Shown in pieces: positions 1 through 64,000 of a stretch of DNA of 64,000 nucleotides; the stretch's first letter is position 1; each line of letters starts with the position of its first letter. The DNA is from Thermoplasmata archaeon (GTDB taxonomy: Archaea; Thermoplasmatota; Thermoplasmata; GCA-020350865): positions 2,412,927 through 2,476,926 of the forward strand of contig CP070751.1 of NCBI GenBank assembly GCA_020348445.1, in the 5' to 3' direction. Below the pieces are notes generated by a model. The model was not told the origin of the DNA, did no database searches, and saw nothing but the letters and a program-made list of their open reading frames with translations. The position numbers and the translations under genes were made by a program.

Positions 1-1271
1 AAGTCCCACAGCGTTGCCTTGTAGTTTGCACCCGCTGCTCCCTCATCAGAGTATGTTGGTGATACTCTGGCGTCGTATACATCTGGGTTCGAGTTCCATA
101 CAAGGACATCTGCCCAATCTCTCAGTACGTTGGGGGTCTGATATGTGGATGTGTAATGGAAGTCGATCATTGGAAATACTGTATCTGAAGTTTCTACAGT
201 TGGTCTATTGTTTAAATTTGAATATACACCACGATCAGATGGCAGTATGATTCCATTGGGATCTGTTATGGGTCCGTTCACCATTGGCATCTCGCCATAG
301 TACGAGTTTATGTACGCGCTGATAGTATAGGTGTTCCCGGGAATCAGGTCAACTGGTGTTGATAGGCTGCGCCATCTCCATGAGCCGTAGCCCGGAGTTG
401 GTGGACTTAGAATCTGTCCCTTTAAAGTTGAGCCTTCCCAGATGCGTAGATTGTAGTAGGAGTATGGATATCCATAGTTGCTTCTGAAATACCCGAATTG
501 GTCAAGCTGGGCAGGTTTGGTAACCTCGAACTGCCAGCCCCAGGTCATTTGGTAGTATGGTGGCCACCACCAGTGGGTATCCCAGTCTGGTTCGTTCATG
601 CAGTCGCCATCGACGGTTGTCCATACCCAGGACTCGTCCCACGCCTCGACAAGGGCCAGGCCCTTGTAGTCATCATTGTACGTGTGTGGGTATTCGCTTT
701 CCCCGTATTCACCGAAGCTATAATCGGGTGCTCCAGGGTCCCCTGGTCCATCATATTCACCGTCGCCGTCTGCATCCCATCTGAATCTGTAGTTGCCATG
801 TTCATCTTCGGGTTCGATTTCGGCATTTAAGGTGACAGGCAATCCTTCCCATTCAGGATCGAATACGGGAATTCCCTGTCCATAGGGTCCCAATGCATCC
901 ACTGAGTCAGGTGATCTTGTTGATTGAGCCTCTATATTCTCTGTTATAGTTACTTCTTCTTCTTTCGTGTCTTCTCCCAGGTGCGTCTCTTCAATATCCA
1001 TTGGTGCTATACTTGGGCCTAATTGAGTATTGTCGCTTAGTGTGTCTGTAAATGTTATATCTATGCTCTCTTGTGCGCTAATAGGTGCATCTCCTATTCC
1101 GCCCGCTTCCAATTCTGGCTCACTATCTGCCTCTTCTGTTATCATTGGCACACCTGATTCATCCGTCAGGTTTGAGCTGAACGTCTCAACAGCCGCGCCA
1201 AATACCCCTGCCACCATCACAAATGCAGTGAGCAGGGAAAGAAGCAGTCTTGTTGCGTTTTCTTTTCGCAT
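1..1271 (-). CDS. Secreted PKD/DUF4082-like surface protein, 5' part (C-terminus outside window)
   Basis: The reverse strand is open from an ATG at 1271 to the window edge, about 423 codons without a stop, so only the C-terminus is missing. GGAGGG lies 8-9 bases before the ATG. Residues 1-25 form a signal peptide (charged MRKENATR, then a hydrophobic run). A linker rich in Asp, Glu and Ser follows. Residues about 145-230 look like a PKD-type beta-sandwich (RFRWDADGDGEYD, later HTYNDDYKG). Residues about 240-370 match the general pattern of DUF4082 domains: an FEVTKPAQL start, a WRWRSLSTP strand, PGNTYTISAY, and an end in FPMIDFHYT. Role inferred: exported surface protein, possibly carbohydrate-binding. 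It is transcribed alone behind an unusually long leader. I am confident of the reading frame and export, less so of the domain names. Confidence 0.8.
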   Translation of the reverse strand, partial: MRKENATRLLLSLLTAFVMVAGVFGAAVETFSSNLTDESGVPMITEEADSEPELEAGGIGDAPISAQESIDITFTDTLSDNTQLGPSIAPMDIEETHLGEDTKEEEVTITENIEAQSTRSPDSVDALGPYGQGIPVFDPEWEGLPVTLNAEIEPEDEHGNYRFRWDADGDGEYDGPGDPGAPDYSFGEYGESEYPHTYNDDYKGLALVEAWDESWVWTTVDGDCMNEPDWDTHWWWPPYYQMTWGWQFEVTKPAQLDQFGYFRSNYGYPYSYYNLRIWEGSTLKGQILSPPTPGYGSWRWRSLSTPVDLIPGNTYTISAYINSYYGEMPMVNGPITDPNGIILPSDRGVYSNLNNRPTVETSDTVFPMIDFHYTSTYQTPNVLRDWADVLVWNSNPDVYDARVSPTYSDEGAAGANYKATLWD

Positions 1272-1535
1272 TTTCGTTTTCCCTCCGTTTGGGTTGAGCC
1301 AGGAAAAAGAGAGCCCATGTAGAGGCCAGATAGGTAAACATGTACAAAGAGTGCCTTAGCTTATTACTGCCTTCGTAGTTCCCTTCGAACTTGTTTCCTA
1401 TCTTAGGCCTCGTTTCCTCCCTCCCTGGCCTTTTAAGGTATTTCGAGGGTCCGCGTATACAAAAAAAGCTGTACCGACAGACCTATCATTGCGCCCCTCC
1501 TAGGCGCTCACCCCTTCTTGTGTTCCTCCGGGGAG
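1272..1535 (-). other. Long structured 5' leader of the surface-protein gene (candidate cis-RNA or small RNA)
   Basis: With a TATA box at 1558-1564, transcription should begin near 1535, leaving about 260 untranslated bases before the ATG at 1271. Read on the minus strand it holds several short hairpins: CCTC-CCCG-GAGG near 1530, GCGCC/GGCGC around 1490-1507, AGGCC/GGCCT around 1407-1431, and AGTTC/GAACT near 1375-1393. A run of seven T at about 1461-1467 follows the first hairpins and could end a short independent RNA of about 70 bases. Most other genes here have leaders under 60 bases. I do not recognise a known riboswitch or RNA family; it lacks tRNA features. Confidence 0.4.
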
Positions 1536-1557
1536 GTTGACATAGGGATTTTCACCC

Positions 1558-1571
1558 ATATATACTTTTCC
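1558..1571 (-). promoter_or_regulatory. TATA box with BRE for the 1-1271 gene
   Basis: On the minus strand GGAAAAG is followed directly by TATATAT and then GGG, the order BRE then TATA expected for an archaeal promoter firing toward lower coordinates. It predicts a start site near 1535. Confidence 0.55.
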
Positions 1572-1843
1572 ATTATTAAAAAAATAATTAATATAGCGTT
1601 AATCATTTGGTTTCTTTTTTAACTATTAATTATATATTTCTGTAGTGAAAAAAATAGCCAGGCATAATAAAATGACCTAAAAAAAATTGGTCAACTTTCA
1701 AAAGAAGTTTATTAGGATTATGTTAACTTTTTAATATATTAATATTCCCATAAATTCCCATAAAAAGTCAGCCAGATATTAAAAATTGTGCCTGAAAAAT
1801 TGGCGAGTTGCCAACCCGTACCGGTTTAATTATCGTAAAACCC
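1572..1843. other. AT-rich intergenic stretch, no gene seen
   Basis: This stretch lies between the surface-protein promoter and the end of nep1. It is strongly AT-rich with many A and T runs. I see no convincing ORF, RNA gene or repeat. It lies beyond the 3' end of the cobalt operon, so some T-rich runs read on the minus strand may serve as its terminator. Confidence 0.4.
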
Positions 1844-2512
1844 TCAAAACAGCCCGTAAACAGCCTCTATTCGGCCTAAAACCCTTGATGTAACAATCCA
1901 AGCATCGAGAGAATTGGAATAAATCGATAACTTTTTTGCTAAAATGTTAATAATGTCCTCGGAAAAGTGACCTCTTGGAAAGGCACCAATTATCAAGGCG
2001 ACATCCTCTTTTAAAAGTTCCGGAAAAATTATCTCGGAAAGCCTTTTCTTTTCACCTTCAACACTGAATCCGATTATGGTTTTACAGTTAATCTTGGTAA
2101 AAAATTCCTTCAAATCTATATCGTCTTCCATGACTATCAGTTCATTCTTGCTCATCCCATCCCTCAGAACTTCCTCCATTAAGCCCTTGAACCGATCATA
2201 GTTTCTTGGCAGCCGAGTTACAGACTTGAACTTCAATAATTGGTTGTGTAGTGTATGCACATAAACTTTCAATTTACCTTCCTGGCATAATGGAGAGCCC
2301 AAAGCCGAAAGAAGACAGAAATGCACTATATCAGGCCTCCCCCTTCGCTCGCGGTCTTCCATATTTCTCATAGCCGAATGAAAATAGCTGTCATCCAATA
2401 GAATATCTTTCCCCTTGTTGTAGCGCTTAGCATATTTTTTTACTGCAGGATGACCAAGCAAATTTTCCGGCACCAATTCCAATGAAGAATCTGCAAACAA
2501 AAGATGAATCAT
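1844..2512 (-). CDS. nep1: Nep1/Emg1 16S rRNA pseudouridine N1-methyltransferase
   Basis: The 222-residue protein matches Nep1, a SPOUT-class dimeric enzyme that methylates N1 of a specific pseudouridine in small-subunit rRNA and helps ribosome assembly. Diagnostic motifs are visible: RRGRPDIVHFCLL at about 57-69, where the Arg-rich stretch contacts RNA, and IGAFPRGHFS near 177-186 in the trefoil-knot S-adenosylmethionine site. The length is normal for archaeal Nep1. The family is found in archaea and eukaryotes, which supports an archaeal source. It starts 9 bases after the end of cbiO on the same strand, so it is probably the last gene of the metal-transport transcript. The link is likely only transcriptional. 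Confidence 0.93.
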   Translation of the reverse strand: MIHLLFADSSLELVPENLLGHPAVKKYAKRYNKGKDILLDDSYFHSAMRNMEDRERRGRPDIVHFCLLSALGSPLCQEGKLKVYVHTLHNQLLKFKSVTRLPRNYDRFKGLMEEVLRDGMSKNELIVMEDDIDLKEFFTKINCKTIIGFSVEGEKKRLSEIIFPELLKEDVALIIGAFPRGHFSEDIINILAKKLSIYSNSLDAWIVTSRVLGRIEAVYGLF

Positions 2513-2521
2513 GGTATCACT

Positions 2522-3358
2522 TTAACGGGCCCATTTCCTTTTCAGCTCCGATTGCGCCTCATCACAGGACAGCGGCACGTCCAAATCATACCCTGATTCC
2601 CTCATGGATAGAAATAACTTCGTGATATCAGGGGCATCCAAATTGTTGGAGACAAGCAACTTATCATCTGAAAACAGTTTCCTCATTGTGCCCCTTGCCA
2701 CTATCTTCCTGTTTAAAATAATTCCTCTGCCTGCAATTTGCGCTACCGAGTTAACATCATGGGTTGCAACAACCAATGTCTCGCATGATCTTTTTATGAT
2801 ATCCATCAGTTCGATTCTTCCCTTTGGATCCAAATTGGCAGTTGGCTCGTCAAGAAGGAGAATCCTGGGTCTCATTGCGAGAATGCCTGCAATTGCCACC
2901 CTCTTCTTCTCGCCATAACTCAGGTGATGGGGCACGCGCTCTTCAAAACCTTTTAGCCCTGAATCTTTCAGGGCATCAGAAACAAGCCTCTTCACTTTCT
3001 CTTCATCATAACCCAAATTTATGGGACCAAAGGCCACATCGTCTGCTACCTTGGGCATGAATATTTGATCCTCTGGATCCTGAAAAAGTATCCCAACATT
3101 CTTTCGCAGCTCATATGCATTGTTTTTGACCAAGGTCTTTCCAAATAGTTTTACTTCACCCCGCATCGGATATAAAAGCCCTGCTGCAAGCTTCAATAAT
3201 GTTGACTTCCCTGCTCCATTGGGACCCAAAATGGCGACCTTCTCGCCCCTCTCAATTTCGAGGTTAATACCCTCCAAAGCCGAGGTATTATCTTCGTATT
3301 TAAATCCCACATCCTCCAATTCCAGGACCTTTATCCTATCACCATCCAATCTATCCAT
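2522..3358 (-). CDS. cbiO: CbiO, ECF cobalt/nickel transporter ATP-binding subunit
   Basis: This is the ATPase of a CbiMNQO energy-coupling-factor transporter, cytoplasmic and driving Co2+ or Ni2+ uptake. With the ATG at 3358 it has 278 residues. The nucleotide-binding motifs are complete: Walker A GPNGAGKST at about 45-53, Q-loop Q93, signature LSYGE at 146-150, Walker B ILLLDEPTANLD at about 166-177, and the switch His at 200. A TTG at 3394 would add 12 residues (CKSYLV...) that do not fit the family, so I prefer 3358, where the conserved KVLELEDVGF strand follows closely. It overlaps the end of cbiQ by 28 bases, suggesting coupled translation. Confidence 0.93.
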   Translation of the reverse strand: MDRLDGDRIKVLELEDVGFKYEDNTSALEGINLEIERGEKVAILGPNGAGKSTLLKLAAGLLYPMRGEVKLFGKTLVKNNAYELRKNVGILFQDPEDQIFMPKVADDVAFGPINLGYDEEKVKRLVSDALKDSGLKGFEERVPHHLSYGEKKRVAIAGILAMRPRILLLDEPTANLDPKGRIELMDIIKRSCETLVVATHDVNSVAQIAGRGIILNRKIVARGTMRKLFSDDKLLVSNNLDAPDITKLFLSMRESGYDLDVPLSCDEAQSELKRKWAR

Positions 3359-4056
3359 AGTATGAAGGAGGAGAACAAGATAAGATTTGCACAAAATGCA
3401 TAATCCATTGCCCTAAAACGCATCTTGGTTAACGTCCTGATCTCACCGCTGTACCCTCTGCTTCGCAGTGCATCGTAGATCCTAACACCCCGATGATACG
3501 CCCTGACAAGAACCATACCTGCGGTTGAGGATATCGTACGCATCCCCTTTTTATCAAAAAGATGCCTTCCACCCCTAAAAGCCCTTGCCGACCTTGCCAT
3601 TTTCATTCTCTGGTATTCTTCAGTCATGACGAAGATATATCTGTAAAGGAACATCATCAATGTGATCATCAATTTGGGAACTTTCAAATGCTGGGCTGCT
3701 TTCAGAAGATCGAAAAACGATGTTGTGGAGGAAAGCAAAATCAACAGTAAAACGCAGGTAGAAATCCGAAGGAACATGGCATATGCTGTCAGCTCACCTT
3801 TATAGAAATACAAACTCAAAGATGCAAATAACACGAAAGGCAGGGCAATGGCATACCTTTTTACAAGATGCTTTTTCGGGATATTGGAAACCAAAAGCAG
3901 AATAAGGGCGAAGAGAAACGCAATTATCAAAGGAAGTAAATCAGTAAGAAGTGCTACGATTATAATGAAGAAGATGATGGCAACTATCTTGGCCCTTGGA
4001 TCAAGGCTGTAGAAACTAGAGCGGCTTGCATATTGATCAATTGTCCCGTGTCTCAT
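3331..4056 (-). CDS. cbiQ: CbiQ, ECF cobalt/nickel transporter transmembrane T-component
   Basis: This 241-residue membrane protein is the coupling (T) component that passes ATPase movement to the substrate-binding CbiM. It has several hydrophobic helices, including about residues 25-60 and the C-terminal segment. It also has the family's two Ala/Arg-x-Arg coupling motifs, ARAFRG (about 136-141) and LRSRGY (about 187-192), in the cytoplasmic loop that docks into CbiO. It opens with RHGTIDQYA and has LDPRAKI near residue 20, both typical of CbiQ. GAGGAAGA precedes the ATG. It overlaps the upstream PDGLE gene by 20 bases and the downstream cbiO by 28, so the operon is very compact. Confidence 0.93.
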   Translation of the reverse strand: MRHGTIDQYASRSSFYSLDPRAKIVAIIFFIIIVALLTDLLPLIIAFLFALILLLVSNIPKKHLVKRYAIALPFVLFASLSLYFYKGELTAYAMFLRISTCVLLLILLSSTTSFFDLLKAAQHLKVPKLMITLMMFLYRYIFVMTEEYQRMKMARSARAFRGGRHLFDKKGMRTISSTAGMVLVRAYHRGVRIYDALRSRGYSGEIRTLTKMRFRAMDYAFCANLILFSSFILWIDWMVIG

Positions 4057-4327
4057 CTTTCTTCCTCATGAATCTTGCATACAAGAGAACGCATAAAAGC
4101 ACGATCACAAAACCCACAATACCCATGATAAGTGCTGCAAAATAGTTATCTCCATAATCAAGGGGAGCACTGTAACTTTGCTCTTCTTCTTCATAATCAG
4201 CGTTCTCCATTGTCTTTTCCAGTCCGTCGCCATACGGCTCTGCAAACATAAAGAAGAACACAAGGCCAATTGCGAAGGCCGCTATGATTCCTAATATTGC
4301 TATAATATATTTCTTATCTAGAATCAT
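4037..4327 (-). CDS. PDGLE-domain (CbiN-like) small subunit of the cobalt/nickel transporter
   Basis: This 96-residue protein has one membrane helix at each end (about 8-28 and 64-86) around a short extracytoplasmic loop. The loop carries GDGLEKTMEN and later SAPLDYG, a version of the PDGLE domain that replaces or resembles CbiN in many archaeal Co/Ni ECF transporters. Its role is thought to be assisting CbiM in metal loading. The start is well fixed: AAGGAGGTGAT, almost a perfect match to the 16S rRNA tail, sits just upstream, and the ATG overlaps the cbiM stop by four bases (ATGA). I leave the symbol empty because CbiN proper has a different loop. Confidence 0.88.
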   Translation of the reverse strand: MILDKKYIIAILGIIAAFAIGLVFFFMFAEPYGDGLEKTMENADYEEEEQSYSAPLDYGDNYFAALIMGIVGFVIVLLCVLLYARFMRKKDETRDN

Positions 4328-4998
4328 TTCACCATCACCTCCTTAGGTGATCTGAAGGTGATCTTGGGCATCTTCAGAATCTCAGGGGATGTTCGGGTAA
4401 GATAACTGATAATTCCAGTTGTGATGAAACCCTCACCAATACCGATTATTACATGGTAGCCGAGCATCATCGGGACTGCGATCTCAAAAGGTATTCCGTA
4501 TGTTCCACCGCTTAATGAGTAACTTAAAGACAGTTGAACTGCACAGGCAAAGGATCCGATAAACACGGCAGCCCAAGAGCCAAGGAAAGTTCCGATATTA
4601 CCATATTTTTCAGGAAATATTTTAAATACCCACCAACCCACAAAGCAGCCTATGATTCCCATGTTCAGTGTGTTGAGACCCAAGGCTGTTATACCTCCGT
4701 CTCCAAAAATCAAGCACTGTATCACAAGTATCGTGGTAATTACAACAAGTCCAGCAAAAGGACCAAGCAGAATGGCAGCCAAAGCTGCTCCAACCAAATG
4801 GCCTGATGTTCCCCCTCCTATGGGAAAGTTAATCATCTGGGCAACGAAGATGCCTGCAGCCAAAACAGCCATAAGCGGTATCTGTTTATCTTCCATTCTT
4901 TTATTTAATATCTTAAAAGATAAGCCTACAACTATCAGAGCAATGATCCAACCGCAAGCCAATACAAGTGGCTCCATGAGTCCGTCAGGAATATGCAT
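4324..4998 (-). CDS. cbiM: CbiM, substrate-specific membrane subunit of the cobalt/nickel transporter
   Basis: The 224-residue protein begins MHIPDGLM, the hallmark CbiM/NikM N-terminus, whose amino group and His2 bind the metal ion in the family. Several hydrophobic helices follow, with the conserved small-residue stretch FPIGGGTSGHLVGAAL near 59-74 and a C-terminal helix pair. The N-terminus must be exactly this Met, which fixes the start; GGGGAG precedes it. It is first in the operon cbiM-PDGLE-cbiQ-cbiO-nep1. Whether cobalt or nickel is carried cannot be read from the sequence, but the dyad upstream suggests a metal-responsive repressor. Confidence 0.94.
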   Translation of the reverse strand: MHIPDGLMEPLVLACGWIIALIVVGLSFKILNKRMEDKQIPLMAVLAAGIFVAQMINFPIGGGTSGHLVGAALAAILLGPFAGLVVITTILVIQCLIFGDGGITALGLNTLNMGIIGCFVGWWVFKIFPEKYGNIGTFLGSWAAVFIGSFACAVQLSLSYSLSGGTYGIPFEIAVPMMLGYHVIIGIGEGFITTGIISYLTRTSPEILKMPKITFRSPKEVMVK

Positions 4999-5011
4999 GC
5001 CTCTCCCCTTG

Positions 5012-5038
5012 GTAGCACGAATTCTTTATTCTTGCTAC
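5012..5038. promoter_or_regulatory. Perfect 6-bp dyad GTAGCA-N15-TGCTAC upstream of cbiM (candidate metal-repressor operator)
   Basis: Two perfect inverted half-sites, GTAGCA (5012-5017) and TGCTAC (5033-5038), are 15 bases apart, so their centres are 21 bases apart, two helical turns. The site lies 14 bases before the cbiM ATG and at or just downstream of the start site predicted by the TATA box at about 5053-5062. That position suits a repressor. NikR-type ribbon-helix-helix regulators bind half-sites with this sort of spacing; assignment to NikR is inference. Confidence 0.55.
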
Positions 5039-5052
5039 GCATACAGTTATTG

Positions 5053-5062
5053 GAATATATAA
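5053..5062 (-). promoter_or_regulatory. TATA box of the cbi operon
   Basis: On the minus strand AATTATATATTCC forms a TATA box about 55-65 bases before the cbiM ATG. The predicted start site falls about 25 bases downstream, inside the dyad at 5012-5038. Confidence 0.5.
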
Positions 5063-5188
5063 TTTTCGGGGTTCTTTGGATGTAATCCAGAGACCGTTAG
5101 ATTTTTATAGACAGAGGAAGATAGTCGATATGTTCGTAAAAAATCAGGTTTCGAAGTCTTTTACCGTAAAATCGCGTTGGGGCATGAT

Positions 5189-7627
5189 ATGGCCGTAGAA
5201 GAAGAACGAGTTCCCTTAAAAAAGAAAAAAGTGAGGAAACGGAAATATCGAGAGCAAGAGGAGGTCGTCATCAAAATAGGGGAGACACCCAAGATAGAAG
5301 AGGAGGAAAAACCAAAAGAGAAACCTGTAAAGAAGAGAAAGAAAATCATAACAAAAAAGGAACCTGAAAGGAGGGTTGTGGAAGAGGAAGAGGAAGTAAT
5401 TGAGCTGGAGGAAGAGCCTGAAGAAGTATTTGTAGAGGAGGAAGTGGAAGTAATTGAGTATGAGGAAGAACCTGAAGGTGAGGAAGAGGAAATAATCGAG
5501 TTAGAAGAGGAGCCTGAGGAGGAAATAGAATTAGAGGAGGAGCCCGAAGAGATCTATGAAGAGGAAGTTGAGGAGGAAGAAGCTGGTGAAGAAGTTGTTG
5601 TAATTTCCCTTGGTGAGGCACCTGAAGGGGAAGAAGCCGTAGAGATTGAAATCGAAGAAGAGATTGAAATAGGGGAAGAAGAAGGGGAAGAAGAACCTGA
5701 AGAGGCCGAGGGTGAAAAGGAAGAAAAAAAGCCTCCTAAAAAGAGAAGAGAAATCTCGAAAAAAAAGAAGTTGGTAGCTTTGATAATCGTGATCATTGTT
5801 CTTATCAGTTCAATTGGTATTTACATCATGTTTTTTCTAAACAAAGCACCAGAGGCCAAACTTCAGATATATCCTACAACAGCAACAATAGGTCATTTAA
5901 TATACATGGACGGCTCCAATTCCACAGATGACAAGGAGATTGTAGAATACCATTGGGACTTTGATGACAAAACATCGTATAAGGAAACCAAGGACTCGGC
6001 TTCAGACGGGGAATTTGATGGCAGGACCACCCATACCTACACTGAGCCTGGAAATTATACTGTTAAACTCACTGTAAAAGATAAGGAAGGACTTTCAGGG
6101 GAGGCAAAATCAGAAATTGGCATCACTGAGCTGATCGTTACCATCTCACCCGAAAAAATAGGTGATAGCAGCACATACGATGTCAACGGATTCATAGAGG
6201 TGAAGGATAACCAAGGGCTGGGGACCTATAAAGTGGAGGGTACAGGATCCTTTACAGTTGAAAAAATCTATGTCCATTACTTTGGTGAGATGATCTCATC
6301 CATAGAAAATACAGAAGATCAAGAGGACGGCTTTAAAGAGAGCCACAAGACATTAAAGAAATACAATTACCAGGATCTTGAGCTTGAGGGGAATGTCACA
6401 GGCGATATTAAGACAGAGACGGGATTAACAATACCTGATAATACAATATCTTTCAAGGATGGTTATCTTGTGGTTACCGATAATTCATACATGGATTTGA
6501 ACACCTACAAAACAATTTACTCGAAAACAGAAAGTTCTTTGAGCATACCTGTGGGAACAGATGAATTAAGCTCTGAGGATAAGATTCGCTCATATTCAAA
6601 TCTAAGGGAGGACAGCGCTGACTTGCGTGTTGAGGATTTATCTGATGACAGGTCTTTTAGAATCGATCAAGGGGATACTAAAGTAATAAGAGAAATAGCC
6701 TACACCTGGGACGTTAAGGAGGCAACTAATATCAAGGGATACCCTTCATTGAAAATTGAAATCGATATCGATAGTAACACAAAGGATAGAAACAACATAA
6801 AGGAGTTCGAGATGGCCTTGTGGATAACACACCAAATCCCGCAGCCCATCAAGACCTACGTATACACGAGAATCGATGATGATGGAACCCAAATCACGGC
6901 TCAGTACACAAATGAAATACAGGCAGGGGAATTTGAAAGAGGCACAGAAGATATCCCTTATGGAACATGCCCCGCGAATTCTCCTGATGATCATTATTAC
7001 TATCGAAATCCAGGATATGAATTTGTAAAATGGGAACCTGATGATGACATCCCGGGTATTGGTGGGAACGCATCGAGCTTTCTCTATTCACCACAGAATG
7101 CCATAACCGATGCAGAACCTTCAGGGCTTTCCACTTATCTTGCATCCCACCCCAATGCCTATGTGATAGACGGCTACTACAATGAATCAACAGGCAGTCC
7201 CCTTTGGAATCTGACTTTCGGTGAGCAGGGAGAAAACACAGCTTATTATGTAGTAGTCGAAACAGGTACGGTAATAGACGAGGCCGAGATATCGGTTTCA
7301 GAAGTTAAGGGCGAGATAACTGATTTTAATCCCGTGCTGTCCTTTTCTGCCTGCGAACAGGTTTTCAGAGAGGATGAGGAAATCGATGGTGCCTTCTTTG
7401 ATGCTGTTAAGGTGAGGTTCTCTGGAGGGATTAACTTCGGTGCCAAGGCAGAATTGGTGTACCCAAGCATCTCTCTTTCAGTCTCGTTGAGTGTTGAGCG
7501 GGCACCCTATGGATATTATCTAACAAAGGAAGATGGCAGTAATTCTGCTGCAGTGGACGCCATAAACGGCCAGCTCGTTTACTATTGGTGGCATGATGGA
7601 GAAGATATATCCATGCTCATGCCGTAA
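5189..7627 (+). CDS. Type II-oriented membrane protein: Glu-rich cytoplasmic region, one TM helix, PKD ectodomain
   Basis: The first ~30 residues are Lys/Arg-rich, and residues about 60-180 are dominated by Glu in loose repeats (IELEEEPEE type). A Lys-rich stop-transfer segment and one hydrophobic helix follow (about 195-218). The exterior part opens with a PKD domain (about 225-315; MDGSNSTDD, YHWDFDD, HTYTEPGNYTVKLTV). The remaining ~500 residues are beta-rich and unrecognised. There is no N-terminal signal peptide, so the acidic part should stay inside the cell. An in-frame TTG at 5177 is a possible earlier start; I chose the ATG. It stands alone between the divergent cbi promoter and the Asp-box operon. 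Function unknown; the acidic arm could bind a basic cytoplasmic partner or cations. Confidence 0.82.
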   Translation: MAVEEERVPLKKKKVRKRKYREQEEVVIKIGETPKIEEEEKPKEKPVKKRKKIITKKEPERRVVEEEEEVIELEEEPEEVFVEEEVEVIEYEEEPEGEEEEIIELEEEPEEEIELEEEPEEIYEEEVEEEEAGEEVVVISLGEAPEGEEAVEIEIEEEIEIGEEEGEEEPEEAEGEKEEKKPPKKRREISKKKKLVALIIVIIVLISSIGIYIMFFLNKAPEAKLQIYPTTATIGHLIYMDGSNSTDDKEIVEYHWDFDDKTSYKETKDSASDGEFDGRTTHTYTEPGNYTVKLTVKDKEGLSGEAKSEIGITELIVTISPEKIGDSSTYDVNGFIEVKDNQGLGTYKVEGTGSFTVEKIYVHYFGEMISSIENTEDQEDGFKESHKTLKKYNYQDLELEGNVTGDIKTETGLTIPDNTISFKDGYLVVTDNSYMDLNTYKTIYSKTESSLSIPVGTDELSSEDKIRSYSNLREDSADLRVEDLSDDRSFRIDQGDTKVIREIAYTWDVKEATNIKGYPSLKIEIDIDSNTKDRNNIKEFEMALWITHQIPQPIKTYVYTRIDDDGTQITAQYTNEIQAGEFERGTEDIPYGTCPANSPDDHYYYRNPGYEFVKWEPDDDIPGIGGNASSFLYSPQNAITDAEPSGLSTYLASHPNAYVIDGYYNESTGSPLWNLTFGEQGENTAYYVVVETGTVIDEAEISVSEVKGEITDFNPVLSFSACEQVFREDEEIDGAFFDAVKVRFSGGINFGAKAELVYPSISLSVSLSVERAPYGYYLTKEDGSNSAAVDAINGQLVYYWWHDGEDISMLMP

Positions 7628-7731
7628 ACAATTTGTATTTCATGGAATTATGCTGAAATATTGATATTGACAGTATAGGGCCATTTTGATTGTATTTTCG
7701 ATAATCAAAGATGTAATTTTGATAGACAAGG

Positions 7732-7741
7732 CTTATATATT
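7732..7741 (+). promoter_or_regulatory. TATA box of the three-gene Asp-box operon
   Basis: CTTATATATT lies 47 bases before the ATG at 7789 and predicts a leader of about 25 bases. GGGGTAA just before the ATG is a weak ribosome site. Confidence 0.5.
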
Positions 7742-7788
7742 GTAATTATAAATACGTTAATACGGAATATTAGTTGGGATTGGGGTAA

Positions 7789-10083
7789 ATGAGGCCAAGA
7801 GCAAGAAAAGAAAGAGTGGGCAGTAAATTGACTGCGTTAATGATCGTCATAGCAATATTTTCATCAATTAATTTTGTATTAGAATGTTCCATTAATGTGA
7901 AATCAGATACAGCATGGACCGATTCGGTAAAATTGAGCAACCTAGGTATAGACTGTAAGGAGCCGAAAGTGGCTGTCGAAGGAAATAATGTTCATGTGGT
8001 ATGGACAGATGATGATGGTGGTAACATCTATTACAGAAGAAGCACAGATAATGGATGGACCTGGGATTCTGAAACAATCCTCGGAAATGGTTCAAATCCA
8101 AAAATAGCGGTTTATGGAAATAATGTACATGTTTTATGGAGCGAAAGCTACAGAAAGAGCGACGATAATGGTACCACTTGGAATACCCCGATTGATATGT
8201 TTTCTGGATTGTATAAAACTGTTTGTTATGATCTGGCAGCTTATGGAAATAACGTTTATGTGGTTGCAGTTGAACATATAGATTATTCCCCGTACGACCC
8301 CCCCTATGATGATTATGATTTGGTTCAATTCAATAAAAGTTCCACAAACGGAGATTCATGGGGATCATGGGTCACAATTGATGGACCCAATAGGGATGAG
8401 CTTATGGAAATTGCTATGGCAGCTAAAAACAGCAACATACACATTGTCTATGGTTTTAGTCCATATGATCACGGTGCTTTAATACGATGGTTCAATCATA
8501 CATACAGCACCTCAGGAGGATCATCCTGGTCGCACCCTGATTTTATCAACACGGGTGGGATGGAAAAAGTAGGGCTCTCTTTAACCTATAATTCAAATGC
8601 GGTTTCAATGGCCTGGTGTGAAGCGGCAGCTATGGAATATATATATAAAATCTGGGGCGGGGGTTGGAGCTCCAATACTTTTGTTGCATCAGGATACGGG
8701 TTCACAGCATCATCACAAAATTATATCCTATATTGCTCTGTTTCATATAATGATCCCTCAACGATTTACAGTAACGTTGATGGAATTTTAACTGTTTCAC
8801 AAGGGCATGATGGATGGCGAGAATATTATGATGTATATGTGGAAAATCAGGATGTCCATTTCGTTTATATCCATAATTATGATGTTTACTATATGCACAA
8901 GGCCAACTGGCCAGAATTGCAAATCACCTCTTCAAATATCGAATTCGATCCTCCATCACCCATTGAGAACGGCACTTCTGTTACCATAAACACCACCGTA
9001 AGCAATACAGGTTCATCGACTCAAAATGTGGATGTAAAATTCTATAATGGTAATCCAGATTTAAATGGAGATTATATTCCGGATGTTACTGCAAACATGA
9101 TAGGCAACGATACAGTGGATGTTGATGAAGGGCTCTCATCCGTTGCCTCAATTAACTGGATTCCGCCATTAGAAGGTATCTATGAGATTTATGTTTGGGT
9201 AGATCCTGATAACCTTGTATACGAAGTCGATGATGCAAATAATCTGGCTTCAAATACCATTGTCGTAGAAATCCCTTCCCCTTCTCCGCCTTTGGATCTA
9301 ACAGCGCGATTATCCCCAGGCTCAAAAGAAAATGTAGAGCTTATCTGGAATGCCTCTGTAGATGACGGAAGCGGAGAGGATGATGTGGAAGGGTACACTG
9401 TATATAAATCAAGCACAGGTGCAGATGGAAGCTATGAGTTTGCAGCTTGGGTTTTAGCTTCTGGCTCTCCCTTTTATTCATGGTTAGATATTGGTGCAGG
9501 AGATGGAGATTTAAGTGATTATTTCTATGTCGTCAGAGCCAACGATACCGGAGACAATGAGGAGCAAAACACGAACAAGGTAGGTAAAATGGTGAGTCAC
9601 CTTGTCAAGGGATGGAACCTGATTTCGGTACCCCTTATCCAGTCCAATACCTCAGCTGATTATGTCCTTCAAACCTTGGAACTCAACTATTCAACAATGC
9701 AGGGATATCACGCAGGCAAATCAAGACCCTGGCTTCACTGGCACAGGGGTAAACCCAACTACTTCAATGATGAAATTGAAATTTACCATGAGAATGGATA
9801 TTACATCGATATGGTGAATTCTGATTACCTGGTGGTCACAGGTAGAGTACCTATAAACTCGCAGATACAGCTTAAAGCTGGATGGAACCTGGTAGGCTAT
9901 CCATCTCCAACAACTAGAACAAGGGATGATGCATTATCTTCGATTTCTGGATCGTACAACAAGGTAGAATTCTTCAGCACTATTAAGGGTAAAGAGGAAG
10001 CCGTATGGCCTCTTGATGACATGAATCCGAAATTAGGATATTGGGTTCACGTGACAGCAGATTGTATGTGGGCGGTACAATGA
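7789..10083 (+). CDS. Secreted Asp-box (BNR-like) propeller protein with CARDB, FN3 and terminal GWNL module
   Basis: This is a 764-residue exported protein. A basic start and hydrophobic segment (about 13-33) form a signal peptide or anchor. Residues about 40-375 carry sialidase-type Asp-box motifs (STDNGWTW, SDDNGTTW, STNGDSW) interleaved with NNVHVVW strands. This is a beta-propeller pattern; no sialidase active-site set was identified, so an enzyme role is not claimed. A CARDB-type domain follows (about 376-495; VSNTGSSTQNVDVKFYNG, VWVDPDN), then a fibronectin-III-like domain (about 498-604), then the terminal module (608-764) with GWNLISVPL and GWNLVGYPS half-repeats. No C-terminal membrane helix is present. 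It is the first of three tandem paralogues; the next gene overlaps its stop by four bases. Confidence 0.88.
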   Translation: MRPRARKERVGSKLTALMIVIAIFSSINFVLECSINVKSDTAWTDSVKLSNLGIDCKEPKVAVEGNNVHVVWTDDDGGNIYYRRSTDNGWTWDSETILGNGSNPKIAVYGNNVHVLWSESYRKSDDNGTTWNTPIDMFSGLYKTVCYDLAAYGNNVYVVAVEHIDYSPYDPPYDDYDLVQFNKSSTNGDSWGSWVTIDGPNRDELMEIAMAAKNSNIHIVYGFSPYDHGALIRWFNHTYSTSGGSSWSHPDFINTGGMEKVGLSLTYNSNAVSMAWCEAAAMEYIYKIWGGGWSSNTFVASGYGFTASSQNYILYCSVSYNDPSTIYSNVDGILTVSQGHDGWREYYDVYVENQDVHFVYIHNYDVYYMHKANWPELQITSSNIEFDPPSPIENGTSVTINTTVSNTGSSTQNVDVKFYNGNPDLNGDYIPDVTANMIGNDTVDVDEGLSSVASINWIPPLEGIYEIYVWVDPDNLVYEVDDANNLASNTIVVEIPSPSPPLDLTARLSPGSKENVELIWNASVDDGSGEDDVEGYTVYKSSTGADGSYEFAAWVLASGSPFYSWLDIGAGDGDLSDYFYVVRANDTGDNEEQNTNKVGKMVSHLVKGWNLISVPLIQSNTSADYVLQTLELNYSTMQGYHAGKSRPWLHWHRGKPNYFNDEIEIYHENGYYIDMVNSDYLVVTGRVPINSQIQLKAGWNLVGYPSPTTRTRDDALSSISGSYNKVEFFSTIKGKEEAVWPLDDMNPKLGYWVHVTADCMWAVQ

Positions 10084-13000
10084 CAATAAATAAAGTAATT
10101 TCACTGGGATTGTGCATGATGATGGTATTGGGTCTGTTTGCAACCAGTTTTCTATTGACTCAAAATCCAGTTGATATCAGATCAAGTACGGGACAAAAAG
10201 TGAACAGCGAATATCCAGAAAAAGAACCTCTTGACAGGGGTACAAGGGCTCCACCTGGATGGATGAATGAGATCAGATTGACCAATTCTATTGACAACAG
10301 CACGACACCTGAAGTTGCTGTTTGGGGAAGCAATGTTCACGTCGTTTGGAGCGATGACCGAGACGGAAACTACGAGATTTTTTACAAAAGGAGCACTGAT
10401 AACGGACTGAGTTGGGGTACGGAAACCCAAATCACCTTTACAACCATTTCCCAAGAATTGCCGAAAATAGGAGTTTACGGAAATACAATCCATATTGTAT
10501 GGCATGACTATATGAATGGTACCGTCTCTTATATCAACAGCACAGACAACGGGGATTCTTGGGGAACAATAACCATGTGGGACTGGACATCATATCCTCC
10601 ATGCGCTATGTTCGATCCATTATTATGCCCTGATGTGGCGGTAGACGAAAACAATGTTTACATTATAGCATATGTACTTGGACCTGAGGATTTGATATTT
10701 AAACGCAGCAACAATTCTGGAGGTTCATGGTCCAATTGGATATTGGTCTCTGATTTTGGCTGGTATTGGTCCAGCCCAACCATTGAAACCGATGGAAGCC
10801 TGATACATGTAGTGTACGATATCACCATAGGAAGCCCAGATTCGTTGTATCATTTTTTCAGCGATGATGGTGGTGATACATGGTGGGACGATATTTTCAA
10901 TCCTTTTGTTGATCATAATGAGGTTTATGAAAATCTTGTATCATTTGAGACATCCATGGATGGAGATTATTTTAGGGTTGCCTATTCAATGTGGAACGCA
11001 ACCTTGGCAACTATCAAAGTGCGAACAATGTACTGGAGTTATTCACCAATCGAGTTTTGGTACGGCCCTTACGAGGTAGGTAATAATAGTGAGGGAGATA
11101 TAGACGTAGAAAAAGACCATATTGTGTGGAACGGAGAAGATACAAACAACTACACCCAGGTATTTTCAAGTAAATACGGCCAGGCAACTGATTACCCCAG
11201 CGACTCTTCAATGCCCACCATCGCCATCTCAGGTGATTTAGTCCATATCGTATGGGTTGATCCAAGAGATGGGAACAATGAACTCTATTACTCACAAAGA
11301 GGATTATTGGCGGATTTAATCCTATCCAATTCTGACATCCAGTTCGACCCTCCAAGTCCAGTTGAAGAAGGCATGGAGGTTTTTATCAACGCAACTGTGT
11401 TTTGTAGCGGTAAATCTGCATCGAGCGTTGAGGTGAAATTCTACAATGGAAACCCTGATTTGAATGGAGACCTAATTCCTGATGTCACAGCTGATGTCAT
11501 CGGCAGCGACACCATAAATATAAATGCTGATGCTTCTGCCATTGCATCCTTAAAATGGACTCCGCCTTCTGATGGAACTTATGATATCTTTGTCTGGGTT
11601 GATCCTGATAACCTGACAGAGGAATTGGATGAATCCAACAACATTGGATTTAATACATTGGAGGTTTTTTCCCTTCCCCCAACTCCACCTCTTAATCTTG
11701 GTGCTGAGATATCGCCTGGTGCTCTGGATGATGTGGAGCTTTCTTGGGATGCATCATCTGATGATGGTTCTGGGGAAGACGATGTAGTGGGCTATTCTGT
11801 ATACAAATCAAGCACAGGAGTGAGCGGAACCTACGAGTTTGAAGCCTGGATTTTAGCCACAGACTCTACTTCATATAGTTGGATTGATAGTGGTGCAGGA
11901 GATGGGGACCTAAATGATTATTTCTACATCGTCAGGGCAAATGACACTTTAAACAACGAGGAGCAGAACACAGATAAAGTAGGCAAGATGGTGAATTCCC
12001 TTGTTTTGGGATGGAACATGATTTCCGTTCCCCTTATCCAGTCCAATACCTCAGCCGAGGGTGTCCTTCAAACCCTTGAGCTCAACTATGCTACAATACA
12101 AGGATACCATTCAGGTAAATCAAGACCTTGGCTTCACTGGCACAGGGACAAGCCAAACTATTTCAATGATGAAATCGATATCATCCACGAAAGGGGATAC
12201 TACATCGATATGGTGAATCCAGATTATCTTGTTGTGGCAGGGAAGGTGCCCACAAATACACAAATATCTCTTAAAGCAGGGTGGAACCTGGTTGGCTATC
12301 CGTCTCCAACAACAAGAACAAGTGATGATGCATTATCTTCGATTTCCGGATCTTATAATAAGGTAGAATTCTATGACACATATAAGGGTAAAGAGGGAGC
12401 CCTGGGACCTCTTGATGACATGTACCCGAATTTGGGGTACTGGGTTCATGCAATGGAGGATTGTGTATGGGAACTGCTGATTTAAGGAGAAAGATAAAGT
12501 CTATACTAATATGCTTACTCCTTATAGGAGCCCTATTTATCGCCTTAGATGAAAGCTTCGAGGTTGCTTTGAGGGTAGAGGGAGAGGATTGGTCTGATGG
12601 CATGAGGTTGAGTGAGTGGGGAAATGGATCAGTTGAACCCAGTATCGTTTCTTATGAAAATAACGTGCATGTTGTTTGGGCAGACAACAAAACTGGAAAT
12701 TTCGAGATATATTACAGAAGGAGCCTCGACAATGGGGCGACCTGGGAGAGCGAAATGAGATTGACCTATACATCCGAAAATCAAACAAATCCGAGAATCG
12801 CGGTTTGGGAAAATAATGTGCATGTTGTATGGAATAAGGGATACGTTAACAGCACAGATAATGGTGTTTCTTGGGGAATCCCATTCAATCCGTTCCCAGC
12901 CGAGAATATTACAGCTGTTCCTGATGTATGTATCTACCAAGACAACGTATATTTTGTTGTTGCCAACTACACATATCATTGGATTGTCCAACCCTCCTCA

Positions 13001-14404
13001 GGAACTTACTGGACCTATGTTTTATTCAAAGAACTTACCTGGCCTGACTGGGTAATTATTGAATACGACAACGGTAGCTTCATGGATATGTTTGTTCCCG
13101 AGGTGGCCATGGCTTTGAAAAACCAAGAGATACATATTATCTATGGATTAACTTGGAAATCATTTATACGACAGATATATCATTCATACAGTTTATCTGC
13201 TGGTGTTCCTGGGAGTTGGAGCAGCCCTGAGCTTGTTGTCGATGGACTGGAAAAGCTTGGAATATCCATGGCATTTGATCAAGATCTTTTAAGAATTGCT
13301 TGGAGTGAATGGGTAGGTGATAGTGCAAATAATATCTCAATGGGGACAAATACGAAGTCATGGAATGGTACATGGTCTGATCATGAGTACGTTGGAGGGG
13401 CGTACGGGATGACGGCTGTATCGGGATATTACATCACCTGGGGTGAAGCAGATTATGGGGACCTGGGGAGCAATATTGATGGCATAATCCTTGTTTCATC
13501 AGGACACCCGTACTTCAATTGGCATGATGTTTATCTTGAAAATGATACAGTTCATTTGGTATATATCGATGCCTGGGAGATTTATTACATGCAAAAAAAT
13601 GCCACAGAGCCTCCTTCTCCACCTACGAATTTAAATGCTTTTGTTGAAGGAAACAATATAAAACTTTCCTGGAACGCCTCCTCAGATGATGGCTTCGGGA
13701 ATGATGATGTTTTGGGTTATACTGTATATAAATCAAGTACAGGTGTAAGTGGTAATTATGAGTTTACAGATTGGATTTTAGCCACTGACTCAGCCTCGTA
13801 TAGTTGGATTGATAGTGGTGCAGGAGATGGGGACATAAACGATTATTTCTACATCGTCAGGGCAAATGATACCACAAACAACGAAGAGCAAAATACGAAT
13901 AAGGTGGGCAAGATGGTGAATTCCCTTGGGCGGGGATGGAACATGATTTCGGTTCCCCTTATTCAGTCCAATTCCTCAGCCGAGCATGTCCTTCAAACCC
14001 TGCAGCTCAACTATGCTACAATACAAGGATATCACGCAGGTAAATCAAGACCCTGGCTTCACTGGCACAGGGACAAACCAAACTATTTCAATGATGAAAT
14101 CGAGATCACCCACGAGTGGGGATACTATATCGACATGGTGAATCCAGATTATCTTGTTGTGGCAGGGAAGGTACCCGCAAGTACCCAAATATCTCTTAAA
14201 GTAGGGTGGAACCTGGTTGGCTATCCATCTCCAATAATTAGGACAAGAGATGATGCATTATCTTCGATTTCCGGATCGTATAATAAGGTAGAATTCTTTG
14301 ACACAAGTAAGGGTAAAGAAGTGGCTGTTGAATCTCTTGATGATATGAATCCAAATTTGGGATACTGGATTCATGTGACTGATGATTGTGTGTGGGATGT
14401 CCCC
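9612..14404 (+). repeat. Three DNA-level copies of the terminal GWNL module in tandem genes
   Basis: The 3' ends of the three paralogues (about 9612-10080, 12007-12482 and 13933-14404) share long runs of nearly identical bases, for example around 9720, 12117 and 14040 (AAATCAAGACC.TGGCTTCAC) and 9927, 12324 and 14250 (GATGATGCATTATCTTCGAT). The 5' propeller halves are clearly more diverged. Further copies end the genes finishing at 32416, 44820 and 47048, and a distant one ends the gene finishing at 57218. Confidence 0.8.
10080..12485 (+). CDS. Secreted Asp-box propeller protein, second tandem paralogue (CARDB, FN3, GWNL module)
   Basis: This is an 801-residue paralogue of the preceding protein with the same architecture: signal peptide (about 5-27), Asp-box propeller with repeated STDNG.SWG and NVHVVWSDDRDG (about 70-405), CARDB (about 410-530), FN3 (about 530-636) and terminal GWNM/GWNL module (about 643-801). 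The start at 10080 is set by the ATGA overlap with the previous stop and by the signal peptide beginning there. An earlier in-frame start at 10041 would lie inside the upstream gene and add residues before the signal peptide. Translational coupling is likely. The conserved terminal region is close to its neighbours even at the DNA level, pointing to recent duplication or gene conversion. Confidence 0.88.
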   Translation: MTINKVISLGLCMMMVLGLFATSFLLTQNPVDIRSSTGQKVNSEYPEKEPLDRGTRAPPGWMNEIRLTNSIDNSTTPEVAVWGSNVHVVWSDDRDGNYEIFYKRSTDNGLSWGTETQITFTTISQELPKIGVYGNTIHIVWHDYMNGTVSYINSTDNGDSWGTITMWDWTSYPPCAMFDPLLCPDVAVDENNVYIIAYVLGPEDLIFKRSNNSGGSWSNWILVSDFGWYWSSPTIETDGSLIHVVYDITIGSPDSLYHFFSDDGGDTWWDDIFNPFVDHNEVYENLVSFETSMDGDYFRVAYSMWNATLATIKVRTMYWSYSPIEFWYGPYEVGNNSEGDIDVEKDHIVWNGEDTNNYTQVFSSKYGQATDYPSDSSMPTIAISGDLVHIVWVDPRDGNNELYYSQRGLLADLILSNSDIQFDPPSPVEEGMEVFINATVFCSGKSASSVEVKFYNGNPDLNGDLIPDVTADVIGSDTININADASAIASLKWTPPSDGTYDIFVWVDPDNLTEELDESNNIGFNTLEVFSLPPTPPLNLGAEISPGALDDVELSWDASSDDGSGEDDVVGYSVYKSSTGVSGTYEFEAWILATDSTSYSWIDSGAGDGDLNDYFYIVRANDTLNNEEQNTDKVGKMVNSLVLGWNMISVPLIQSNTSAEGVLQTLELNYATIQGYHSGKSRPWLHWHRDKPNYFNDEIDIIHERGYYIDMVNPDYLVVAGKVPTNTQISLKAGWNLVGYPSPTTRTSDDALSSISGSYNKVEFYDTYKGKEGALGPLDDMYPNLGYWVHAMEDCVWELLI

Positions 14405-14407
14405 TAA
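12467..14407 (+). CDS. Secreted Asp-box propeller protein, third tandem paralogue (lacks CARDB)
   Basis: This is a 646-residue paralogue of the two upstream proteins: signal peptide (about 7-27), Asp-box propeller (about 30-375; SLDNGATWESE, STDNGVSWG), FN3-like domain (about 382-485) and terminal GWNM/GWNL module (about 490-646). The CARDB domain of its neighbours is cleanly absent, with propeller running directly into FN3. It is therefore a domain-loss variant rather than a broken gene. The ATG at 12467 has GGAGGA six bases upstream and overlaps the previous gene by 19 bases, so all three are probably co-translated. The stop is only seven bases from that of the convergent membrane gene. Confidence 0.87.
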   Translation: MGTADLRRKIKSILICLLLIGALFIALDESFEVALRVEGEDWSDGMRLSEWGNGSVEPSIVSYENNVHVVWADNKTGNFEIYYRRSLDNGATWESEMRLTYTSENQTNPRIAVWENNVHVVWNKGYVNSTDNGVSWGIPFNPFPAENITAVPDVCIYQDNVYFVVANYTYHWIVQPSSGTYWTYVLFKELTWPDWVIIEYDNGSFMDMFVPEVAMALKNQEIHIIYGLTWKSFIRQIYHSYSLSAGVPGSWSSPELVVDGLEKLGISMAFDQDLLRIAWSEWVGDSANNISMGTNTKSWNGTWSDHEYVGGAYGMTAVSGYYITWGEADYGDLGSNIDGIILVSSGHPYFNWHDVYLENDTVHLVYIDAWEIYYMQKNATEPPSPPTNLNAFVEGNNIKLSWNASSDDGFGNDDVLGYTVYKSSTGVSGNYEFTDWILATDSASYSWIDSGAGDGDINDYFYIVRANDTTNNEEQNTNKVGKMVNSLGRGWNMISVPLIQSNSSAEHVLQTLQLNYATIQGYHAGKSRPWLHWHRDKPNYFNDEIEITHEWGYYIDMVNPDYLVVAGKVPASTQISLKVGWNLVGYPSPIIRTRDDALSSISGSYNKVEFFDTSKGKEVAVESLDDMNPNLGYWIHVTDDCVWDVP

Positions 14408-14414
14408 ATAATTC

Positions 14415-15050
14415 TCATGTCAATCCATTGATCAAGTAAAAAATTCCCACCATGATCAGGACCATACCGCAGATATCTCTCAGCTTTTGAATTCCTATTT
14501 TCTTTCTCCATCTTCCCCCCACTTCTCCTGAGACTGTTCCCGCGGCTATGATTGCAAAGGAGCTTCCTATCCAAAATGTGAAAACAGACAGAAACATTGT
14601 TAGCATGTCCCTGGTCAATGTGGCCCTTACCAATGCTATCCACAACAAGGGACAAAAGAACGAACCAATTAAAAGTCCCAATATCACGGAGAACATTGGT
14701 CTGAAGTTCTCAGCCAATTTGGCTGGACACCATCTAGGTTTTGGAAGGCTGAACACGATCCACGCGCCGTATATTATCACCAAGCAACCCAAAATCACAA
14801 CTGCAAATTGTAAAAACGTTGAAGGACTCCTTTCAGTTAAAGCAGAGCCTATCATAAAGACAACAAGACCTATAGCTAGATATATCATAAGTCTACCCAT
14901 GGAGAAGAATATTGATGTAAAAAAACCTTCTCTTCGGGTTTTGTCCTTCTCCATTATGTAGGGAACCAGTATGGGGATACACAGCCCAAGACAGCTTATG
15001 CTGGCAACCAATCCAAAAACAAATGAGGTTCCTATGATGCTCCAATCCAT
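14415..15050 (-). CDS. CcdA/DsbD-like multi-helix membrane protein (DsbD_2/UreH-type family)
   Basis: The 211-residue protein has about six hydrophobic helices. The first contains SCLGLCIPILVPYI and a middle one GSFFCPLLW. Paired Cys near a Pro in corresponding helices are the pattern of CcdA/DsbD-type proteins, which move electrons across the membrane by thiol-disulfide exchange. The related sulfite-exporter/UreH-like group has the same fold, so transport is an alternative. It diverges from the two activases across 193 bases and converges tightly with the Asp-box operon. A distant relative lies at 36909 beside a polyferredoxin, which suggests that these proteins belong with the redox genes. 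The exact role is unknown. Confidence 0.7.
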   Translation of the reverse strand: MDWSIIGTSFVFGLVASISCLGLCIPILVPYIMEKDKTRREGFFTSIFFSMGRLMIYLAIGLVVFMIGSALTERSPSTFLQFAVVILGCLVIIYGAWIVFSLPKPRWCPAKLAENFRPMFSVILGLLIGSFFCPLLWIALVRATLTRDMLTMFLSVFTFWIGSSFAIIAAGTVSGEVGGRWRKKIGIQKLRDICGMVLIMVGIFYLINGLT

Positions 15051-15223
15051 GTAATCGGATTAGCCAATAGGATTATTAAAACTTTGGGCCAACGTAAAAG
15101 CCAAACAAGTGCAGTGTACCGGTTTTTAAAAGAATTGATAAATAAAGTTAAATACCATATTCGTACATTCAGCGAAATGGAGCCAGGTAATCATAAAGAC
15201 AGAAGATGGGGCTCTAAAAAACC

Positions 15224-15239
15224 ATGGGGGAGATCCCAT
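15224..15239 (+). promoter_or_regulatory. Small hairpin over the ribosome-binding site of the first activase
   Basis: ATGGG (15224-15228) and CCCAT (15235-15239) are inverted and separated by six bases. The likely Shine-Dalgarno GGGGAG lies within it, just before the GTG start at 15244. It could reduce initiation, but a five-pair stem may be chance. Confidence 0.3.
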
Positions 15240-15243
15240 TATA

Positions 15244-16014
15244 GTGGCTGGTTTGGATGTAGGGGCCATCACAATAAAGAGCGTGATCATGAAGGACGAC
15301 AAAATAGTTGGCTACAATCTTGCAAACACGGGTATGAGACCGGGAGAGGAGTCCAAGGGTCTTTTGGAAAAGAATCTTAATAAGCGCGGCCTTAATCTGG
15401 AAGACGTAAATTCGATAATTGCAACAGGTCACGGCAGACATTCTCTAGACTTTACAGAAATCAAAAAATCCGAAATCACATGCATTGCAAAGGGTGCTAA
15501 GAGACTGAATGACAAAAGCAGGATGGTGGTGGACATCGGGGGACAGGGTATCAGGGTCATCGAGCTAGACGAAAAAGGCGATGTGTCCAACTTCCTAACA
15601 AATGACAAATGCTCGGCAGGAACAGGATGTTTCCTTGATATGATGTCCTATGCCCTTCAGGTTGATTTGGATAAAATGGGCGAGCTCTCTCTAAATGCCT
15701 GTGAACCTAAGAAGCTTTCAACAACATGCAGCATATTTGCTGAGTCTGAGGTGGTCTCCCTTGTGGCCAGAGGCATGAAGAAGGAGGACATATTGGCAGG
15801 ACTCCACGATTCAGTTGCCAGGAAGGTTACAGGACTTGTCAAAACATTGGGTGTAAAAGGAGAGATCTTCTTGGCAGGTGGTGTTGCCAGAAATATCGGT
15901 GTGAGAAAGGCGCTGGAATCCAGATTAAATGGCAATATTTATGTTGCAAGATATCCTCAGATCGTGTGCGCATTGGGAGCTGCATTAATTGCCCAGGAGG
16001 AGGTGGGAAATTGA
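15244..16014 (+). CDS. BadF/HgdC-type ATPase, 2-hydroxyacyl-CoA dehydratase activase (copy 1)
   Basis: This is a 256-residue cytoplasmic activator of the ASKHA fold. In characterised relatives (HgdC, FldI, BadF/G) a homodimer holds one [4Fe-4S] cluster between subunits and uses ATP hydrolysis to send one very low-potential electron to a dehydratase or reductase. Visible signs are the GLDVGAITIKS phosphate loop at the N-terminus, VDIGGQG near 97-103, and both cluster Cys in their usual settings (NDKC at 123 and STTC at 162, the latter followed by SIFAESEV). AGGVARNIGV near the C-terminus is the adenosine motif. GTG 15244 is the only plausible start before the phosphate loop. Its partner is probably one of the 2-HAD proteins at 25526 or 38634. 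Confidence 0.9.
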   Translation: MAGLDVGAITIKSVIMKDDKIVGYNLANTGMRPGEESKGLLEKNLNKRGLNLEDVNSIIATGHGRHSLDFTEIKKSEITCIAKGAKRLNDKSRMVVDIGGQGIRVIELDEKGDVSNFLTNDKCSAGTGCFLDMMSYALQVDLDKMGELSLNACEPKKLSTTCSIFAESEVVSLVARGMKKEDILAGLHDSVARKVTGLVKTLGVKGEIFLAGGVARNIGVRKALESRLNGNIYVARYPQIVCALGAALIAQEEVGN

Positions 16015-16814
16015 CTATAACAGGGGGAGTGGATATAGGCTCCACTTATACCAAAGTCGTTGTTCTTAAGGACGACATTGTAGCAGGGTATGGAATACAA
16101 CCCACAGGAGCAAGCTCAGAAGGAGCGGCCCAGGCAGCAATGAAGGATGCCCTTGCCATGTCAGGCCTTTCCCTCGATGATATCCAATACATAGTATCAA
16201 CTGGTTACGGCAGAAGGGTAACTTCCCTCTCCAATGAAACCATTAGCGAGATTTCGGCTAATGGAAGGGGCTCCAAGTGGATAGGCGAGAAGCAGGACAT
16301 AAGGACCATCATCGACATAGGAGGGCAGGATACAAAGGTCATTGCACTGGACGATAATCTTGATATTCTCGATTTTAGAATGAACGACAAATGCGCAGCA
16401 GGAACAGGAAGGTTTTTAGAGGTTCTTGCCAACGAGCTCAAAGTCCCTTTGGATGATATGGGAGGGCTTTCTCTAAATGCTGAAAATCCCGTAGAGATAA
16501 CAACAACTTGTTTGGTTTTTGCTAAATCCGAGGTTGCCTCCCTCATCGCTAAAGGCGCAAAAAAAGAGGATATAATTGCAGGGATACACATAGCAATTGC
16601 GAGAAGGCTTATAGTGATGGCAAAGAAGGTGGGGATTAGGGAAGTTGTGTTTTTCGATGGGGGGCCCGCAAGAAATATAGGTATGAGAAAGGCCTTCGAG
16701 GACGAGCTTGGAATGAAGATATATGTAACAGAGCATCCCCAGATCGTTACAGCCACTGGGGCTGCGCTCATTGCCAAGGAAACTTTTGAGAGCAAAGGCG
16801 CGGGTTCTGCGTAG
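16011..16814 (+). CDS. BadF/HgdC-type ATPase, 2-hydroxyacyl-CoA dehydratase activase (copy 2)
   Basis: This is the second activase, 267 residues, paralogous to the gene just upstream. It has GVDIGSTYTK at residues 6-15, IDIGGQDTK around 101-109, cluster Cys at about 128 (NDKC.AGTGRF) and 167 (TTTC.VFAKSEV), and GGPARNIGM near the end. The start is TTG 16011: GGAGGTGGG lies just upstream and the TTGA overlaps the first activase's stop. A farther in-frame start at 15966 would add a non-homologous stretch. Two adjacent, clearly different activases suggest either two partner enzymes or a heterodimer; families studied so far mostly use homodimers. Both retain all cluster ligands, so neither looks decayed. 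Confidence 0.9.
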   Translation: MTITGGVDIGSTYTKVVVLKDDIVAGYGIQPTGASSEGAAQAAMKDALAMSGLSLDDIQYIVSTGYGRRVTSLSNETISEISANGRGSKWIGEKQDIRTIIDIGGQDTKVIALDDNLDILDFRMNDKCAAGTGRFLEVLANELKVPLDDMGGLSLNAENPVEITTTCLVFAKSEVASLIAKGAKKEDIIAGIHIAIARRLIVMAKKVGIREVVFFDGGPARNIGMRKAFEDELGMKIYVTEHPQIVTATGAALIAKETFESKGAGSA

Positions 16815-16885
16815 AGAAAGAGGACTTCCAAAATATCAGTTAACACCGTGCATTTTCTACAAATTTTTTTCAAGGAGGAAAATTA

Positions 16886-19120
16886 CTACAACGTTTCTTC
16901 AAATTCCTCTTCAATATCAGCCAGTTCGTCCTTTTCCTCTTCTGCCGTTGGTTCTTCGAATTCCTCTTCCAATTCTGCCAGTTCATCAGAAGGCGGTGGT
17001 TTCTCAGCTTCATAAGCTAAAGGACGGCCTTCCTGGGTTTGAGGTTCAGGGAAAGGACCGTAATCTCTTTTATCGGCAGGTAACTCCCGAAATCCCTCGC
17101 CCACTCCCGCTGCTCCAATACGGGATCCCCGTCGGGTTGCAAAAAAGAAAACCAGTATGAAAACGATGATGATCAAAAGCGGAACTACAAGATAAATCAA
17201 GGGAATTCCCGGATCTGAAGTCACCTCCGAGTCAAGTGGATCATAATCATCCTTGTCGCTCACCCCATCTCCGTCTGTATCAACCTTCAATGGATTCGTA
17301 TGTTTTTTCTCTTCCTCTAAATCTGAAAGACCATCCCCATCATCGTCTTTGTCAACATCGTTTTTAAGACCATCGTTATCAGTGTCCAGGAGATTTTTAT
17401 CCTCCCAGTCTAAAATCCCATCAGCATCGTCATCCCAGTCTAAGAAATTAGCAAGACCGTCGTCATCTGTGTCTAGAGGATATGGATCCACATCATCGGG
17501 TGTTCCATCAGCATCATCATCGGTATCTGCGTTGTCACCGATTCCATCAAAATCTGTGTCCCTCCACTCAGAGCAATTCAATGGGAAAGCATCTTCCTCA
17601 TTTGGTATTGTATCGTTATCCATATCAGGATCCATGGAATCAGGAATCAAGTCCAAATCATAATCATCTGGAACAGAGGTGTTGTCTAAAGGGTCGGTTC
17701 CAATAGTCAATTCGATTTCATTACTGTAGCCGTCATTGTCGTTATCAAGATCCATTGAATCGGGCAGAAAATCACCGTCATTGTCCACAGGTTTGGATTG
17801 AGGATTCAAGGGATCTGTACCTTCTGAAATCTCGATTGTATCAGAATAACCGTCGTTGTCATCATCTGGATCTGATAAATTTCCTACGCTGTCCCCATCA
17901 TGATCCCCGTCCACGAAAATGGTGATGGAGGCATTATTGTTTCTTTCCGATATCTCAGAAATGATCTCGGTTGTATCTACAAAAACAAAAATGGTATGCT
18001 CACCAATGTCTGTGGAAAAAGTTGCGCTTGTGATACCCTCTTGAAGCTCATAAATTGTTACAGATTTTGATTCAAAGACATTATCCTTTAGGTCCAAAGA
18101 GAAATTCACAAGGAACTCCTCTGCATCTGCATCACCAAGGTTTTTAATATTTGCTTTAACAGTTATCTGGTCTCCTGCCAGAGGAGGGATTTTATTTGAC
18201 TTCAACTGGATATTTACAGGAGAAATATATAGATCAGCAGTGGGACGGTGAAGAACCTCTAATGTCGTCTCATTGTAACCAAAAAGTGCGCCACTGCTGT
18301 TTTGGCCAGTTACACTAACATTTATAAAATAATTTCCTGGCTCCAGTGGCTCCTCATAATACGTGATAAATCCGATATCTTGATCAGGATCTTTCACCAT
18401 TGGGTCTCCTTCCCAATACACTGTCCCGTTTTCATAGAACGATCCCGAGCCCCAAGGTGCACCATAATTGTTGTAGCTTCCACTAGTCGTATTTGAGGAT
18501 ACCAAAATAAAGTACTCCTCGCCAGGAACAAGTTCTATGGGCTCTGAAAAAGTGAAGAGGTTCCACCCGTCTTCAACTTCATCGTATGTTAAGGTCGCAT
18601 TTCCCATGTCCCTTGAGGTTTCTGTAGAACCTCTGAGATGAACTGTAAGAGAAGAGGATGGGGATGGAAAGAATTTAACGATATAGATATCAAGGCTGTA
18701 GATTTTTGAGGCGTTGGGAACAAAGGTCTGCCCTACTCTGTTTCCAGATTTTATTGCATCTGTATACCCAAAGGGTACTATGACTTCTGGTTGGATCTGA
18801 TCTATGAACCTTCCCGTGGCTGCAATCTGCATCTTGTAATCGCCATTTGAGTCCGTCAGTGTCGTCCAGTTCATACGATTTCCCTTGATTTGTATGAAAA
18901 CTTCTGAATTGGCACAGGGTGTGGAATTGTCGTATGTGGCTGTTCCGTTCACCCACAGAGCATCACCTTGAAGGCACTGGGTTATTGACAGTTCTTCGCT
19001 TATATTTATTGCAGTTGCCTCTTGTGCGCACACTGTTTGAGCAAGAAAAAAAAGCATAATCGAGAGTAACAATGTAAAACTGCAAGTTATGGTTCCGAGT
19101 CTTTTTGACAATCCATTCAC
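16886..19120 (-). CDS. Surface protein with CARDB-like domain, TSP3-type Ca-binding repeats, C-terminal TM and acidic tail
   Basis: This is a 744-residue exported protein. Residues 1-32 are a signal peptide ending near VCAQ. An Ig-like segment follows (about 40-100), then a beta-sandwich (about 115-260, SGNRVGQTFVPNAS and VPGEEYFILV) that resembles ligand-binding jelly-rolls. A CARDB-like domain (about 295-403) is followed by a long run of Asp-rich DxDxDG repeats (about 403-635) of the thrombospondin-3 type, expected to bind Ca2+ and form a stiff stalk. One membrane helix (about 638-660) and a Glu-rich tail (ELAELEEEFEE) end the protein. It is convergent with the activases and divergent from the beta-helix gene. 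The start is GTG 19120, as no ATG precedes the signal peptide. Confidence 0.85.
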   Translation of the reverse strand: MNGLSKRLGTITCSFTLLLSIMLFFLAQTVCAQEATAINISEELSITQCLQGDALWVNGTATYDNSTPCANSEVFIQIKGNRMNWTTLTDSNGDYKMQIAATGRFIDQIQPEVIVPFGYTDAIKSGNRVGQTFVPNASKIYSLDIYIVKFFPSPSSSLTVHLRGSTETSRDMGNATLTYDEVEDGWNLFTFSEPIELVPGEEYFILVSSNTTSGSYNNYGAPWGSGSFYENGTVYWEGDPMVKDPDQDIGFITYYEEPLEPGNYFINVSVTGQNSSGALFGYNETTLEVLHRPTADLYISPVNIQLKSNKIPPLAGDQITVKANIKNLGDADAEEFLVNFSLDLKDNVFESKSVTIYELQEGITSATFSTDIGEHTIFVFVDTTEIISEISERNNNASITIFVDGDHDGDSVGNLSDPDDDNDGYSDTIEISEGTDPLNPQSKPVDNDGDFLPDSMDLDNDNDGYSNEIELTIGTDPLDNTSVPDDYDLDLIPDSMDPDMDNDTIPNEEDAFPLNCSEWRDTDFDGIGDNADTDDDADGTPDDVDPYPLDTDDDGLANFLDWDDDADGILDWEDKNLLDTDNDGLKNDVDKDDDGDGLSDLEEEKKHTNPLKVDTDGDGVSDKDDYDPLDSEVTSDPGIPLIYLVVPLLIIIVFILVFFFATRRGSRIGAAGVGEGFRELPADKRDYGPFPEPQTQEGRPLAYEAEKPPPSDELAELEEEFEEPTAEEEKDELADIEEEFEETL

Positions 19121-19302
19121 GCCCGACTCTTATATGTGATATTATAATAAATAGTTTTTCGAAACTCATTTACTGGTACTATTTATACTTACCCCCTCGA
19201 AATAATTAATTTACCAAAACTTTTTAAATACCAAGAATATTACCGTTCCATCGTGCTGGGTTTAAAAATGACATATCCAAATCCAGATAGGAGGTGAAAT
19301 AC

Positions 19303-20997
19303 ATGATAAAAAAGTCAGGCTTTATTTTATGGATGTGTGTCTTTGGTCTATTTCTGAGCGCTTTTTCCATGAATGCAACAGCTCCAATCACTGGCACACC
19401 CCCTCCTTTGACTGGGGATTGGGTGATAAACGATGATACTGTGGTAACCGATGAAAATGTCGTCTGTGAAGGCTCGATAATCATTAATTCCGGGGGGAAC
19501 CTAACATTGGACGGCTCGACTGTCAAACTGAACTGTGCTACCGACGGCCAATACGGCATCGATGTAAAAAGCGGTGGTGAAATGCATATCAAGGGGGGTT
19601 CAACCATCGACAAGCACAGTGTCGGCAACTATTATTTCATAGTTAATGATGGTGCAAGTCTTGAGATGAAAGATAGCACCTTAAAATACTGCGGATATGA
19701 AAATGAAAATAATATCAGGCACACAGGTCTTTATATAGATGGCGATGGGCTAATTGAACATTGTACAATAGATGTCTGCTGTCAGGGTGTGATTGCAGAA
19801 AACTGCACAATTACCATCAAAGACAGCACCATAACAAGAAGCCTCTGGCATAATATTGTTGGACGAAACGTTGACATGACTCTTGATAACAATACAATTT
19901 CATGGGCAGAAAAAATGGGAGTCTGGGTTGGGATCAATTCTGACCTGACTATAAAAGATTGCCATGTTCACAATAGTACCAGATCCGGTATATGGGTTGA
20001 TCAGGATTCTGAAGTTGAATGTTATAAAACCAAGATAGCATGGAACGGCAACGAGTCCCGTACCCACTGGGACACCTCAGGACACGGTTTTGCGGGATTT
20101 GATAGCGATGTCTATTTCCACAATAATACAGTAAGCAACAATTGGGGGCACAATTTCGAGACCACGAGATGCTCTGCCATGTTTAACGATAATCACTTTG
20201 ATCAATCAATTAAGAAATGTAATGTGGAGTTCTTCGACCATTCAGTCGTTACAGCAAAGAGAAATTATATAGATGGTGCGGGGCACAATTGCTTCTGGGT
20301 CAGAGACGGTGTCACTGCAACAATAGAAGAATGTACAATGAAAAACAGTCCGCATAACGGGATATGGGCAGGCAACCAATCAACAATGATTATTAAGAAT
20401 AATATCATAGAAAACTGCGCTGAAAGCGGTATTTACAGCTACAATTCAACTCTCGAAATAACAAACAACGAGATTAAGAATTGTAAATGGTGGGGTATTC
20501 ATACTGAGGGCTGCACAGTAACCCAAAGTGGAAATACATACACATCAGTTACCAAAGGACAGGTTCACGAGGCTTACTTTATTACCCTAAAGGCCGTGGA
20601 TGAGGATGGAAAACCCATACAAGGGGCAACTATTACTGTAAAGGATTCTGCAGGTACCCAAATCTGGACAGGGACCACGGATACCAACGGTGAAACTCAG
20701 CACATGATATTAAGCGCTCAAAAGACAGATACGGGTGGAGCTTCCACTACATATACATACACTGTAGAGGCAAAAAAAGGTGATATGTCCAGCACAACCG
20801 AGATCACACCAACCAAAACCGATTCAGTCAGTTTAACCCTTAAAAGTGAGGAAGAAGAAGATAATTTGATGATGATAGTGGCGATCATCATAGTGGTCAT
20901 TCTGGTTGTGATTGTTTTAGTCGCAATTATGGCAAAGAAAAAAGGTAAGAAAGAAGTCCCACCAAAACAAGATACTCCCCCTGACGAAAATATTTAA
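19303..20997 (+). CDS. Membrane-anchored right-handed beta-helix surface protein
   Basis: This is a 564-residue protein with signal peptide (1-27) and ATG 19303 placed by an excellent GGAGGTGA six bases upstream; a GTG at 19294 lies inside that site and is rejected. Residues about 60-420 are parallel beta-helix repeats (short strands with N/D turns such as IKNNIIENCAESGIYS and DLTIKDCHVHNSTRSGI) of the kind found in polysaccharide lyases and surface adhesins. A carboxypeptidase-regulatory-like Ig domain (about 428-515, DEDGKPIQGATITV) is followed by one membrane helix (about 520-545) and a Lys-rich tail. No catalytic residues were identified. It is probably a surface glycan-binding or structural protein. 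Confidence 0.84.
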   Translation: MIKKSGFILWMCVFGLFLSAFSMNATAPITGTPPPLTGDWVINDDTVVTDENVVCEGSIIINSGGNLTLDGSTVKLNCATDGQYGIDVKSGGEMHIKGGSTIDKHSVGNYYFIVNDGASLEMKDSTLKYCGYENENNIRHTGLYIDGDGLIEHCTIDVCCQGVIAENCTITIKDSTITRSLWHNIVGRNVDMTLDNNTISWAEKMGVWVGINSDLTIKDCHVHNSTRSGIWVDQDSEVECYKTKIAWNGNESRTHWDTSGHGFAGFDSDVYFHNNTVSNNWGHNFETTRCSAMFNDNHFDQSIKKCNVEFFDHSVVTAKRNYIDGAGHNCFWVRDGVTATIEECTMKNSPHNGIWAGNQSTMIIKNNIIENCAESGIYSYNSTLEITNNEIKNCKWWGIHTEGCTVTQSGNTYTSVTKGQVHEAYFITLKAVDEDGKPIQGATITVKDSAGTQIWTGTTDTNGETQHMILSAQKTDTGGASTTYTYTVEAKKGDMSSTTEITPTKTDSVSLTLKSEEEEDNLMMIVAIIIVVILVVIVLVAIMAKKKGKKEVPPKQDTPPDENI

Positions 20998-21056
20998 GTA
21001 ACCAGTGACATATAAATATTAAAATTGCTATAGGGGAGTACTAAAGAGGACCAACA

Positions 21057-22136
21057 ATGAGATTGAGGAATCTATGGATCTGCACTGTGATACTACTTAT
21101 GACTATTGCCTTCTTTCCTTCTTCCCAAGCAGCACCAAAGGCAGTGGTCTACGAGATGGAGGTCTCAGCATTACCTGCTATTCAGGGAAAGGATCTTCCC
21201 ATCGAATTAAAATGTGAGGTCGGTTTTGGTGGTGCATGTTGCTATAGTGTGTATGCCCACGATGTAGAGGCGGAAATCATTCTTCCTGATAATATCACCT
21301 TGATCGCGGGAAAGCAAATCCAGACCGTGACCTCGTCGGGGCAATCTTCTGGGACCGTAGCTGTTGATCCTGGTGGCGGATTGACCCGGCTTTCTCAAAC
21401 TTGGATTATAAAAGGCGAAGAATACGGTGAATATACTGTATCTGTTCATATCACAGGGGAAAATGAACTTGGCGAAATAATTGATGAGACCCAGACCGCG
21501 AACATCACAATCGCTTCGGGTGCCTCTATTTCCAGTCCAGTTCTACCAAGAAGCCCTTCTGTAAATAAGGATATCATAATAATTGCAGAGGTCTTTAGCA
21601 CCGATAGTGCTGTTGCGAGTGTCACACTCTTTTACTCGAAGAATCAGAAGAATTGGGTCTCAGTTCCCATGGAGAATATAGAAGGTGAAACATGGATGGG
21701 TGAAATTCCGGGCCAAAAAAAGGAAGGCGAGGTTTATTACTACATGGAATCCCTGGATGGTGAGGGTGAAACTTTCACCACTGAGATATATTCTGTAGAG
21801 GTAAAGGACTTCGATAATATAGGAACAATAAAGGTTCTCGTCACCTACGGAACACTGACTGCTTTCATTCTTGGGATCGTATTGATTTTATATGCAGAAA
21901 AAAGGAGAAAGAAATCTACCAGCAGCACTGGATTGACGATTTTGGGTGCATCTCTCAGATTATCTGCCCTTCGAGGCCTGGATGAAATCGAAGATGATCA
22001 GAATAGGTTGAGAAAAATCAGGAAATGGGCTGCACTGATTATTATAATTATAGTCATAATATTGCTTGTTTTAGCAGTAGCTACCGGCCAACTTCAGGAG
22101 GTTGTAGACCACACAACCAATCCAACAGAGGCATGA
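21057..22136 (+). CDS. Exported Ig-like protein with two C-terminal membrane helices
   Basis: This is a 359-residue protein: signal peptide (1-26), a beta-sandwich with a vicinal Cys pair (FGGACCYSVY, about 57-66), and a second Ig-like domain at about 165-255. Two hydrophobic helices (about 260-282 and 322-345) enclose a basic loop. The second Ig domain resembles the juxtamembrane domain of the 23559 protein (LFYSKNQKNWVSV versus LKYSTDDGKTWKNL). It lies 19 bases upstream of the polyferredoxin on the same strand and is probably co-transcribed with it. GAGGA precedes the ATG. The family is not recognised; a role in supporting the membrane redox protein is only suggested by position. Confidence 0.78.
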   Translation: MRLRNLWICTVILLMTIAFFPSSQAAPKAVVYEMEVSALPAIQGKDLPIELKCEVGFGGACCYSVYAHDVEAEIILPDNITLIAGKQIQTVTSSGQSSGTVAVDPGGGLTRLSQTWIIKGEEYGEYTVSVHITGENELGEIIDETQTANITIASGASISSPVLPRSPSVNKDIIIIAEVFSTDSAVASVTLFYSKNQKNWVSVPMENIEGETWMGEIPGQKKEGEVYYYMESLDGEGETFTTEIYSVEVKDFDNIGTIKVLVTYGTLTAFILGIVLILYAEKRRKKSTSSTGLTILGASLRLSALRGLDEIEDDQNRLRKIRKWAALIIIIIVIILLVLAVATGQLQEVVDHTTNPTEA

Positions 22137-22155
22137 AATTCTGGAGAGCATAGAA

Positions 22156-23580
22156 ATGGAAAACAGCGCTAAAAAGGAAGCTGAGCCGAAAGAGATCCAA
22201 GAAGATGAAAGCGAGAAAGCAAAGGCGCCAGCTGCCATAACCTCATTGGGGCTATTGCTCTTGGTCACGGGGATAGTATGGTTGGTAGGATCATTAATAG
22301 CTATTTACGGTCTTGTAACTGGTTCTGATGAGGTAATTGCCATCTTCAAAGATGATGTGTATATGGTTGCGTTGTACGGATTTACCGGTTTTTTCGCCCT
22401 CGCATTGATGAGCGTTTTTGCAGGGATATTTCTTTTTAAACTGAGAAATGATGCCTTGTCCATGGCAATTGGCGCATCTCTCATGGGTATAGGAATAGGC
22501 CTTGTAGCCCTCACATTGAGTGATCTTCTGCTCGTGGGCATAATAAGTGTGGTGGCATATACGATTTTGATTTTTTTTCTATTTTTGGCTCCAGTTATGA
22601 GGAGGAGTTTCTCAACTATTCACTTAAGGCATTTTCGAACAGCTGCCCAGTTCAGTTTGCTATTTATTATCAACGCAACCATAATCGGATCCTTGATAGT
22701 GGCTCCTTTTCTACCCATACTGCGTTTTCGGCATATGGCGGGGGGTAGATTCGGTGTTCCCCTATGCTCTATAGGTTCTTTGGCAAGATGTTTGAGCGGC
22801 AATTGGTGGGGTCTTTTCATTCCGATTGCGGTGGTGGGTGTTTTAATACTCATAGGAATTCTAATAGGTAGAGCTATGTGCGGATGGGTCTGTCCCATCG
22901 GCTTTCTTCAGGATATGGTTACCAAAGCCAGAGTAAAACTGCATTTGAGTCCAAAGGAGCCATCGCAGAAAAACCATGAAAGACTGACTGTAGCCAAATA
23001 TGCGATTCTATTTCTATTATTACTGGTGGCGCTGAGCATCGGAATCTCAGCAATAGGCCATACCGAGGCAGGGGATCTCTACAGATCACAGTACTCTGAG
23101 CTACCTTTGATAGAGTCAGGAGCGACACCCTGCGAAGCATGCCCAGCACCCATAATAGGATACTTTTTCCCTGATGACTTCTTAGTTCACAGCCTTGATG
23201 GTTCCTTCGTGATGACCACAGAAGCGGGATTGAGATTGTTCGTTTTGGGTGTCTTTATCGCAGGTGCTATCTTTATGGGGAGGTTCTTTTGCAGGTACCT
23301 TTGCCCATCAGGAGCCATGATATCCTTTTTCAACAAAGGGAGCATGCTTTCCCTTTACAAGGACCAGGGCAAGTGCACAAAATGCAACTACTGCGTCACA
23401 GCCTGCCCAATGAGGATACAGGATCTTAAGGACGAGGATGTCGATTATGAGATCAGGGACAGGGAATGCATATACTGCCTCGATTGTATAGATGCGTGTC
23501 CTGAGAAGGCATTGATATTGAAATTCCAAAACAAGGAGATTTACAAGGGAGGAAAGGAATGGTGGGAAAAAGTTTCATAG
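22156..23580 (+). CDS. NapH-like membrane polyferredoxin with extra N-terminal helices (copy 1)
   Basis: This is a 474-residue integral membrane iron-sulfur protein. About eight hydrophobic helices are visible; the first four (about 30-150) extend beyond the NapH core. The family's two CxxxCP loops are present, CGWVCPIGF near 241 and CRYLCPSGA near 378, plus CEACPAP near 323. Two ferredoxin-type [4Fe-4S] motifs follow at about 406-418 (CTKCNYCVTACPM) and 437-448 (CIYCLDCIDACP). NapH-like proteins pass electrons between quinol or membrane donors and soluble partners. It overlaps the 23559 gene by 22 bases and is two genes before a 2-HAD protein. A second copy at 37666 sits directly before another 2-HAD protein, so electron supply to that enzyme is the favoured role. 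Confidence 0.88.
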   Translation: MENSAKKEAEPKEIQEDESEKAKAPAAITSLGLLLLVTGIVWLVGSLIAIYGLVTGSDEVIAIFKDDVYMVALYGFTGFFALALMSVFAGIFLFKLRNDALSMAIGASLMGIGIGLVALTLSDLLLVGIISVVAYTILIFFLFLAPVMRRSFSTIHLRHFRTAAQFSLLFIINATIIGSLIVAPFLPILRFRHMAGGRFGVPLCSIGSLARCLSGNWWGLFIPIAVVGVLILIGILIGRAMCGWVCPIGFLQDMVTKARVKLHLSPKEPSQKNHERLTVAKYAILFLLLLVALSIGISAIGHTEAGDLYRSQYSELPLIESGATPCEACPAPIIGYFFPDDFLVHSLDGSFVMTTEAGLRLFVLGVFIAGAIFMGRFFCRYLCPSGAMISFFNKGSMLSLYKDQGKCTKCNYCVTACPMRIQDLKDEDVDYEIRDRECIYCLDCIDACPEKALILKFQNKEIYKGGKEWWEKVS

Positions 23581-25493
23581 GCACGATTCTCGCGATATTT
23601 ATTGTTCTTTCTTTTCTGCCCGTTAATATTGGTGTAACTGCTACCAGGGGGTGGGTGTACACATTGGAAACAAATAACCTGCCTCAAAGGGATCCGAACG
23701 GGAATTTCACGGTACGCAACTATGATGAGTGGCATATAATCGGCGAAAAAGCGTATTTAGTCGGAAACATAACTTTGGAGGACAATACAAAACTCATAAT
23801 AAAGGATTCGAACATTACGATTAGCGGAACCTTGTGGGCTAAGGATTATTCAAGTGTTCTCATTGAATCATCGATTGTGTGGTTTGAGATTCCGCCCTCC
23901 GACCCTGTTTTAGTGGATAAGCAGTACGACGGTCCTTATGGATTCGTGATGACAGATGAAGAAACATCGATTACCATTGAGCGTTCATCAGTCTATCTTC
24001 ATAGGGCCGATTTCTTCTGGGAATCTGTTCCGAATTATACAAAACCAGGGGAGGTAATGGTGGTCTTTGGTAAATGTTCTTTTATTGATTCCTATTTAAA
24101 TACAAATGGAACCGAAGATGGGCTTCCCTACCCCCCAAGAGGCTTCGTCGTGCACATGGACTGTGAATTCAAGATAATCAATTCGATCCTCACCTCTGGT
24201 GTCAAGGCTTATGTAAATGCCCATGGCATAATCGAGAGTACGAATTTCAAAAGCCTCTCTTTGGAGAAGAACACCGCATACAGTGAAATAATTGTTTCAA
24301 ACTCTACAATAACCACTACAGCTACAATCGATATGGCGTCGACCGTACTTCTAAAGAATTGCGAGATAGAAAAAGGTATGATAGTTAAAAATAGAGGTGT
24401 AGCAAAACTTCAGAATACTACAATATATACCCTGAAGATGTTTGGAAACGGAACCCTTATTATGGATCAATCGGACTTCCCAGTCGAGTTACCTGAGTCA
24501 TATGAGTTGAATCATATATTTGAGAATTCTAATTTGACGCTTTTAAATGATTCCTATATGCAGAAAGTATATGCTTTTGGAAATAGCACGATATCATCCA
24601 TCAATTCATCCATAAATTCCACACAACTTTATGACGGAACCTTTGTCAGGCTAAAAGACTCATCAATTGATAATCTGTCTGCTGAGGATAACTCCACAAT
24701 TTGGCTTCAGAACTCTGACATTGGAACATATTATATTTACGATAATGCGAGCATTTACAATGTTACAAACCTCGTTGTTAGCATTAAATTAAATCAACAA
24801 CCACATCAAGGGCCTATCAAGTTAAAAGATTCCACGGGAAATATCCTGTTTTCATCAGAGACAGACGAGAAGGGCACAGCTGATATCACACTTAAAAGAA
24901 ATATGATTTCAATCAACCAAACCTCCATGGAGATTATGTATTTATCACTTGTTACATACTGCATCGTAGAGGCAGACTTTGAAAATCTTCATGATGAGGT
25001 GGGGATGGATATTGATGAGGCTTTCATGGAAGTGGAACTGAGTTTCGATGATTATACCGCCCCTATAATTGACAAGGTCCATTTTGAAACAGATCCATTC
25101 ATCAGAACACAGGAAAAGGTCCTTGTATCGGCCCATGTAGAGGATGAAGATACCAATATTGCTAATGTAGTATTAAAATACAGTACAGATGATGGTAAAA
25201 CTTGGAAAAACCTAACACTGTACAATATCGGCCAAGATATATATGAAAACTCTATCCCGAGCCAGGGGGAGGGTACAAAGGTGATATTCTATATTGTGGC
25301 CGAAGATAATTGCGGAAATATCGAAGAAAGCCCTCATTATTCATATATTGTTGGCGAGGGCGTGGTTCATATCAATAACTTAATCATAATCTCGGCTTTC
25401 ATTGTCCTACTAGGAATAATCATTGTGTTTACAGCAAAGGTAGTATTAAATAAAATAAGGATAAAAAAATATCTTCGTAGTGCTGAGAAATAA
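23559..25493 (+). CDS. Membrane-anchored surface protein with beta-helix-like repeats and Ig domain
   Basis: This is a 644-residue protein with signal peptide (about 1-27). Residues about 60-410 are short repeated strands with N/D/S turns (TKLIIKDSNITISGTLW, STISSINSSINST) that fit an irregular beta-helix. An Ig-like domain (about 500-605) matches the second domain of the 21057 protein, and one membrane helix (about 612-635) precedes a basic tail. The ATG lies within the end of the polyferredoxin gene (22-base overlap) and has GGGAGGAAAGG upstream, so translation is coupled. It therefore sits between the polyferredoxin and the 2-HAD gene in one transcript. Function unknown; it may be a surface platform linked to the redox module. 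Confidence 0.8.
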   Translation: MVGKSFIGTILAIFIVLSFLPVNIGVTATRGWVYTLETNNLPQRDPNGNFTVRNYDEWHIIGEKAYLVGNITLEDNTKLIIKDSNITISGTLWAKDYSSVLIESSIVWFEIPPSDPVLVDKQYDGPYGFVMTDEETSITIERSSVYLHRADFFWESVPNYTKPGEVMVVFGKCSFIDSYLNTNGTEDGLPYPPRGFVVHMDCEFKIINSILTSGVKAYVNAHGIIESTNFKSLSLEKNTAYSEIIVSNSTITTTATIDMASTVLLKNCEIEKGMIVKNRGVAKLQNTTIYTLKMFGNGTLIMDQSDFPVELPESYELNHIFENSNLTLLNDSYMQKVYAFGNSTISSINSSINSTQLYDGTFVRLKDSSIDNLSAEDNSTIWLQNSDIGTYYIYDNASIYNVTNLVVSIKLNQQPHQGPIKLKDSTGNILFSSETDEKGTADITLKRNMISINQTSMEIMYLSLVTYCIVEADFENLHDEVGMDIDEAFMEVELSFDDYTAPIIDKVHFETDPFIRTQEKVLVSAHVEDEDTNIANVVLKYSTDDGKTWKNLTLYNIGQDIYENSIPSQGEGTKVIFYIVAEDNCGNIEESPHYSYIVGEGVVHINNLIIISAFIVLLGIIIVFTAKVVLNKIRIKKYLRSAEK

Positions 25494-25525
25494 TCCAAAA
25501 CAACATTAATACAGGAGTGTGCGAA

Positions 25526-26788
25526 ATGGCAACAGCAGATACCAAGAAAAAAGTGGACCCAAGCTTGGTCAGTCAAATGGCTCAAAAGGTGAATGAGATA
25601 GCAGATTCCAACGAGACTGTGAAGGGCATGGAGTATTTTTATGATTTCACAAAGATGATATACACATCCCGCGCCGATGAGATCACCAAGGAAAAGGAGG
25701 AAGGGAAGAAGGTAATAGGAAGCTTCTGCAACTTCGTCCCTGATGAACTCGTATTTGCAGCAGGTGCCATTCCAATTCGCCACTGCGCTGGTTTTCAGGA
25801 CACGATTTTGCCTGCAGAAGAGATATTGCCAAGAAACTTCTGTCCTCTCATAAAATCAGCTTTAGGTTTTTTCATTATGGGAGACCCGCTATACGAGCAG
25901 GCCGATGTTGTCGTGGTGCCCACAACCTGCGACGGCAAGAAGAAGTTTTGCGAGATCATAGGCGAGGAAAAATCCACCTGGGTTATGGAGGTCCCCCACA
26001 CCACGGAGACCTCCCAGGCAAGGGAACTTTGGCTCAAGGAGATCAAACTTCTTAAAAAGAATCTTGAGAAGTTGACAGGCAACAGGATCACAAGCAAATC
26101 CCTGAGAAAGGCAATAGAACTTACAAACAAAAAACGCAGCCTTATAAGAAGGCTATATGAGGTCAGAAAAAAGGATTCACCCCCGATATGGGGAAGGGAT
26201 GCGCTCCTTGTAACGAGCATCTCGCATTTTGACAACCTGAACAGATGGATAGAAAAGACAGAGGAGCTTTGCAGTGAATTGGAAGCAAAAGAAACTGGCG
26301 TATGCCCCGAAACTGCCCCAAGAATCATGCTCACAGGAAGTCCTGTCTTCATGCCAACTTGGAAGGTACCCATGTTAATCGAGGACTCAGGGGGAATCAT
26401 AGTGACCGACGACATATGTACAGGCTCAAAGGGTTTTTGGGACCCAATCGAAGTGCCTCATTGGACAATGGAGGATATGCTTCTCTCCATTGCAGACAGG
26501 TACCTCATGAACACGTGCGCGTGCTTCACACCCAATACAGCGAGGCTCATCAGATTGCAGGGATTTGTCGAGGATTTCAATGTTCAGGGTGTGTTCTATC
26601 ACATCCTTCAGGCATGCCACATTTACGGCGTGGAGGCAAGGAGAATCGAAAGCGCTCTGAAAGCTGATGGTATACCAATGCTCACAATCGAGACAGATTA
26701 CAGTCAAGAGGATGTTGAGCAGATAAGAACAAGGGTTGAGGCATTTTTAGAGATGATCTCTGCGAGGAGGAAGGGACAGACAGTCTAA
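25526..26788 (+). CDS. 2-hydroxyacyl-CoA dehydratase (HgdB/FldB/BcrC) family protein, copy 1
   Basis: This is a 420-residue cytoplasmic protein of the family that includes 2-hydroxyacyl-CoA dehydratases, benzoyl-CoA reductase subunits and double-cubane cluster proteins, all reduced by ATP-dependent activases. Cys in conserved settings: C68 (GSFC.FVPDEL), C106 (FCPLIKSA), C135 (TTCDGKKK), C298 (DDICTGS), C331/C333 (NTCACFTPN) and C364 (QACHIYG). AGAIPIRHCAG near 80 is the usual substrate-side loop. ATG 25526 has AGGAG nine bases upstream; the GTG at 25517 is less likely. A second subunit-like gene lies 12 kb away, not adjacent as in classical two-subunit dehydratases, so a homodimer or a distinct enzyme is possible. 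Substrate unknown. Confidence 0.88.
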   Translation: MATADTKKKVDPSLVSQMAQKVNEIADSNETVKGMEYFYDFTKMIYTSRADEITKEKEEGKKVIGSFCNFVPDELVFAAGAIPIRHCAGFQDTILPAEEILPRNFCPLIKSALGFFIMGDPLYEQADVVVVPTTCDGKKKFCEIIGEEKSTWVMEVPHTTETSQARELWLKEIKLLKKNLEKLTGNRITSKSLRKAIELTNKKRSLIRRLYEVRKKDSPPIWGRDALLVTSISHFDNLNRWIEKTEELCSELEAKETGVCPETAPRIMLTGSPVFMPTWKVPMLIEDSGGIIVTDDICTGSKGFWDPIEVPHWTMEDMLLSIADRYLMNTCACFTPNTARLIRLQGFVEDFNVQGVFYHILQACHIYGVEARRIESALKADGIPMLTIETDYSQEDVEQIRTRVEAFLEMISARRKGQTV

Positions 26789-26935
26789 TCCATTTAAACA
26801 ATGGGCTCAAAGAGTGAAAAGTCCAGGTTTCTAGGCTATTTCTATGGTTTAAATAGAATATACCAAAACGTTTATGACTATTTACGACAATGTATAGTTA
26901 ATCCCACTTAATAAAATGGGCAAGGAAGTGGTAAA

Positions 26936-29900
26936 TTGAAATTCTATGGGCAACGAAGTACAATAATAGCCTGTGTATTACTATTGTCGATGATCGCTGC
27001 AAGCGGCCTTGTGAGTGCGTGTTTTTCTCAGACCACATCATGCGAGGGAACATCGGTTTCCCAAGGAGACGGCGGTGCAACTGATTACTGGTATGATGAC
27101 CTCTATCCTCCTCCCCACACAGTGCACTTAAACGAAGGAACAGAATGGATCATCAATGTCAGGGGAGGTGGAGGATGCAGTGATTACGAGCATTTGACTG
27201 TCACAGATGATAATGAACCTTCAAATTGGGTAACAACCATTACAATGGGTGAAATCTACAATGGTGACTTTCATTATTATCCTTCCCATATCCCAGTGCT
27301 GACAGGAGATGACATCGAAGGTAGGGAAATATATATCGGAAGAACCTGGGATTTTGATATCATATATAATGTGACAAATGATGGCTCACCTATGGATTGC
27401 ATAGATCAGGTTTGCACTGTCTATGTCGTAGGTTATGACCCTGAAAACCAACACGATTATGTCTTTGTGCATACAAACACCATAATTGAGGATAGTTATC
27501 CTTTAATTGAGTTATTCTCCCCCAACGGCAACGAGTCTTGGAGCGGAACTCATAAAGTTACTTGGGATGCAGTTGATGACCAGATTTGGCCTCCGAATCC
27601 CATAGATATCTATTATTCAACGTCTGGAACCAGCGGGCCCTGGATCGAAATCAACTCTGGCAGTTACTCCCAAGAAGATGACGGTGAAGAGGACTGGACC
27701 TTGCCTTTGGGTGTGGAATCTCAGGATTCCTATGTGAAAGTGGTTGCCACCGATACCAAAGGGCAAAGCAGCCACGATATAAGTGACGAGGCCTTTGAAA
27801 TCGATACCATAGCTCCCACAGTGGAGTCGACGGATCCCGAAGACAATGAAGAGGGAGTTCCTCTAAGCAAGGAAGTCGTTGTTATGTTTTCAGAGCCTAT
27901 GGATACGGAAAGTGTGACCATTACTCAGACCGGAGGAACAGATCCCGGGGGTTGGGATTGGACATGGAGTCCTTGTCGAAGGCAGTGCACAGGCACGCAT
28001 AATAACTGGGATTATGGCGAAAATATCGAGATGACTGTAATTGCTGGATTTGCAGATGATACCGAGGATTCACCTAACTCGAATCCCACTGCGTACGTGT
28101 GGGATTTCAAAGTAACTCCATTGGAAGTTGATAAAGTTGTAATCGAAGATGAACCTGGAGGAAATGGTGATGCTATCACTGATCAGACAATCCCCATAGA
28201 ATTAGAGATCCAAGGTTGGGCTGCAGGGTACAACACCACAACAGGGGATTACATCGGTGATGTAGAAGTAAATTGGTTTGTAACCAATGCAAATGGTTCG
28301 TCGGCATCAACTTCTCCTTCCCCAGATGTGAGCTCGACCTTTGATGCCGGCCCAAATCCGGGGGATGCCATATGGAAGATATGCGATACTGAAGGGCATC
28401 AATATGAGGTTCACTTTAAAATAGTGGAACCCGCAATCGATTATATAATTATAAGGGATGCTCCCAACGGTGAGGGAAATCCCATCGATGATCAAAACAT
28501 CAATGTCAACGAAGATGTCCTGGGTTATTCTGCGGGTTATAACGATACCCATGGTTATATAGAAGATATCATTGCAGAATGGACTGTTCAAAATTCCAAT
28601 GGCGCAGAAGCAGATACATCTCCTTCTTCCGGCTCAAGTTCCACCTTTGATTCAGGCCCCAAAACTGGCACTGCAGTTTGGAAGGCATGTGACACTCATG
28701 GACATTATGATACTGTAACGTTCACGATAATTGCTATGGTGGATTATATCCGCATAGAATATCAGGACGGAACAGAGATCTGCGATGTTACCATGACCAC
28801 AGATGAAACCCTAAGATGTTATGCAAGAGCCTACAACCATGGGACAGGTCTTCTTGGCGATATAGCCGTCACTTGGAGCGTTTACGGAGACATCGGTTAC
28901 GTTTCGCCCACATATGGCAAAACAACCACCTTTTATGCGGAAAAAGTGGGAACAGGACACATCCATGCCTGTGACGGCAACTATCATACAGACAACACCG
29001 GAACCATAACTGTGACCCATGGAGAATGCTGTTCCATTTTAATAACACCGGAGGATACGTCACTAACTTCTGATCTCACCAAGCAGTATACAGCAACCTG
29101 CAGCGATGCCGATGGCAACACTTGGGAAGGAACCGATGGCACCTGGTCAGAAACAGACCCAATAGGTACGATTTCAAGTTCAGGCCTATTCGATGCCGGT
29201 AAAGTCGGGAAATGGACCATTGAATACACGGAAAATGATGTCTCTAGCTCCACTGAGGTCACAGTTACAATTGGCTCGATAACTAGCATAGAGATAACAC
29301 CCGAGGGCTGGAGCGGCACAGCCGATGAGTCTGTTGCATATACGGCAATAGGCACCGATTCCGACGGTAATGAAAGGGACATAACCGAGTTCACAACGTT
29401 CACCACAACTGATCCATTGGGATATTGTGATATGGATACATATTATGCAGCCAAGGTCGGTAATTGGAGGGTTGAAGGGGAGTTTCATGGCCTCAAAGAC
29501 TCAGGATCCGTTAGTGTTGATGAAGGTGTTCTGTACGAAATTATAATGGAAGATGAGGAAGGAGAACCTATTGACCTTTCTTCAGCAGTAATAGGCCAAT
29601 CCATTGAAATCTTCGCAAAAGGCTATGATGAGGATGGAAATCCCATAGATTATGTACATGTATTTTGGGACATTGACGATAAAAAGGTCTGCGAACTCGA
29701 TTCCGAAGAAGGCACCTCAACTATAATCACGATAAAGGATTCTGGATCAAGCATGATCACAGCCGGGATTTCTGGAATCACGGATTATGTAACATTCTCG
29801 GTACCTCTTGATTCTGATGAGGACGGAATGTCAGATAGATGGGAAATCGAACATTTCGGTGACCTTGAGCAGGACGAAGATGACGATCCCGATAACGACG

Positions 29901-30103
29901 GAATATCGAATTTGGATGAGTACATTGATGACACAGATCCAATGAAGGCCGATTCCGACGGTTCAGACGGTTCAAGTGGCTCCAGTGGTCTCGGTGGTGA
30001 TAAAGACAGTTATGACATGTATCTGCTACTGTTGATAATCGCCATCATCGCCATTCTATTAGTAGTTCTGATAATGCTACTTACACGAAAAAAGAAATAT
30101 TAG
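26936..30103 (+). CDS. Giant membrane-anchored surface protein: Cys/Gly N-terminal domain, SbsA-like and six Ig-like repeats, TSP3 stalk
   Basis: This is a 1055-residue protein starting at TTG 26936 (the only in-frame start before the signal peptide; AAGGAAGTGG upstream). Signal peptide about 6-28. Residues about 29-185 form a domain shared with the next gene, with QGDGG.TDYWY, a GGGGC motif and GYDPENQHDY. An Ig-like domain follows, then an SbsA-type Ig domain (about 295-390; AP.VESTDPEDNEEG, MFSEPMD). About six Ig-like repeats of ~90 residues come next (about 395-960), two of them close to the repeats of the 47155 protein. A short Asp-rich TSP3-like stretch, a Ser/Gly linker, one membrane helix (about 1026-1048) and a Lys tail end the protein. 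Function unknown; surface-layer or adhesin role inferred. Confidence 0.84.
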   Translation: MKFYGQRSTIIACVLLLSMIAASGLVSACFSQTTSCEGTSVSQGDGGATDYWYDDLYPPPHTVHLNEGTEWIINVRGGGGCSDYEHLTVTDDNEPSNWVTTITMGEIYNGDFHYYPSHIPVLTGDDIEGREIYIGRTWDFDIIYNVTNDGSPMDCIDQVCTVYVVGYDPENQHDYVFVHTNTIIEDSYPLIELFSPNGNESWSGTHKVTWDAVDDQIWPPNPIDIYYSTSGTSGPWIEINSGSYSQEDDGEEDWTLPLGVESQDSYVKVVATDTKGQSSHDISDEAFEIDTIAPTVESTDPEDNEEGVPLSKEVVVMFSEPMDTESVTITQTGGTDPGGWDWTWSPCRRQCTGTHNNWDYGENIEMTVIAGFADDTEDSPNSNPTAYVWDFKVTPLEVDKVVIEDEPGGNGDAITDQTIPIELEIQGWAAGYNTTTGDYIGDVEVNWFVTNANGSSASTSPSPDVSSTFDAGPNPGDAIWKICDTEGHQYEVHFKIVEPAIDYIIIRDAPNGEGNPIDDQNINVNEDVLGYSAGYNDTHGYIEDIIAEWTVQNSNGAEADTSPSSGSSSTFDSGPKTGTAVWKACDTHGHYDTVTFTIIAMVDYIRIEYQDGTEICDVTMTTDETLRCYARAYNHGTGLLGDIAVTWSVYGDIGYVSPTYGKTTTFYAEKVGTGHIHACDGNYHTDNTGTITVTHGECCSILITPEDTSLTSDLTKQYTATCSDADGNTWEGTDGTWSETDPIGTISSSGLFDAGKVGKWTIEYTENDVSSSTEVTVTIGSITSIEITPEGWSGTADESVAYTAIGTDSDGNERDITEFTTFTTTDPLGYCDMDTYYAAKVGNWRVEGEFHGLKDSGSVSVDEGVLYEIIMEDEEGEPIDLSSAVIGQSIEIFAKGYDEDGNPIDYVHVFWDIDDKKVCELDSEEGTSTIITIKDSGSSMITAGISGITDYVTFSVPLDSDEDGMSDRWEIEHFGDLEQDEDDDPDNDGISNLDEYIDDTDPMKADSDGSDGSSGSSGLGGDKDSYDMYLLLLIIAIIAILLVVLIMLLTRKKKY

Positions 30104-30123
30104 ACGAGTAAAGAAGGAAAAGA

Positions 30124-30150
30124 AGGGCCCTTATTTTTAGAAAGGACCCT
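30124..30150. terminator. Imperfect inverted repeat after the 26936 gene
   Basis: AGGGCCCTT (30124-30132) and AAGGACCCT (30142-30150) pair at eight of nine positions around a nine-base loop containing TTTTT, 20 bases after the stop. It could help terminate the transcript or protect its end. Confidence 0.4.
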
Positions 30151-30245
30151 GAGGCCTGATAAATATTTTAGTTATATACTAAGCTATCGGGAAAAATCCA
30201 GATAATAACGATATTCGAGTATTACCCATCTATATTAGGCAAAGT

Positions 30246-30253
30246 TTATATAT
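30246..30253 (+). promoter_or_regulatory. TATA box upstream of the 30329 gene
   Basis: TTATATAT within AAAGTTTATATATCC is a strong archaeal TATA box, 76-83 bases before the ATG at 30329. A second candidate, CCTATAAAAG at 30261-30270, lies closer and could be the main one. Confidence 0.4.
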
Positions 30254-30328
30254 CCACAAACCTATAAAAGAATTGTCCAATTTGATGACTGGGTTGATAA
30301 TAACCTCAAATCATTTGGAGGGGCGAAG

Positions 30329-32416
30329 ATGAAACACAAATCGATGTGGGCTATTCTCATAGTCACAGGTTTATTAGTGTCTATAGCGATTGTGAGCTTC
30401 CCTGCAGCGGCCTGCTTTACACAGTACACAAAATGCGATGGGCGGGAGGTTCGACAGGGTGATGGTGGAGGAACAGATTATTGGTACAACCATCTATATC
30501 CTGACAAGCGTGATGTGGATCCCGGATTGAGTGTGGAATGGATCATCAATATCCGCGGAGGTGGTGGTTGTAGTGGCTACGAGCACGCCACTATATCGGA
30601 CAACGATCCCCCTAGTGGATGGGTGACAGAAATTGAAATGGGTGATATAAATACCGGTTCTTTCACCTATATTGATAATGGCATGCCTGTAACCAAAGGT
30701 GATGATATAGAAGATAGGGAATTTAAAATTGGAAGGAGCTGGAATTTTGATGTGATATACAGAATCACCGCACCTGGTGGGGCTTCGGGTGGGGAATTTG
30801 CGAATATGACATGCACAGTGTACGTTGTTGGGTACTCACCTGAAAATCAACACGACTACGTTTATGTTCACTGCGAGGCTGTTGTGGTAGCTACAAACCA
30901 ACCTATTATTCTTGTAATGGATCCAAATGGAGATAGGACATGTTCGAGTATGACAATCATAATGTGGGACGTACTCTTCGCAATAGTGCCATTCGATCAG
31001 TTGTATTTTGATATCTATTTAAGCTCAGATGGTGGAGTGACATACCCAGATACATTAGCAACAGGCCTTAATTTTCCCATGCCACCATTTGAACTCCCCT
31101 GGGATACCACCGCACATCCTGACGACATCAATTACAGAATAATGATTGAAGCATTCGATGGCACAAATTATGGCCATGATATATCTGATAGCAATTTTGC
31201 CATAGATAATTATGGACCTGACCCACCTACGGAATTGAAAATTCATTTTGGTCTTGTATCAGATGCGGAGCCAACAGCAAAAGCGTCGGGAGATAATACC
31301 GGTTCTCCGTTGGAAAGGCTCGCGAAGGATGACTCCAGGGGTTATATTGTCCCAAAGCAGATGACCCTCGAGATGGAGACATTTAATGTCACAACTCAAA
31401 ACGAACCTGTTGAGAGTGCAGAACTCTATGTTGAGTACTGGGTGGAGAATACTGGATACAGTGGAATATCAAGCGTGATGTGGAAATTGGAATCGGAGGG
31501 AACATTCCATAATACCGATATTACACCCCAGAGTTCTGAAATGTCGCCAGTTCTTAAAACCTATGATCTGTACGCCCAAGGTGTGGATACAATAGATAAG
31601 ATAATGAATCTGGATATCATGTTCTGGAACACTGACGGAGGCGAGGCTCAGAATGTTAGCTTTGATTATATTTGGGTCAAATTCAAAGCCAGTTCCAATG
31701 ACCTTGGATTAACCTGGGAACCCGCGACTGCACCTGATTTCAGCCATTATCGGATCTACAGAAGCCCTGATAACTCCGCCTTTACCCAAGTAGGTGAAAC
31801 ACATGCCACTGCTTGGAATGATGACGGTGACAGAGGAGTTGATTTGAGCAACTACTTCTACAAGGTTCATGCAGTGGACCTGGGAGACCATGAGGGACCA
31901 CCAACATACACAGTGGGAAAAATGGTTTCTCCAATATCAGGTGGATGGAACATGGTGTCTTTGCCCCTTGAACAGTTGGGAGGCGGATCCATTGATGCAT
32001 CACTGAAGAGCATAGAGGGGAATTATATCTCTCTCCAGACCTATCATGCAGGTTATTCAAGGCCATGGCTGCATTGGCATGAATCCAAACCAGGCATGCT
32101 CAACACCTTAACCAGTATGGACCACAAGTCCGGTTACTATGTTGATGTGGGCTCATCTGGACATCTAAAAACCATTGGCAAAGTAATTGCTGGTGAGAGC
32201 ATCCCCCTCAAAACAGGCTGGAACCTGATCGGGTTCCCGAGTCTGATATCTGTGGATAGAGACACTGCTTTAACTTCGATAGCGGGACTATATGACGCTG
32301 TTTACGGATTCGACGCCACAGCTGGGAAAGAGAAACCCATATTAGGCACTGACATGATGGACCCGGGAAGCAGTTACTGGATCCATGTTACAGAAGATTG
32401 CGTTCTGGGGTTCTAA
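30329..32416 (+). CDS. Secreted paralogue with Cys/Gly N-terminal domain and terminal GWNL module
   Basis: This is a 695-residue protein. Signal peptide about 1-29 (ends AAACF); GGAGGGG lies just before the ATG. Residues about 30-185 match the N-terminal domain of the preceding gene almost motif for motif (RQGDGGGTDYWYN, WIINIRGGGGCSGYEH, GYSPENQHDY). Ig-like domains follow (about 190-300), then a beta-sandwich (about 340-460) and an FN3-like unit (about 462-535; YRIYRSPDNS, DLSNYFYKVHAVD). The terminal module (about 539-695) carries GWNMVSLPL, the conserved SRPWLHWH and GWNLIGFPS. There is no C-terminal helix. The two neighbours share a head but use different C-terminal solutions: helix in the first, GWNL module in the second. 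Confidence 0.86.
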   Translation: MKHKSMWAILIVTGLLVSIAIVSFPAAACFTQYTKCDGREVRQGDGGGTDYWYNHLYPDKRDVDPGLSVEWIINIRGGGGCSGYEHATISDNDPPSGWVTEIEMGDINTGSFTYIDNGMPVTKGDDIEDREFKIGRSWNFDVIYRITAPGGASGGEFANMTCTVYVVGYSPENQHDYVYVHCEAVVVATNQPIILVMDPNGDRTCSSMTIIMWDVLFAIVPFDQLYFDIYLSSDGGVTYPDTLATGLNFPMPPFELPWDTTAHPDDINYRIMIEAFDGTNYGHDISDSNFAIDNYGPDPPTELKIHFGLVSDAEPTAKASGDNTGSPLERLAKDDSRGYIVPKQMTLEMETFNVTTQNEPVESAELYVEYWVENTGYSGISSVMWKLESEGTFHNTDITPQSSEMSPVLKTYDLYAQGVDTIDKIMNLDIMFWNTDGGEAQNVSFDYIWVKFKASSNDLGLTWEPATAPDFSHYRIYRSPDNSAFTQVGETHATAWNDDGDRGVDLSNYFYKVHAVDLGDHEGPPTYTVGKMVSPISGGWNMVSLPLEQLGGGSIDASLKSIEGNYISLQTYHAGYSRPWLHWHESKPGMLNTLTSMDHKSGYYVDVGSSGHLKTIGKVIAGESIPLKTGWNLIGFPSLISVDRDTALTSIAGLYDAVYGFDATAGKEKPILGTDMMDPGSSYWIHVTEDCVLGF

Positions 32417-32597
32417 GTCACTTTAGAGAATCCGATATAAGAAGGCCGGTTTCTATAATAACCATACGTTAGTGGGAACCATCTTAACCTGATTACATTA
32501 CCTTCAGTAAAACAATATACCCCGCGATACTATTGGGATAAATTTATAATATGACTTATGAATATCTTCCGACATAATCCTTTGGGATGAGTCAAAG

Positions 32598-34304
32598 ATG
32601 AACAAAAAATTGTATGTGTTATCCATATCATTCATACTGATTCTGGGCACTTTTTCTTGTATTGAAGTGGAAAATACAGACGGGTTCATGTTCCGAGGTG
32701 ACTTGTACAGAAGTGGCGTATACGAATCAAAAGTGCCCAATAACAATACCCTTTTATGGAGCTTTGATACAGGAATTTACCGGGTGCAGTCCTCTCCTGT
32801 TGTCGTAGATGGCAGGATTTTTTTTGGGAGTGACGATAACAACGTTTATTGCCTGGATGCTCTAACAGGAGATGAGATTTGGAACTTTTCAACAGAAGGA
32901 GCCGTGGGTTCCACACCAGCGGTTGTGGATGGAGTGGTTTATGTGGGATCCGCAGACAGGAACCTCTATGCAATAGATGCAGTTTCCAAGGAAAAGCTTT
33001 GGAATTATACCTATGCAAGCTCTCCTGCCCAAATTACGTCCTCCCCGGCAGTGGTAAACAACATGATATTCTTTGCTTCCGATGACAACAATTTTTATGC
33101 TCTTAATATATCGAAAGCATCGACTCCCGAGTTGGAGTGGGTATTTCCAACTGGAAATGGTTTCCCCCCCAGTGAATATCAGTCAAGTCCAGCCGTCTTG
33201 TGGCCCTATGTATACTTTGGCTCAATAGATGGTAATCTATATTGTGTCTGGGCTAACAATGGGACCCAGAAATGGGCCTTTGAAATGGAAGACGGCCTTG
33301 AAATCTACACGACCCCGACTATATACAATGGCTCTATATACATAGGAGGTGCTGATTATAAAATCAATGGTGCTTTATATTGTCTTGATGCCCAAACTGG
33401 GGAAGAAAAATGGAGGTTTCTCCCCCCTGGTGAGGGGCGCTTCTCAGAGGTTTACTCCTCTGCAGCAGTACATGACGACATCGTATTTATTCATGCTTGG
33501 CATAAGACACCTGGTCCAGAGGAAGAAAGAGGGACCGTGTTTGCGATTCGAGGGGATCTAAACGGTGATGGGAATATCACAAACAATGAGATCAAATGGA
33601 GTTTTATCACATGGGATGACGAGGGTGGATCGTCCCCAACCGTGGCAGATGGAAAGGTGCTCGTTGGATCTACAAATAAAAAATTGTATTGTATTGACGA
33701 ATATACAGGGGAGGAGCTCTGGAATCTCACAACAGGTGGTCAAATCGTGGCCTCACCCACTGTCGCCTATGGAATTGTCTATATCACATCCGAGGACGGC
33801 ACACTGTACGCCATAGGAGGAGATGAACCAGCCTATTTGGAGGTCGAAATCATCCCTGAGTTTCCATCCATAAAATCCAACAGGGTGATGGGCATCTCAT
33901 TTAATGTTACTTACAGAGGTTTTCCAATCGAAGGTGCGTTCATCAACTTCGAGGTCGATTTGGGCAATCTATCCCAGAGCGGAGCAAGCACATTCGAGGA
34001 TGGCAGCCAGAGAATAAAATACAATGCCCCAGAGGTTTCTGAAAATACCACTGTTACAGTGCATGCCAAAGTCACTAAACCCGGATATCCCGAGGGAAAC
34101 TCAACTGCTTCATTCGTAGTTGAGCCACCAACATCTTACAAACAGATTAAATCGAGCAGCATGTTCTCTCTATCCAAGTACTGGTTGTATCTTGTTGCTA
34201 TATTTGTTCTCGTCGTGATAAATGTCGTTATCATGTATTATGCCAAAAGAAAAAAAAGTGATGAAGCAGGAAAATCTAAGGTCCAAGAAAATGTAGGGGA
34301 ATAA
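32598..34304 (+). CDS. Membrane-anchored PQQ-like (BamB-type) beta-propeller protein
   Basis: This is a 568-residue protein. Signal peptide about 1-23. Residues about 40-415 hold repeated blades of the type SSPVVVDGRIFFGSDDNNVYCLDALTG..W, the PQQ/pyrrolo-quinoline-like propeller repeat, here without the residues that would prove quinone binding. An Ig-like domain (about 415-510) is followed by one membrane helix (about 525-548) and a basic tail (RKKSDEAGK). A TATA-like TTTATAAT at 32543-32550 lies 48 bases upstream. It is the first gene of the tight operon 32598-40013, with one base separating it from the WD40 gene. It is probably a surface scaffold or binding protein acting with the propellers that follow. 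Confidence 0.85.
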   Translation: MNKKLYVLSISFILILGTFSCIEVENTDGFMFRGDLYRSGVYESKVPNNNTLLWSFDTGIYRVQSSPVVVDGRIFFGSDDNNVYCLDALTGDEIWNFSTEGAVGSTPAVVDGVVYVGSADRNLYAIDAVSKEKLWNYTYASSPAQITSSPAVVNNMIFFASDDNNFYALNISKASTPELEWVFPTGNGFPPSEYQSSPAVLWPYVYFGSIDGNLYCVWANNGTQKWAFEMEDGLEIYTTPTIYNGSIYIGGADYKINGALYCLDAQTGEEKWRFLPPGEGRFSEVYSSAAVHDDIVFIHAWHKTPGPEEERGTVFAIRGDLNGDGNITNNEIKWSFITWDDEGGSSPTVADGKVLVGSTNKKLYCIDEYTGEELWNLTTGGQIVASPTVAYGIVYITSEDGTLYAIGGDEPAYLEVEIIPEFPSIKSNRVMGISFNVTYRGFPIEGAFINFEVDLGNLSQSGASTFEDGSQRIKYNAPEVSENTTVTVHAKVTKPGYPEGNSTASFVVEPPTSYKQIKSSSMFSLSKYWLYLVAIFVLVVINVVIMYYAKRKKSDEAGKSKVQENVGE

Positions 34305-34305
34305 A

Positions 34306-35529
34306 ATGAGTTTTATTGCAACAAAAACACAAGCCTTGCTTTTGGTAATTATAATATGCATAACCTTATTTCCGTCGGGGAATTCCAATGAAGCAATGGA
34401 TGTTACCACCTTGAACCTTCTTTGGGAGAACAAAGAGGGGCACAACGCCACGCTGTGGTCTGTCAGGTGGTCACCCGATGACAGCATGATCTCAGCCACC
34501 TATTTTGACAACACAACCACGATATTCAACGCCCAAAACGGCTCCATTATAACGAAAATGGGGGCTCATCCGAAACCCCATGGAACCCGATGTGATGGTG
34601 AGCAAGATTGCGAAATTGAAGAGCATCTACCAACAAGATCCAGCGCCTGGTCCCCAGATGGCAAATATCTGGCAACTGGAGGGGACAACAGGCTCATAAT
34701 CATATATGCAAGCATAAACTGGTCTGTGGTAAAGATATTAGAGGGACATGAGCAAAGCGTCCTCACCTTGGAGTGGTCTCCTGGGGGAACAATGATCGCA
34801 TCCGGCTCTGGAACAGATAAGGTGGCCATTCACAATGAAGACAAAAAAGAGAATATAGTTAAGATCTGGGATTTCTCCACCGGCTTGGTTATTGCTGAGC
34901 TCGAAGGACATCAGGATGGTGTTATGAACGTGAAATGGTCTCCCAACGGCTCCCAGATCGCCTCTGCATCAGATGATAAAAAAATTATGCTGTGGAGCAC
35001 CTCCGACTGGACGAGAACCATGACCCTGGATGACCACGTCTTGGGTGTGCTTGATGTGGATTGGTCTCCAAATGGTACCTTTCTTGTGTCAGGAAGCAGA
35101 GATTACAAAGTCAGGTTGTGGGATGCCCAAACTGGTGAATCCATTGATAGATGGACAGAACCCAACTGCATTCGTTCTGTTCATTGGCATCCAGATAAAG
35201 GGCTCATCGCAAATTCAGGCGTTGGGGAGACCATGCTTAAAATCCGCAATGCTACAACAGGCACAGTGATCAAGACATTTACAGAATCTGCCGATTCAAA
35301 AAGCGTGGTCATGTCCTCACGATGGTCACACGACGGATTGAAACTGGCTGCTGGGGCAGGTTTGGAGCACGCGTTGAGGGTATACTCCTTTGGTATATCA
35401 AGTGAAAAGGAGTCCAAAGAGATTCCATCGTGGGTTCCAGGCACCGTATTGTTCATGGCCATCACCGCTATTGTTGTAGTTTTGATTATGATTCCAGTAT
35501 TGGGAAAATTACAGGAGAGTGGAAGGTGA
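34306..35529 (+). CDS. Exported WD40 beta-propeller with C-terminal membrane helix
   Basis: This is a 407-residue protein with signal peptide (about 1-27). WD40 blades at about 40-365 show the standard pattern W SPDG..IA.GS.D..V.IWD, for example HEQSVLTLEWSPGG, GHQDGVMNVKWSPNG and SRDYKVRLWDAQTG. One membrane helix (about 375-397) ends the protein. The repeats are typical of cytoplasmic WD40 proteins, yet the signal peptide and C-terminal anchor put the propeller outside the cell, which is less common. It starts one base after the PQQ gene and is followed by an FG-GAP gene one base after its own stop. A protein-binding role is inferred. Confidence 0.88.
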   Translation: MSFIATKTQALLLVIIICITLFPSGNSNEAMDVTTLNLLWENKEGHNATLWSVRWSPDDSMISATYFDNTTTIFNAQNGSIITKMGAHPKPHGTRCDGEQDCEIEEHLPTRSSAWSPDGKYLATGGDNRLIIIYASINWSVVKILEGHEQSVLTLEWSPGGTMIASGSGTDKVAIHNEDKKENIVKIWDFSTGLVIAELEGHQDGVMNVKWSPNGSQIASASDDKKIMLWSTSDWTRTMTLDDHVLGVLDVDWSPNGTFLVSGSRDYKVRLWDAQTGESIDRWTEPNCIRSVHWHPDKGLIANSGVGETMLKIRNATTGTVIKTFTESADSKSVVMSSRWSHDGLKLAAGAGLEHALRVYSFGISSEKESKEIPSWVPGTVLFMAITAIVVVLIMIPVLGKLQESGR

Positions 35530-35530
35530 A

Positions 35531-36898
35531 ATGGTATTGAGCAACCTTATAAGAAGGGCGAGCGTAATTTTTCTTTCGTTGATTCTTCTTATGATGTTCT
35601 TTCCTTACACGTTAACCTCAAAAGCTGATATCGATTCCAATTATCTAGGAAACGGCCCTGGTAGGTTCAACTCATTGAAGGCCCAGGATATCGATTCAGA
35701 CGGTAACGTGGAGGTCGTTTTCGGTAACTATGAAGGTTATCTCAACATAATCGAAAGTAGGGACGGCAGTTATTTTGAAAAATGGCGTTCTGACTCCTTG
35801 GGAACGAGGTTATGGGGTCTTTGTATTGCTGATTGTGATTCAGACGGCACAAATGAGATAATAGCAGGAAATGGCGAGGGGGAGTTCTATGTTTTTGATG
35901 CAGTATCAAACGAGTTAGAGTGGAAAAAGGAGGATCTAGGACGTGATGCCCATGGCATTGCTGTGGGCAACATAGACTCTGATGAAAATTTGGAGATAGT
36001 TGTGGGAACAGGCTATAAAACAGACATACCCTTGGGAAATGTGTATGTATTCGACGGTAAAACCCATGAACTTGAGGCAGAATTGGGTCCCATTTCTTCA
36101 AGGCATCGCGGAGTTGCAATCGATGATGTGGATTTGGACGGTGTAAATGAAATAATCTTTGGAAGCGGAGTATCCTTGGGAGAGACCCCAGGTGAAGGTT
36201 ACATTTACATATACGGTTTTGATGGCGAAGATTACATCCAGGAATGGAAAAGCGAGGATCTTGATGGTGATGTCATAGGTCTTGTGATCTACGATCTTGA
36301 GGGCGATGGTACTTTAGAAATTATCGCAGGAAACGGCTACAGGTACAACCAGGGTTATTGCTTTATATTCAGATATGTAGGAGAAGGAAGCGATTCAGGT
36401 TCCGGAACTCCTGCCATTTATCAACAGGTATGGGAAAGCGAGGATATAGGACCCAAGGCTTATGGACTGGATGTTGGGGATATCGACGATGATGGTATAA
36501 CAGAGATCGTTGTGGGCAACCAACCTGGCTATATTTGGATCTTCGATGCAAATACCCACGAGGTTGAGTGGAAAAGTCCGCTTTTAGGCACCGATATTCT
36601 AGGCATAGAAATCGCGGATGTTGATTTGGATGGTGAGGTCGAGATCATCGCCTCCCAGGGGGGCTACATTGGAAAAGCTGACTGGACATCAGCCTATACT
36701 GCCCCGCATATATACATAATAAATGGTAGAACCCATGAGATCGAGACCAAATTGGGCGAGTACGATTATTTGGAAATCCTATTTACGGTGGTGGTGATAG
36801 TACTTATTGTAATTACCTTGGTTCACCTCAATCGGGTGCTAAGGATCAAAAAAACAATCCGGAAAACCAAAGTTGATACAAAAAGAGGAATCAAATGA
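35531..36898 (+). CDS. Exported FG-GAP/VCBS-repeat beta-propeller with C-terminal membrane helix
   Basis: This is a 455-residue protein. The ATG at 35531 is preceded by GGAAGGTGA, which overlaps the previous stop; the GTG at 35519 is rejected because it lies inside that site. Signal peptide about 8-30. FG-GAP/VCBS-type blades run at about 35-405 with repeated DIDSDGN.EVVFGN, DCDSDGTNEIIAGNGEG and DIDDDGITEIVVGN, in which the Asp-rich loops are expected to bind Ca2+ as in integrin alpha propellers. One membrane helix (about 412-435) and a strongly basic tail (KKTIRKTKVDTKRG) follow. It is the third consecutive propeller in this operon, upstream of the redox genes. Confidence 0.86.
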   Translation: MVLSNLIRRASVIFLSLILLMMFFPYTLTSKADIDSNYLGNGPGRFNSLKAQDIDSDGNVEVVFGNYEGYLNIIESRDGSYFEKWRSDSLGTRLWGLCIADCDSDGTNEIIAGNGEGEFYVFDAVSNELEWKKEDLGRDAHGIAVGNIDSDENLEIVVGTGYKTDIPLGNVYVFDGKTHELEAELGPISSRHRGVAIDDVDLDGVNEIIFGSGVSLGETPGEGYIYIYGFDGEDYIQEWKSEDLDGDVIGLVIYDLEGDGTLEIIAGNGYRYNQGYCFIFRYVGEGSDSGSGTPAIYQQVWESEDIGPKAYGLDVGDIDDDGITEIVVGNQPGYIWIFDANTHEVEWKSPLLGTDILGIEIADVDLDGEVEIIASQGGYIGKADWTSAYTAPHIYIINGRTHEIETKLGEYDYLEILFTVVVIVLIVITLVHLNRVLRIKKTIRKTKVDTKRGIK

Positions 36899-36908
36899 GG
36901 TATAAAAG

Positions 36909-37661
36909 ATGCTACTGGAACTTGTGGTTGCGGCATTAATCGGGATATCCTTTGGAAATGCATGGGCCTGCATTCTCATGTCCTTTGGAACCTCGGCAGA
37001 GGAACGGAGTGTGGGTAAGTGGTTCATTGCAGGCAGGTTCTTAGGATTGATTCTTCTTGGATCTGTGATTTCCCTATTGAGGTTTGCAGCCCAGGACGTG
37101 ATGCCCATTGTTATTTTGATATTCGGAGTATCAACTCTCCTTTTCGGTTTGTTGATTTTAATTCGGCATTTGATACAAAGCCGATATTATTTAGAGGATA
37201 AAAAAGGCATTTCTGATAATGTTCTGTTGTCTTTAATTTCGTTTTTCATGGTTATACCCAAAGACAGAAAATGCAAAGGCAATCCAAATGGACCCCATGG
37301 GCACAAAAACAAAGGCAGTCATCATAGAAAACAGGGACAATGTAAAAGACACAAGAACTTCACAGAAAAATCTGGATTTGCACTTGGTGTGCTCAGGGGA
37401 GCGACCCCCTGTGCCAAGGTTATAGTATTGACTCCTCTTCTGGTGGCCTTTGGCTTCCCAGGTTCTCTGCCAATTATACTTGTCTATGCCTCTGCCTCCA
37501 CGATCTATCCTGTAATTGGATATCTTTCAGCTGATGTACTTTCAAAATTCGATAAATATCAGTTACATTTCAAAATACTAGGTGCATTCATACTCATTGC
37601 CATGGGTTTGTATTTCATAGTCAAGGTTGTTATGTGGAACTCCACACACATTGGAATGTAA
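36909..37661 (+). CDS. CcdA/DsbD-like membrane protein with His-rich loop
   Basis: This 250-residue protein has about six hydrophobic helices in two groups of three. The first helix holds a Cys (GNAWACILMSFG) and the fourth another (GVLRGATPCAKVIV), the two positions where CcdA/DsbD proteins carry their redox Cys. Between the halves, at about residues 120-150, is a hydrophilic loop with many His and Lys plus one Cys (PHGHKNKGSHH...), a possible metal-binding site. It is distantly related to the 14415 protein. It lies between the FG-GAP gene and polyferredoxin copy 2, with small gaps, and is probably co-transcribed. Thiol electron transfer across the membrane or metal export are the two main possibilities. 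Confidence 0.72.
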   Translation: MLLELVVAALIGISFGNAWACILMSFGTSAEERSVGKWFIAGRFLGLILLGSVISLLRFAAQDVMPIVILIFGVSTLLFGLLILIRHLIQSRYYLEDKKGISDNVLLSLISFFMVIPKDRKCKGNPNGPHGHKNKGSHHRKQGQCKRHKNFTEKSGFALGVLRGATPCAKVIVLTPLLVAFGFPGSLPIILVYASASTIYPVIGYLSADVLSKFDKYQLHFKILGAFILIAMGLYFIVKVVMWNSTHIGM

Positions 37662-37665
37662 TTTG

Positions 37666-38637
37666 GTGATAAAAGAAAGTGTGAATCATGTGAGAAGACC
37701 CAAGATAAGTGAGTGGCGTTTAATCGTGAACATAGCCTGGCTTTTCGTGATAAACAGCGTGCTCTTCGGAGTTTTTTATTTCAGCACACACCCTTTGACT
37801 AAGAACATATTCTGGCCTAATTTGTCAACAAGGTTCATCGTGAACAATCCCACAACTTCATTTTTATACCAGATCCAGTCACGGTTTGCTAGTGGACAGG
37901 AGACCTATTATGTGGATCTGCTTGTTCCTTTCATGATATTTATTTTATTGGTTGTGATTTTAGGAAGGGTCTGGTGCGGGTGGCTTTGCCCCATAGGTTT
38001 TATACAGAACATTCTGCTTAGGATTAGAAAAGCACTGGGTATTCCATACAAGGATGTGTCCCCCAAGGCCACAATGGTGCTCAACCAGATGGGGTATGTA
38101 CTGATATTTTTGATAGCCTTTTTGTCATTTGCTGTGGGAGTAACTTTCCTGGGAATGCACAATTTTTGGACAAAATCCGAGCTCCCCTTCGAGAGTGTGG
38201 CACCGCCGCGACCAATTTGGATCTTCCTTCAGCAGCTCGTGGGTCTGGAATCCTGGGATTCTGTCATACCTCTCTCTTCTATAATCGTGGCGATCTTGGT
38301 GATCGTTCTATCCTTTAAAATCAGGCATTTCTGGTGCAGAATATGCCCTGCAGGGGCCCTCATGTCTCTTTTAAACCGCAGGGCCCTTGTGAGCATCCAA
38401 AAGGATGGCTCAAAATGCACAAAGTGCAGAATCTGTCTTAGAGCCTGCCCAATGGACATCGAGGAAATATACGAGGAGAAGGAAAAGGACAACGTGACCC
38501 ACGAGACCTGTATCCACTGTTACAGATGCGTGGAGCTGTGTCCCGAAGATGGCTGCTTGAGTGTGACATTCATGAACAAGACTATTGCTACTTCGAAGTA
38601 TCCAAGGGCGCCAAAGCAAAAAGAGGTGGTTGGATGA
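37666..38637 (+). CDS. NapH-like membrane polyferredoxin (copy 2)
   Basis: This is a membrane iron-sulfur protein of about 323 residues. There are about four main helices: near 18-38, 85-105, 145-170 and 205-222. CGWLCPIGF lies near 104 and CRICPAGA near 223, the two conserved loops. Two [4Fe-4S] ferredoxin motifs follow at about 251-263 (CTKCRICLRACPM) and 282-292 (CIHCYRCVELC). It is the short, standard NapH form without the N-terminal extension of copy 1. The start is uncertain: GTG 37666 is used; GTG 37681 and 37690 are also possible. Its stop overlaps the 2-HAD start by four bases (ATGA), the strongest sign here that the two proteins work together. Confidence 0.87.
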   Translation: MIKESVNHVRRPKISEWRLIVNIAWLFVINSVLFGVFYFSTHPLTKNIFWPNLSTRFIVNNPTTSFLYQIQSRFASGQETYYVDLLVPFMIFILLVVILGRVWCGWLCPIGFIQNILLRIRKALGIPYKDVSPKATMVLNQMGYVLIFLIAFLSFAVGVTFLGMHNFWTKSELPFESVAPPRPIWIFLQQLVGLESWDSVIPLSSIIVAILVIVLSFKIRHFWCRICPAGALMSLLNRRALVSIQKDGSKCTKCRICLRACPMDIEEIYEEKEKDNVTHETCIHCYRCVELCPEDGCLSVTFMNKTIATSKYPRAPKQKEVVG

Positions 38638-40013
38638 ATTTAATTTCAAAAAAGAAAGGGGAAAAGAACGTACAGGACGAGAAACTTAATCCATTATCGA
38701 GCCTAAAAGCCTCTGAGAAAAGGTATGTAAGTGACAAGATTCTGAACAATTTGGGAATCAAAAAGGAGCAGACCCTCTCAGCTATGAAGAAATTTATAGA
38801 GGACGAAATCAAGAAACTACAATCCATGTCCCAAAGAGCACAGTCCATGGCCTATTTTGACGATATTGCCAGGTATTTCGGAACAAGGGCCGAGGAAGTT
38901 GCGAAGTTCAAGGATGCAGGAGGACATGTGGTTGGTTCTCTTTGCATGTTCGTGCCAAACGAAATTATTGCAGCTTCAGGAGCGCTCCCCTTAAGACTGG
39001 GCAGCGGCTTTCATGAAACAGCAGGTCCTGCAAATGTGATTTTGGGTGATGCAGGATTATGTCCTTTGGTTAAATCCACATTGGGCATGAGAATGGCTGC
39101 ATGCTCTCCTTATTTTGAGATGTGTGATTTGCTTGTAGCCCCGACTCCCTGCGATGCCAAATTGAAGCTGGGGGAAATACTCCAGGATTTCGTACCTGTA
39201 TTGATGCTTAATCTCCCTCGGATAAAGAGCGGAGCTGTGAACCGCAGGCAGTGGGCAGAGGAGATCGGGATTCTCATGGACAAACTGGAGCTCCTCACAG
39301 GTAAAAAGATTAAAAGAAAGGACATGAAAGTAAGTATAGAAAAGTACCAGAGGGCCTATTCTGCTTACAGGGAACTTATGAATATAAGACGCGAGGCTGA
39401 TGTGCTCTGGGGGAGAGACGCTCTTTTGGTAGCCCAATTATCATATTATGACGATATCGAAAGGTGGACACAGAACGTGCATAAGCTGGTTGCTGAGTTA
39501 AAACAGATGAAAGAGGAGGGAAAAACAATAATTTCGGATGAAGCTCCAAGAATCATGCTTGCTGGCTCCCCAATCATCTGGCCAAACTGGAAAATCCCAG
39601 ATATAATCGAGGAAAGTGATGCACTGATTGTGGCAGATGAGCTATGCTCTGCAACAAGGGCACTTTCAAATCCAGTTGTTGTTGATGAGAACACAAAAAG
39701 AGGCATGATAGATGCAGTTATCGAGCGCTATCTATTTCCATGTACATGTCCTTGCTTTTCCCCAAATCTTGAAAGGGATGACAACCTCTTAAACAGGATC
39801 AGGGACTATAAAGTGCAAGGTGTTATATTCCATGTTTTGAAGGGGTGCCATCTAAATGCACTTGATGCAACAAGAATCAAAGGGATTTTAGAGGAAGAGG
39901 GAATTCCAATGTTCACTATAGAAAGCGAGTATGTTATGGGCGACTATCAGCAGATAAAGCTTAGGCTTGAAGCGTTCTTGGAGATGGTGAGGGCGCAGAT
40001 TGACATAATTTAA
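38634..40013 (+). CDS. 2-hydroxyacyl-CoA dehydratase (HgdB/FldB/BcrC) family protein, copy 2
   Basis: This is a 459-residue protein paralogous to the 25526 product, with a ~35-residue longer N-terminus of charged helix. Cys in the same settings as copy 1: C104 (GSLCMFVP), C143 (LCPLVKS), C173 (TPCDAK), C338 (DELCSAT), C370/C372/C374 (PCTCPCFSPN) and C405 (KGCHLNA). ASGALPLRLGSGF near 115 is the substrate-side loop. The start at ATG 38634 overlaps the polyferredoxin stop by four bases and has GAGGTGG before it. The enzyme should be reduced by an HgdC-type activase; two lie at 15244 and 16011. The polyferredoxin coupling, rather than an acyl-CoA ligase or transferase neighbour, argues against ordinary amino-acid fermentation. 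Substrate unknown. Confidence 0.88.
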   Translation: MNLISKKKGEKNVQDEKLNPLSSLKASEKRYVSDKILNNLGIKKEQTLSAMKKFIEDEIKKLQSMSQRAQSMAYFDDIARYFGTRAEEVAKFKDAGGHVVGSLCMFVPNEIIAASGALPLRLGSGFHETAGPANVILGDAGLCPLVKSTLGMRMAACSPYFEMCDLLVAPTPCDAKLKLGEILQDFVPVLMLNLPRIKSGAVNRRQWAEEIGILMDKLELLTGKKIKRKDMKVSIEKYQRAYSAYRELMNIRREADVLWGRDALLVAQLSYYDDIERWTQNVHKLVAELKQMKEEGKTIISDEAPRIMLAGSPIIWPNWKIPDIIEESDALIVADELCSATRALSNPVVVDENTKRGMIDAVIERYLFPCTCPCFSPNLERDDNLLNRIRDYKVQGVIFHVLKGCHLNALDATRIKGILEEEGIPMFTIESEYVMGDYQQIKLRLEAFLEMVRAQIDII

Positions 40014-40107
40014 AATATTGTATATCGTGTTATGCATAATGAGAAGTAAGTAATACTCCCTTAAAATAAGGGGATAATAAATATTGAGGTACGGGATTGT
40101 ATTAAAG

Positions 40108-41163
40108 ATGAAAAAACATATTGCGTGTTTAATAGTGATTATACTAATATCAACCGTTTTCGGGAATTACCCTCAGGTCAATGCAGATCCAGGCACGATA
40201 TCAGTAATTGGAACCCTCCCCTTACCCATCTACAGAGCCTCTTCAATTTGGGATGGGGAAAATGTATACCTCTTTGGAGGAAAGGACGGAACCAAGAGTC
40301 TGAATACCATAGTACGCTACTCTCCAACCACCAACGATGCTAATATTCTTGATGTTGTGCTACCCACAGTAAAGGATGGATCGTCGGCTATTTGGGACGG
40401 CCAGCACGCATACATATTTGGCGGAAACTCAGAAGGGATAAGCACAAAAGAGATTCTTAGATTCGATACCTTATCCGAGGATTTAACGATGATGCAGGCC
40501 GAGCTTCCCTGGGGACTGCAAGGTGCAGGAGCATTTTGGACAGGTCAATATGCATATATTTTTGGCGGTCATGATGAGAATCGGAATTTCCATAAAGAGA
40601 TAATCAGGTATGACCCAAAAGAGGATAACATAACGATTACCGATATTCTTCTTCCCTCGGAAAGGGCCGGAGCCTCTTTGATTTGGAATGGAGAGTTCGC
40701 ATATATCTTTGGTGGGAGATTCATGAGCGTCATACGGGATGAGATATTACGGTTTAATCCTAATGACGGTACTTTAATTAGTATGAATGCGGTTCTACCT
40801 GAGCCGAGATATCATACATCTGCTGCATGGGACAGTTGCTGTGCCTACATCTTTGGAGGCCGAAATGGTTCCTCTGTTTTGGATGATATCCTAATTTATA
40901 ATCCAATTACTGATTCTCTTTTCGTGGAGAAAACCAAGTTCACCAGTGGTAGAGAGCGCACATCTGCAATGTGGATTGGGGATCATGCTTATATTTTTGG
41001 GGGGGAGTCTGGTGCCAATTATTTGGATGAGATAGTGATTTATAATCCTGAGACTCGTGATGAGGATCAAATCACAGAACCGTTTTTGGTTTTCCAATTG
41101 ATAGCCATAGTGGCTGCGATGATCATTTTAATCTGGTTTGTAGGGAGAAGAAAAAAGGAATAA
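40108..41163 (+). CDS. Exported Kelch-repeat beta-propeller with C-terminal membrane helix
   Basis: This 351-residue protein has signal peptide (about 1-27) and six Kelch blades at about 35-315. Each blade shows W.G..AYIFGG followed by I.RY.P..... (for example NVYLFGGKDG, YAYIFGGHDENR, CAYIFGGRNGSS). One membrane helix (about 322-344) and a basic end (GRRKKE) follow. I chose ATG 40108; an in-frame TTG at 40084 would add eight residues and cannot be excluded. It follows the 2-HAD gene by about 95 bases and may have its own promoter. With the PQQ, WD40 and FG-GAP proteins it makes a fourth, unrelated propeller family with the same export-and-anchor plan. Confidence 0.86.
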   Translation: MKKHIACLIVIILISTVFGNYPQVNADPGTISVIGTLPLPIYRASSIWDGENVYLFGGKDGTKSLNTIVRYSPTTNDANILDVVLPTVKDGSSAIWDGQHAYIFGGNSEGISTKEILRFDTLSEDLTMMQAELPWGLQGAGAFWTGQYAYIFGGHDENRNFHKEIIRYDPKEDNITITDILLPSERAGASLIWNGEFAYIFGGRFMSVIRDEILRFNPNDGTLISMNAVLPEPRYHTSAAWDSCCAYIFGGRNGSSVLDDILIYNPITDSLFVEKTKFTSGRERTSAMWIGDHAYIFGGESGANYLDEIVIYNPETRDEDQITEPFLVFQLIAIVAAMIILIWFVGRRKKE

Positions 41164-41340
41164 TACACAAAGAATCGGTTTAACAATTCTTAAATACAAT
41201 GAGGGTTATATCCTTTTTGTGCATTAATATAATGAACATATATTTATTTGAACCTTTACAATATAAAGCCCAGAATCAGATATAATAAAACACATATCAA
41301 ATGAATCGAGGGTAAATCTAATATTCGAGGAGGAAATGAT

Positions 41341-44300
41341 ATGCTTGGAGGAACTAAAGTGTCTAAAAGAAGATTTTTTTCTTTCTCAGCAAGTACAATT
41401 CTTTTGATGAGTGCTATGCTGATTGGAATTTCATTTGAAATGCCAAACACCAGTGCGGGAACTGCAAACCACGATGTGGGAGAACTTCAAATTATTTTTC
41501 TCTCAGATTTTGGAAGGATCCTACGGCCGCTTCAATGGCCAAATCCCGGTACCTCCCATACCGTAAGTAACCAAGGAACTGGGTTTTTAGGATTGGTGGT
41601 GGATCAGGCCAATTATGATCATACTCCTGGGTCAGTGGATATTGCTGATTGTTACAAATTCGGTTCCAATAACTACTGGAACCAAGATGACTTCACACCA
41701 ATCTCGTTAATAAACATGACAATTGATGATGGAACAACCCAAAAAAGTATTGCTTCATTTCAGAATACAGGAACCACCCAGGATCCAAACGACATCCTGA
41801 TCAATCAAACATGTTGGACAGTAAAGGACAAGGATTGGGCAATATTACAATGGGATGTGATCAACATTAAAAGCCCAGCTGCTGATATCACCGATTTTTG
41901 CCTAGGTCTGGAGATTGATATTTCGCAATCTGATTGGGGAGTGGATCCATCATATGGTCTAGGTGGGGATAGCGGTGACGACATCGACGGTTTTGATGTG
42001 ACTGAAAATGTCTACTGGGCTTCGGATGATGGTGGAACAACCTTGGGATTTGGCTCGGTATTTGCTTGGGATCCCATCACACATTACTTTTCAAAGGACT
42101 ATCACCCCGGAGATTATAATGAATACAAAACATATTGGGAAAATGAGACTTGGTTGTACAACAGAATTCGTGCTCCAAATAGTGTTGAGGGAGCTTCACC
42201 AGGAAACAGAACATCCACTGTAGGATGGAATGGGAATACGATACCAGCTGGGACATCAAGAACCTTCACATTGGTGATTGCATTAAACAGCACCAAAAGT
42301 AGTATGATAACAGCAATAAAGGATGCTCGATACTACTACCACAACAACATAACAGGTTTTCTTATCACAGAGTTCTCAGATTCTGCAGGATCGCATCAAA
42401 TCGAGGTTTACAATAACGGTCGCGAAGCCACTCCTGCTTCAAATTTAGAATTCTCGGTAGATGGGGGTAGTACATTCTTAACTGGAGTCTGGGACAAGGA
42501 CCCGATCCCAACCTATGAACACGCGGTCATCACTGTCACTGGCGGTGGAACGATCCATGCAGAGGGCGATACCATCAGCCTTTACGAAAATTCTGAGTTG
42601 GTTGATTTGGTGGCTTTTGGGCAGGAAGGTGTGGCACCTGATCCTTTGCCCGGTGAATCAACTGAAAGGCATTATAATTCATCTTCATCAAGCTATACAG
42701 ATGACTGGCTACACCAGGCCCCAACTGGAGATACATTTGGCGCTTACAACAATGTTGGAATTGTGATCAGGTCGCCTGAGGTTGTGCTCAACAGGGTGAT
42801 GTTCAATCCATCTGTACCATCTGAGGGATATGTGGAGTTGATGTTCCTAGGTTTGGGGAGCCTTAATATTTCAGACTATGAGATCATCTGCAATGACAGG
42901 TTCACAATTCCCACAGGAATCGTCCTCAGTAACACAAATAGGTTTTATGTATTCACGTACTCTGACATGCCTACATTTTTCACAAATATGAATTCTGCAG
43001 GGGATAACGCCTATCTCTATGACAGAAATGACAATCTCCTTGATATGGTAGGATGGAACTCCTCGCATACACAAGGTTATTTCATGTCCCGAAGCCCTGA
43101 TGGTACCGGAACCTATCAGGGTTTCAATGATAAAACCTCGGAGGCTGCGGGTTGGGTTTTTGACCAGCAACCTGTTGTTCTGCTGACTGAGTTCTATATG
43201 GATAGCAGTTCAGCTCAGATTGAAATTTACAATCCAAGGGGTGGCGAAAAATTGCTTGATGCCAGATGGAGCCTGGAAAGCAGTGTAAACGGCCCCGGGG
43301 CACTTCCAGGAACCTGGGCGTTGGGTACAATACCTGCCAATGGAGGATACGATTACTTCACCATGAGTCCGGGTCCCACACCTGGAGATGAAGGTGACAC
43401 CATCACTTTATATTACGATCCTGGCTCAGGTCAAATTATAATGGATCAAGTTGCCTTTGGAACACATGGGAAGGCACCAGACCCCCTTGCTGCAGAATCA
43501 ACGTCCCGATACTGGAACAGCACCTCATTGAGTTGCCATGACGAGTGGACAAGGGAAGACACCCCGACTTTTGGTGCTCAAAACGATGTCCCGCCAATTG
43601 ATTACAACTCGAAATTAATATTGAACGAAATACTGTTTAATCCTATTAATCCTGATGACTTTTTTGTTGAACTCTACCTCATATCTGGCACTCTCGACAT
43701 ATCGGTATATAGAATTGTGTGTGATTCTGAATTCGTTATCCCTAGTGGAACAATATTGAGTTCATCCAATCCTTTTTTCTATCTGATTTATTCTATGGAC
43801 TCTCCCTTCTTCGATAACATGGATTCGTCCGGAGATAATGTTTATCTTTACGATCCCAATGGTCGTCTTCTTGATATGGCAGGTTGGAGCTCACAGCACG
43901 AGCAAGGTAAATCAATGCGCAGGATTCCAGATGGAAATGGAACAAGGGATGGATTTGATGATCCAAGTTCAATTGCCGCAGGCTGGGTCTTTGATTGTAT
44001 ACCAACATCCCTTACGCTGCCGCCAGGACCGCCAAGGGATCTTCAGGCAAATCTTGTGACAGATGCAAAGGACGTATTTATTTCTTGGAACGCATCTTTA
44101 GATGACGGTCAGGGAGAAAACGATGTTGAAGGATATACAGTTTATAAGTCTAACACGGGAGTTAACGGAACCTACGAATTTGCGGCCTGGATTTCTGCAA
44201 CAGGGTCTGCATCCTATAATTGGACTGACAAGGATGCAGGAGATGGGGATTGGAACGATTATTTCTATATCGTCAGAGCCAACGACACATCTGATTCTGA

Positions 44301-44820
44301 GGAGCAAAACACAGATAAGGTCGGCAAATTTGTCAATTATTTAGTGAAGAACTGGAATCTGATATCTGTGCCGTTGATTCAAGTGAACACATCGATGGAG
44401 TATGTGCTGCAAACAATAGAAGGGAATTACATCACAATCCAAGGGTACCATGCAGGCAAATCAAGACCCTGGCTTCACTGGCACAAGAACAAACCAAAAT
44501 ATTTCAATGATGACATAGAAATAAATCATAAAGAGGGATACTACATCAGAATGACCAATCCAGACTATCTAATCGTGGCAGGGAGGGTACCATCTGAAAC
44601 TCAGATACCCTTAAAAACAGGATGGAATTTAATCGGTTATCCGTGTCTTATAAACCAAACTCGGGATGATGCATTATCTTCGATTGATGGAAAATACAAC
44701 ATGGTGGAATACTATGATCCTATAAAGGGTAAGGAAGTGAGGCTCGATCCTGGGGATTATATGAAACCCGGACTTGGATATTGGATTCATGCAACCGAGG
44801 ACTGCGTTCTTATCATATAA
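41341..44820 (+). CDS. Giant secreted protein with duplicated lamin-tail-like domains, FN3 and terminal GWNL module
   Basis: This is a 1159-residue protein; GAGGAGG precedes the ATG; signal peptide about 13-38. Residues about 40-335 form an unrecognised beta-rich domain. Then two kinds of lamin-tail-like (LTD) domain alternate: A (about 337, LITEFSDSAGSHQIEVYN; about 610, LLTEFYMDSSSAQIEIYN) and B (about 480, LNRVMFNPS; about 758, LNEILFNPI, each with D.AYLYD..N.LLDM.GW). This gives an ABAB order from one duplication of the pair. An FN3-like domain (about 893-1000) leads to the terminal module (about 1003-1159; NWNLISVPL, SRPWLHWH, GWNLIGYP). No C-terminal helix. Surface attachment through the module is inferred. 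Confidence 0.86.
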   Translation: MLGGTKVSKRRFFSFSASTILLMSAMLIGISFEMPNTSAGTANHDVGELQIIFLSDFGRILRPLQWPNPGTSHTVSNQGTGFLGLVVDQANYDHTPGSVDIADCYKFGSNNYWNQDDFTPISLINMTIDDGTTQKSIASFQNTGTTQDPNDILINQTCWTVKDKDWAILQWDVINIKSPAADITDFCLGLEIDISQSDWGVDPSYGLGGDSGDDIDGFDVTENVYWASDDGGTTLGFGSVFAWDPITHYFSKDYHPGDYNEYKTYWENETWLYNRIRAPNSVEGASPGNRTSTVGWNGNTIPAGTSRTFTLVIALNSTKSSMITAIKDARYYYHNNITGFLITEFSDSAGSHQIEVYNNGREATPASNLEFSVDGGSTFLTGVWDKDPIPTYEHAVITVTGGGTIHAEGDTISLYENSELVDLVAFGQEGVAPDPLPGESTERHYNSSSSSYTDDWLHQAPTGDTFGAYNNVGIVIRSPEVVLNRVMFNPSVPSEGYVELMFLGLGSLNISDYEIICNDRFTIPTGIVLSNTNRFYVFTYSDMPTFFTNMNSAGDNAYLYDRNDNLLDMVGWNSSHTQGYFMSRSPDGTGTYQGFNDKTSEAAGWVFDQQPVVLLTEFYMDSSSAQIEIYNPRGGEKLLDARWSLESSVNGPGALPGTWALGTIPANGGYDYFTMSPGPTPGDEGDTITLYYDPGSGQIIMDQVAFGTHGKAPDPLAAESTSRYWNSTSLSCHDEWTREDTPTFGAQNDVPPIDYNSKLILNEILFNPINPDDFFVELYLISGTLDISVYRIVCDSEFVIPSGTILSSSNPFFYLIYSMDSPFFDNMDSSGDNVYLYDPNGRLLDMAGWSSQHEQGKSMRRIPDGNGTRDGFDDPSSIAAGWVFDCIPTSLTLPPGPPRDLQANLVTDAKDVFISWNASLDDGQGENDVEGYTVYKSNTGVNGTYEFAAWISATGSASYNWTDKDAGDGDWNDYFYIVRANDTSDSEEQNTDKVGKFVNYLVKNWNLISVPLIQVNTSMEYVLQTIEGNYITIQGYHAGKSRPWLHWHKNKPKYFNDDIEINHKEGYYIRMTNPDYLIVAGRVPSETQIPLKTGWNLIGYPCLINQTRDDALSSIDGKYNMVEYYDPIKGKEVRLDPGDYMKPGLGYWIHATEDCVLII

Positions 44821-44858
44821 CCATGCATCTAATGGCCATTTTTAGTTAGATAGCCCTC

Positions 44859-44874
44859 CAACAAATTATTTATA
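44859..44874 (+). promoter_or_regulatory. Promoter element shared with the next gene (TATA region of 44931)
   Basis: CAACAAATTATTTATA is identical base for base to 47082-47097. It lies 72 bases before this gene's ATG and 73 before the other's. The TTATTTATA part is a plausible TATA box. Confidence 0.5.
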
Positions 44875-44930
44875 CCACCCAGTTCATACTAATTGTATCA
44901 AAACAAGGAAATATGGAGTGGGAGTTTGTT

Positions 44931-47048
44931 ATGAAAGTCCGATGTCTTCAGTTACTTGTCCATTTAGTTGTCTGGCTATTGATTTTGAATGGCTTGATCT
45001 TTTTAGATGCACCCCAAAGCAAGATTTATGATTATCCTGAGGATAACATGGAAAAAGAACCTTCTTCTATCCATAACTCCGGTTTGGGAAGATCTACAAG
45101 AGCAGGCAATGACTGGCCTATGTACCGAGGGGACCTTTTTCATTCTGGTTTTGGCACATCCTCTATTCCATCAAATGACACCCCATTATGGTCAAATACC
45201 ACAGGTAGCGGAGACGGATACGGTTCACCTGCAGTGGCCGACGGCAGGGTTTTTGCCGGTTCTGCAGATGGATATCTTTACTGTTTTGATTTGTATACTG
45301 GGGAGAGATTATGGAGAACGTTTTTATCTTCAGGTGATTTTGGTGTATGCGGCTCTCCTGCTGTCGCAAACGATCATGTAGTTGTTTTCTGTTCAGGTGA
45401 TGATACTGTTTACAGATTAAGAGTATCGGACGGTAGCGAAGATTGGAGTTACTCTCCGGGTAGCGGTGCCTATGGAGGCTCTTCACCAGCAATCAGTAAC
45501 GGTAGAATTTACGTTGGTTCAGGTAATAGATATCTCTATTGTTTGGATGAAATTAGTGGTAATATGATTTGGTCATACAGAACCGATGTGGGACCTTGGA
45601 GAAATTACGGAATACAATCCTCTCCAGCAGTGGCAAATGGAAGGGTGTTTGTGGGTGCCTGTGATACGTATCTCTACTGCTTTAATGAATCCCAGCCCTC
45701 TGCCCCAAATGCAGAATATTTTTGGAGGACCGATCTTTATGATGCCGTATTTGCATCGCCAGCAGTAGCAAACGGGAGGGTCTTTTGTGGCTCTGGATAC
45801 TATGCTTACGGTGAAGGCGATAACTCACATACGATGTTCTGTCTGGATGAACTCACAGGCGAAGTTATATGGAGTTATGTAACAGGAAGTGATATCCTGT
45901 CCTCACCTGCCATTGCCTATGGAAATTGTTATTTCACGTCCACGGATGGCGAGTTGTATTGTGTGGATGCAGAAGATTCAGGACCTACACCTTCATTTGT
46001 TTGGAGCGAGACTGTAGGAGACTCGTGGTCCTCTCCGGCAGTTGCCGATGGTAAAGTGGTGGTTGGTTCCCGTGGCACCAATTCCATATATTGTTTCGAT
46101 GCTCTTTCTGGTGCTTTAATATGGAGCCGTAATCTTGGCAATGACATATACAGTTCTCCTGCAATTTCCGATGGCAAGGTTGTAGTTGGTGTTAGAGGCT
46201 CCCCTGAATCAGTTTACTGCTTTGGAAACTTAACAAGTCCTCCTTCACCCCCTGCACCACCCACCAATTTACAGGCCCAGCTTGTGGGAAATGGAAACGA
46301 TGTAATGGTCTTTTGGGATGCTTCAATAGATGACGGAAGCGGTGATGATAATGTTTTGGGTTATACAGTATACAAATCAAGTGCAGGGGTAAACGGCCCA
46401 TATGATTTCGAGGCATGGGTTTTGGCAACAGATTCTCCAACATATGATTGGACTGATGTTGGTGCAGGGGATGGTGATCTAAACGATTACTTCTACATAG
46501 TGAGGGCTAATAACACAGATAACAACGAGGAGAATAACGTAAGAAAAGTGGGTAAAGTGGTAAACCAACAAGCAAAAGGATGGAATCTCATATCTGTTCC
46601 CTTAATTCAAGCCAGCACCTCAAGAAATTATTCACTTCAAACCATAGAAGGTAATTCTTCGGCTGTACAATCGTATCATGCAGGAAAATCAAAACCATGG
46701 CTTCACTGGAATGATAAAAAACCCGCTCATTTAAATGATGTCAACGATATTACTAATGAAAATGGATATTATATCTACATGGTGAATACCGATTATCTTG
46801 TGACCGCAGGAAAAGTGCCAACCACAACCTCGATATCCCTTTATCATGGATGGAACATGGTGGGTTACCCTTCTTTGGAAATCAGGACAAGAAATGATGC
46901 ACTTTCCTCAATTTCGGCCTCGTACAATAGGGTGATTTTCTTGGATACCCAAAGTGGAAGGGAAGTATTTCTTGGCCCAAGTGATTTAATGAGTCCTGGG
47001 TATGGATATTGGATCCATGTAACTGAGAACTGCGAACTTGTCTTGTAA
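44931..47048 (+). CDS. Secreted PQQ-like propeller with FN3 and terminal GWNL module
   Basis: This is a 705-residue protein. I use ATG 44931, giving MKVRC and a signal peptide (about 5-25), by analogy with the sister gene's MKV start at 47155; ATG 44913 is possible. Residues about 50-430 are PQQ-type blades with SPAVADGRVFAGSADGYLYCFD repeats. FN3 (about 440-545; DDGSGDDNVLGYTVYKSS) precedes the terminal module (about 549-705; GWNLISVPL, SKPWLHW, GWNMVGYPS). The propeller resembles those of the next two genes, but this one ends in the GWNL module while they end in a membrane helix. The same head on different tails supports the C-terminus as the anchoring determinant. Confidence 0.87.
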   Translation: MKVRCLQLLVHLVVWLLILNGLIFLDAPQSKIYDYPEDNMEKEPSSIHNSGLGRSTRAGNDWPMYRGDLFHSGFGTSSIPSNDTPLWSNTTGSGDGYGSPAVADGRVFAGSADGYLYCFDLYTGERLWRTFLSSGDFGVCGSPAVANDHVVVFCSGDDTVYRLRVSDGSEDWSYSPGSGAYGGSSPAISNGRIYVGSGNRYLYCLDEISGNMIWSYRTDVGPWRNYGIQSSPAVANGRVFVGACDTYLYCFNESQPSAPNAEYFWRTDLYDAVFASPAVANGRVFCGSGYYAYGEGDNSHTMFCLDELTGEVIWSYVTGSDILSSPAIAYGNCYFTSTDGELYCVDAEDSGPTPSFVWSETVGDSWSSPAVADGKVVVGSRGTNSIYCFDALSGALIWSRNLGNDIYSSPAISDGKVVVGVRGSPESVYCFGNLTSPPSPPAPPTNLQAQLVGNGNDVMVFWDASIDDGSGDDNVLGYTVYKSSAGVNGPYDFEAWVLATDSPTYDWTDVGAGDGDLNDYFYIVRANNTDNNEENNVRKVGKVVNQQAKGWNLISVPLIQASTSRNYSLQTIEGNSSAVQSYHAGKSKPWLHWNDKKPAHLNDVNDITNENGYYIYMVNTDYLVTAGKVPTTTSISLYHGWNMVGYPSLEIRTRNDALSSISASYNRVIFLDTQSGREVFLGPSDLMSPGYGYWIHVTENCELVL

Positions 47049-47081
47049 ATAACCTTTACACTAAAGCCTTTAAATAAAAAT

Positions 47082-47097
47082 CAACAAATTATTTATA
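47082..47097 (+). promoter_or_regulatory. Promoter element identical to 44859-44874 (TATA region of 47155)
   Basis: This is the second copy of the 16-base element, at the same distance from the start codon as in the preceding gene. The two genes are likely to be co-regulated or to have inherited the promoter by duplication. Confidence 0.5.
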
Positions 47098-47154
47098 TCA
47101 TTCAAATAATACCATCTTAAAGTAGACAAGGAAGTAATTTAGTGGGTGAGTGAG

Positions 47155-50100
47155 ATGAAAGTTCATGTTTCTAGGACATCTGCTGTAGTTGTCATTATGA
47201 TGTTAATTATTACAAGTTCTTGGACAATGGTTCTTCAACCCTCAGAAAATATTATTAATGAATTATCTGAAGAGGAATCCCATTTGGATCCTGATCCAAG
47301 TGTTAACAGACCAACAAGAGCAGGGACACCCTGGCCGATGCACCGTAATAACCCTATTCACACAGCCTACACACCAGACTCTGGACCTATAACAGATGAG
47401 GTGCTGTGGGTTAATTATCCGCTTGGTAAGACTTTGGGCTCCCCTGCGGTGGTAGACGATAAAGTATTTATTGGAAGCGGAAACGGAATGAACGCATTTT
47501 ATATAGAAAACGGCTCACTAGCATGGCGTACTCCAACCTATAATGTGGTTCCTGGGGGCTATGGGCTCACTTCTGCACCTGCGTATTCCAATGGTTTTAT
47601 TTACTTTGGTGGAGATGGTTTTTACTGTCTTTATGAAAACAATGGTACAGTCAAATGGTTTGTTGATACTCCCCATCAAAACTGGGGAGATGGCACTCCC
47701 ACTGTTGCCAATGGCAAGGTCTTTATTCCAGGAAGTGATAGAAAATTGTACTGTCTCGATGAGGATGACGGAACTATAATTTGGACCTTTCAAACTGGTT
47801 CCGGTGGAAGCGCTAATTATGGATTGTACGCTGCTCCTGCCGTGGTAAACGGTTTTGTTTACCTGGCGGCCTGCGATTGGATCCTATATCAGATCAACGA
47901 GACCCAACCCACGATTACCGCTTCTGCATACAACACCTTCACAATGAACTATGCCTCCTATTCCACACCCGTTGTAGTAAATAATCGAGTATTTGTAGGA
48001 TGTGGATATACTGGGACAAGTACTAATAATCGCTTCTACTGCCTTGATGCAAACGATCTTTCTTTTATCTGGGAGTTTTATCCGGGCTCCTCAACCAGTT
48101 TCTTTTCCTCAGCAGGTTATTATAACAACAGGGTGTACATCGGTTCTCTGGATGGCAATCTCTATTGCCTCGATGCAACCAGCCCCTCAGCCAATGTTCT
48201 CTGGCAATACTACATAGGTCCCACTTGGTGCTCCCCTGCCATAACAAATGACAGGCTGTATATTGGTTCAAGATCTAATGTCTTCTACTGCTTCAATCTT
48301 TCTCAAACCTCTGGATCTGAGGAGTATTACTGGATATTCAATGCCTTGGATCAAGTAAATTCCTCACCTGCTGTGATGGATGGCAGAGTCTATGTGGGTT
48401 TTGGCTGGGAAGATAGTTCCAATGGAGGAGTTTACTGCTTCGGACCTCCACCAGTACCTCCCTCTGTGGACAGCATTCAAATCGAGGATCAGCCCGGCGG
48501 AATAGGCAACCCAATTCTCGATCAAACCATTGACGTGGGGGTACAAATTACGGGGTACGCAGCAGCATACAATGGAACTGATTACCTGTATGACATTGAG
48601 GTGGAATGGATGGTCGCCAATGGAAGCGGAGCAAATGCATCAACCTCACCCACGAATTCGGTGGATAGTTCTGATTTCTACTCTGGTTTTTTCGGGGGAA
48701 CAGCAACATGGACTGCAGATGATGGACTTGGCCATATTTACCAGGTGGAGTTCACGATAAGAGATCCCGCTGTTGAGTACATCAGTATTGTGGATACTGA
48801 GAACATTGGTTCATCCGAGATTATGGATCAAATAGTGGATGTTGGGTTCACAAAAAAAGGCTATGCCGCATCATTTAATATAACAACCGGATATATGGGA
48901 GATGTAATAGTTAATTGGAGTGTTCAAAATACCACTTCCTCGGCCTTCACAAGTCCATCCCAGGCCACGAACTCAACATTCAATGCAAGCCTTTTAGGCG
49001 GGATAGCCACATGGATTGCCGATGACGGGAAAGGGCATACAGACGAGGTCGAGTTCACGATAAGAGACCCTACTGTGGACGACATCTTGATTGTTGACAC
49101 CGAAGGAATTGGCTCCTCTGAGATCACAGGAAAAACCGTGGATGTTGGATATACTATTGTAGGTTATGCTGCAGGCTTTAACGATACAGCAGGATATATC
49201 GGAGATGTTCCAGTTAACTGGTATGTGGTAAACACGAGCGGAGCCGAAGGTTTTACCTCCCCGACTTCGGGGCCAAATTCAATTCTTAACGTTAGCTTTA
49301 AAAATGGCACTGTAGAATGGATTGCAGATTATGGGGGCGGTCATACCGATTCTGTTGTATTTTCGGTGCGAAAGCCAACTGTTGATTATATCATAATCAG
49401 AACAGGCTCGAAAGGAACAGGAAGCTGGGTGGGGGATTCCACATATATCTTCGGGACCACTGATACATTCTATGCAGGGGGTTACAATAATACAGCAGGC
49501 TGGATAGAAGATGTGGATGCCGAATGGGAAAGTGACAATCAGCCTGTGGGAAATGTTAGTATGGGTCCCTCCAACTCCACAACCTTCTCTGCAATAAACA
49601 ACGGAACCTGCAATATCACTGCAACTTACGATAAATTTTCGAATACGACAGGTGTTATATCTGTCATCAACTACACAATCGATTACATTATAATCAGGGA
49701 TTCACCAGGTGGAGAAGGTTCAGTTGTGGAAGATATGAATTTCGCAGTTGGAGGAACTGCGACTTTCTATGCCGCTGCCTACAATGAATCATCTGGCTAT
49801 CTTGGAGATGTAGGAGTGGAATGGGAATCCAGTAATGAAACCATCGCAATCGTAACGAGCCCTGGGATCTCAACACTTTTTACTGCTCAATTTATTGGCG
49901 GGGAATGCAATGTCACTGCAACATACGATTCATTAATTTCCAATGTAACTGGAACGCTAACCGTTTTAGATGCAGAGATAAATTATATTCTGATTACTAA
50001 TGCACCAAATGGGGATGAAATTTCCACTGTTTATTTGAATGTGAACGAGACCATAACAGTTTATGCATCAAGTTACAATGAATCCACATCACTATATCTG

Positions 50101-51864
50101 GGTTTGGTGGAGGTTAACTGGGATCAATTTCCTGCTATCGGGTCATTCAACCTACCCACGGGGAGTTCCACAACATTCAGGGCAGGGATGTCGGGAGGGA
50201 CTACCTCGATCAATGCAACATATACATCCCTGGGGCTTTGGGATAATTTCACGCTGGTTATTAACGATCCCACAGTTGATTATATCCAAATAAGGGATGA
50301 AAGTGGTGGTTTAGGTGATGTTATTTCGCAGGCCAGCTTCACACTTGGAGATATTGTTTCTGATACATACTATTGCGCAGGTTACAACTACACGGCAGAT
50401 TACATAGACGACATGTCTGCAAATTGGGTGGTAATCGGTAATATAGGCACTGTTATCCCAAGCTCAGGTACATCAACACAATTTACCGCCACAACTGCGG
50501 GATCAGGGGAAATCACCGCAAGTTACAATGGAAAATCCACATCAGCAGATATTACAATATATCCAGAACCTGATCTAACTCCTCCTGCAGCGCCAACTGG
50601 ACTTCGGGTTCGTCAGGTGGCCACTGGAGGTGCATTGAGTTTAACATGGAATCCCAATACAGATGCTGATTTGGCAGGGTACAACATCTATCGGTCAACT
50701 ACAAATGGAACAGGATATGAAAAGGTAAATACCGAGCTGGTCACAGAAACTCAATTTCCCAATACAGGTCTCATAAATGGAGTAACTTATTACTTTTATA
50801 TCACAGCTGTAGACGATGCTCCCACACCAAACGAATCTCCACCTTCAGATACAGTTGACAATGTATGCGATGTTGATACAGACGGAGATGGGGTATACGA
50901 TAATAATGATGATGATGATGACAATGATGGCCTTTCAGATTCCGAAGAAGCTGACATTCAAACAGATCCCAAAAATCCAGATACTGATGGGGATGGATAC
51001 AACGATGCCGAGGATGAAGCTCCACTTGATCCGCACAAACATCAAAAAGAAGATCCCCCGCCCGATGCACCTACGGGCTTGGTTGTGACTCCACTTTCTT
51101 CAGGGGATGCCCTCAACATTTCTTGGGATGCAAATACCGAGGAAGACCTAGCAGGATATAATCTCTTTCGCTCTCTGCTTCCTGATAGGGAGTTTGAGAG
51201 GTTAAATAATGATGTTATAACGTCTGAGTATTACGTTGATAGCTCATTAACTTCCGGAGTCAAGTACTATTATTATGTGGTGGCAGTGGACACCACTAGT
51301 CAAATCTCTGATCCGTCCGAAAAAATAAGTGGTGTTCCCGATATCGATACCGATTCTGATGGAAAACTTAACTATGAAGATGATGATGATGACAATGATG
51401 GTCTTACAGATTCTGAAGAAGAGGATATGGGAACAGATCCTTTGCGGGAGGACTCGGATGGAGATGGGTATATCGATTCTGAGGATTTTTATCCGTTAAA
51501 TGCAGGGAAGTGGGAGAAATCAAAAGAAGAAGATTTTAATGTTTTATTATTGTTGATTCCAATTATTCTGATCGTCATATTACTGTTATTTTTTATTTTA
51601 ACAAAAAAACGCAAACCTGAGGAAGTTCCTCCACCAATATCTGCCCCAGAGAGAGTATTGCCTCCCCCGCCAGCAGGATACGTACAAAAGAAAGAGACTC
51701 CAGTAATCGAGCAAAAGGAAATGCCATTACCCCAAGAAGAGGAAGAATCTCCACTTCCTGATGACGAAGAATTTCCTACTCCTGAGGACAAGAAAGAACT
51801 TCTATCTCCTGAAGATGAAGAGGAGCCTTTTGACGAGGATGCACTGCCACCTCCTGACGATTGA
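47155..51864 (+). CDS. Giant membrane-anchored protein: PQQ propeller, seven Ig-like repeats, FN3/TSP3 pairs, TM, acidic tail
   Basis: This is a 1569-residue protein. ATG 47155 is preceded by GTGAG; a GTG at 47146 is less likely. Signal peptide about 8-28. The PQQ-type propeller runs about 60-430. Seven repeats of ~95-100 residues follow (about 435-1138), each beginning VDYI.I.D and containing Y.A.YN.T.GYI.DV.V.W and often GH.D.VEFTI. Then FN3 (about 1142-1235), Asp-rich TSP3-like repeats, a second FN3 (about 1300-1395), more TSP3, one membrane helix (about 1460-1483) and a Pro/Glu/Asp-rich cytoplasmic tail of ~85 residues. Asp-rich stretches imply Ca2+-stabilised stalks. It is probably a long surface fibre or adhesin; no enzyme motif was seen. 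Confidence 0.86.
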   Translation: MKVHVSRTSAVVVIMMLIITSSWTMVLQPSENIINELSEEESHLDPDPSVNRPTRAGTPWPMHRNNPIHTAYTPDSGPITDEVLWVNYPLGKTLGSPAVVDDKVFIGSGNGMNAFYIENGSLAWRTPTYNVVPGGYGLTSAPAYSNGFIYFGGDGFYCLYENNGTVKWFVDTPHQNWGDGTPTVANGKVFIPGSDRKLYCLDEDDGTIIWTFQTGSGGSANYGLYAAPAVVNGFVYLAACDWILYQINETQPTITASAYNTFTMNYASYSTPVVVNNRVFVGCGYTGTSTNNRFYCLDANDLSFIWEFYPGSSTSFFSSAGYYNNRVYIGSLDGNLYCLDATSPSANVLWQYYIGPTWCSPAITNDRLYIGSRSNVFYCFNLSQTSGSEEYYWIFNALDQVNSSPAVMDGRVYVGFGWEDSSNGGVYCFGPPPVPPSVDSIQIEDQPGGIGNPILDQTIDVGVQITGYAAAYNGTDYLYDIEVEWMVANGSGANASTSPTNSVDSSDFYSGFFGGTATWTADDGLGHIYQVEFTIRDPAVEYISIVDTENIGSSEIMDQIVDVGFTKKGYAASFNITTGYMGDVIVNWSVQNTTSSAFTSPSQATNSTFNASLLGGIATWIADDGKGHTDEVEFTIRDPTVDDILIVDTEGIGSSEITGKTVDVGYTIVGYAAGFNDTAGYIGDVPVNWYVVNTSGAEGFTSPTSGPNSILNVSFKNGTVEWIADYGGGHTDSVVFSVRKPTVDYIIIRTGSKGTGSWVGDSTYIFGTTDTFYAGGYNNTAGWIEDVDAEWESDNQPVGNVSMGPSNSTTFSAINNGTCNITATYDKFSNTTGVISVINYTIDYIIIRDSPGGEGSVVEDMNFAVGGTATFYAAAYNESSGYLGDVGVEWESSNETIAIVTSPGISTLFTAQFIGGECNVTATYDSLISNVTGTLTVLDAEINYILITNAPNGDEISTVYLNVNETITVYASSYNESTSLYLGLVEVNWDQFPAIGSFNLPTGSSTTFRAGMSGGTTSINATYTSLGLWDNFTLVINDPTVDYIQIRDESGGLGDVISQASFTLGDIVSDTYYCAGYNYTADYIDDMSANWVVIGNIGTVIPSSGTSTQFTATTAGSGEITASYNGKSTSADITIYPEPDLTPPAAPTGLRVRQVATGGALSLTWNPNTDADLAGYNIYRSTTNGTGYEKVNTELVTETQFPNTGLINGVTYYFYITAVDDAPTPNESPPSDTVDNVCDVDTDGDGVYDNNDDDDDNDGLSDSEEADIQTDPKNPDTDGDGYNDAEDEAPLDPHKHQKEDPPPDAPTGLVVTPLSSGDALNISWDANTEEDLAGYNLFRSLLPDREFERLNNDVITSEYYVDSSLTSGVKYYYYVVAVDTTSQISDPSEKISGVPDIDTDSDGKLNYEDDDDDNDGLTDSEEEDMGTDPLREDSDGDGYIDSEDFYPLNAGKWEKSKEEDFNVLLLLIPIILIVILLLFFILTKKRKPEEVPPPISAPERVLPPPPAGYVQKKETPVIEQKEMPLPQEEEESPLPDDEEFPTPEDKKELLSPEDEEEPFDEDALPPPDD

Positions 51865-51968
51865 GTATTTAGCTTTCCCGTTCCTGTAACAGGGTGTATA
51901 AATATGATACCAACATCGAATAATTTATATTATACCCTCTTATTTTTAAATTGTCAAGGTGAATGAGC

Positions 51969-54191
51969 ATGAAAATCCACATTGGTAAGTATACGATTTT
52001 CATAGTATTTTTAATAATCTTGTCAACATCATCACAGGTAAGCTCCGAATCCTGGCCCATGTTCTTTTCCGATCCACAGCATTCAGGTAACAGTATAACG
52101 ATCGCACCCAACACATCCGCCACATTATGGTCGGTTCCGTCAATTGGAGGAAACGGTTATTCATCTCCAGTTGTTGCCAACGGCAAGATGTTTGTAAATA
52201 AAGGCGGGGGAGGAATACTGTACTGTCTTTACGAGCTGAATGGAACCGAAATTTGGAACGTGTCAATTGGATTTGCCGGTGAGTCATGCTCAACTCCTGC
52301 ATATGCAGATGGTCTGGTTTATATTATAGGTGACAAACTGTACTGTTTCTATGAGAACAACGGCACAGAACTTTGGAGCAACTCACTTTCAGGCGGCGGG
52401 ATTGGCACTTCATCACCAACTGTATCGGACGGCAGAGTGTTAGTAAACACACAGATTCTCTACTGTTTCTATGCCTCAAACGGTACTGAAATCTGGAATA
52501 ATTTTGTGGGAGGAGATTGGGAGCCTTCAACTCCCGCGGTGGCAAATGATAAGGTGTTTGTGAATGGGGACCAGCTGTACTGCTTTTATGCTGAAAACGG
52601 CACTGAGATTTGGAATACTACAGGTGATGAATCCACTTCCCCAGTTATTGCCAATGGTAGAGTGTTTTTGCATCCTTACCAAATCTATTGCCTTTATGAA
52701 AACAATGGAACCGAGATTTGGAGTAAACCCATTGGAAGCGACTCTTATTCCACTCCAGCCGTGTTTCAAGGCAATATTTTTCTGAATAATAATGGTGATA
52801 TATACTGTTTGTACCAGAATAACGGAACCCAGATCTGGCAGGCGACAATCGAGGGTGCAGGATGCTCCACACCTGCAGTTGATGCCCAAGGAAAAATATA
52901 CTTGACCGGCGGAAGTTACACATATTGTTTAAATGGGACCAATGGTGAAGAGATTTGGAAAAAATCCACAGGTGGTGAGGGATATTCTTCGCCTGCCATT
53001 TCAAATGAAAGGGTATTTGTGAACCAAGGTACAGTTTACTGCCTCGGCGGTCCGCCGCCAACAATCGACTACATTGGACTGCTGGATGATAACGATAACA
53101 TATTGACATCCATTACTCTGGATATCGGTGAATGGATTCTCTGCTATGCTGTGGCATACAACAAGACAGAAGGTCTTCTTTATGATGTCGATGTATCGTG
53201 GTCTTTGGATGACGATATCGCCACCGCAAATCCCGCACAGGGAAATTTCACGAACATAACTGCTGTCATCAACGGCACATGTAACCTTTTTATGATTTAT
53301 AATATTTCTATTTCGAACTCTACCCCAGTTACTGTTAGACCACCCATGTCCACTCCCAAGGGCCTTGTTGTTACAGCTTTGCCCTCAGGAAATGCACTCA
53401 ATATCACCTGGAGCGCAAATCCTGAGGAATACCTTGCAGGCTACGACATATACCGCTCGCAAACCCTGGACGGTGTGTATTCAAAGATAAACACTGAACT
53501 TATACTCACCGAGTATTATGTTGATGATTCATTGACAACTGGAGTAAGATATTATTATTGTGTTATTGCAGTAAACGACCATCAAAAGGAATCCAGGTCA
53601 TCTGATAAGGTAAGCGGAATTCCTGATTTTGATTCTGATTCAGACGGATTACTAAACTATGAAGATGATGACGATGACAATGATAATTACCCTGATACAG
53701 AGGACGCCTTTCCTTTAAATCCTCTTGAATGGCTGGACACTGACAGCGATACCATTGGCAACAATGCAGACGATGATGATGACGGTGATGGACTGCTCGA
53801 TACTGAGGAGGATAAAAACGGAAATGGAGTGGTTGATCCTGGTGAAACAGACCCTCTTGATGCTGATTCCGACGACGATGGACATGATGATTCTGAAGAT
53901 TATTACCCACTAGACAAGAGTAAATGGAAAAAACAAGAGGAAGAGGAATTCCCAATGTTTCTACTTTTGATTGTAATAGTTATAATAATTCTATTGGTTA
54001 TTTTGATGGCTTTCTTAAAAAAGAGGAAGTCTCCCAAAGCTCCCTTTGAACAAAAGGGGGAGGAAGATCTAATACAATCTGATCTTGACAAGGAACAACC
54101 ATCTTCTCATGAGGAGGATCTACAACCTCCAAAGGACGAGGAAGACCATCCACATTTCGAGGGTGAAGAAAAGCCAGAATCTTCAAAATGA
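51969..54191 (+). CDS. Membrane-anchored PQQ-like propeller with Ig repeat, FN3, TSP3 stalk and acidic tail
   Basis: This 740-residue protein is a shorter relative of the preceding one. ATG 51969 has AAGGTGA seven bases upstream; ATG 51963 is an alternative. Signal peptide about 5-25. The propeller (about 30-355) has very regular blades, each near YCFYENNGTEIWN followed by STPAVANGRVFVN. One Ig-like repeat of the 47155 type follows (about 360-455; IDYIGLLDDND), then FN3 (about 460-555), Asp-rich TSP3-like repeats (about 555-655), one membrane helix (about 662-683) and a Glu/Asp-rich tail. Order and composition suggest origin from the 47155 gene, or the reverse, by loss or gain of Ig repeats. 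Confidence 0.87.
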   Translation: MKIHIGKYTIFIVFLIILSTSSQVSSESWPMFFSDPQHSGNSITIAPNTSATLWSVPSIGGNGYSSPVVANGKMFVNKGGGGILYCLYELNGTEIWNVSIGFAGESCSTPAYADGLVYIIGDKLYCFYENNGTELWSNSLSGGGIGTSSPTVSDGRVLVNTQILYCFYASNGTEIWNNFVGGDWEPSTPAVANDKVFVNGDQLYCFYAENGTEIWNTTGDESTSPVIANGRVFLHPYQIYCLYENNGTEIWSKPIGSDSYSTPAVFQGNIFLNNNGDIYCLYQNNGTQIWQATIEGAGCSTPAVDAQGKIYLTGGSYTYCLNGTNGEEIWKKSTGGEGYSSPAISNERVFVNQGTVYCLGGPPPTIDYIGLLDDNDNILTSITLDIGEWILCYAVAYNKTEGLLYDVDVSWSLDDDIATANPAQGNFTNITAVINGTCNLFMIYNISISNSTPVTVRPPMSTPKGLVVTALPSGNALNITWSANPEEYLAGYDIYRSQTLDGVYSKINTELILTEYYVDDSLTTGVRYYYCVIAVNDHQKESRSSDKVSGIPDFDSDSDGLLNYEDDDDDNDNYPDTEDAFPLNPLEWLDTDSDTIGNNADDDDDGDGLLDTEEDKNGNGVVDPGETDPLDADSDDDGHDDSEDYYPLDKSKWKKQEEEEFPMFLLLIVIVIIILLVILMAFLKKRKSPKAPFEQKGEEDLIQSDLDKEQPSSHEEDLQPPKDEEDHPHFEGEEKPESSK

Positions 54192-54290
54192 TAGCCATAT
54201 AAATATCTTTATTCAAGAATTGTTCTAAAATATTTAAGTAATCCATACTTTATCTTACCATACCAAGAAAGATAACAGTGAGGGGTCAAC

Positions 54291-57218
54291 ATGAGGCTAG
54301 AATTGAACAGAAAAAAGATTGCTCGTGGGCAATTGTCGATTTTAGTGGCATTTCTATTCGTATTCTCAATCATGGATGCGTTTTCCATGACTGTTTACAA
54401 TGAATCAGAAAGAAATGTCGCTTTCTTTGATTACGAGCCGCAAGACGACGGTAAACAACCTGATCCGCATGGTGTAAGATCCGAGGAGCCCATATGGTCG
54501 CCATATTCTGGCTCTCTACCCGATGCTCTTAGTTATTACAGCATAGATTTCGGTGATGTGAACAACGATGGCAAACTGGATATCGTTGTGGGCGGAGGCC
54601 AGAATCCAAGCAGTGATGGTATTCATTGTTGGGTGGGCGATGGATTTGGGGGATGGTCAGAAGAATCTTCTGGCTTACCAACATCGCAATGGCGTTCTGA
54701 TGTTGAGCTGGGTGATTTAAACAACGACGGTAAGCTCGATATCGCCTGCGGTGGACTGATATATACGGGCAACGGCGGAGCTGGTGGCCCTATGGTATGG
54801 ACATCGGAAAATAATCCTTCATACCCCTGGCTTGGCGTGGCCTTGGGTGATGTAAACAACGATGGAATATTGGATATTGCTGCTGGAACAGACAACTGGG
54901 GTATAAAGATCTGGGTGAGCAACGGCAAGGCAGGAGGCTCCTTTATATGGACCAATTCTTCTGGCGGTCTTCCTACATCTGGGCAGTATTATGGAACATA
55001 TCTTGGTGATGTGAACAACGACGGAAATCTCGATCTCGCCGCCGCAACTAACGAACAAGAAGGAATTAGGGTATGGACAGGCAATGGAGAATCCGGCTCC
55101 TCAGCACTTTGGACCGATGTATCAACATCAACTGGCCTGCCCACTACAGGGGATTATTCTCAGGTTTGCTTTGGAGATGCGAACAACGATGGAAAACTGG
55201 ATGTCGCCGGCTCAAAACGATCTGGGGGTGTTAAGTTCTACAAGGGCAACGGTGGCGAAGGTGGATTTTCATGGGTTGAAGAATCAAATGGTCTTGCAAC
55301 AACTAATTGGTATTATGGTCTTGCCTTTGGCGATGTAAACAACGATGGGAACCTAGACCTCGTGGGAGCCAACTATACTGGAAGAGGTTTAGAAGTCTGG
55401 CTGGGAGATGGAGGTTCAGGAGGTTCTGTGGATTGGAGCCCTGCAAGGGAAGGATTACTTGACATCTCAAATGCCCTGGATTTATGCCTAGGAGATGTGA
55501 ACAACGACGGACGGCTCGATATCGGGGTCACATCAGAGATGATGGGAATCCAGGTTTGGGCGGGCAATTTACCGGATTTGGCGATTACTGGTTGGACCTC
55601 AGTCTCTTCTGGGCTTCCAACAAGTTCCGGCTATTATGACGTGATTTTCGGCGATATAAATCATGACGGTAAATTGGACCTCGCCGGAGCAGGTAAAGAC
55701 AATCAAGGTATAGGAGTATGGCTGGGAGATGGAACAGGTAATTGGGCTGAAGTATCTGATTTTGATCTTCCCTCAAATGGAGACTATTGTGGGGTGAGAT
55801 TGAAGGATGTGAATCATGATGGTAATTTGGATTTAATTGCCTCAAGCGATGATCAACTCGGTGTTCTGATATGGCCTGGTGATGGGACAGGTGGTTTTGG
55901 TGCAGGCTCAGGGCCAACTGATCCGGCAAGCCCCCCTAATATGGCGGGAGTGGAGGTTGCCGATATCAATTGCGACGGCAATGTGGATATCGCTACCTGT
56001 TATTATGAGCCTCCTCAATCTGGAGATAAGGTATATGCCTGGCTTGGTGATGGAAGTGGTGGATGGGGATCTGATATTGGTCCTCCAGTAGAGCTAGGTT
56101 TTGATGATGTGGCTCTCGGGGATGTGGATCATGATGGGAAAATAGATCTATTAGCAACAGCCCATATGCAGGGATACAGGTTCTGGTTGGGAGATGGTAC
56201 TGGGGGATGGAGTTTGCAACCTCAAAATGGTCTACCCTCATCCAGTGGGATTGGAGGCCTGGGAGTCTGCTTTGGTGATGTGAACCATGATGGAGATTTA
56301 GACATTGCTGTGGGTTCATGGGCGGGCTCTTACGGTGTGCGGGTTTATACCAGTGATGGTGGAGATGGTGGAGCTGTGGATTGGGTAAATGACTCTGTGG
56401 GCCTGCCAACGGTGGGAACCTACGGAGGGGTGGAGTTTGGAGATATAAACAATGACGGTAACCTTGACATTCTTTCCGCAAATGCGGGAGGAGGACAAAG
56501 TAATGGCATCAGCCTGGCTTTAGGAAATGGAGGTGAAGGCGGATCAATGGTATGGACTGACTCCAGCCTTCCAGATCTTCCTTTGTCTGGTAATTATTGG
56601 GGCGTTGCTTTGGGAGATATCAACAACGATGGTATTCTTGACATAGCCATATCCTCAGCAAATACTGGTATTAGGGTGTATATCACTCAAACCCAGCCAA
56701 CCTATCAAATCAACCTTCTAGAGGGTTGGAACCTCATATCCCTGCCTTTAATCCAGTCAGATCCTACCGTGTATAACGTCCTTGGATCCATTTCTGGAGA
56801 ATACAAGGCAGTGCAATGCTACGATACAGATGATGCAAACGATCCCTGGAAACACTATAATCCCGATAAACCCTCACAACTCAACGATTTGACAGATTTG
56901 GACCATACCATGGGGATCTGGATATATATCACTGAACCTGGCGGAACCACGCTAACAGTATATGGAGGTCAATTTAGTGGTGGACAATCAATTACAATAC
57001 GCCCGGGTTGGAATCTTGCTGGATTTCCCTCACAAACAGACAAACTTCGAGATGTCGCTCTAAATAATACTGTATCCGATATCGATTATGTCGGGTATTT
57101 TGATGCGTCAACAGATAGATTTGTGATATTAACTGACAGCGATTACATGGAAGTAGGTAGAGGCTACTATATTCATTCGACAAATCCCTCTGATATCGTA
57201 TGGAATGTTCCCCTTTAG
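54291..57218 (+). CDS. Secreted FG-GAP/VCBS-repeat protein with divergent terminal GWNL module
   Basis: This is a 975-residue protein; GAGGGG lies six bases before the ATG. Signal peptide about 15-35. About fourteen FG-GAP/VCBS-type units fill residues about 80-800, each with G.GDVNNDGKLDI and a preceding strand ending VWLGDG, enough for two seven-bladed propellers; the Asp loops should bind Ca2+. The terminal module (about 807-975) is a distant version of the one in the other secreted proteins: GWNLISLPLIQSDP and PGWNLAGFPS mark its two halves, but SRPWLHWH is replaced by DPWKHYN. No C-terminal helix. It is the last of the plus-strand surface-protein run and convergent with the small Cys-rich membrane gene. 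Confidence 0.86.
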   Translation: MRLELNRKKIARGQLSILVAFLFVFSIMDAFSMTVYNESERNVAFFDYEPQDDGKQPDPHGVRSEEPIWSPYSGSLPDALSYYSIDFGDVNNDGKLDIVVGGGQNPSSDGIHCWVGDGFGGWSEESSGLPTSQWRSDVELGDLNNDGKLDIACGGLIYTGNGGAGGPMVWTSENNPSYPWLGVALGDVNNDGILDIAAGTDNWGIKIWVSNGKAGGSFIWTNSSGGLPTSGQYYGTYLGDVNNDGNLDLAAATNEQEGIRVWTGNGESGSSALWTDVSTSTGLPTTGDYSQVCFGDANNDGKLDVAGSKRSGGVKFYKGNGGEGGFSWVEESNGLATTNWYYGLAFGDVNNDGNLDLVGANYTGRGLEVWLGDGGSGGSVDWSPAREGLLDISNALDLCLGDVNNDGRLDIGVTSEMMGIQVWAGNLPDLAITGWTSVSSGLPTSSGYYDVIFGDINHDGKLDLAGAGKDNQGIGVWLGDGTGNWAEVSDFDLPSNGDYCGVRLKDVNHDGNLDLIASSDDQLGVLIWPGDGTGGFGAGSGPTDPASPPNMAGVEVADINCDGNVDIATCYYEPPQSGDKVYAWLGDGSGGWGSDIGPPVELGFDDVALGDVDHDGKIDLLATAHMQGYRFWLGDGTGGWSLQPQNGLPSSSGIGGLGVCFGDVNHDGDLDIAVGSWAGSYGVRVYTSDGGDGGAVDWVNDSVGLPTVGTYGGVEFGDINNDGNLDILSANAGGGQSNGISLALGNGGEGGSMVWTDSSLPDLPLSGNYWGVALGDINNDGILDIAISSANTGIRVYITQTQPTYQINLLEGWNLISLPLIQSDPTVYNVLGSISGEYKAVQCYDTDDANDPWKHYNPDKPSQLNDLTDLDHTMGIWIYITEPGGTTLTVYGGQFSGGQSITIRPGWNLAGFPSQTDKLRDVALNNTVSDIDYVGYFDASTDRFVILTDSDYMEVGRGYYIHSTNPSDIVWNVPL

Positions 57219-57294
57219 TTCTACGAATCCAAGCATAAATGCTCCTTTTCATATTATTGAAATATTAGAACAAGATAATGGGAAGATAGGAGGG

Positions 57295-57774
57295 TTACCC
57301 CTTTCTTTTCTTAAAACCTGCCATCCTGGGACAGCTGTCTTTCAAATTGCAATCCTCGCATCCATATTTTTTTGTAATGACAGGTAGCATAATGAATCCC
57401 ATTATTATGAAGATGGAAAATAGGACAAGAAGTGTGATAGAGAATTCATAGTAGAGAAGGTATATCCCAGCTAAAACGGGGAGGATCCATGATGGAAAGA
57501 CAATACCAATATGCCTTCTGAACGTATCATTGAATTTCTTTGAATCTCTCTCTTTAAAAAGCTTGGCTGCTACCCTAGCATATCCACTTGGACATTTTGG
57601 ATTATCAAAATGAGGGCAATGGGCGCAAATGAATCTCATGAACCAAAGGGTGCTGAAAATGCAATACAGGACATAGACCAAAAAAAACAACCAACCCAAA
57701 AATAACATGATAACGGCCCCGAGCGCATATGTGGAAAATGTGGGTAAGTTATGCAATACCTTATTTGCTCCCAT
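57295..57774 (-). CDS. Small Cys-rich integral membrane protein, family not recognised
   Basis: This is a 159-residue protein with about four hydrophobic helices (about 17-45 as a long or double segment, 92-108 and 111-131). Two Cys-rich segments lie outside the membrane: C50, C53 and C61 (CAHCPHFDNPKC) and C139, C142 and C148 (CEDCNLKDSCP). The six Cys, each group followed by Pro, suggest a bound [4Fe-4S] cluster or metal site rather than disulfides alone. GGAGGAAAG precedes the ATG. It lies 93 bases after the NifB homologue on the same strand and could share its transcript. I cannot assign a function. Confidence 0.7.
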   Translation of the reverse strand: MGANKVLHNLPTFSTYALGAVIMLFLGWLFFLVYVLYCIFSTLWFMRFICAHCPHFDNPKCPSGYARVAAKLFKERDSKKFNDTFRRHIGIVFPSWILPVLAGIYLLYYEFSITLLVLFSIFIIMGFIMLPVITKKYGCEDCNLKDSCPRMAGFKKRKG

Positions 57775-57867
57775 GAATTTCTTTCCTCCATTTTACTATC
57801 TTGGGCAATTTGTTGTTACATTTCTCCAATATACGCATATTTCAATTAAACGAAATACAATATGAAA

Positions 57868-58707
57868 TTATATCTTATCTTTAGAATCTAACCCAGGAAT
57901 CCCACATGCATCTGCCCTACACTGTTTACATGCTCTGAATATGGGAATTATGCTCTCGCATGCCTCTCGGGAAGCGATAAGCTCATCACAGGTTGGAGCC
58001 CTAAGATGTTTGAATTCTCCTAAAGGAATCAAGGGCATAATATTCATTATAAAGACACCCCGTTTTTGAATTTCATAGGCGATATCCTTTACATGTTCCA
58101 GATTTATTTCAGGAATAAGCACGGTGTTGACCTTGGTCAAGAATCCCAATTCAGAGGCAATTTCCAGGCCTTCAAGCTGCTTTGATACAAGAACCTCAGC
58201 CCCTTCAATGCCACTTAGTATGTTACCCTCCACTATAGAATATGAAGAGATTTTCGAGGCGACTTCTGGATCAACTGCATTTATTGTTAGTGTAAGGGAT
58301 TTCACATTAAGTTCTTTTAAGATCCTGGCTTTCTCGGGTAAAAGAAGACCGTTTGTACAAACGCATAATTTTAAGTCCGGGAAATTCTCCCCAACTAGCC
58401 TCAGGGTCTCTAATGTCTCTTGATTGTAAAGAGGTTCACCAGGACCTGAGATACCCACAACTGCCATAGAAGGATTCTTTTCCATTGCCTTCTCTACAGC
58501 CAAAATTGCTTCTTCTGGCTTTATCAATTCATAAGCCAATCCAGGGCGCGAACTATGATAATAAGGTGAGACCTTCCTGTCACAATATTTACAGGCTATG
58601 TTGCATTTTGGTGCTACGGGAAGGTGGATTCTCCCAATCTTGTGATGCGCCTGTGTACTGTAACACGGATGTGATTGAGAAAGCTCTATTATATCACCAT
58701 TTAACAA
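57868..58707 (-). CDS. nifB: NifB-like radical SAM protein (nitrogenase cofactor precursor synthase homologue)
   Basis: This 279-residue protein has the NifB core from end to end. It shows HPCYS at 13-17 and AHHKIGRIHLPVAPKC leading to the radical-SAM CxxxCxxC (C35, C39, C42). It also has SRPG at about 53-56, GPGEPL near 107, CTNGL, TINAVDPEV, a QLEGL helix, KVNTVLIPEIN, NIMPLIPLG and the C-terminal CKQCRADACG (C260, C263). Known NifB proteins use these Cys to bind the SAM cluster and the two [4Fe-4S] substrate clusters that are fused with carbide to make the NifB cofactor. The start is TTG 58707 with AAGGAG upstream. It has no NifX-like extension. No nifH, D, K, E or N is in the window, so its product here may serve another enzyme. 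Confidence 0.85.
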   Translation of the reverse strand: MLNGDIIELSQSHPCYSTQAHHKIGRIHLPVAPKCNIACKYCDRKVSPYYHSSRPGLAYELIKPEEAILAVEKAMEKNPSMAVVGISGPGEPLYNQETLETLRLVGENFPDLKLCVCTNGLLLPEKARILKELNVKSLTLTINAVDPEVASKISSYSIVEGNILSGIEGAEVLVSKQLEGLEIASELGFLTKVNTVLIPEINLEHVKDIAYEIQKRGVFIMNIMPLIPLGEFKHLRAPTCDELIASREACESIIPIFRACKQCRADACGIPGLDSKDKI

Positions 58708-58791
58708 GCATATTTCTCCTTAAGTCTGCCCGTTCAATACATGATTTTATTTATAAAATTTGGCTTTTAAATATCTTCTTTATCTTCTTTT

Positions 58792-60207
58792 TCAGCCCTC
58801 TTTTCTTTTTTTCATAGCCCTATTTTTTAATTCTATTGAGATCATTATCAATACCAATGATAAGACTGCAATCCAAATAACAGTAATTATGATCCTGTCC
58901 CTTACAACCCAGCATTTACTTGATCGATTACCATCCCCTGAGGTTGTATCATTCCCGTTGTCTGGTGGGGGTTCACTTTCACCATCTTCGCCATCTTCGC
59001 CATCTTCACCATCCTCTCCATCTCCACCATCTCCATCATTTCCTCCATTTCCTCCGTTTCCGTTGTCAGGTTCGGGAGGTTTTGAGGAATTAAAGGCATA
59101 AATTGTTTTTAATGAATTGCCAACAAAAATATATCCCTCTGATATGGCCGCAGACGACAGTATTTCACCCCCAGTGATATAAGACCATATCAAATCGCCG
59201 TTTGTCGCATTCAGTGCATAAAAAATTCCTTGGGATTCACCTATAAAGATTATTTCATCAGCAATTGAGGGCGAAGCATCTACAACATCATTTGTTTCAA
59301 ACTCCCATTTCAGTTGCCCTGTTTCTGCATCAAGAGCCCTAACCTTGTTATCCCTTGCTCCAAAGAACACCTTACCATACGCAATTGTGGCTGTGGAGAC
59401 TGTTTCTGCCCCAAGTGTGAAATTCCAAATCTCCCTACCTGTATATAGGTCGAGACAGTACATCTTTTGAGCATAATTGCCAAAGTAAACCTTATTCTCA
59501 AAAATGGACGGGGAAGCCACTATGAAGCCCTTTGTTTCAAACTCCCAAATGACTTCAGCTGTGTGTATGTTGTAACTCCGAAGAATATTATCACATCCCC
59601 CTACTAGGACCATGTCATCAGATACAGCTGCAGAACCTAAAATGTAAGATCCTGCAGTTGAATTCCATTCCTTTTCGCCGGATGATGCATTTAATGCATA
59701 TAACATACCGTCATGGGAACCTATGAAAACCTTGGCATTCCCAAAGGTGGGAGAGCCTTCGATATCTCCATTAGTTGAAAAGTTCCAGAGTTCAGATCCT
59801 GTGTTCGCGTCCAATGCATATAATCTTCCATTAGTGGATCCAATATATAGGATTTCATCAACTACCAAAGGGGAGGATTTTACAGTTCCTGTGATTTGGT
59901 GTTTCCATGATAAATTACCAGTTTTCATCTCTAATGCATATACCCATCCATCATCAGAGCCAACATAGACTGTCCCGTTTACTACCACAGGTGAGGATTT
60001 CACAGCCCCAGTTGTGTTGTATGTCCAAAATAACTCGGTTTCATTTCTCAATAAACTGGATGTATAACCTGTATTCTGTGAATCATAACAGAATTGTGGC
60101 CAATCATCCTGTCCAACTGTGTTATAAACTGTAAAACTCATGGTTGAAAAGGACATGAGAATGATAATCGTGGATAATACATTAAATGTCCGCACTCCGC
60201 TTTTCAT
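58792..60207 (-). CDS. Membrane-anchored PQQ-like (BamB-type) propeller with Asp/Glu/Gly linker
   Basis: This is a 471-residue protein. Signal peptide about 8-28. Seven or more PQQ-type blades (about 35-370) follow the pattern SSPVVVNGTVYVGSDDGWVYALEMKTG..W. A low-complexity linker of GDGED repeats (about 382-410), one membrane helix (about 443-463) and a basic end (KNRAMKKRKEG) follow. ATG 60207 is chosen; a farther start at 60231 would overlap the TATA box at 60232-60239. That box lies 25-32 bases before this ATG, so the mRNA is probably leaderless. The blades resemble those of the 32598 protein. It is a single gene on the minus strand after the ABC permease. Confidence 0.85.
   Translation of the reverse strand: MKSGVRTFNVLSTIIILMSFSTMSFTVYNTVGQDDWPQFCYDSQNTGYTSSLLRNETELFWTYNTTGAVKSSPVVVNGTVYVGSDDGWVYALEMKTGNLSWKHQITGTVKSSPLVVDEILYIGSTNGRLYALDANTGSELWNFSTNGDIEGSPTFGNAKVFIGSHDGMLYALNASSGEKEWNSTAGSYILGSAAVSDDMVLVGGCDNILRSYNIHTAEVIWEFETKGFIVASPSIFENKVYFGNYAQKMYCLDLYTGREIWNFTLGAETVSTATIAYGKVFFGARDNKVRALDAETGQLKWEFETNDVVDASPSIADEIIFIGESQGIFYALNATNGDLIWSYITGGEILSSAAISEGYIFVGNSLKTIYAFNSSKPPEPDNGNGGNGGNDGDGGDGEDGEDGEDGEDGESEPPPDNGNDTTSGDGNRSSKCWVVRDRIIITVIWIAVLSLVLIMISIELKNRAMKKRKEG
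58980..59062 (-). repeat. Low-complexity GAAGATGGC-type repeat in the propeller linker
   Basis: Near-perfect 9-base units (GAAGATGGC and variants) encode the Gly-Glu-Asp linker before the membrane helix. Such tracts can change length by slippage; the frame is intact here. Confidence 0.65.
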
Positions 60208-60231
60208 CGATACTATAGATAGAAATAACAA

Positions 60232-60239
60232 TTATAAAA
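60232..60239 (-). promoter_or_regulatory. TATA box of the 58792-60207 gene
   Basis: On the minus strand GTTTTATAAT places a TATA box 25-32 bases before the ATG at 60207, as expected for a leaderless archaeal transcript. No Shine-Dalgarno sequence is visible. Confidence 0.5.
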
Positions 60240-60266
60240 CCCTTTCTGGTTTTTTCAATGATATTC

Positions 60267-63200
60267 TCATTCAGATGTCCTTATCGCATTGGAAACTTCC
60301 ATTTTTGAGGCCTTTAATATGGGTATCAGGGCAGAAATCATTGCCACGATGTACGATATCAATAATATCCCTGCGACATACAGCCAAGGCCAACTACCAA
60401 AATCAATATTCATCCTTAAAAGATAAACACTGGAGGCAATAATCCCACTGAGTGTACCTATGATGATTCCTGATAAAATCACATATGAATTCTCCAAGAA
60501 AAGAGATTTCATGAGGGTCCCTTTTGAAAATCCTATGGCCCTGAGAATACCCATTTCCCTTCTTCTCTCAAGGGTGTTTCTTGCGGCGACAATGCCAAAG
60601 CCTAGGGTGCCTATTATAAGGCCAAACAATAGAATGACCTGGAATATGGAAATGTAGGTGTTTTCAATGAGAATATTCTCCACAACCACTGACTCAACTG
60701 AATATGCGTCAAAACCATATGCGGAAAGTGCACTCTCAAGTTCAGTCATCTGCGGTTTTAAATTGCTGGCCTCTGATTTGAAAAGGAACAAATCGTACCC
60801 GTTATCAGTGGGATACAGAACATCGAAATTCTCGTCCCAGATTATCAGACTCCCTTGAAATATCGAGTTTCCTATAATACCCACGATTTTCAAGGATACG
60901 GTATTTCCCATCTCGTCCACAATCGTAATTGTGGAGCCCAAATCAAGTCCAAGGATCCATACTATTGTATTATAATCCCCAATTGCGGGAATTTCATCGT
61001 CTTCCTTTGATTCCTGAAGAAGTAACCAGGGATTATCCTCACCATCCCCCAGATCCTCATGATTGATGAAAACGAATGAATTGTCCCAAAAAAAGGATTT
61101 GTTGGCTCCTATTAATCTCGGACTTGCTGCCCGATTTAAATTAGAGCATGTGCCCCCCAAATCGCCTTTGGTTTTGAACTGCGTGATTTCAAGCTCATTA
61201 AACACATTCGATGAAATCCCGCTTTTTTGTCTTGAGCCTGAGTCTGCAAGGTCAGCGAATATGGGATTCACGCCCTCACCCATTATCTGATAACCTCCCC
61301 CGCTTTCTGAAACAGCCTTTTCAACATCGTAAATTGCTCCTTGGAGGTTTATGGTCAGGCTCACCAAAACGAACAATGTCAAGGAGAAAAGAAATACAGA
61401 GAACATAGTTCTTTTTGGTCTTCTGGCAGCGTTCTTAATGGAGAATTGCAAAAGCCATCTCTTTCCATGTTGTATTGGTATCTCTTTTTCTTCCTTACCA
61501 TATTCCCACGTTACTTTCACAAGAAAGTGGTGAAAGACAAGTATAAATCCACAAAGCAGCATAAATCCGGAAATAAAGAACAGCTCGATTACAGGCACTA
61601 TATCTGCAAAATAAGAGGTAAGAATTAGTGTATAAATCACCAAGGCCAAACCTGCCCAAAATTCGATATTTTTTTTATGTCTTATCCCTATAAATCCCCG
61701 TGCAGAAAAAATTAGAATCACAGGCCCCAAACCAAGGGTCACAAATCCTAGTTCGCTTTGAAATCCATTCCCAATAAGAACGGGCAAAACCAGTATTATC
61801 AAACCTATAATCCCAAAAAAGGATGGTAAGAAGATGCTCTTTTTCTCCTCCCTTGCAGACAATCCATACCTAAGAGCTCCCGCCACGGTCCTCCTTCCCT
61901 CATACCAAAGTGCAAGGAACATAGTAAAAATAGAGATAAGAATCCCCAGAGAGAAACCTACCACCAGACTATCCAATGTATAATAGAATCTCACCTGTGA
62001 ACCCTCCATTATGGACGACCAAAAAGTATTCATTCCAGTAATAAGAAAAACTCCAAATAAAAGACCTAAAATCACACCAAAGACTCCACCTACAATTGAG
62101 AGAATTGTACCCTCCACAAGAAATATATGATTTATTGATCGTTTTCTGAAACCCAGGGCCCTTAAAGTCGCATTCTCTGTCATCCTGGATTCTATTCTCA
62201 AGGTAATTAAAAGTACGATAAGTACGGCTGCCGCGATAATACAGGCTGCGCTGAAGGCGAGGAACATCTGCGTGAAGATATCGATTCCTTGGGCTGATTC
62301 AAGGGCATCCAGCTTCACTGCTTTTATCGAGATAGAGGCCTCGTCTGCACCAATGAAATTGTTTAATATATCCTCCACTTGTTGTGTCAATTCTGATAAA
62401 CTCGAGTCCTGCTTAGGTATCATTCTGACCTGGGTAATATTGCCTATATCTGTGTTCCACAGATTTGTTCCCTGTGCAAAACCAATAAATGCCTTTGGTG
62501 TCCCCTCGTAATCCTGCCAATATCTCTCATCGTCATTTGTAATTAAATCCAGGTTCATGGGAAAAGGCGGGTCCCAGTCGAAGGCGCTCATCTTACCTTC
62601 TATTCCTGGAAAGGATGGCATAAGCATTCTGTCATCGGCCTTTCCTTGCATATCTACGATATATTTTACAGTGAAGTTCTTTGTAAGATACCTAATGTTG
62701 TAGAACTCGTCCATAACAGAGTAGTTCATGGCCACTGTGTCCTCAACATCTGCCTGTAATCTTTCTGCCACCCAATTATTTATAATAATCTCATCTTCCG
62801 CCAATGAACCCTCGATTTCCTGGGTGCTTCCATTTAAGGTGAACAAACCGAATTCATTATCGAGATTTGGATCAAAGGCTGTTATAGTGGAGTAGGGCAC
62901 ATACCTATCACCCAGGGATAGTGTATTCCAAAAGTAGGTTAAGATTTGTGATGTTGCCTTCAATGTGGTAATAGAGGGATGGTTGCTTATAAGTTCAAGG
63001 TAATCATATGAAAAAAAGATGTCAGCAGACTCCAGTGCCAAGTAATTCTTACCAGTATTTTGAAGTAACCTGAATCCTGCCTCTTCATAACCAATTGCAT
63101 CATCGAGGGCGCTTCTTAGAGTTTTAGAAACATCATTGCACAGTTTTTCACCTTCTCTTTCATCTCCTGTATTAGAGACGAGAATCATGTTCATGGAATC

Positions 63201-63971
63201 CTCTGAATTGAAAAGCAATTGAAGGCTCTCGATATTCACATATATGTTTTGTGGTGTATTTCTGTTGGCATTTAACTGGAACCTTCCCATACCCTCAGAG
63301 GAAACGACATCTTTTACCTCCAACTGAACCTTGAGGTTGGTGTTCTTTTGTTCACCCAGGAAAATTGCCTCAAATACCTGATCCAATCTGGCAAAGGAAA
63401 TGTTGATCTTTTCCCCTTTTCCCACACCTATTTCGGATGCTACATCCTCGTTAATGAAAACTTCATTTATACCCAGGGAGAAATCAAGTTGTATCCCCTC
63501 TACTGATAACATGGAGCCAAATTCAAAAAAGGCTTCGTTGATACCGATTAAGTTGGCTTTTGTTGTTCTCGCCCCTGTACTTGGGCTTTCAGCAATTCCC
63601 TTCATGTAAATTATGGGTGCAAGGTGATCCACATCATCCATGAGGTCATTGTTGTCCATCAAGGAATCAAGGATAGAGCCAGAAAACAGTCTGTCTGATG
63701 TGATTATCTCATCCACTTCACCCAGATTATCGTAAGCTGCGTCAGTTATACTAGCTCTGAGAGAATCCCCTGAGATGAGGGAACCGGTAATTACCAAGGT
63801 ACTTATGCAGGTTGCAGCTATCAAAGCCAAATTTGTTTTGGCATGGCCCCTAAGAGACCTTATGGCTATTGTGACTACCTGCGGTTGTAAAATTCCAAGG
63901 CCAAGGACTCCAGCCACCGTAATCAGAAATAATACAAATAATATCAGGGCACCAATACCAAGGCCGCTCAT
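60267..63971 (-). CDS. Large ABC-transporter permease with two FtsX/MacB-type units
   Basis: This is a 1234-residue membrane protein. Helices near 8-30 and 48-68 flank a basic connector (RSLRGHAKT). A large extracytoplasmic MacB-type domain extends to about 545. A first FtsX core follows (about 560-680, with LRIESRMTENATLRALGFRKRSI), then further helices to about 810. A second connector (KNAARRPKRTM, near 850) and second extracytoplasmic domain come next, then a C-terminal FtsX core (about 1110-1230) with NTLERRREMGILRAIGFSKGTL, the coupling sequence that touches the ATPase. This architecture suits export or extraction of lipids, lipoproteins or peptides. The partner ATPase is not in the window and may lie just beyond 64000. 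AGGTGAT precedes the ATG. Confidence 0.88.
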   Translation of the reverse strand: MSGLGIGALILFVLFLITVAGVLGLGILQPQVVTIAIRSLRGHAKTNLALIAATCISTLVITGSLISGDSLRASITDAAYDNLGEVDEIITSDRLFSGSILDSLMDNNDLMDDVDHLAPIIYMKGIAESPSTGARTTKANLIGINEAFFEFGSMLSVEGIQLDFSLGINEVFINEDVASEIGVGKGEKINISFARLDQVFEAIFLGEQKNTNLKVQLEVKDVVSSEGMGRFQLNANRNTPQNIYVNIESLQLLFNSEDSMNMILVSNTGDEREGEKLCNDVSKTLRSALDDAIGYEEAGFRLLQNTGKNYLALESADIFFSYDYLELISNHPSITTLKATSQILTYFWNTLSLGDRYVPYSTITAFDPNLDNEFGLFTLNGSTQEIEGSLAEDEIIINNWVAERLQADVEDTVAMNYSVMDEFYNIRYLTKNFTVKYIVDMQGKADDRMLMPSFPGIEGKMSAFDWDPPFPMNLDLITNDDERYWQDYEGTPKAFIGFAQGTNLWNTDIGNITQVRMIPKQDSSLSELTQQVEDILNNFIGADEASISIKAVKLDALESAQGIDIFTQMFLAFSAACIIAAAVLIVLLITLRIESRMTENATLRALGFRKRSINHIFLVEGTILSIVGGVFGVILGLLFGVFLITGMNTFWSSIMEGSQVRFYYTLDSLVVGFSLGILISIFTMFLALWYEGRRTVAGALRYGLSAREEKKSIFLPSFFGIIGLIILVLPVLIGNGFQSELGFVTLGLGPVILIFSARGFIGIRHKKNIEFWAGLALVIYTLILTSYFADIVPVIELFFISGFMLLCGFILVFHHFLVKVTWEYGKEEKEIPIQHGKRWLLQFSIKNAARRPKRTMFSVFLFSLTLFVLVSLTINLQGAIYDVEKAVSESGGGYQIMGEGVNPIFADLADSGSRQKSGISSNVFNELEITQFKTKGDLGGTCSNLNRAASPRLIGANKSFFWDNSFVFINHEDLGDGEDNPWLLLQESKEDDEIPAIGDYNTIVWILGLDLGSTITIVDEMGNTVSLKIVGIIGNSIFQGSLIIWDENFDVLYPTDNGYDLFLFKSEASNLKPQMTELESALSAYGFDAYSVESVVVENILIENTYISIFQVILLFGLIIGTLGFGIVAARNTLERRREMGILRAIGFSKGTLMKSLFLENSYVILSGIIIGTLSGIIASSVYLLRMNIDFGSWPWLYVAGILLISYIVAMISALIPILKASKMEVSNAIRTSE

Positions 63972-64000
63972 GGTTCTTAAATCACCTAGGTTCTATTTAT

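Follow-up and report, generated by a model that had tools for sequence, protein, structure and literature searches.

What does NifB do in an archaeon in which no nitrogenase gene stands near it? The question is raised by a nifB homologue in the stretch of 64,000 nucleotides analysed here (hereafter the window), from a Thermoplasmata genome; as far as is known, NifB serves mainly nitrogenase and the activation of methyl-CoM reductase (MCR; PMC12176620). The original prediction, made from the DNA letters, identified a NifB homologue at 57868-58707, and this proved to be a real open reading frame whose product shows full-length homology to NifB proteins of solved structure, the top PDB matches being M. 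thermautotrophicus NifB (7bi7, 7jma and 7jmb; E 1.6e-84). The TIGR01290 nifB model aligns with residues 5-276 of the protein (E 5.5e-81) at 272.5 bits, short of the 343.65 bits set as its equivalog cut-off. Compared to the sister species, nifB differs by 0.23, 0.17 and 0.56 at the first, second and third codon positions, and this predominance of third-position differences indicates purifying selection. Below, G000 denotes the window genome, G001 that of the sister species and L078 a contig of a lake MAG (VGTL01000016.1).

Absence of the known users of NifB

The window genome consists of one contig of 5,156,203 bases, and the sister genome is likewise a single contig. Their stated completeness is 82% and 81%, respectively; since the one-contig sister has so similar a value, these low figures probably reflect the divergence of marker genes rather than missing sequence. 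Neither genome contained PF00148 proteins (NifD/K/E/N, CfbD and relatives), PF02579 proteins (NifX/NafY), McrC/Mmp7 or MCR alpha, and for NifH nothing was found in either beyond short P-loop matches; control methanogen genomes gave strong full-length matches in the same searches. Thus, neither main user of the [8Fe-9S-C] cluster is present. These results agree with the original prediction that nothing else of nitrogen fixation lies within 64 kb, there being no nif gene in the window, and the search of the full genome for nifH/D/K/E/N that it had proposed found none. Its suggestion that the gene might belong to a dispersed nif set fails, given the absence of PF00148, NifH and PF02579 from both genomes. 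An ordinary dispersed nifB of a diazotroph, or a NifB of an MCR activation system, would be a known reason for having the gene, but both are refuted by the searches of the window genome and its sister, and we leave them only a vestigial probability. A nifB gene alone is an unsafe basis for calling nitrogen fixation or methanogenesis.

Pairing of NifB with a DCCP-like protein

Two blocks of genes in the window are considered here (Table 1). The first runs on the minus strand from 63971 down to 57295 in the order permease-PQQ-NifB-CysMP, and the second on the plus strand, at 34306-40013, in the order WD40-FG-GAP-TM36-NapH-HAD_B. The original prediction described the Cys-rich membrane protein, CysMP, as the only close neighbour of nifB, which was too narrow, since the PQQ propeller and the FtsX permease lie on its other side; all three flanking genes are syntenic in the sister genome, and the propeller and permease head the gene cluster in other families. 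The NapH-type polyferredoxin of the second block is likely the electron donor. A relationship of TM36 to CcdA/DsbD found no support, as hhalign against the window's DsbD_2 protein gave a probability of 0.9%.

Table 1. Position, strand and character of the window genes discussed in the text
Feature	Coordinates	Strand	Remarks
NifB, stand-alone radical-SAM domain, 279 aa	57868..58707	-	no NifX domain; TTG start
CysMP, 159-aa membrane protein, about 3 TM	57295..57774	-	next gene after nifB
PQQ/BamB-like beta-propeller	58792..60231	-	upstream of nifB; syntenic in G001
FtsX-like permease	60267..63971	-	head of nifB block
WD40 propeller	34306..35529	+	first gene of second block
FG-GAP repeat protein	35519..36898	+	second block
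TM36, polytopic membrane protein	36909..37661	+	two invariant Cys (C21, C168); no Pfam family
NapH-type membrane polyferredoxin	37627..38637	+	Fer4_5 + 4Fe-4S dicluster
HAD_B, 2-HAD family (HGD-D), closest to DCCP	38634..40013	+	below DCCP cut-off
ASKHA ATPase 1 (acyl-CoA dehydratase activase family)	15244..16014	+	TIGR00241
ASKHA ATPase 2 (acyl-CoA dehydratase activase family)	15966..16814	+	61% identical to L078 homologue
HAD_A, true DCCP by NCBIfam cut-off (NF040772)	25517..26788	+	paralogue
NapH-type polyferredoxin paired with HAD_A	22156..23580	+	

HAD_B matches PF06050 with an E value of 5.6e-90, and its closest relative by sequence is the double-cubane cluster protein, DCCP (PDB 7yyl/6eno; E about 1e-69). 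Against the DCCP model NF040772 it scores 325.4 bits and its relatives 302-344, below the cut-off of 350. Its predicted structure (mean pLDDT 71) finds 7yyl as the best fold match (E 3e-27, TM about 0.8), with 6eno also among the top ones. Seven DCCP-aligned cysteines are kept (C76, C114, C144, C309, C341, C343 and C374; DCCP cysteines are numbered as in the alignment used here); all seven positions are occupied in the window's HAD_B, one is Ser in L078, and most members carry extra cysteines. In the tree, the HAD_B proteins form one clade (97/99), apart from both DCCP and HAD_A. The system thus resembles DCCP and its activator (6eno, 7yyl) in fold, in the seven cysteines and in the presence of ASKHA activators in the window, whose two ATPases score 241-247 bits against TIGR00241, but differs in having its own clade below the model cut-off, extra cysteines, a NapH-type partner in the membrane and a nifB gene linked to it. 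The function of the DCCP type is stated as unknown (PMC11971306).

The window also contains a second 2-HAD module at 22156-26788, consisting of a NapH-type protein, an exported protein and HAD_A, with the two ASKHA ATPases (15244-16814) 9 kb upstream. The NapH-HAD_A pair recurs in the sister genome, and in none of the genomes seen was HAD_A adjacent to nifB.

The order of genes elsewhere connects nifB directly to HAD_B. Four genomes, three from another Thermoplasmata family and the fourth from a second such family, have nifB immediately after HAD_B; the NapH-type ferredoxin and the propeller genes lie upstream of this pair, and CysMP lies downstream of it. The 5.7-kb contig of G015, from another family, reads FG-GAP end, TM36, NapH, HAD_B, NifB, CysMP, whereas G110, from a third family, has the fuller series FtsX permease, PQQ, WD40, FG-GAP, TM36, NapH, HAD_B, NifB, CysMP, PQQ. 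G122 follows the G110 order up to NifB, whose gene is truncated by the contig end, and CysMP opens the next contig; a short contig of G128 reads HAD_B-NifB-CysMP-PQQ. In L078, whose NifB is 50.5% identical to that of the window, the order is TM36-NapH-HAD_B-ATPase1-ATPase2-Kelch-CysMP-NifB, so that the homologue of ATPase 1 adjoins HAD_B and is near nifB, and HAD_B and nifB lie within about 3 kb. Seen against these, the window arrangement resembles a G110 cluster from which the central part has been displaced. In one pattern scan of GTDB contigs with HAD_B, all the records returned were euryarchaeal/Thermoplasmata MAGs.

The original prediction had pointed to 2-HAD proteins about 18 kb from nifB. 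We dropped this distance as evidence because nifB is separated from HAD_B by about 0.72 Mb in the sister genome; the hint survives through adjacency elsewhere and through co-occurrence. In a survey of 400 Thermoplasmata genomes, with HAD_B counted above 600 bits, NifB was found in 97, McrC in 96 and HAD_B in 11. The NifB-bearing genomes contained McrC in 85 cases out of 97, HAD_B in 10 and neither in 2 (G171 and G273, drafts from methanogen families), while HAD_B and McrC occurred together in 0 of the 400, and no HAD_B genome contained PF00148 or McrC/Mmp7. Among the 304 McrC-negative genomes, the NifB/HAD_B table (both, HAD_B only, NifB only, neither) was 10/1/2/291, with a Fisher p of 4.5e-16 that overstates independence, as the genomes are related and the positives come from four families (plus L078). 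Only one HAD_B genome lacks NifB, and it is a draft of 86% completeness; in family f18 the two genes co-occur although they are unlinked. A NifX/NafY carrier was rejected as a constant part of the system: PF02579 is absent from G000, G001 and most HAD_B genomes, and present in G075 and G122.

The co-occurrence of nifB with 2-HAD genes, a check that the original prediction had proposed, was thus found in 10 genomes across the 400, and its idea that this NifB supplies a complex iron-sulfur cluster to another enzyme gains support from the 2-HAD gene adjoining nifB in four genomes of two families. A functional pairing of NifB with HAD_B is well supported, and a transfer of the cluster between them is inferred. 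The class Thermoplasmata contains many NifB-bearing methanogens, and the gene might be left over from an ancestor that was methanogenic or diazotrophic, either functionless or with an unrelated function; however, purifying selection, the position of nifB next to HAD_B in two other families and the co-occurrence even where the genes are unlinked make this very improbable.

Two NifB lineages and their cluster ligands

The placement of this NifB in a tree, also suggested at the outset, revealed that the NifBs of HAD_B genomes belong to two lineages. Lineage A (window, sister and L078) groups beside M. thermautotrophicus NifB, its nearest characterised relative, and lineage B, from the other HAD_B genomes, beside a clade comprising NifBs from methanogens and bacteria. 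A single clade for all of them was rejected with an AU p of 0.014, a moderate value in a tree with long branches. Since HAD_B forms one clade, the pairing has outlived a replacement of NifB or a separate gain, which speaks for a functional requirement and against co-inheritance by chance.

Ligand assignments were taken from M. acetivorans (Ma) NifB, in which K1 is bound by C30, C63, C129 and His43, and K2 by C264, C274 and C277 (PMC6053413, PMC7145814). In the window NifB, the cysteines of the SAM-cluster CxxxCxxC motif (C35, C39 and C42) are all present, the K1 ligands C15 (the HPC cysteine), His28 (= Ma His43) and C115 (= Ma C129) are kept, and so are all the K2 ligands (C250/C260/C263 = Ma C264/C274/C277). 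The K1 set is nevertheless incomplete, as the position of Ma Cys63 is occupied by Tyr, SPYYHSSRPG being found where YDCxNExRPG was expected, and two of the three K1 cysteines remain. The same loss is seen in the sister genome (YFHTSRPG) and L078 (FYHSLRPG). The original argument that the protein keeps its ligands and is hence likely active is therefore incomplete: the SAM-cluster cysteines, HPC and C250/C260/C263 are there, but this lineage has lost one K1 cysteine. The three lineage-A NifBs further share a His at RPG-3 (His51 in the window), where M. thermautotrophicus NifB has Cys, and two new invariant cysteines in LCVCTNG and RAD[AS]C (C117 and C268 in the window). The window protein resembles M. 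thermautotrophicus NifB as a stand-alone radical-SAM protein with the SAM-cluster cysteines, the K1 His and CRADA, but differs in the replaced K1 Cys, the His at RPG-3, the two extra invariant cysteines and a host without MCR or nitrogenase. The lineage-B NifBs tested score 356-360 bits, which exceeds the equivalog cut-off, and none of the ten cluster ligands is missing from them.

Judged by its residues, the changed K1 site with its newly conserved Cys and His suggests that the product of the window NifB may differ. The lineage-A NifB might now be a maturase for a different 8Fe cluster, such as a fused K-type one, destined for HAD_B and devoid of carbide. The loss of Ma Cys63, the His at RPG-3, the two gained cysteines and a score well under the NifB cut-off are consistent with such a change, whereas the retention of the SAM-cluster, His43 and all K2 ligands argues against it; moreover, M. 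thermautotrophicus NifB is also off-pattern, with no equivalent of Ma C264, and yet is reported to be functional in vitro in a passage of PMC5715403 citing Fay et al. 2015. We consider this change of product improbable.

A possible destination for the NifB-made cluster

The reading that we favour, to which we give an even chance, is that NifB serves not nitrogenase but a DCCP-like reductase, driven by ATP and fed from the membrane, for which it builds a complex Fe-S cluster. From the homologies, the gene content and order and the co-occurrence we infer the following route, the identity of the cluster, each transfer and the substrate included. NifB would join two [4Fe-4S] units to form an 8Fe cluster, which would contain carbide in the lineage with the full set of ligands; this cluster would pass to HAD_B, perhaps via the membrane protein CysMP; low-potential electrons from the NapH-type ferredoxin would be pushed onto the cluster by the two ASKHA ATPases using ATP; and HAD_B would then reduce a small substrate. 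A precedent is the MCR activation complex (McrC, Mmp7; PMC12176620), an ATP-driven machine with a NifB-type [8Fe-9S-C] cluster outside the nitrogenase family, whereas here McrC/Mmp7 are absent and a member of the 2-HAD family is the candidate for carrying the cluster.

The strongest counter-evidence comes, by analogy, from BzdN, a relative of HAD_B. E. coli is not known to have NifB. When BzdN is produced in E. coli, its [8Fe-9S] double cubane is assembled (PMC11971306). A plain double cubane therefore requires no NifB, which, if it serves HAD_B, must add something, most simply carbide. The class I benzoyl-CoA reductase BzdNO shares with HAD_B its superfamily and its ATP-driven mode, with the [8Fe-9S] cluster in BzdN, but is a CoA-ester enzyme whose cluster forms in E. 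coli (PMC11971306), and HAD_B is much closer to DCCP. Also against the favoured reading are the missing K1 Cys in the window lineage and the separation of nifB from HAD_B in f18.

The BzdN result favours a pathway shared by NifB and HAD_B in which the NifB cluster resides in CysMP, the ATPases or an unseen scaffold, and HAD_B holds an ordinary, NifB-independent double cubane. CysMP is Cys-rich (motifs CxxCx7C and CxxCx5C) and, as the co-occurrence check suggested by the original prediction showed in part, travels with NifB in several genomes; in f18, on the other hand, it stands beside a different radical-SAM protein. A paralogue of CysMP in G000 (L064, C1:3771684-3772142) lies among HypD, AIRS-type (HypE-like) and [NiFe]-hydrogenase genes, a hint of metallocentre assembly, which may thus be a general role of the CysMP family. 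No Pfam/NCBIfam family and no PDB fold matched CysMP, and its weak AF2 model (pLDDT 65) presents no recognisable cluster-binding fold; furthermore, the tightest match to NifB is HAD_B. We therefore regard a destination other than HAD_B as rather unlikely, though less so than a changed product. The f18 location and the hydrogenase-locus paralogue also weaken CysMP as a strict NifB partner.

Carbide-containing 8Fe clusters have been reported in the nitrogenase family and the MCR activation complex (PMC12176620). HAD_B is unrelated in sequence to nitrogenase and McrC/Mmp7, and we propose tentatively, with slightly less than even confidence, that DCCP-like reductases of non-methanogenic, non-diazotrophic archaea are a third family of users of NifB-made carbide clusters, possibly with a new cluster variant in the window lineage. 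If so, a user within the DCCP/2-HAD superfamily would connect two ATP-driven systems that work at low potential and supply a genetic context for the DCCP type; it would also be relevant to the proposed origin of the [8Fe-9S-C] cluster together with MCR activation (PMC12176620). NifB and DCCP are both already known, and what is new is probably this third setting for NifB: a literature search, largely of papers outside subscription journals, found none joining NifB with 2-hydroxyacyl-CoA dehydratase, and the titles, abstracts and passages retrieved with NifB and 'double-cubane' contain no description of a NifB-HAD_B pairing.

Several further observations concern the surroundings of these genes. 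In f18 (L058, L059 and L061 = G162, G025 and G075), the genes after CysMP are one for a radical-SAM/SPASM protein, which comes nearest to the heme b synthase/NirJ models yet scores below the cut-offs for these, and another two that are conserved. More distant homologues of CysMP (63-80 bits) occur in NifB-less genomes of two families (G060, G144, G035, G083, G090 and G129; L065-L070). A cobalt/nickel-type ECF transporter is encoded at 2522-4998 of the window, with CbiM (4324-4998) and an ABC ATPase (2522-3394) identified by Pfam and a CbiQ-like gene between them assigned by eye. Finally, the large exported proteins at 7789-14407, 30329-32416, 41341-47048 and 54291-57218 have a common C-terminal domain with a GWN(L/M)IS(V/L)PLIQ motif, and most of the window's proteins with this domain also carry YHAGKSRPWLHWH; a similar domain adjoins nifB in the sister genome (L010) and is found near nifB in G025 (L008).
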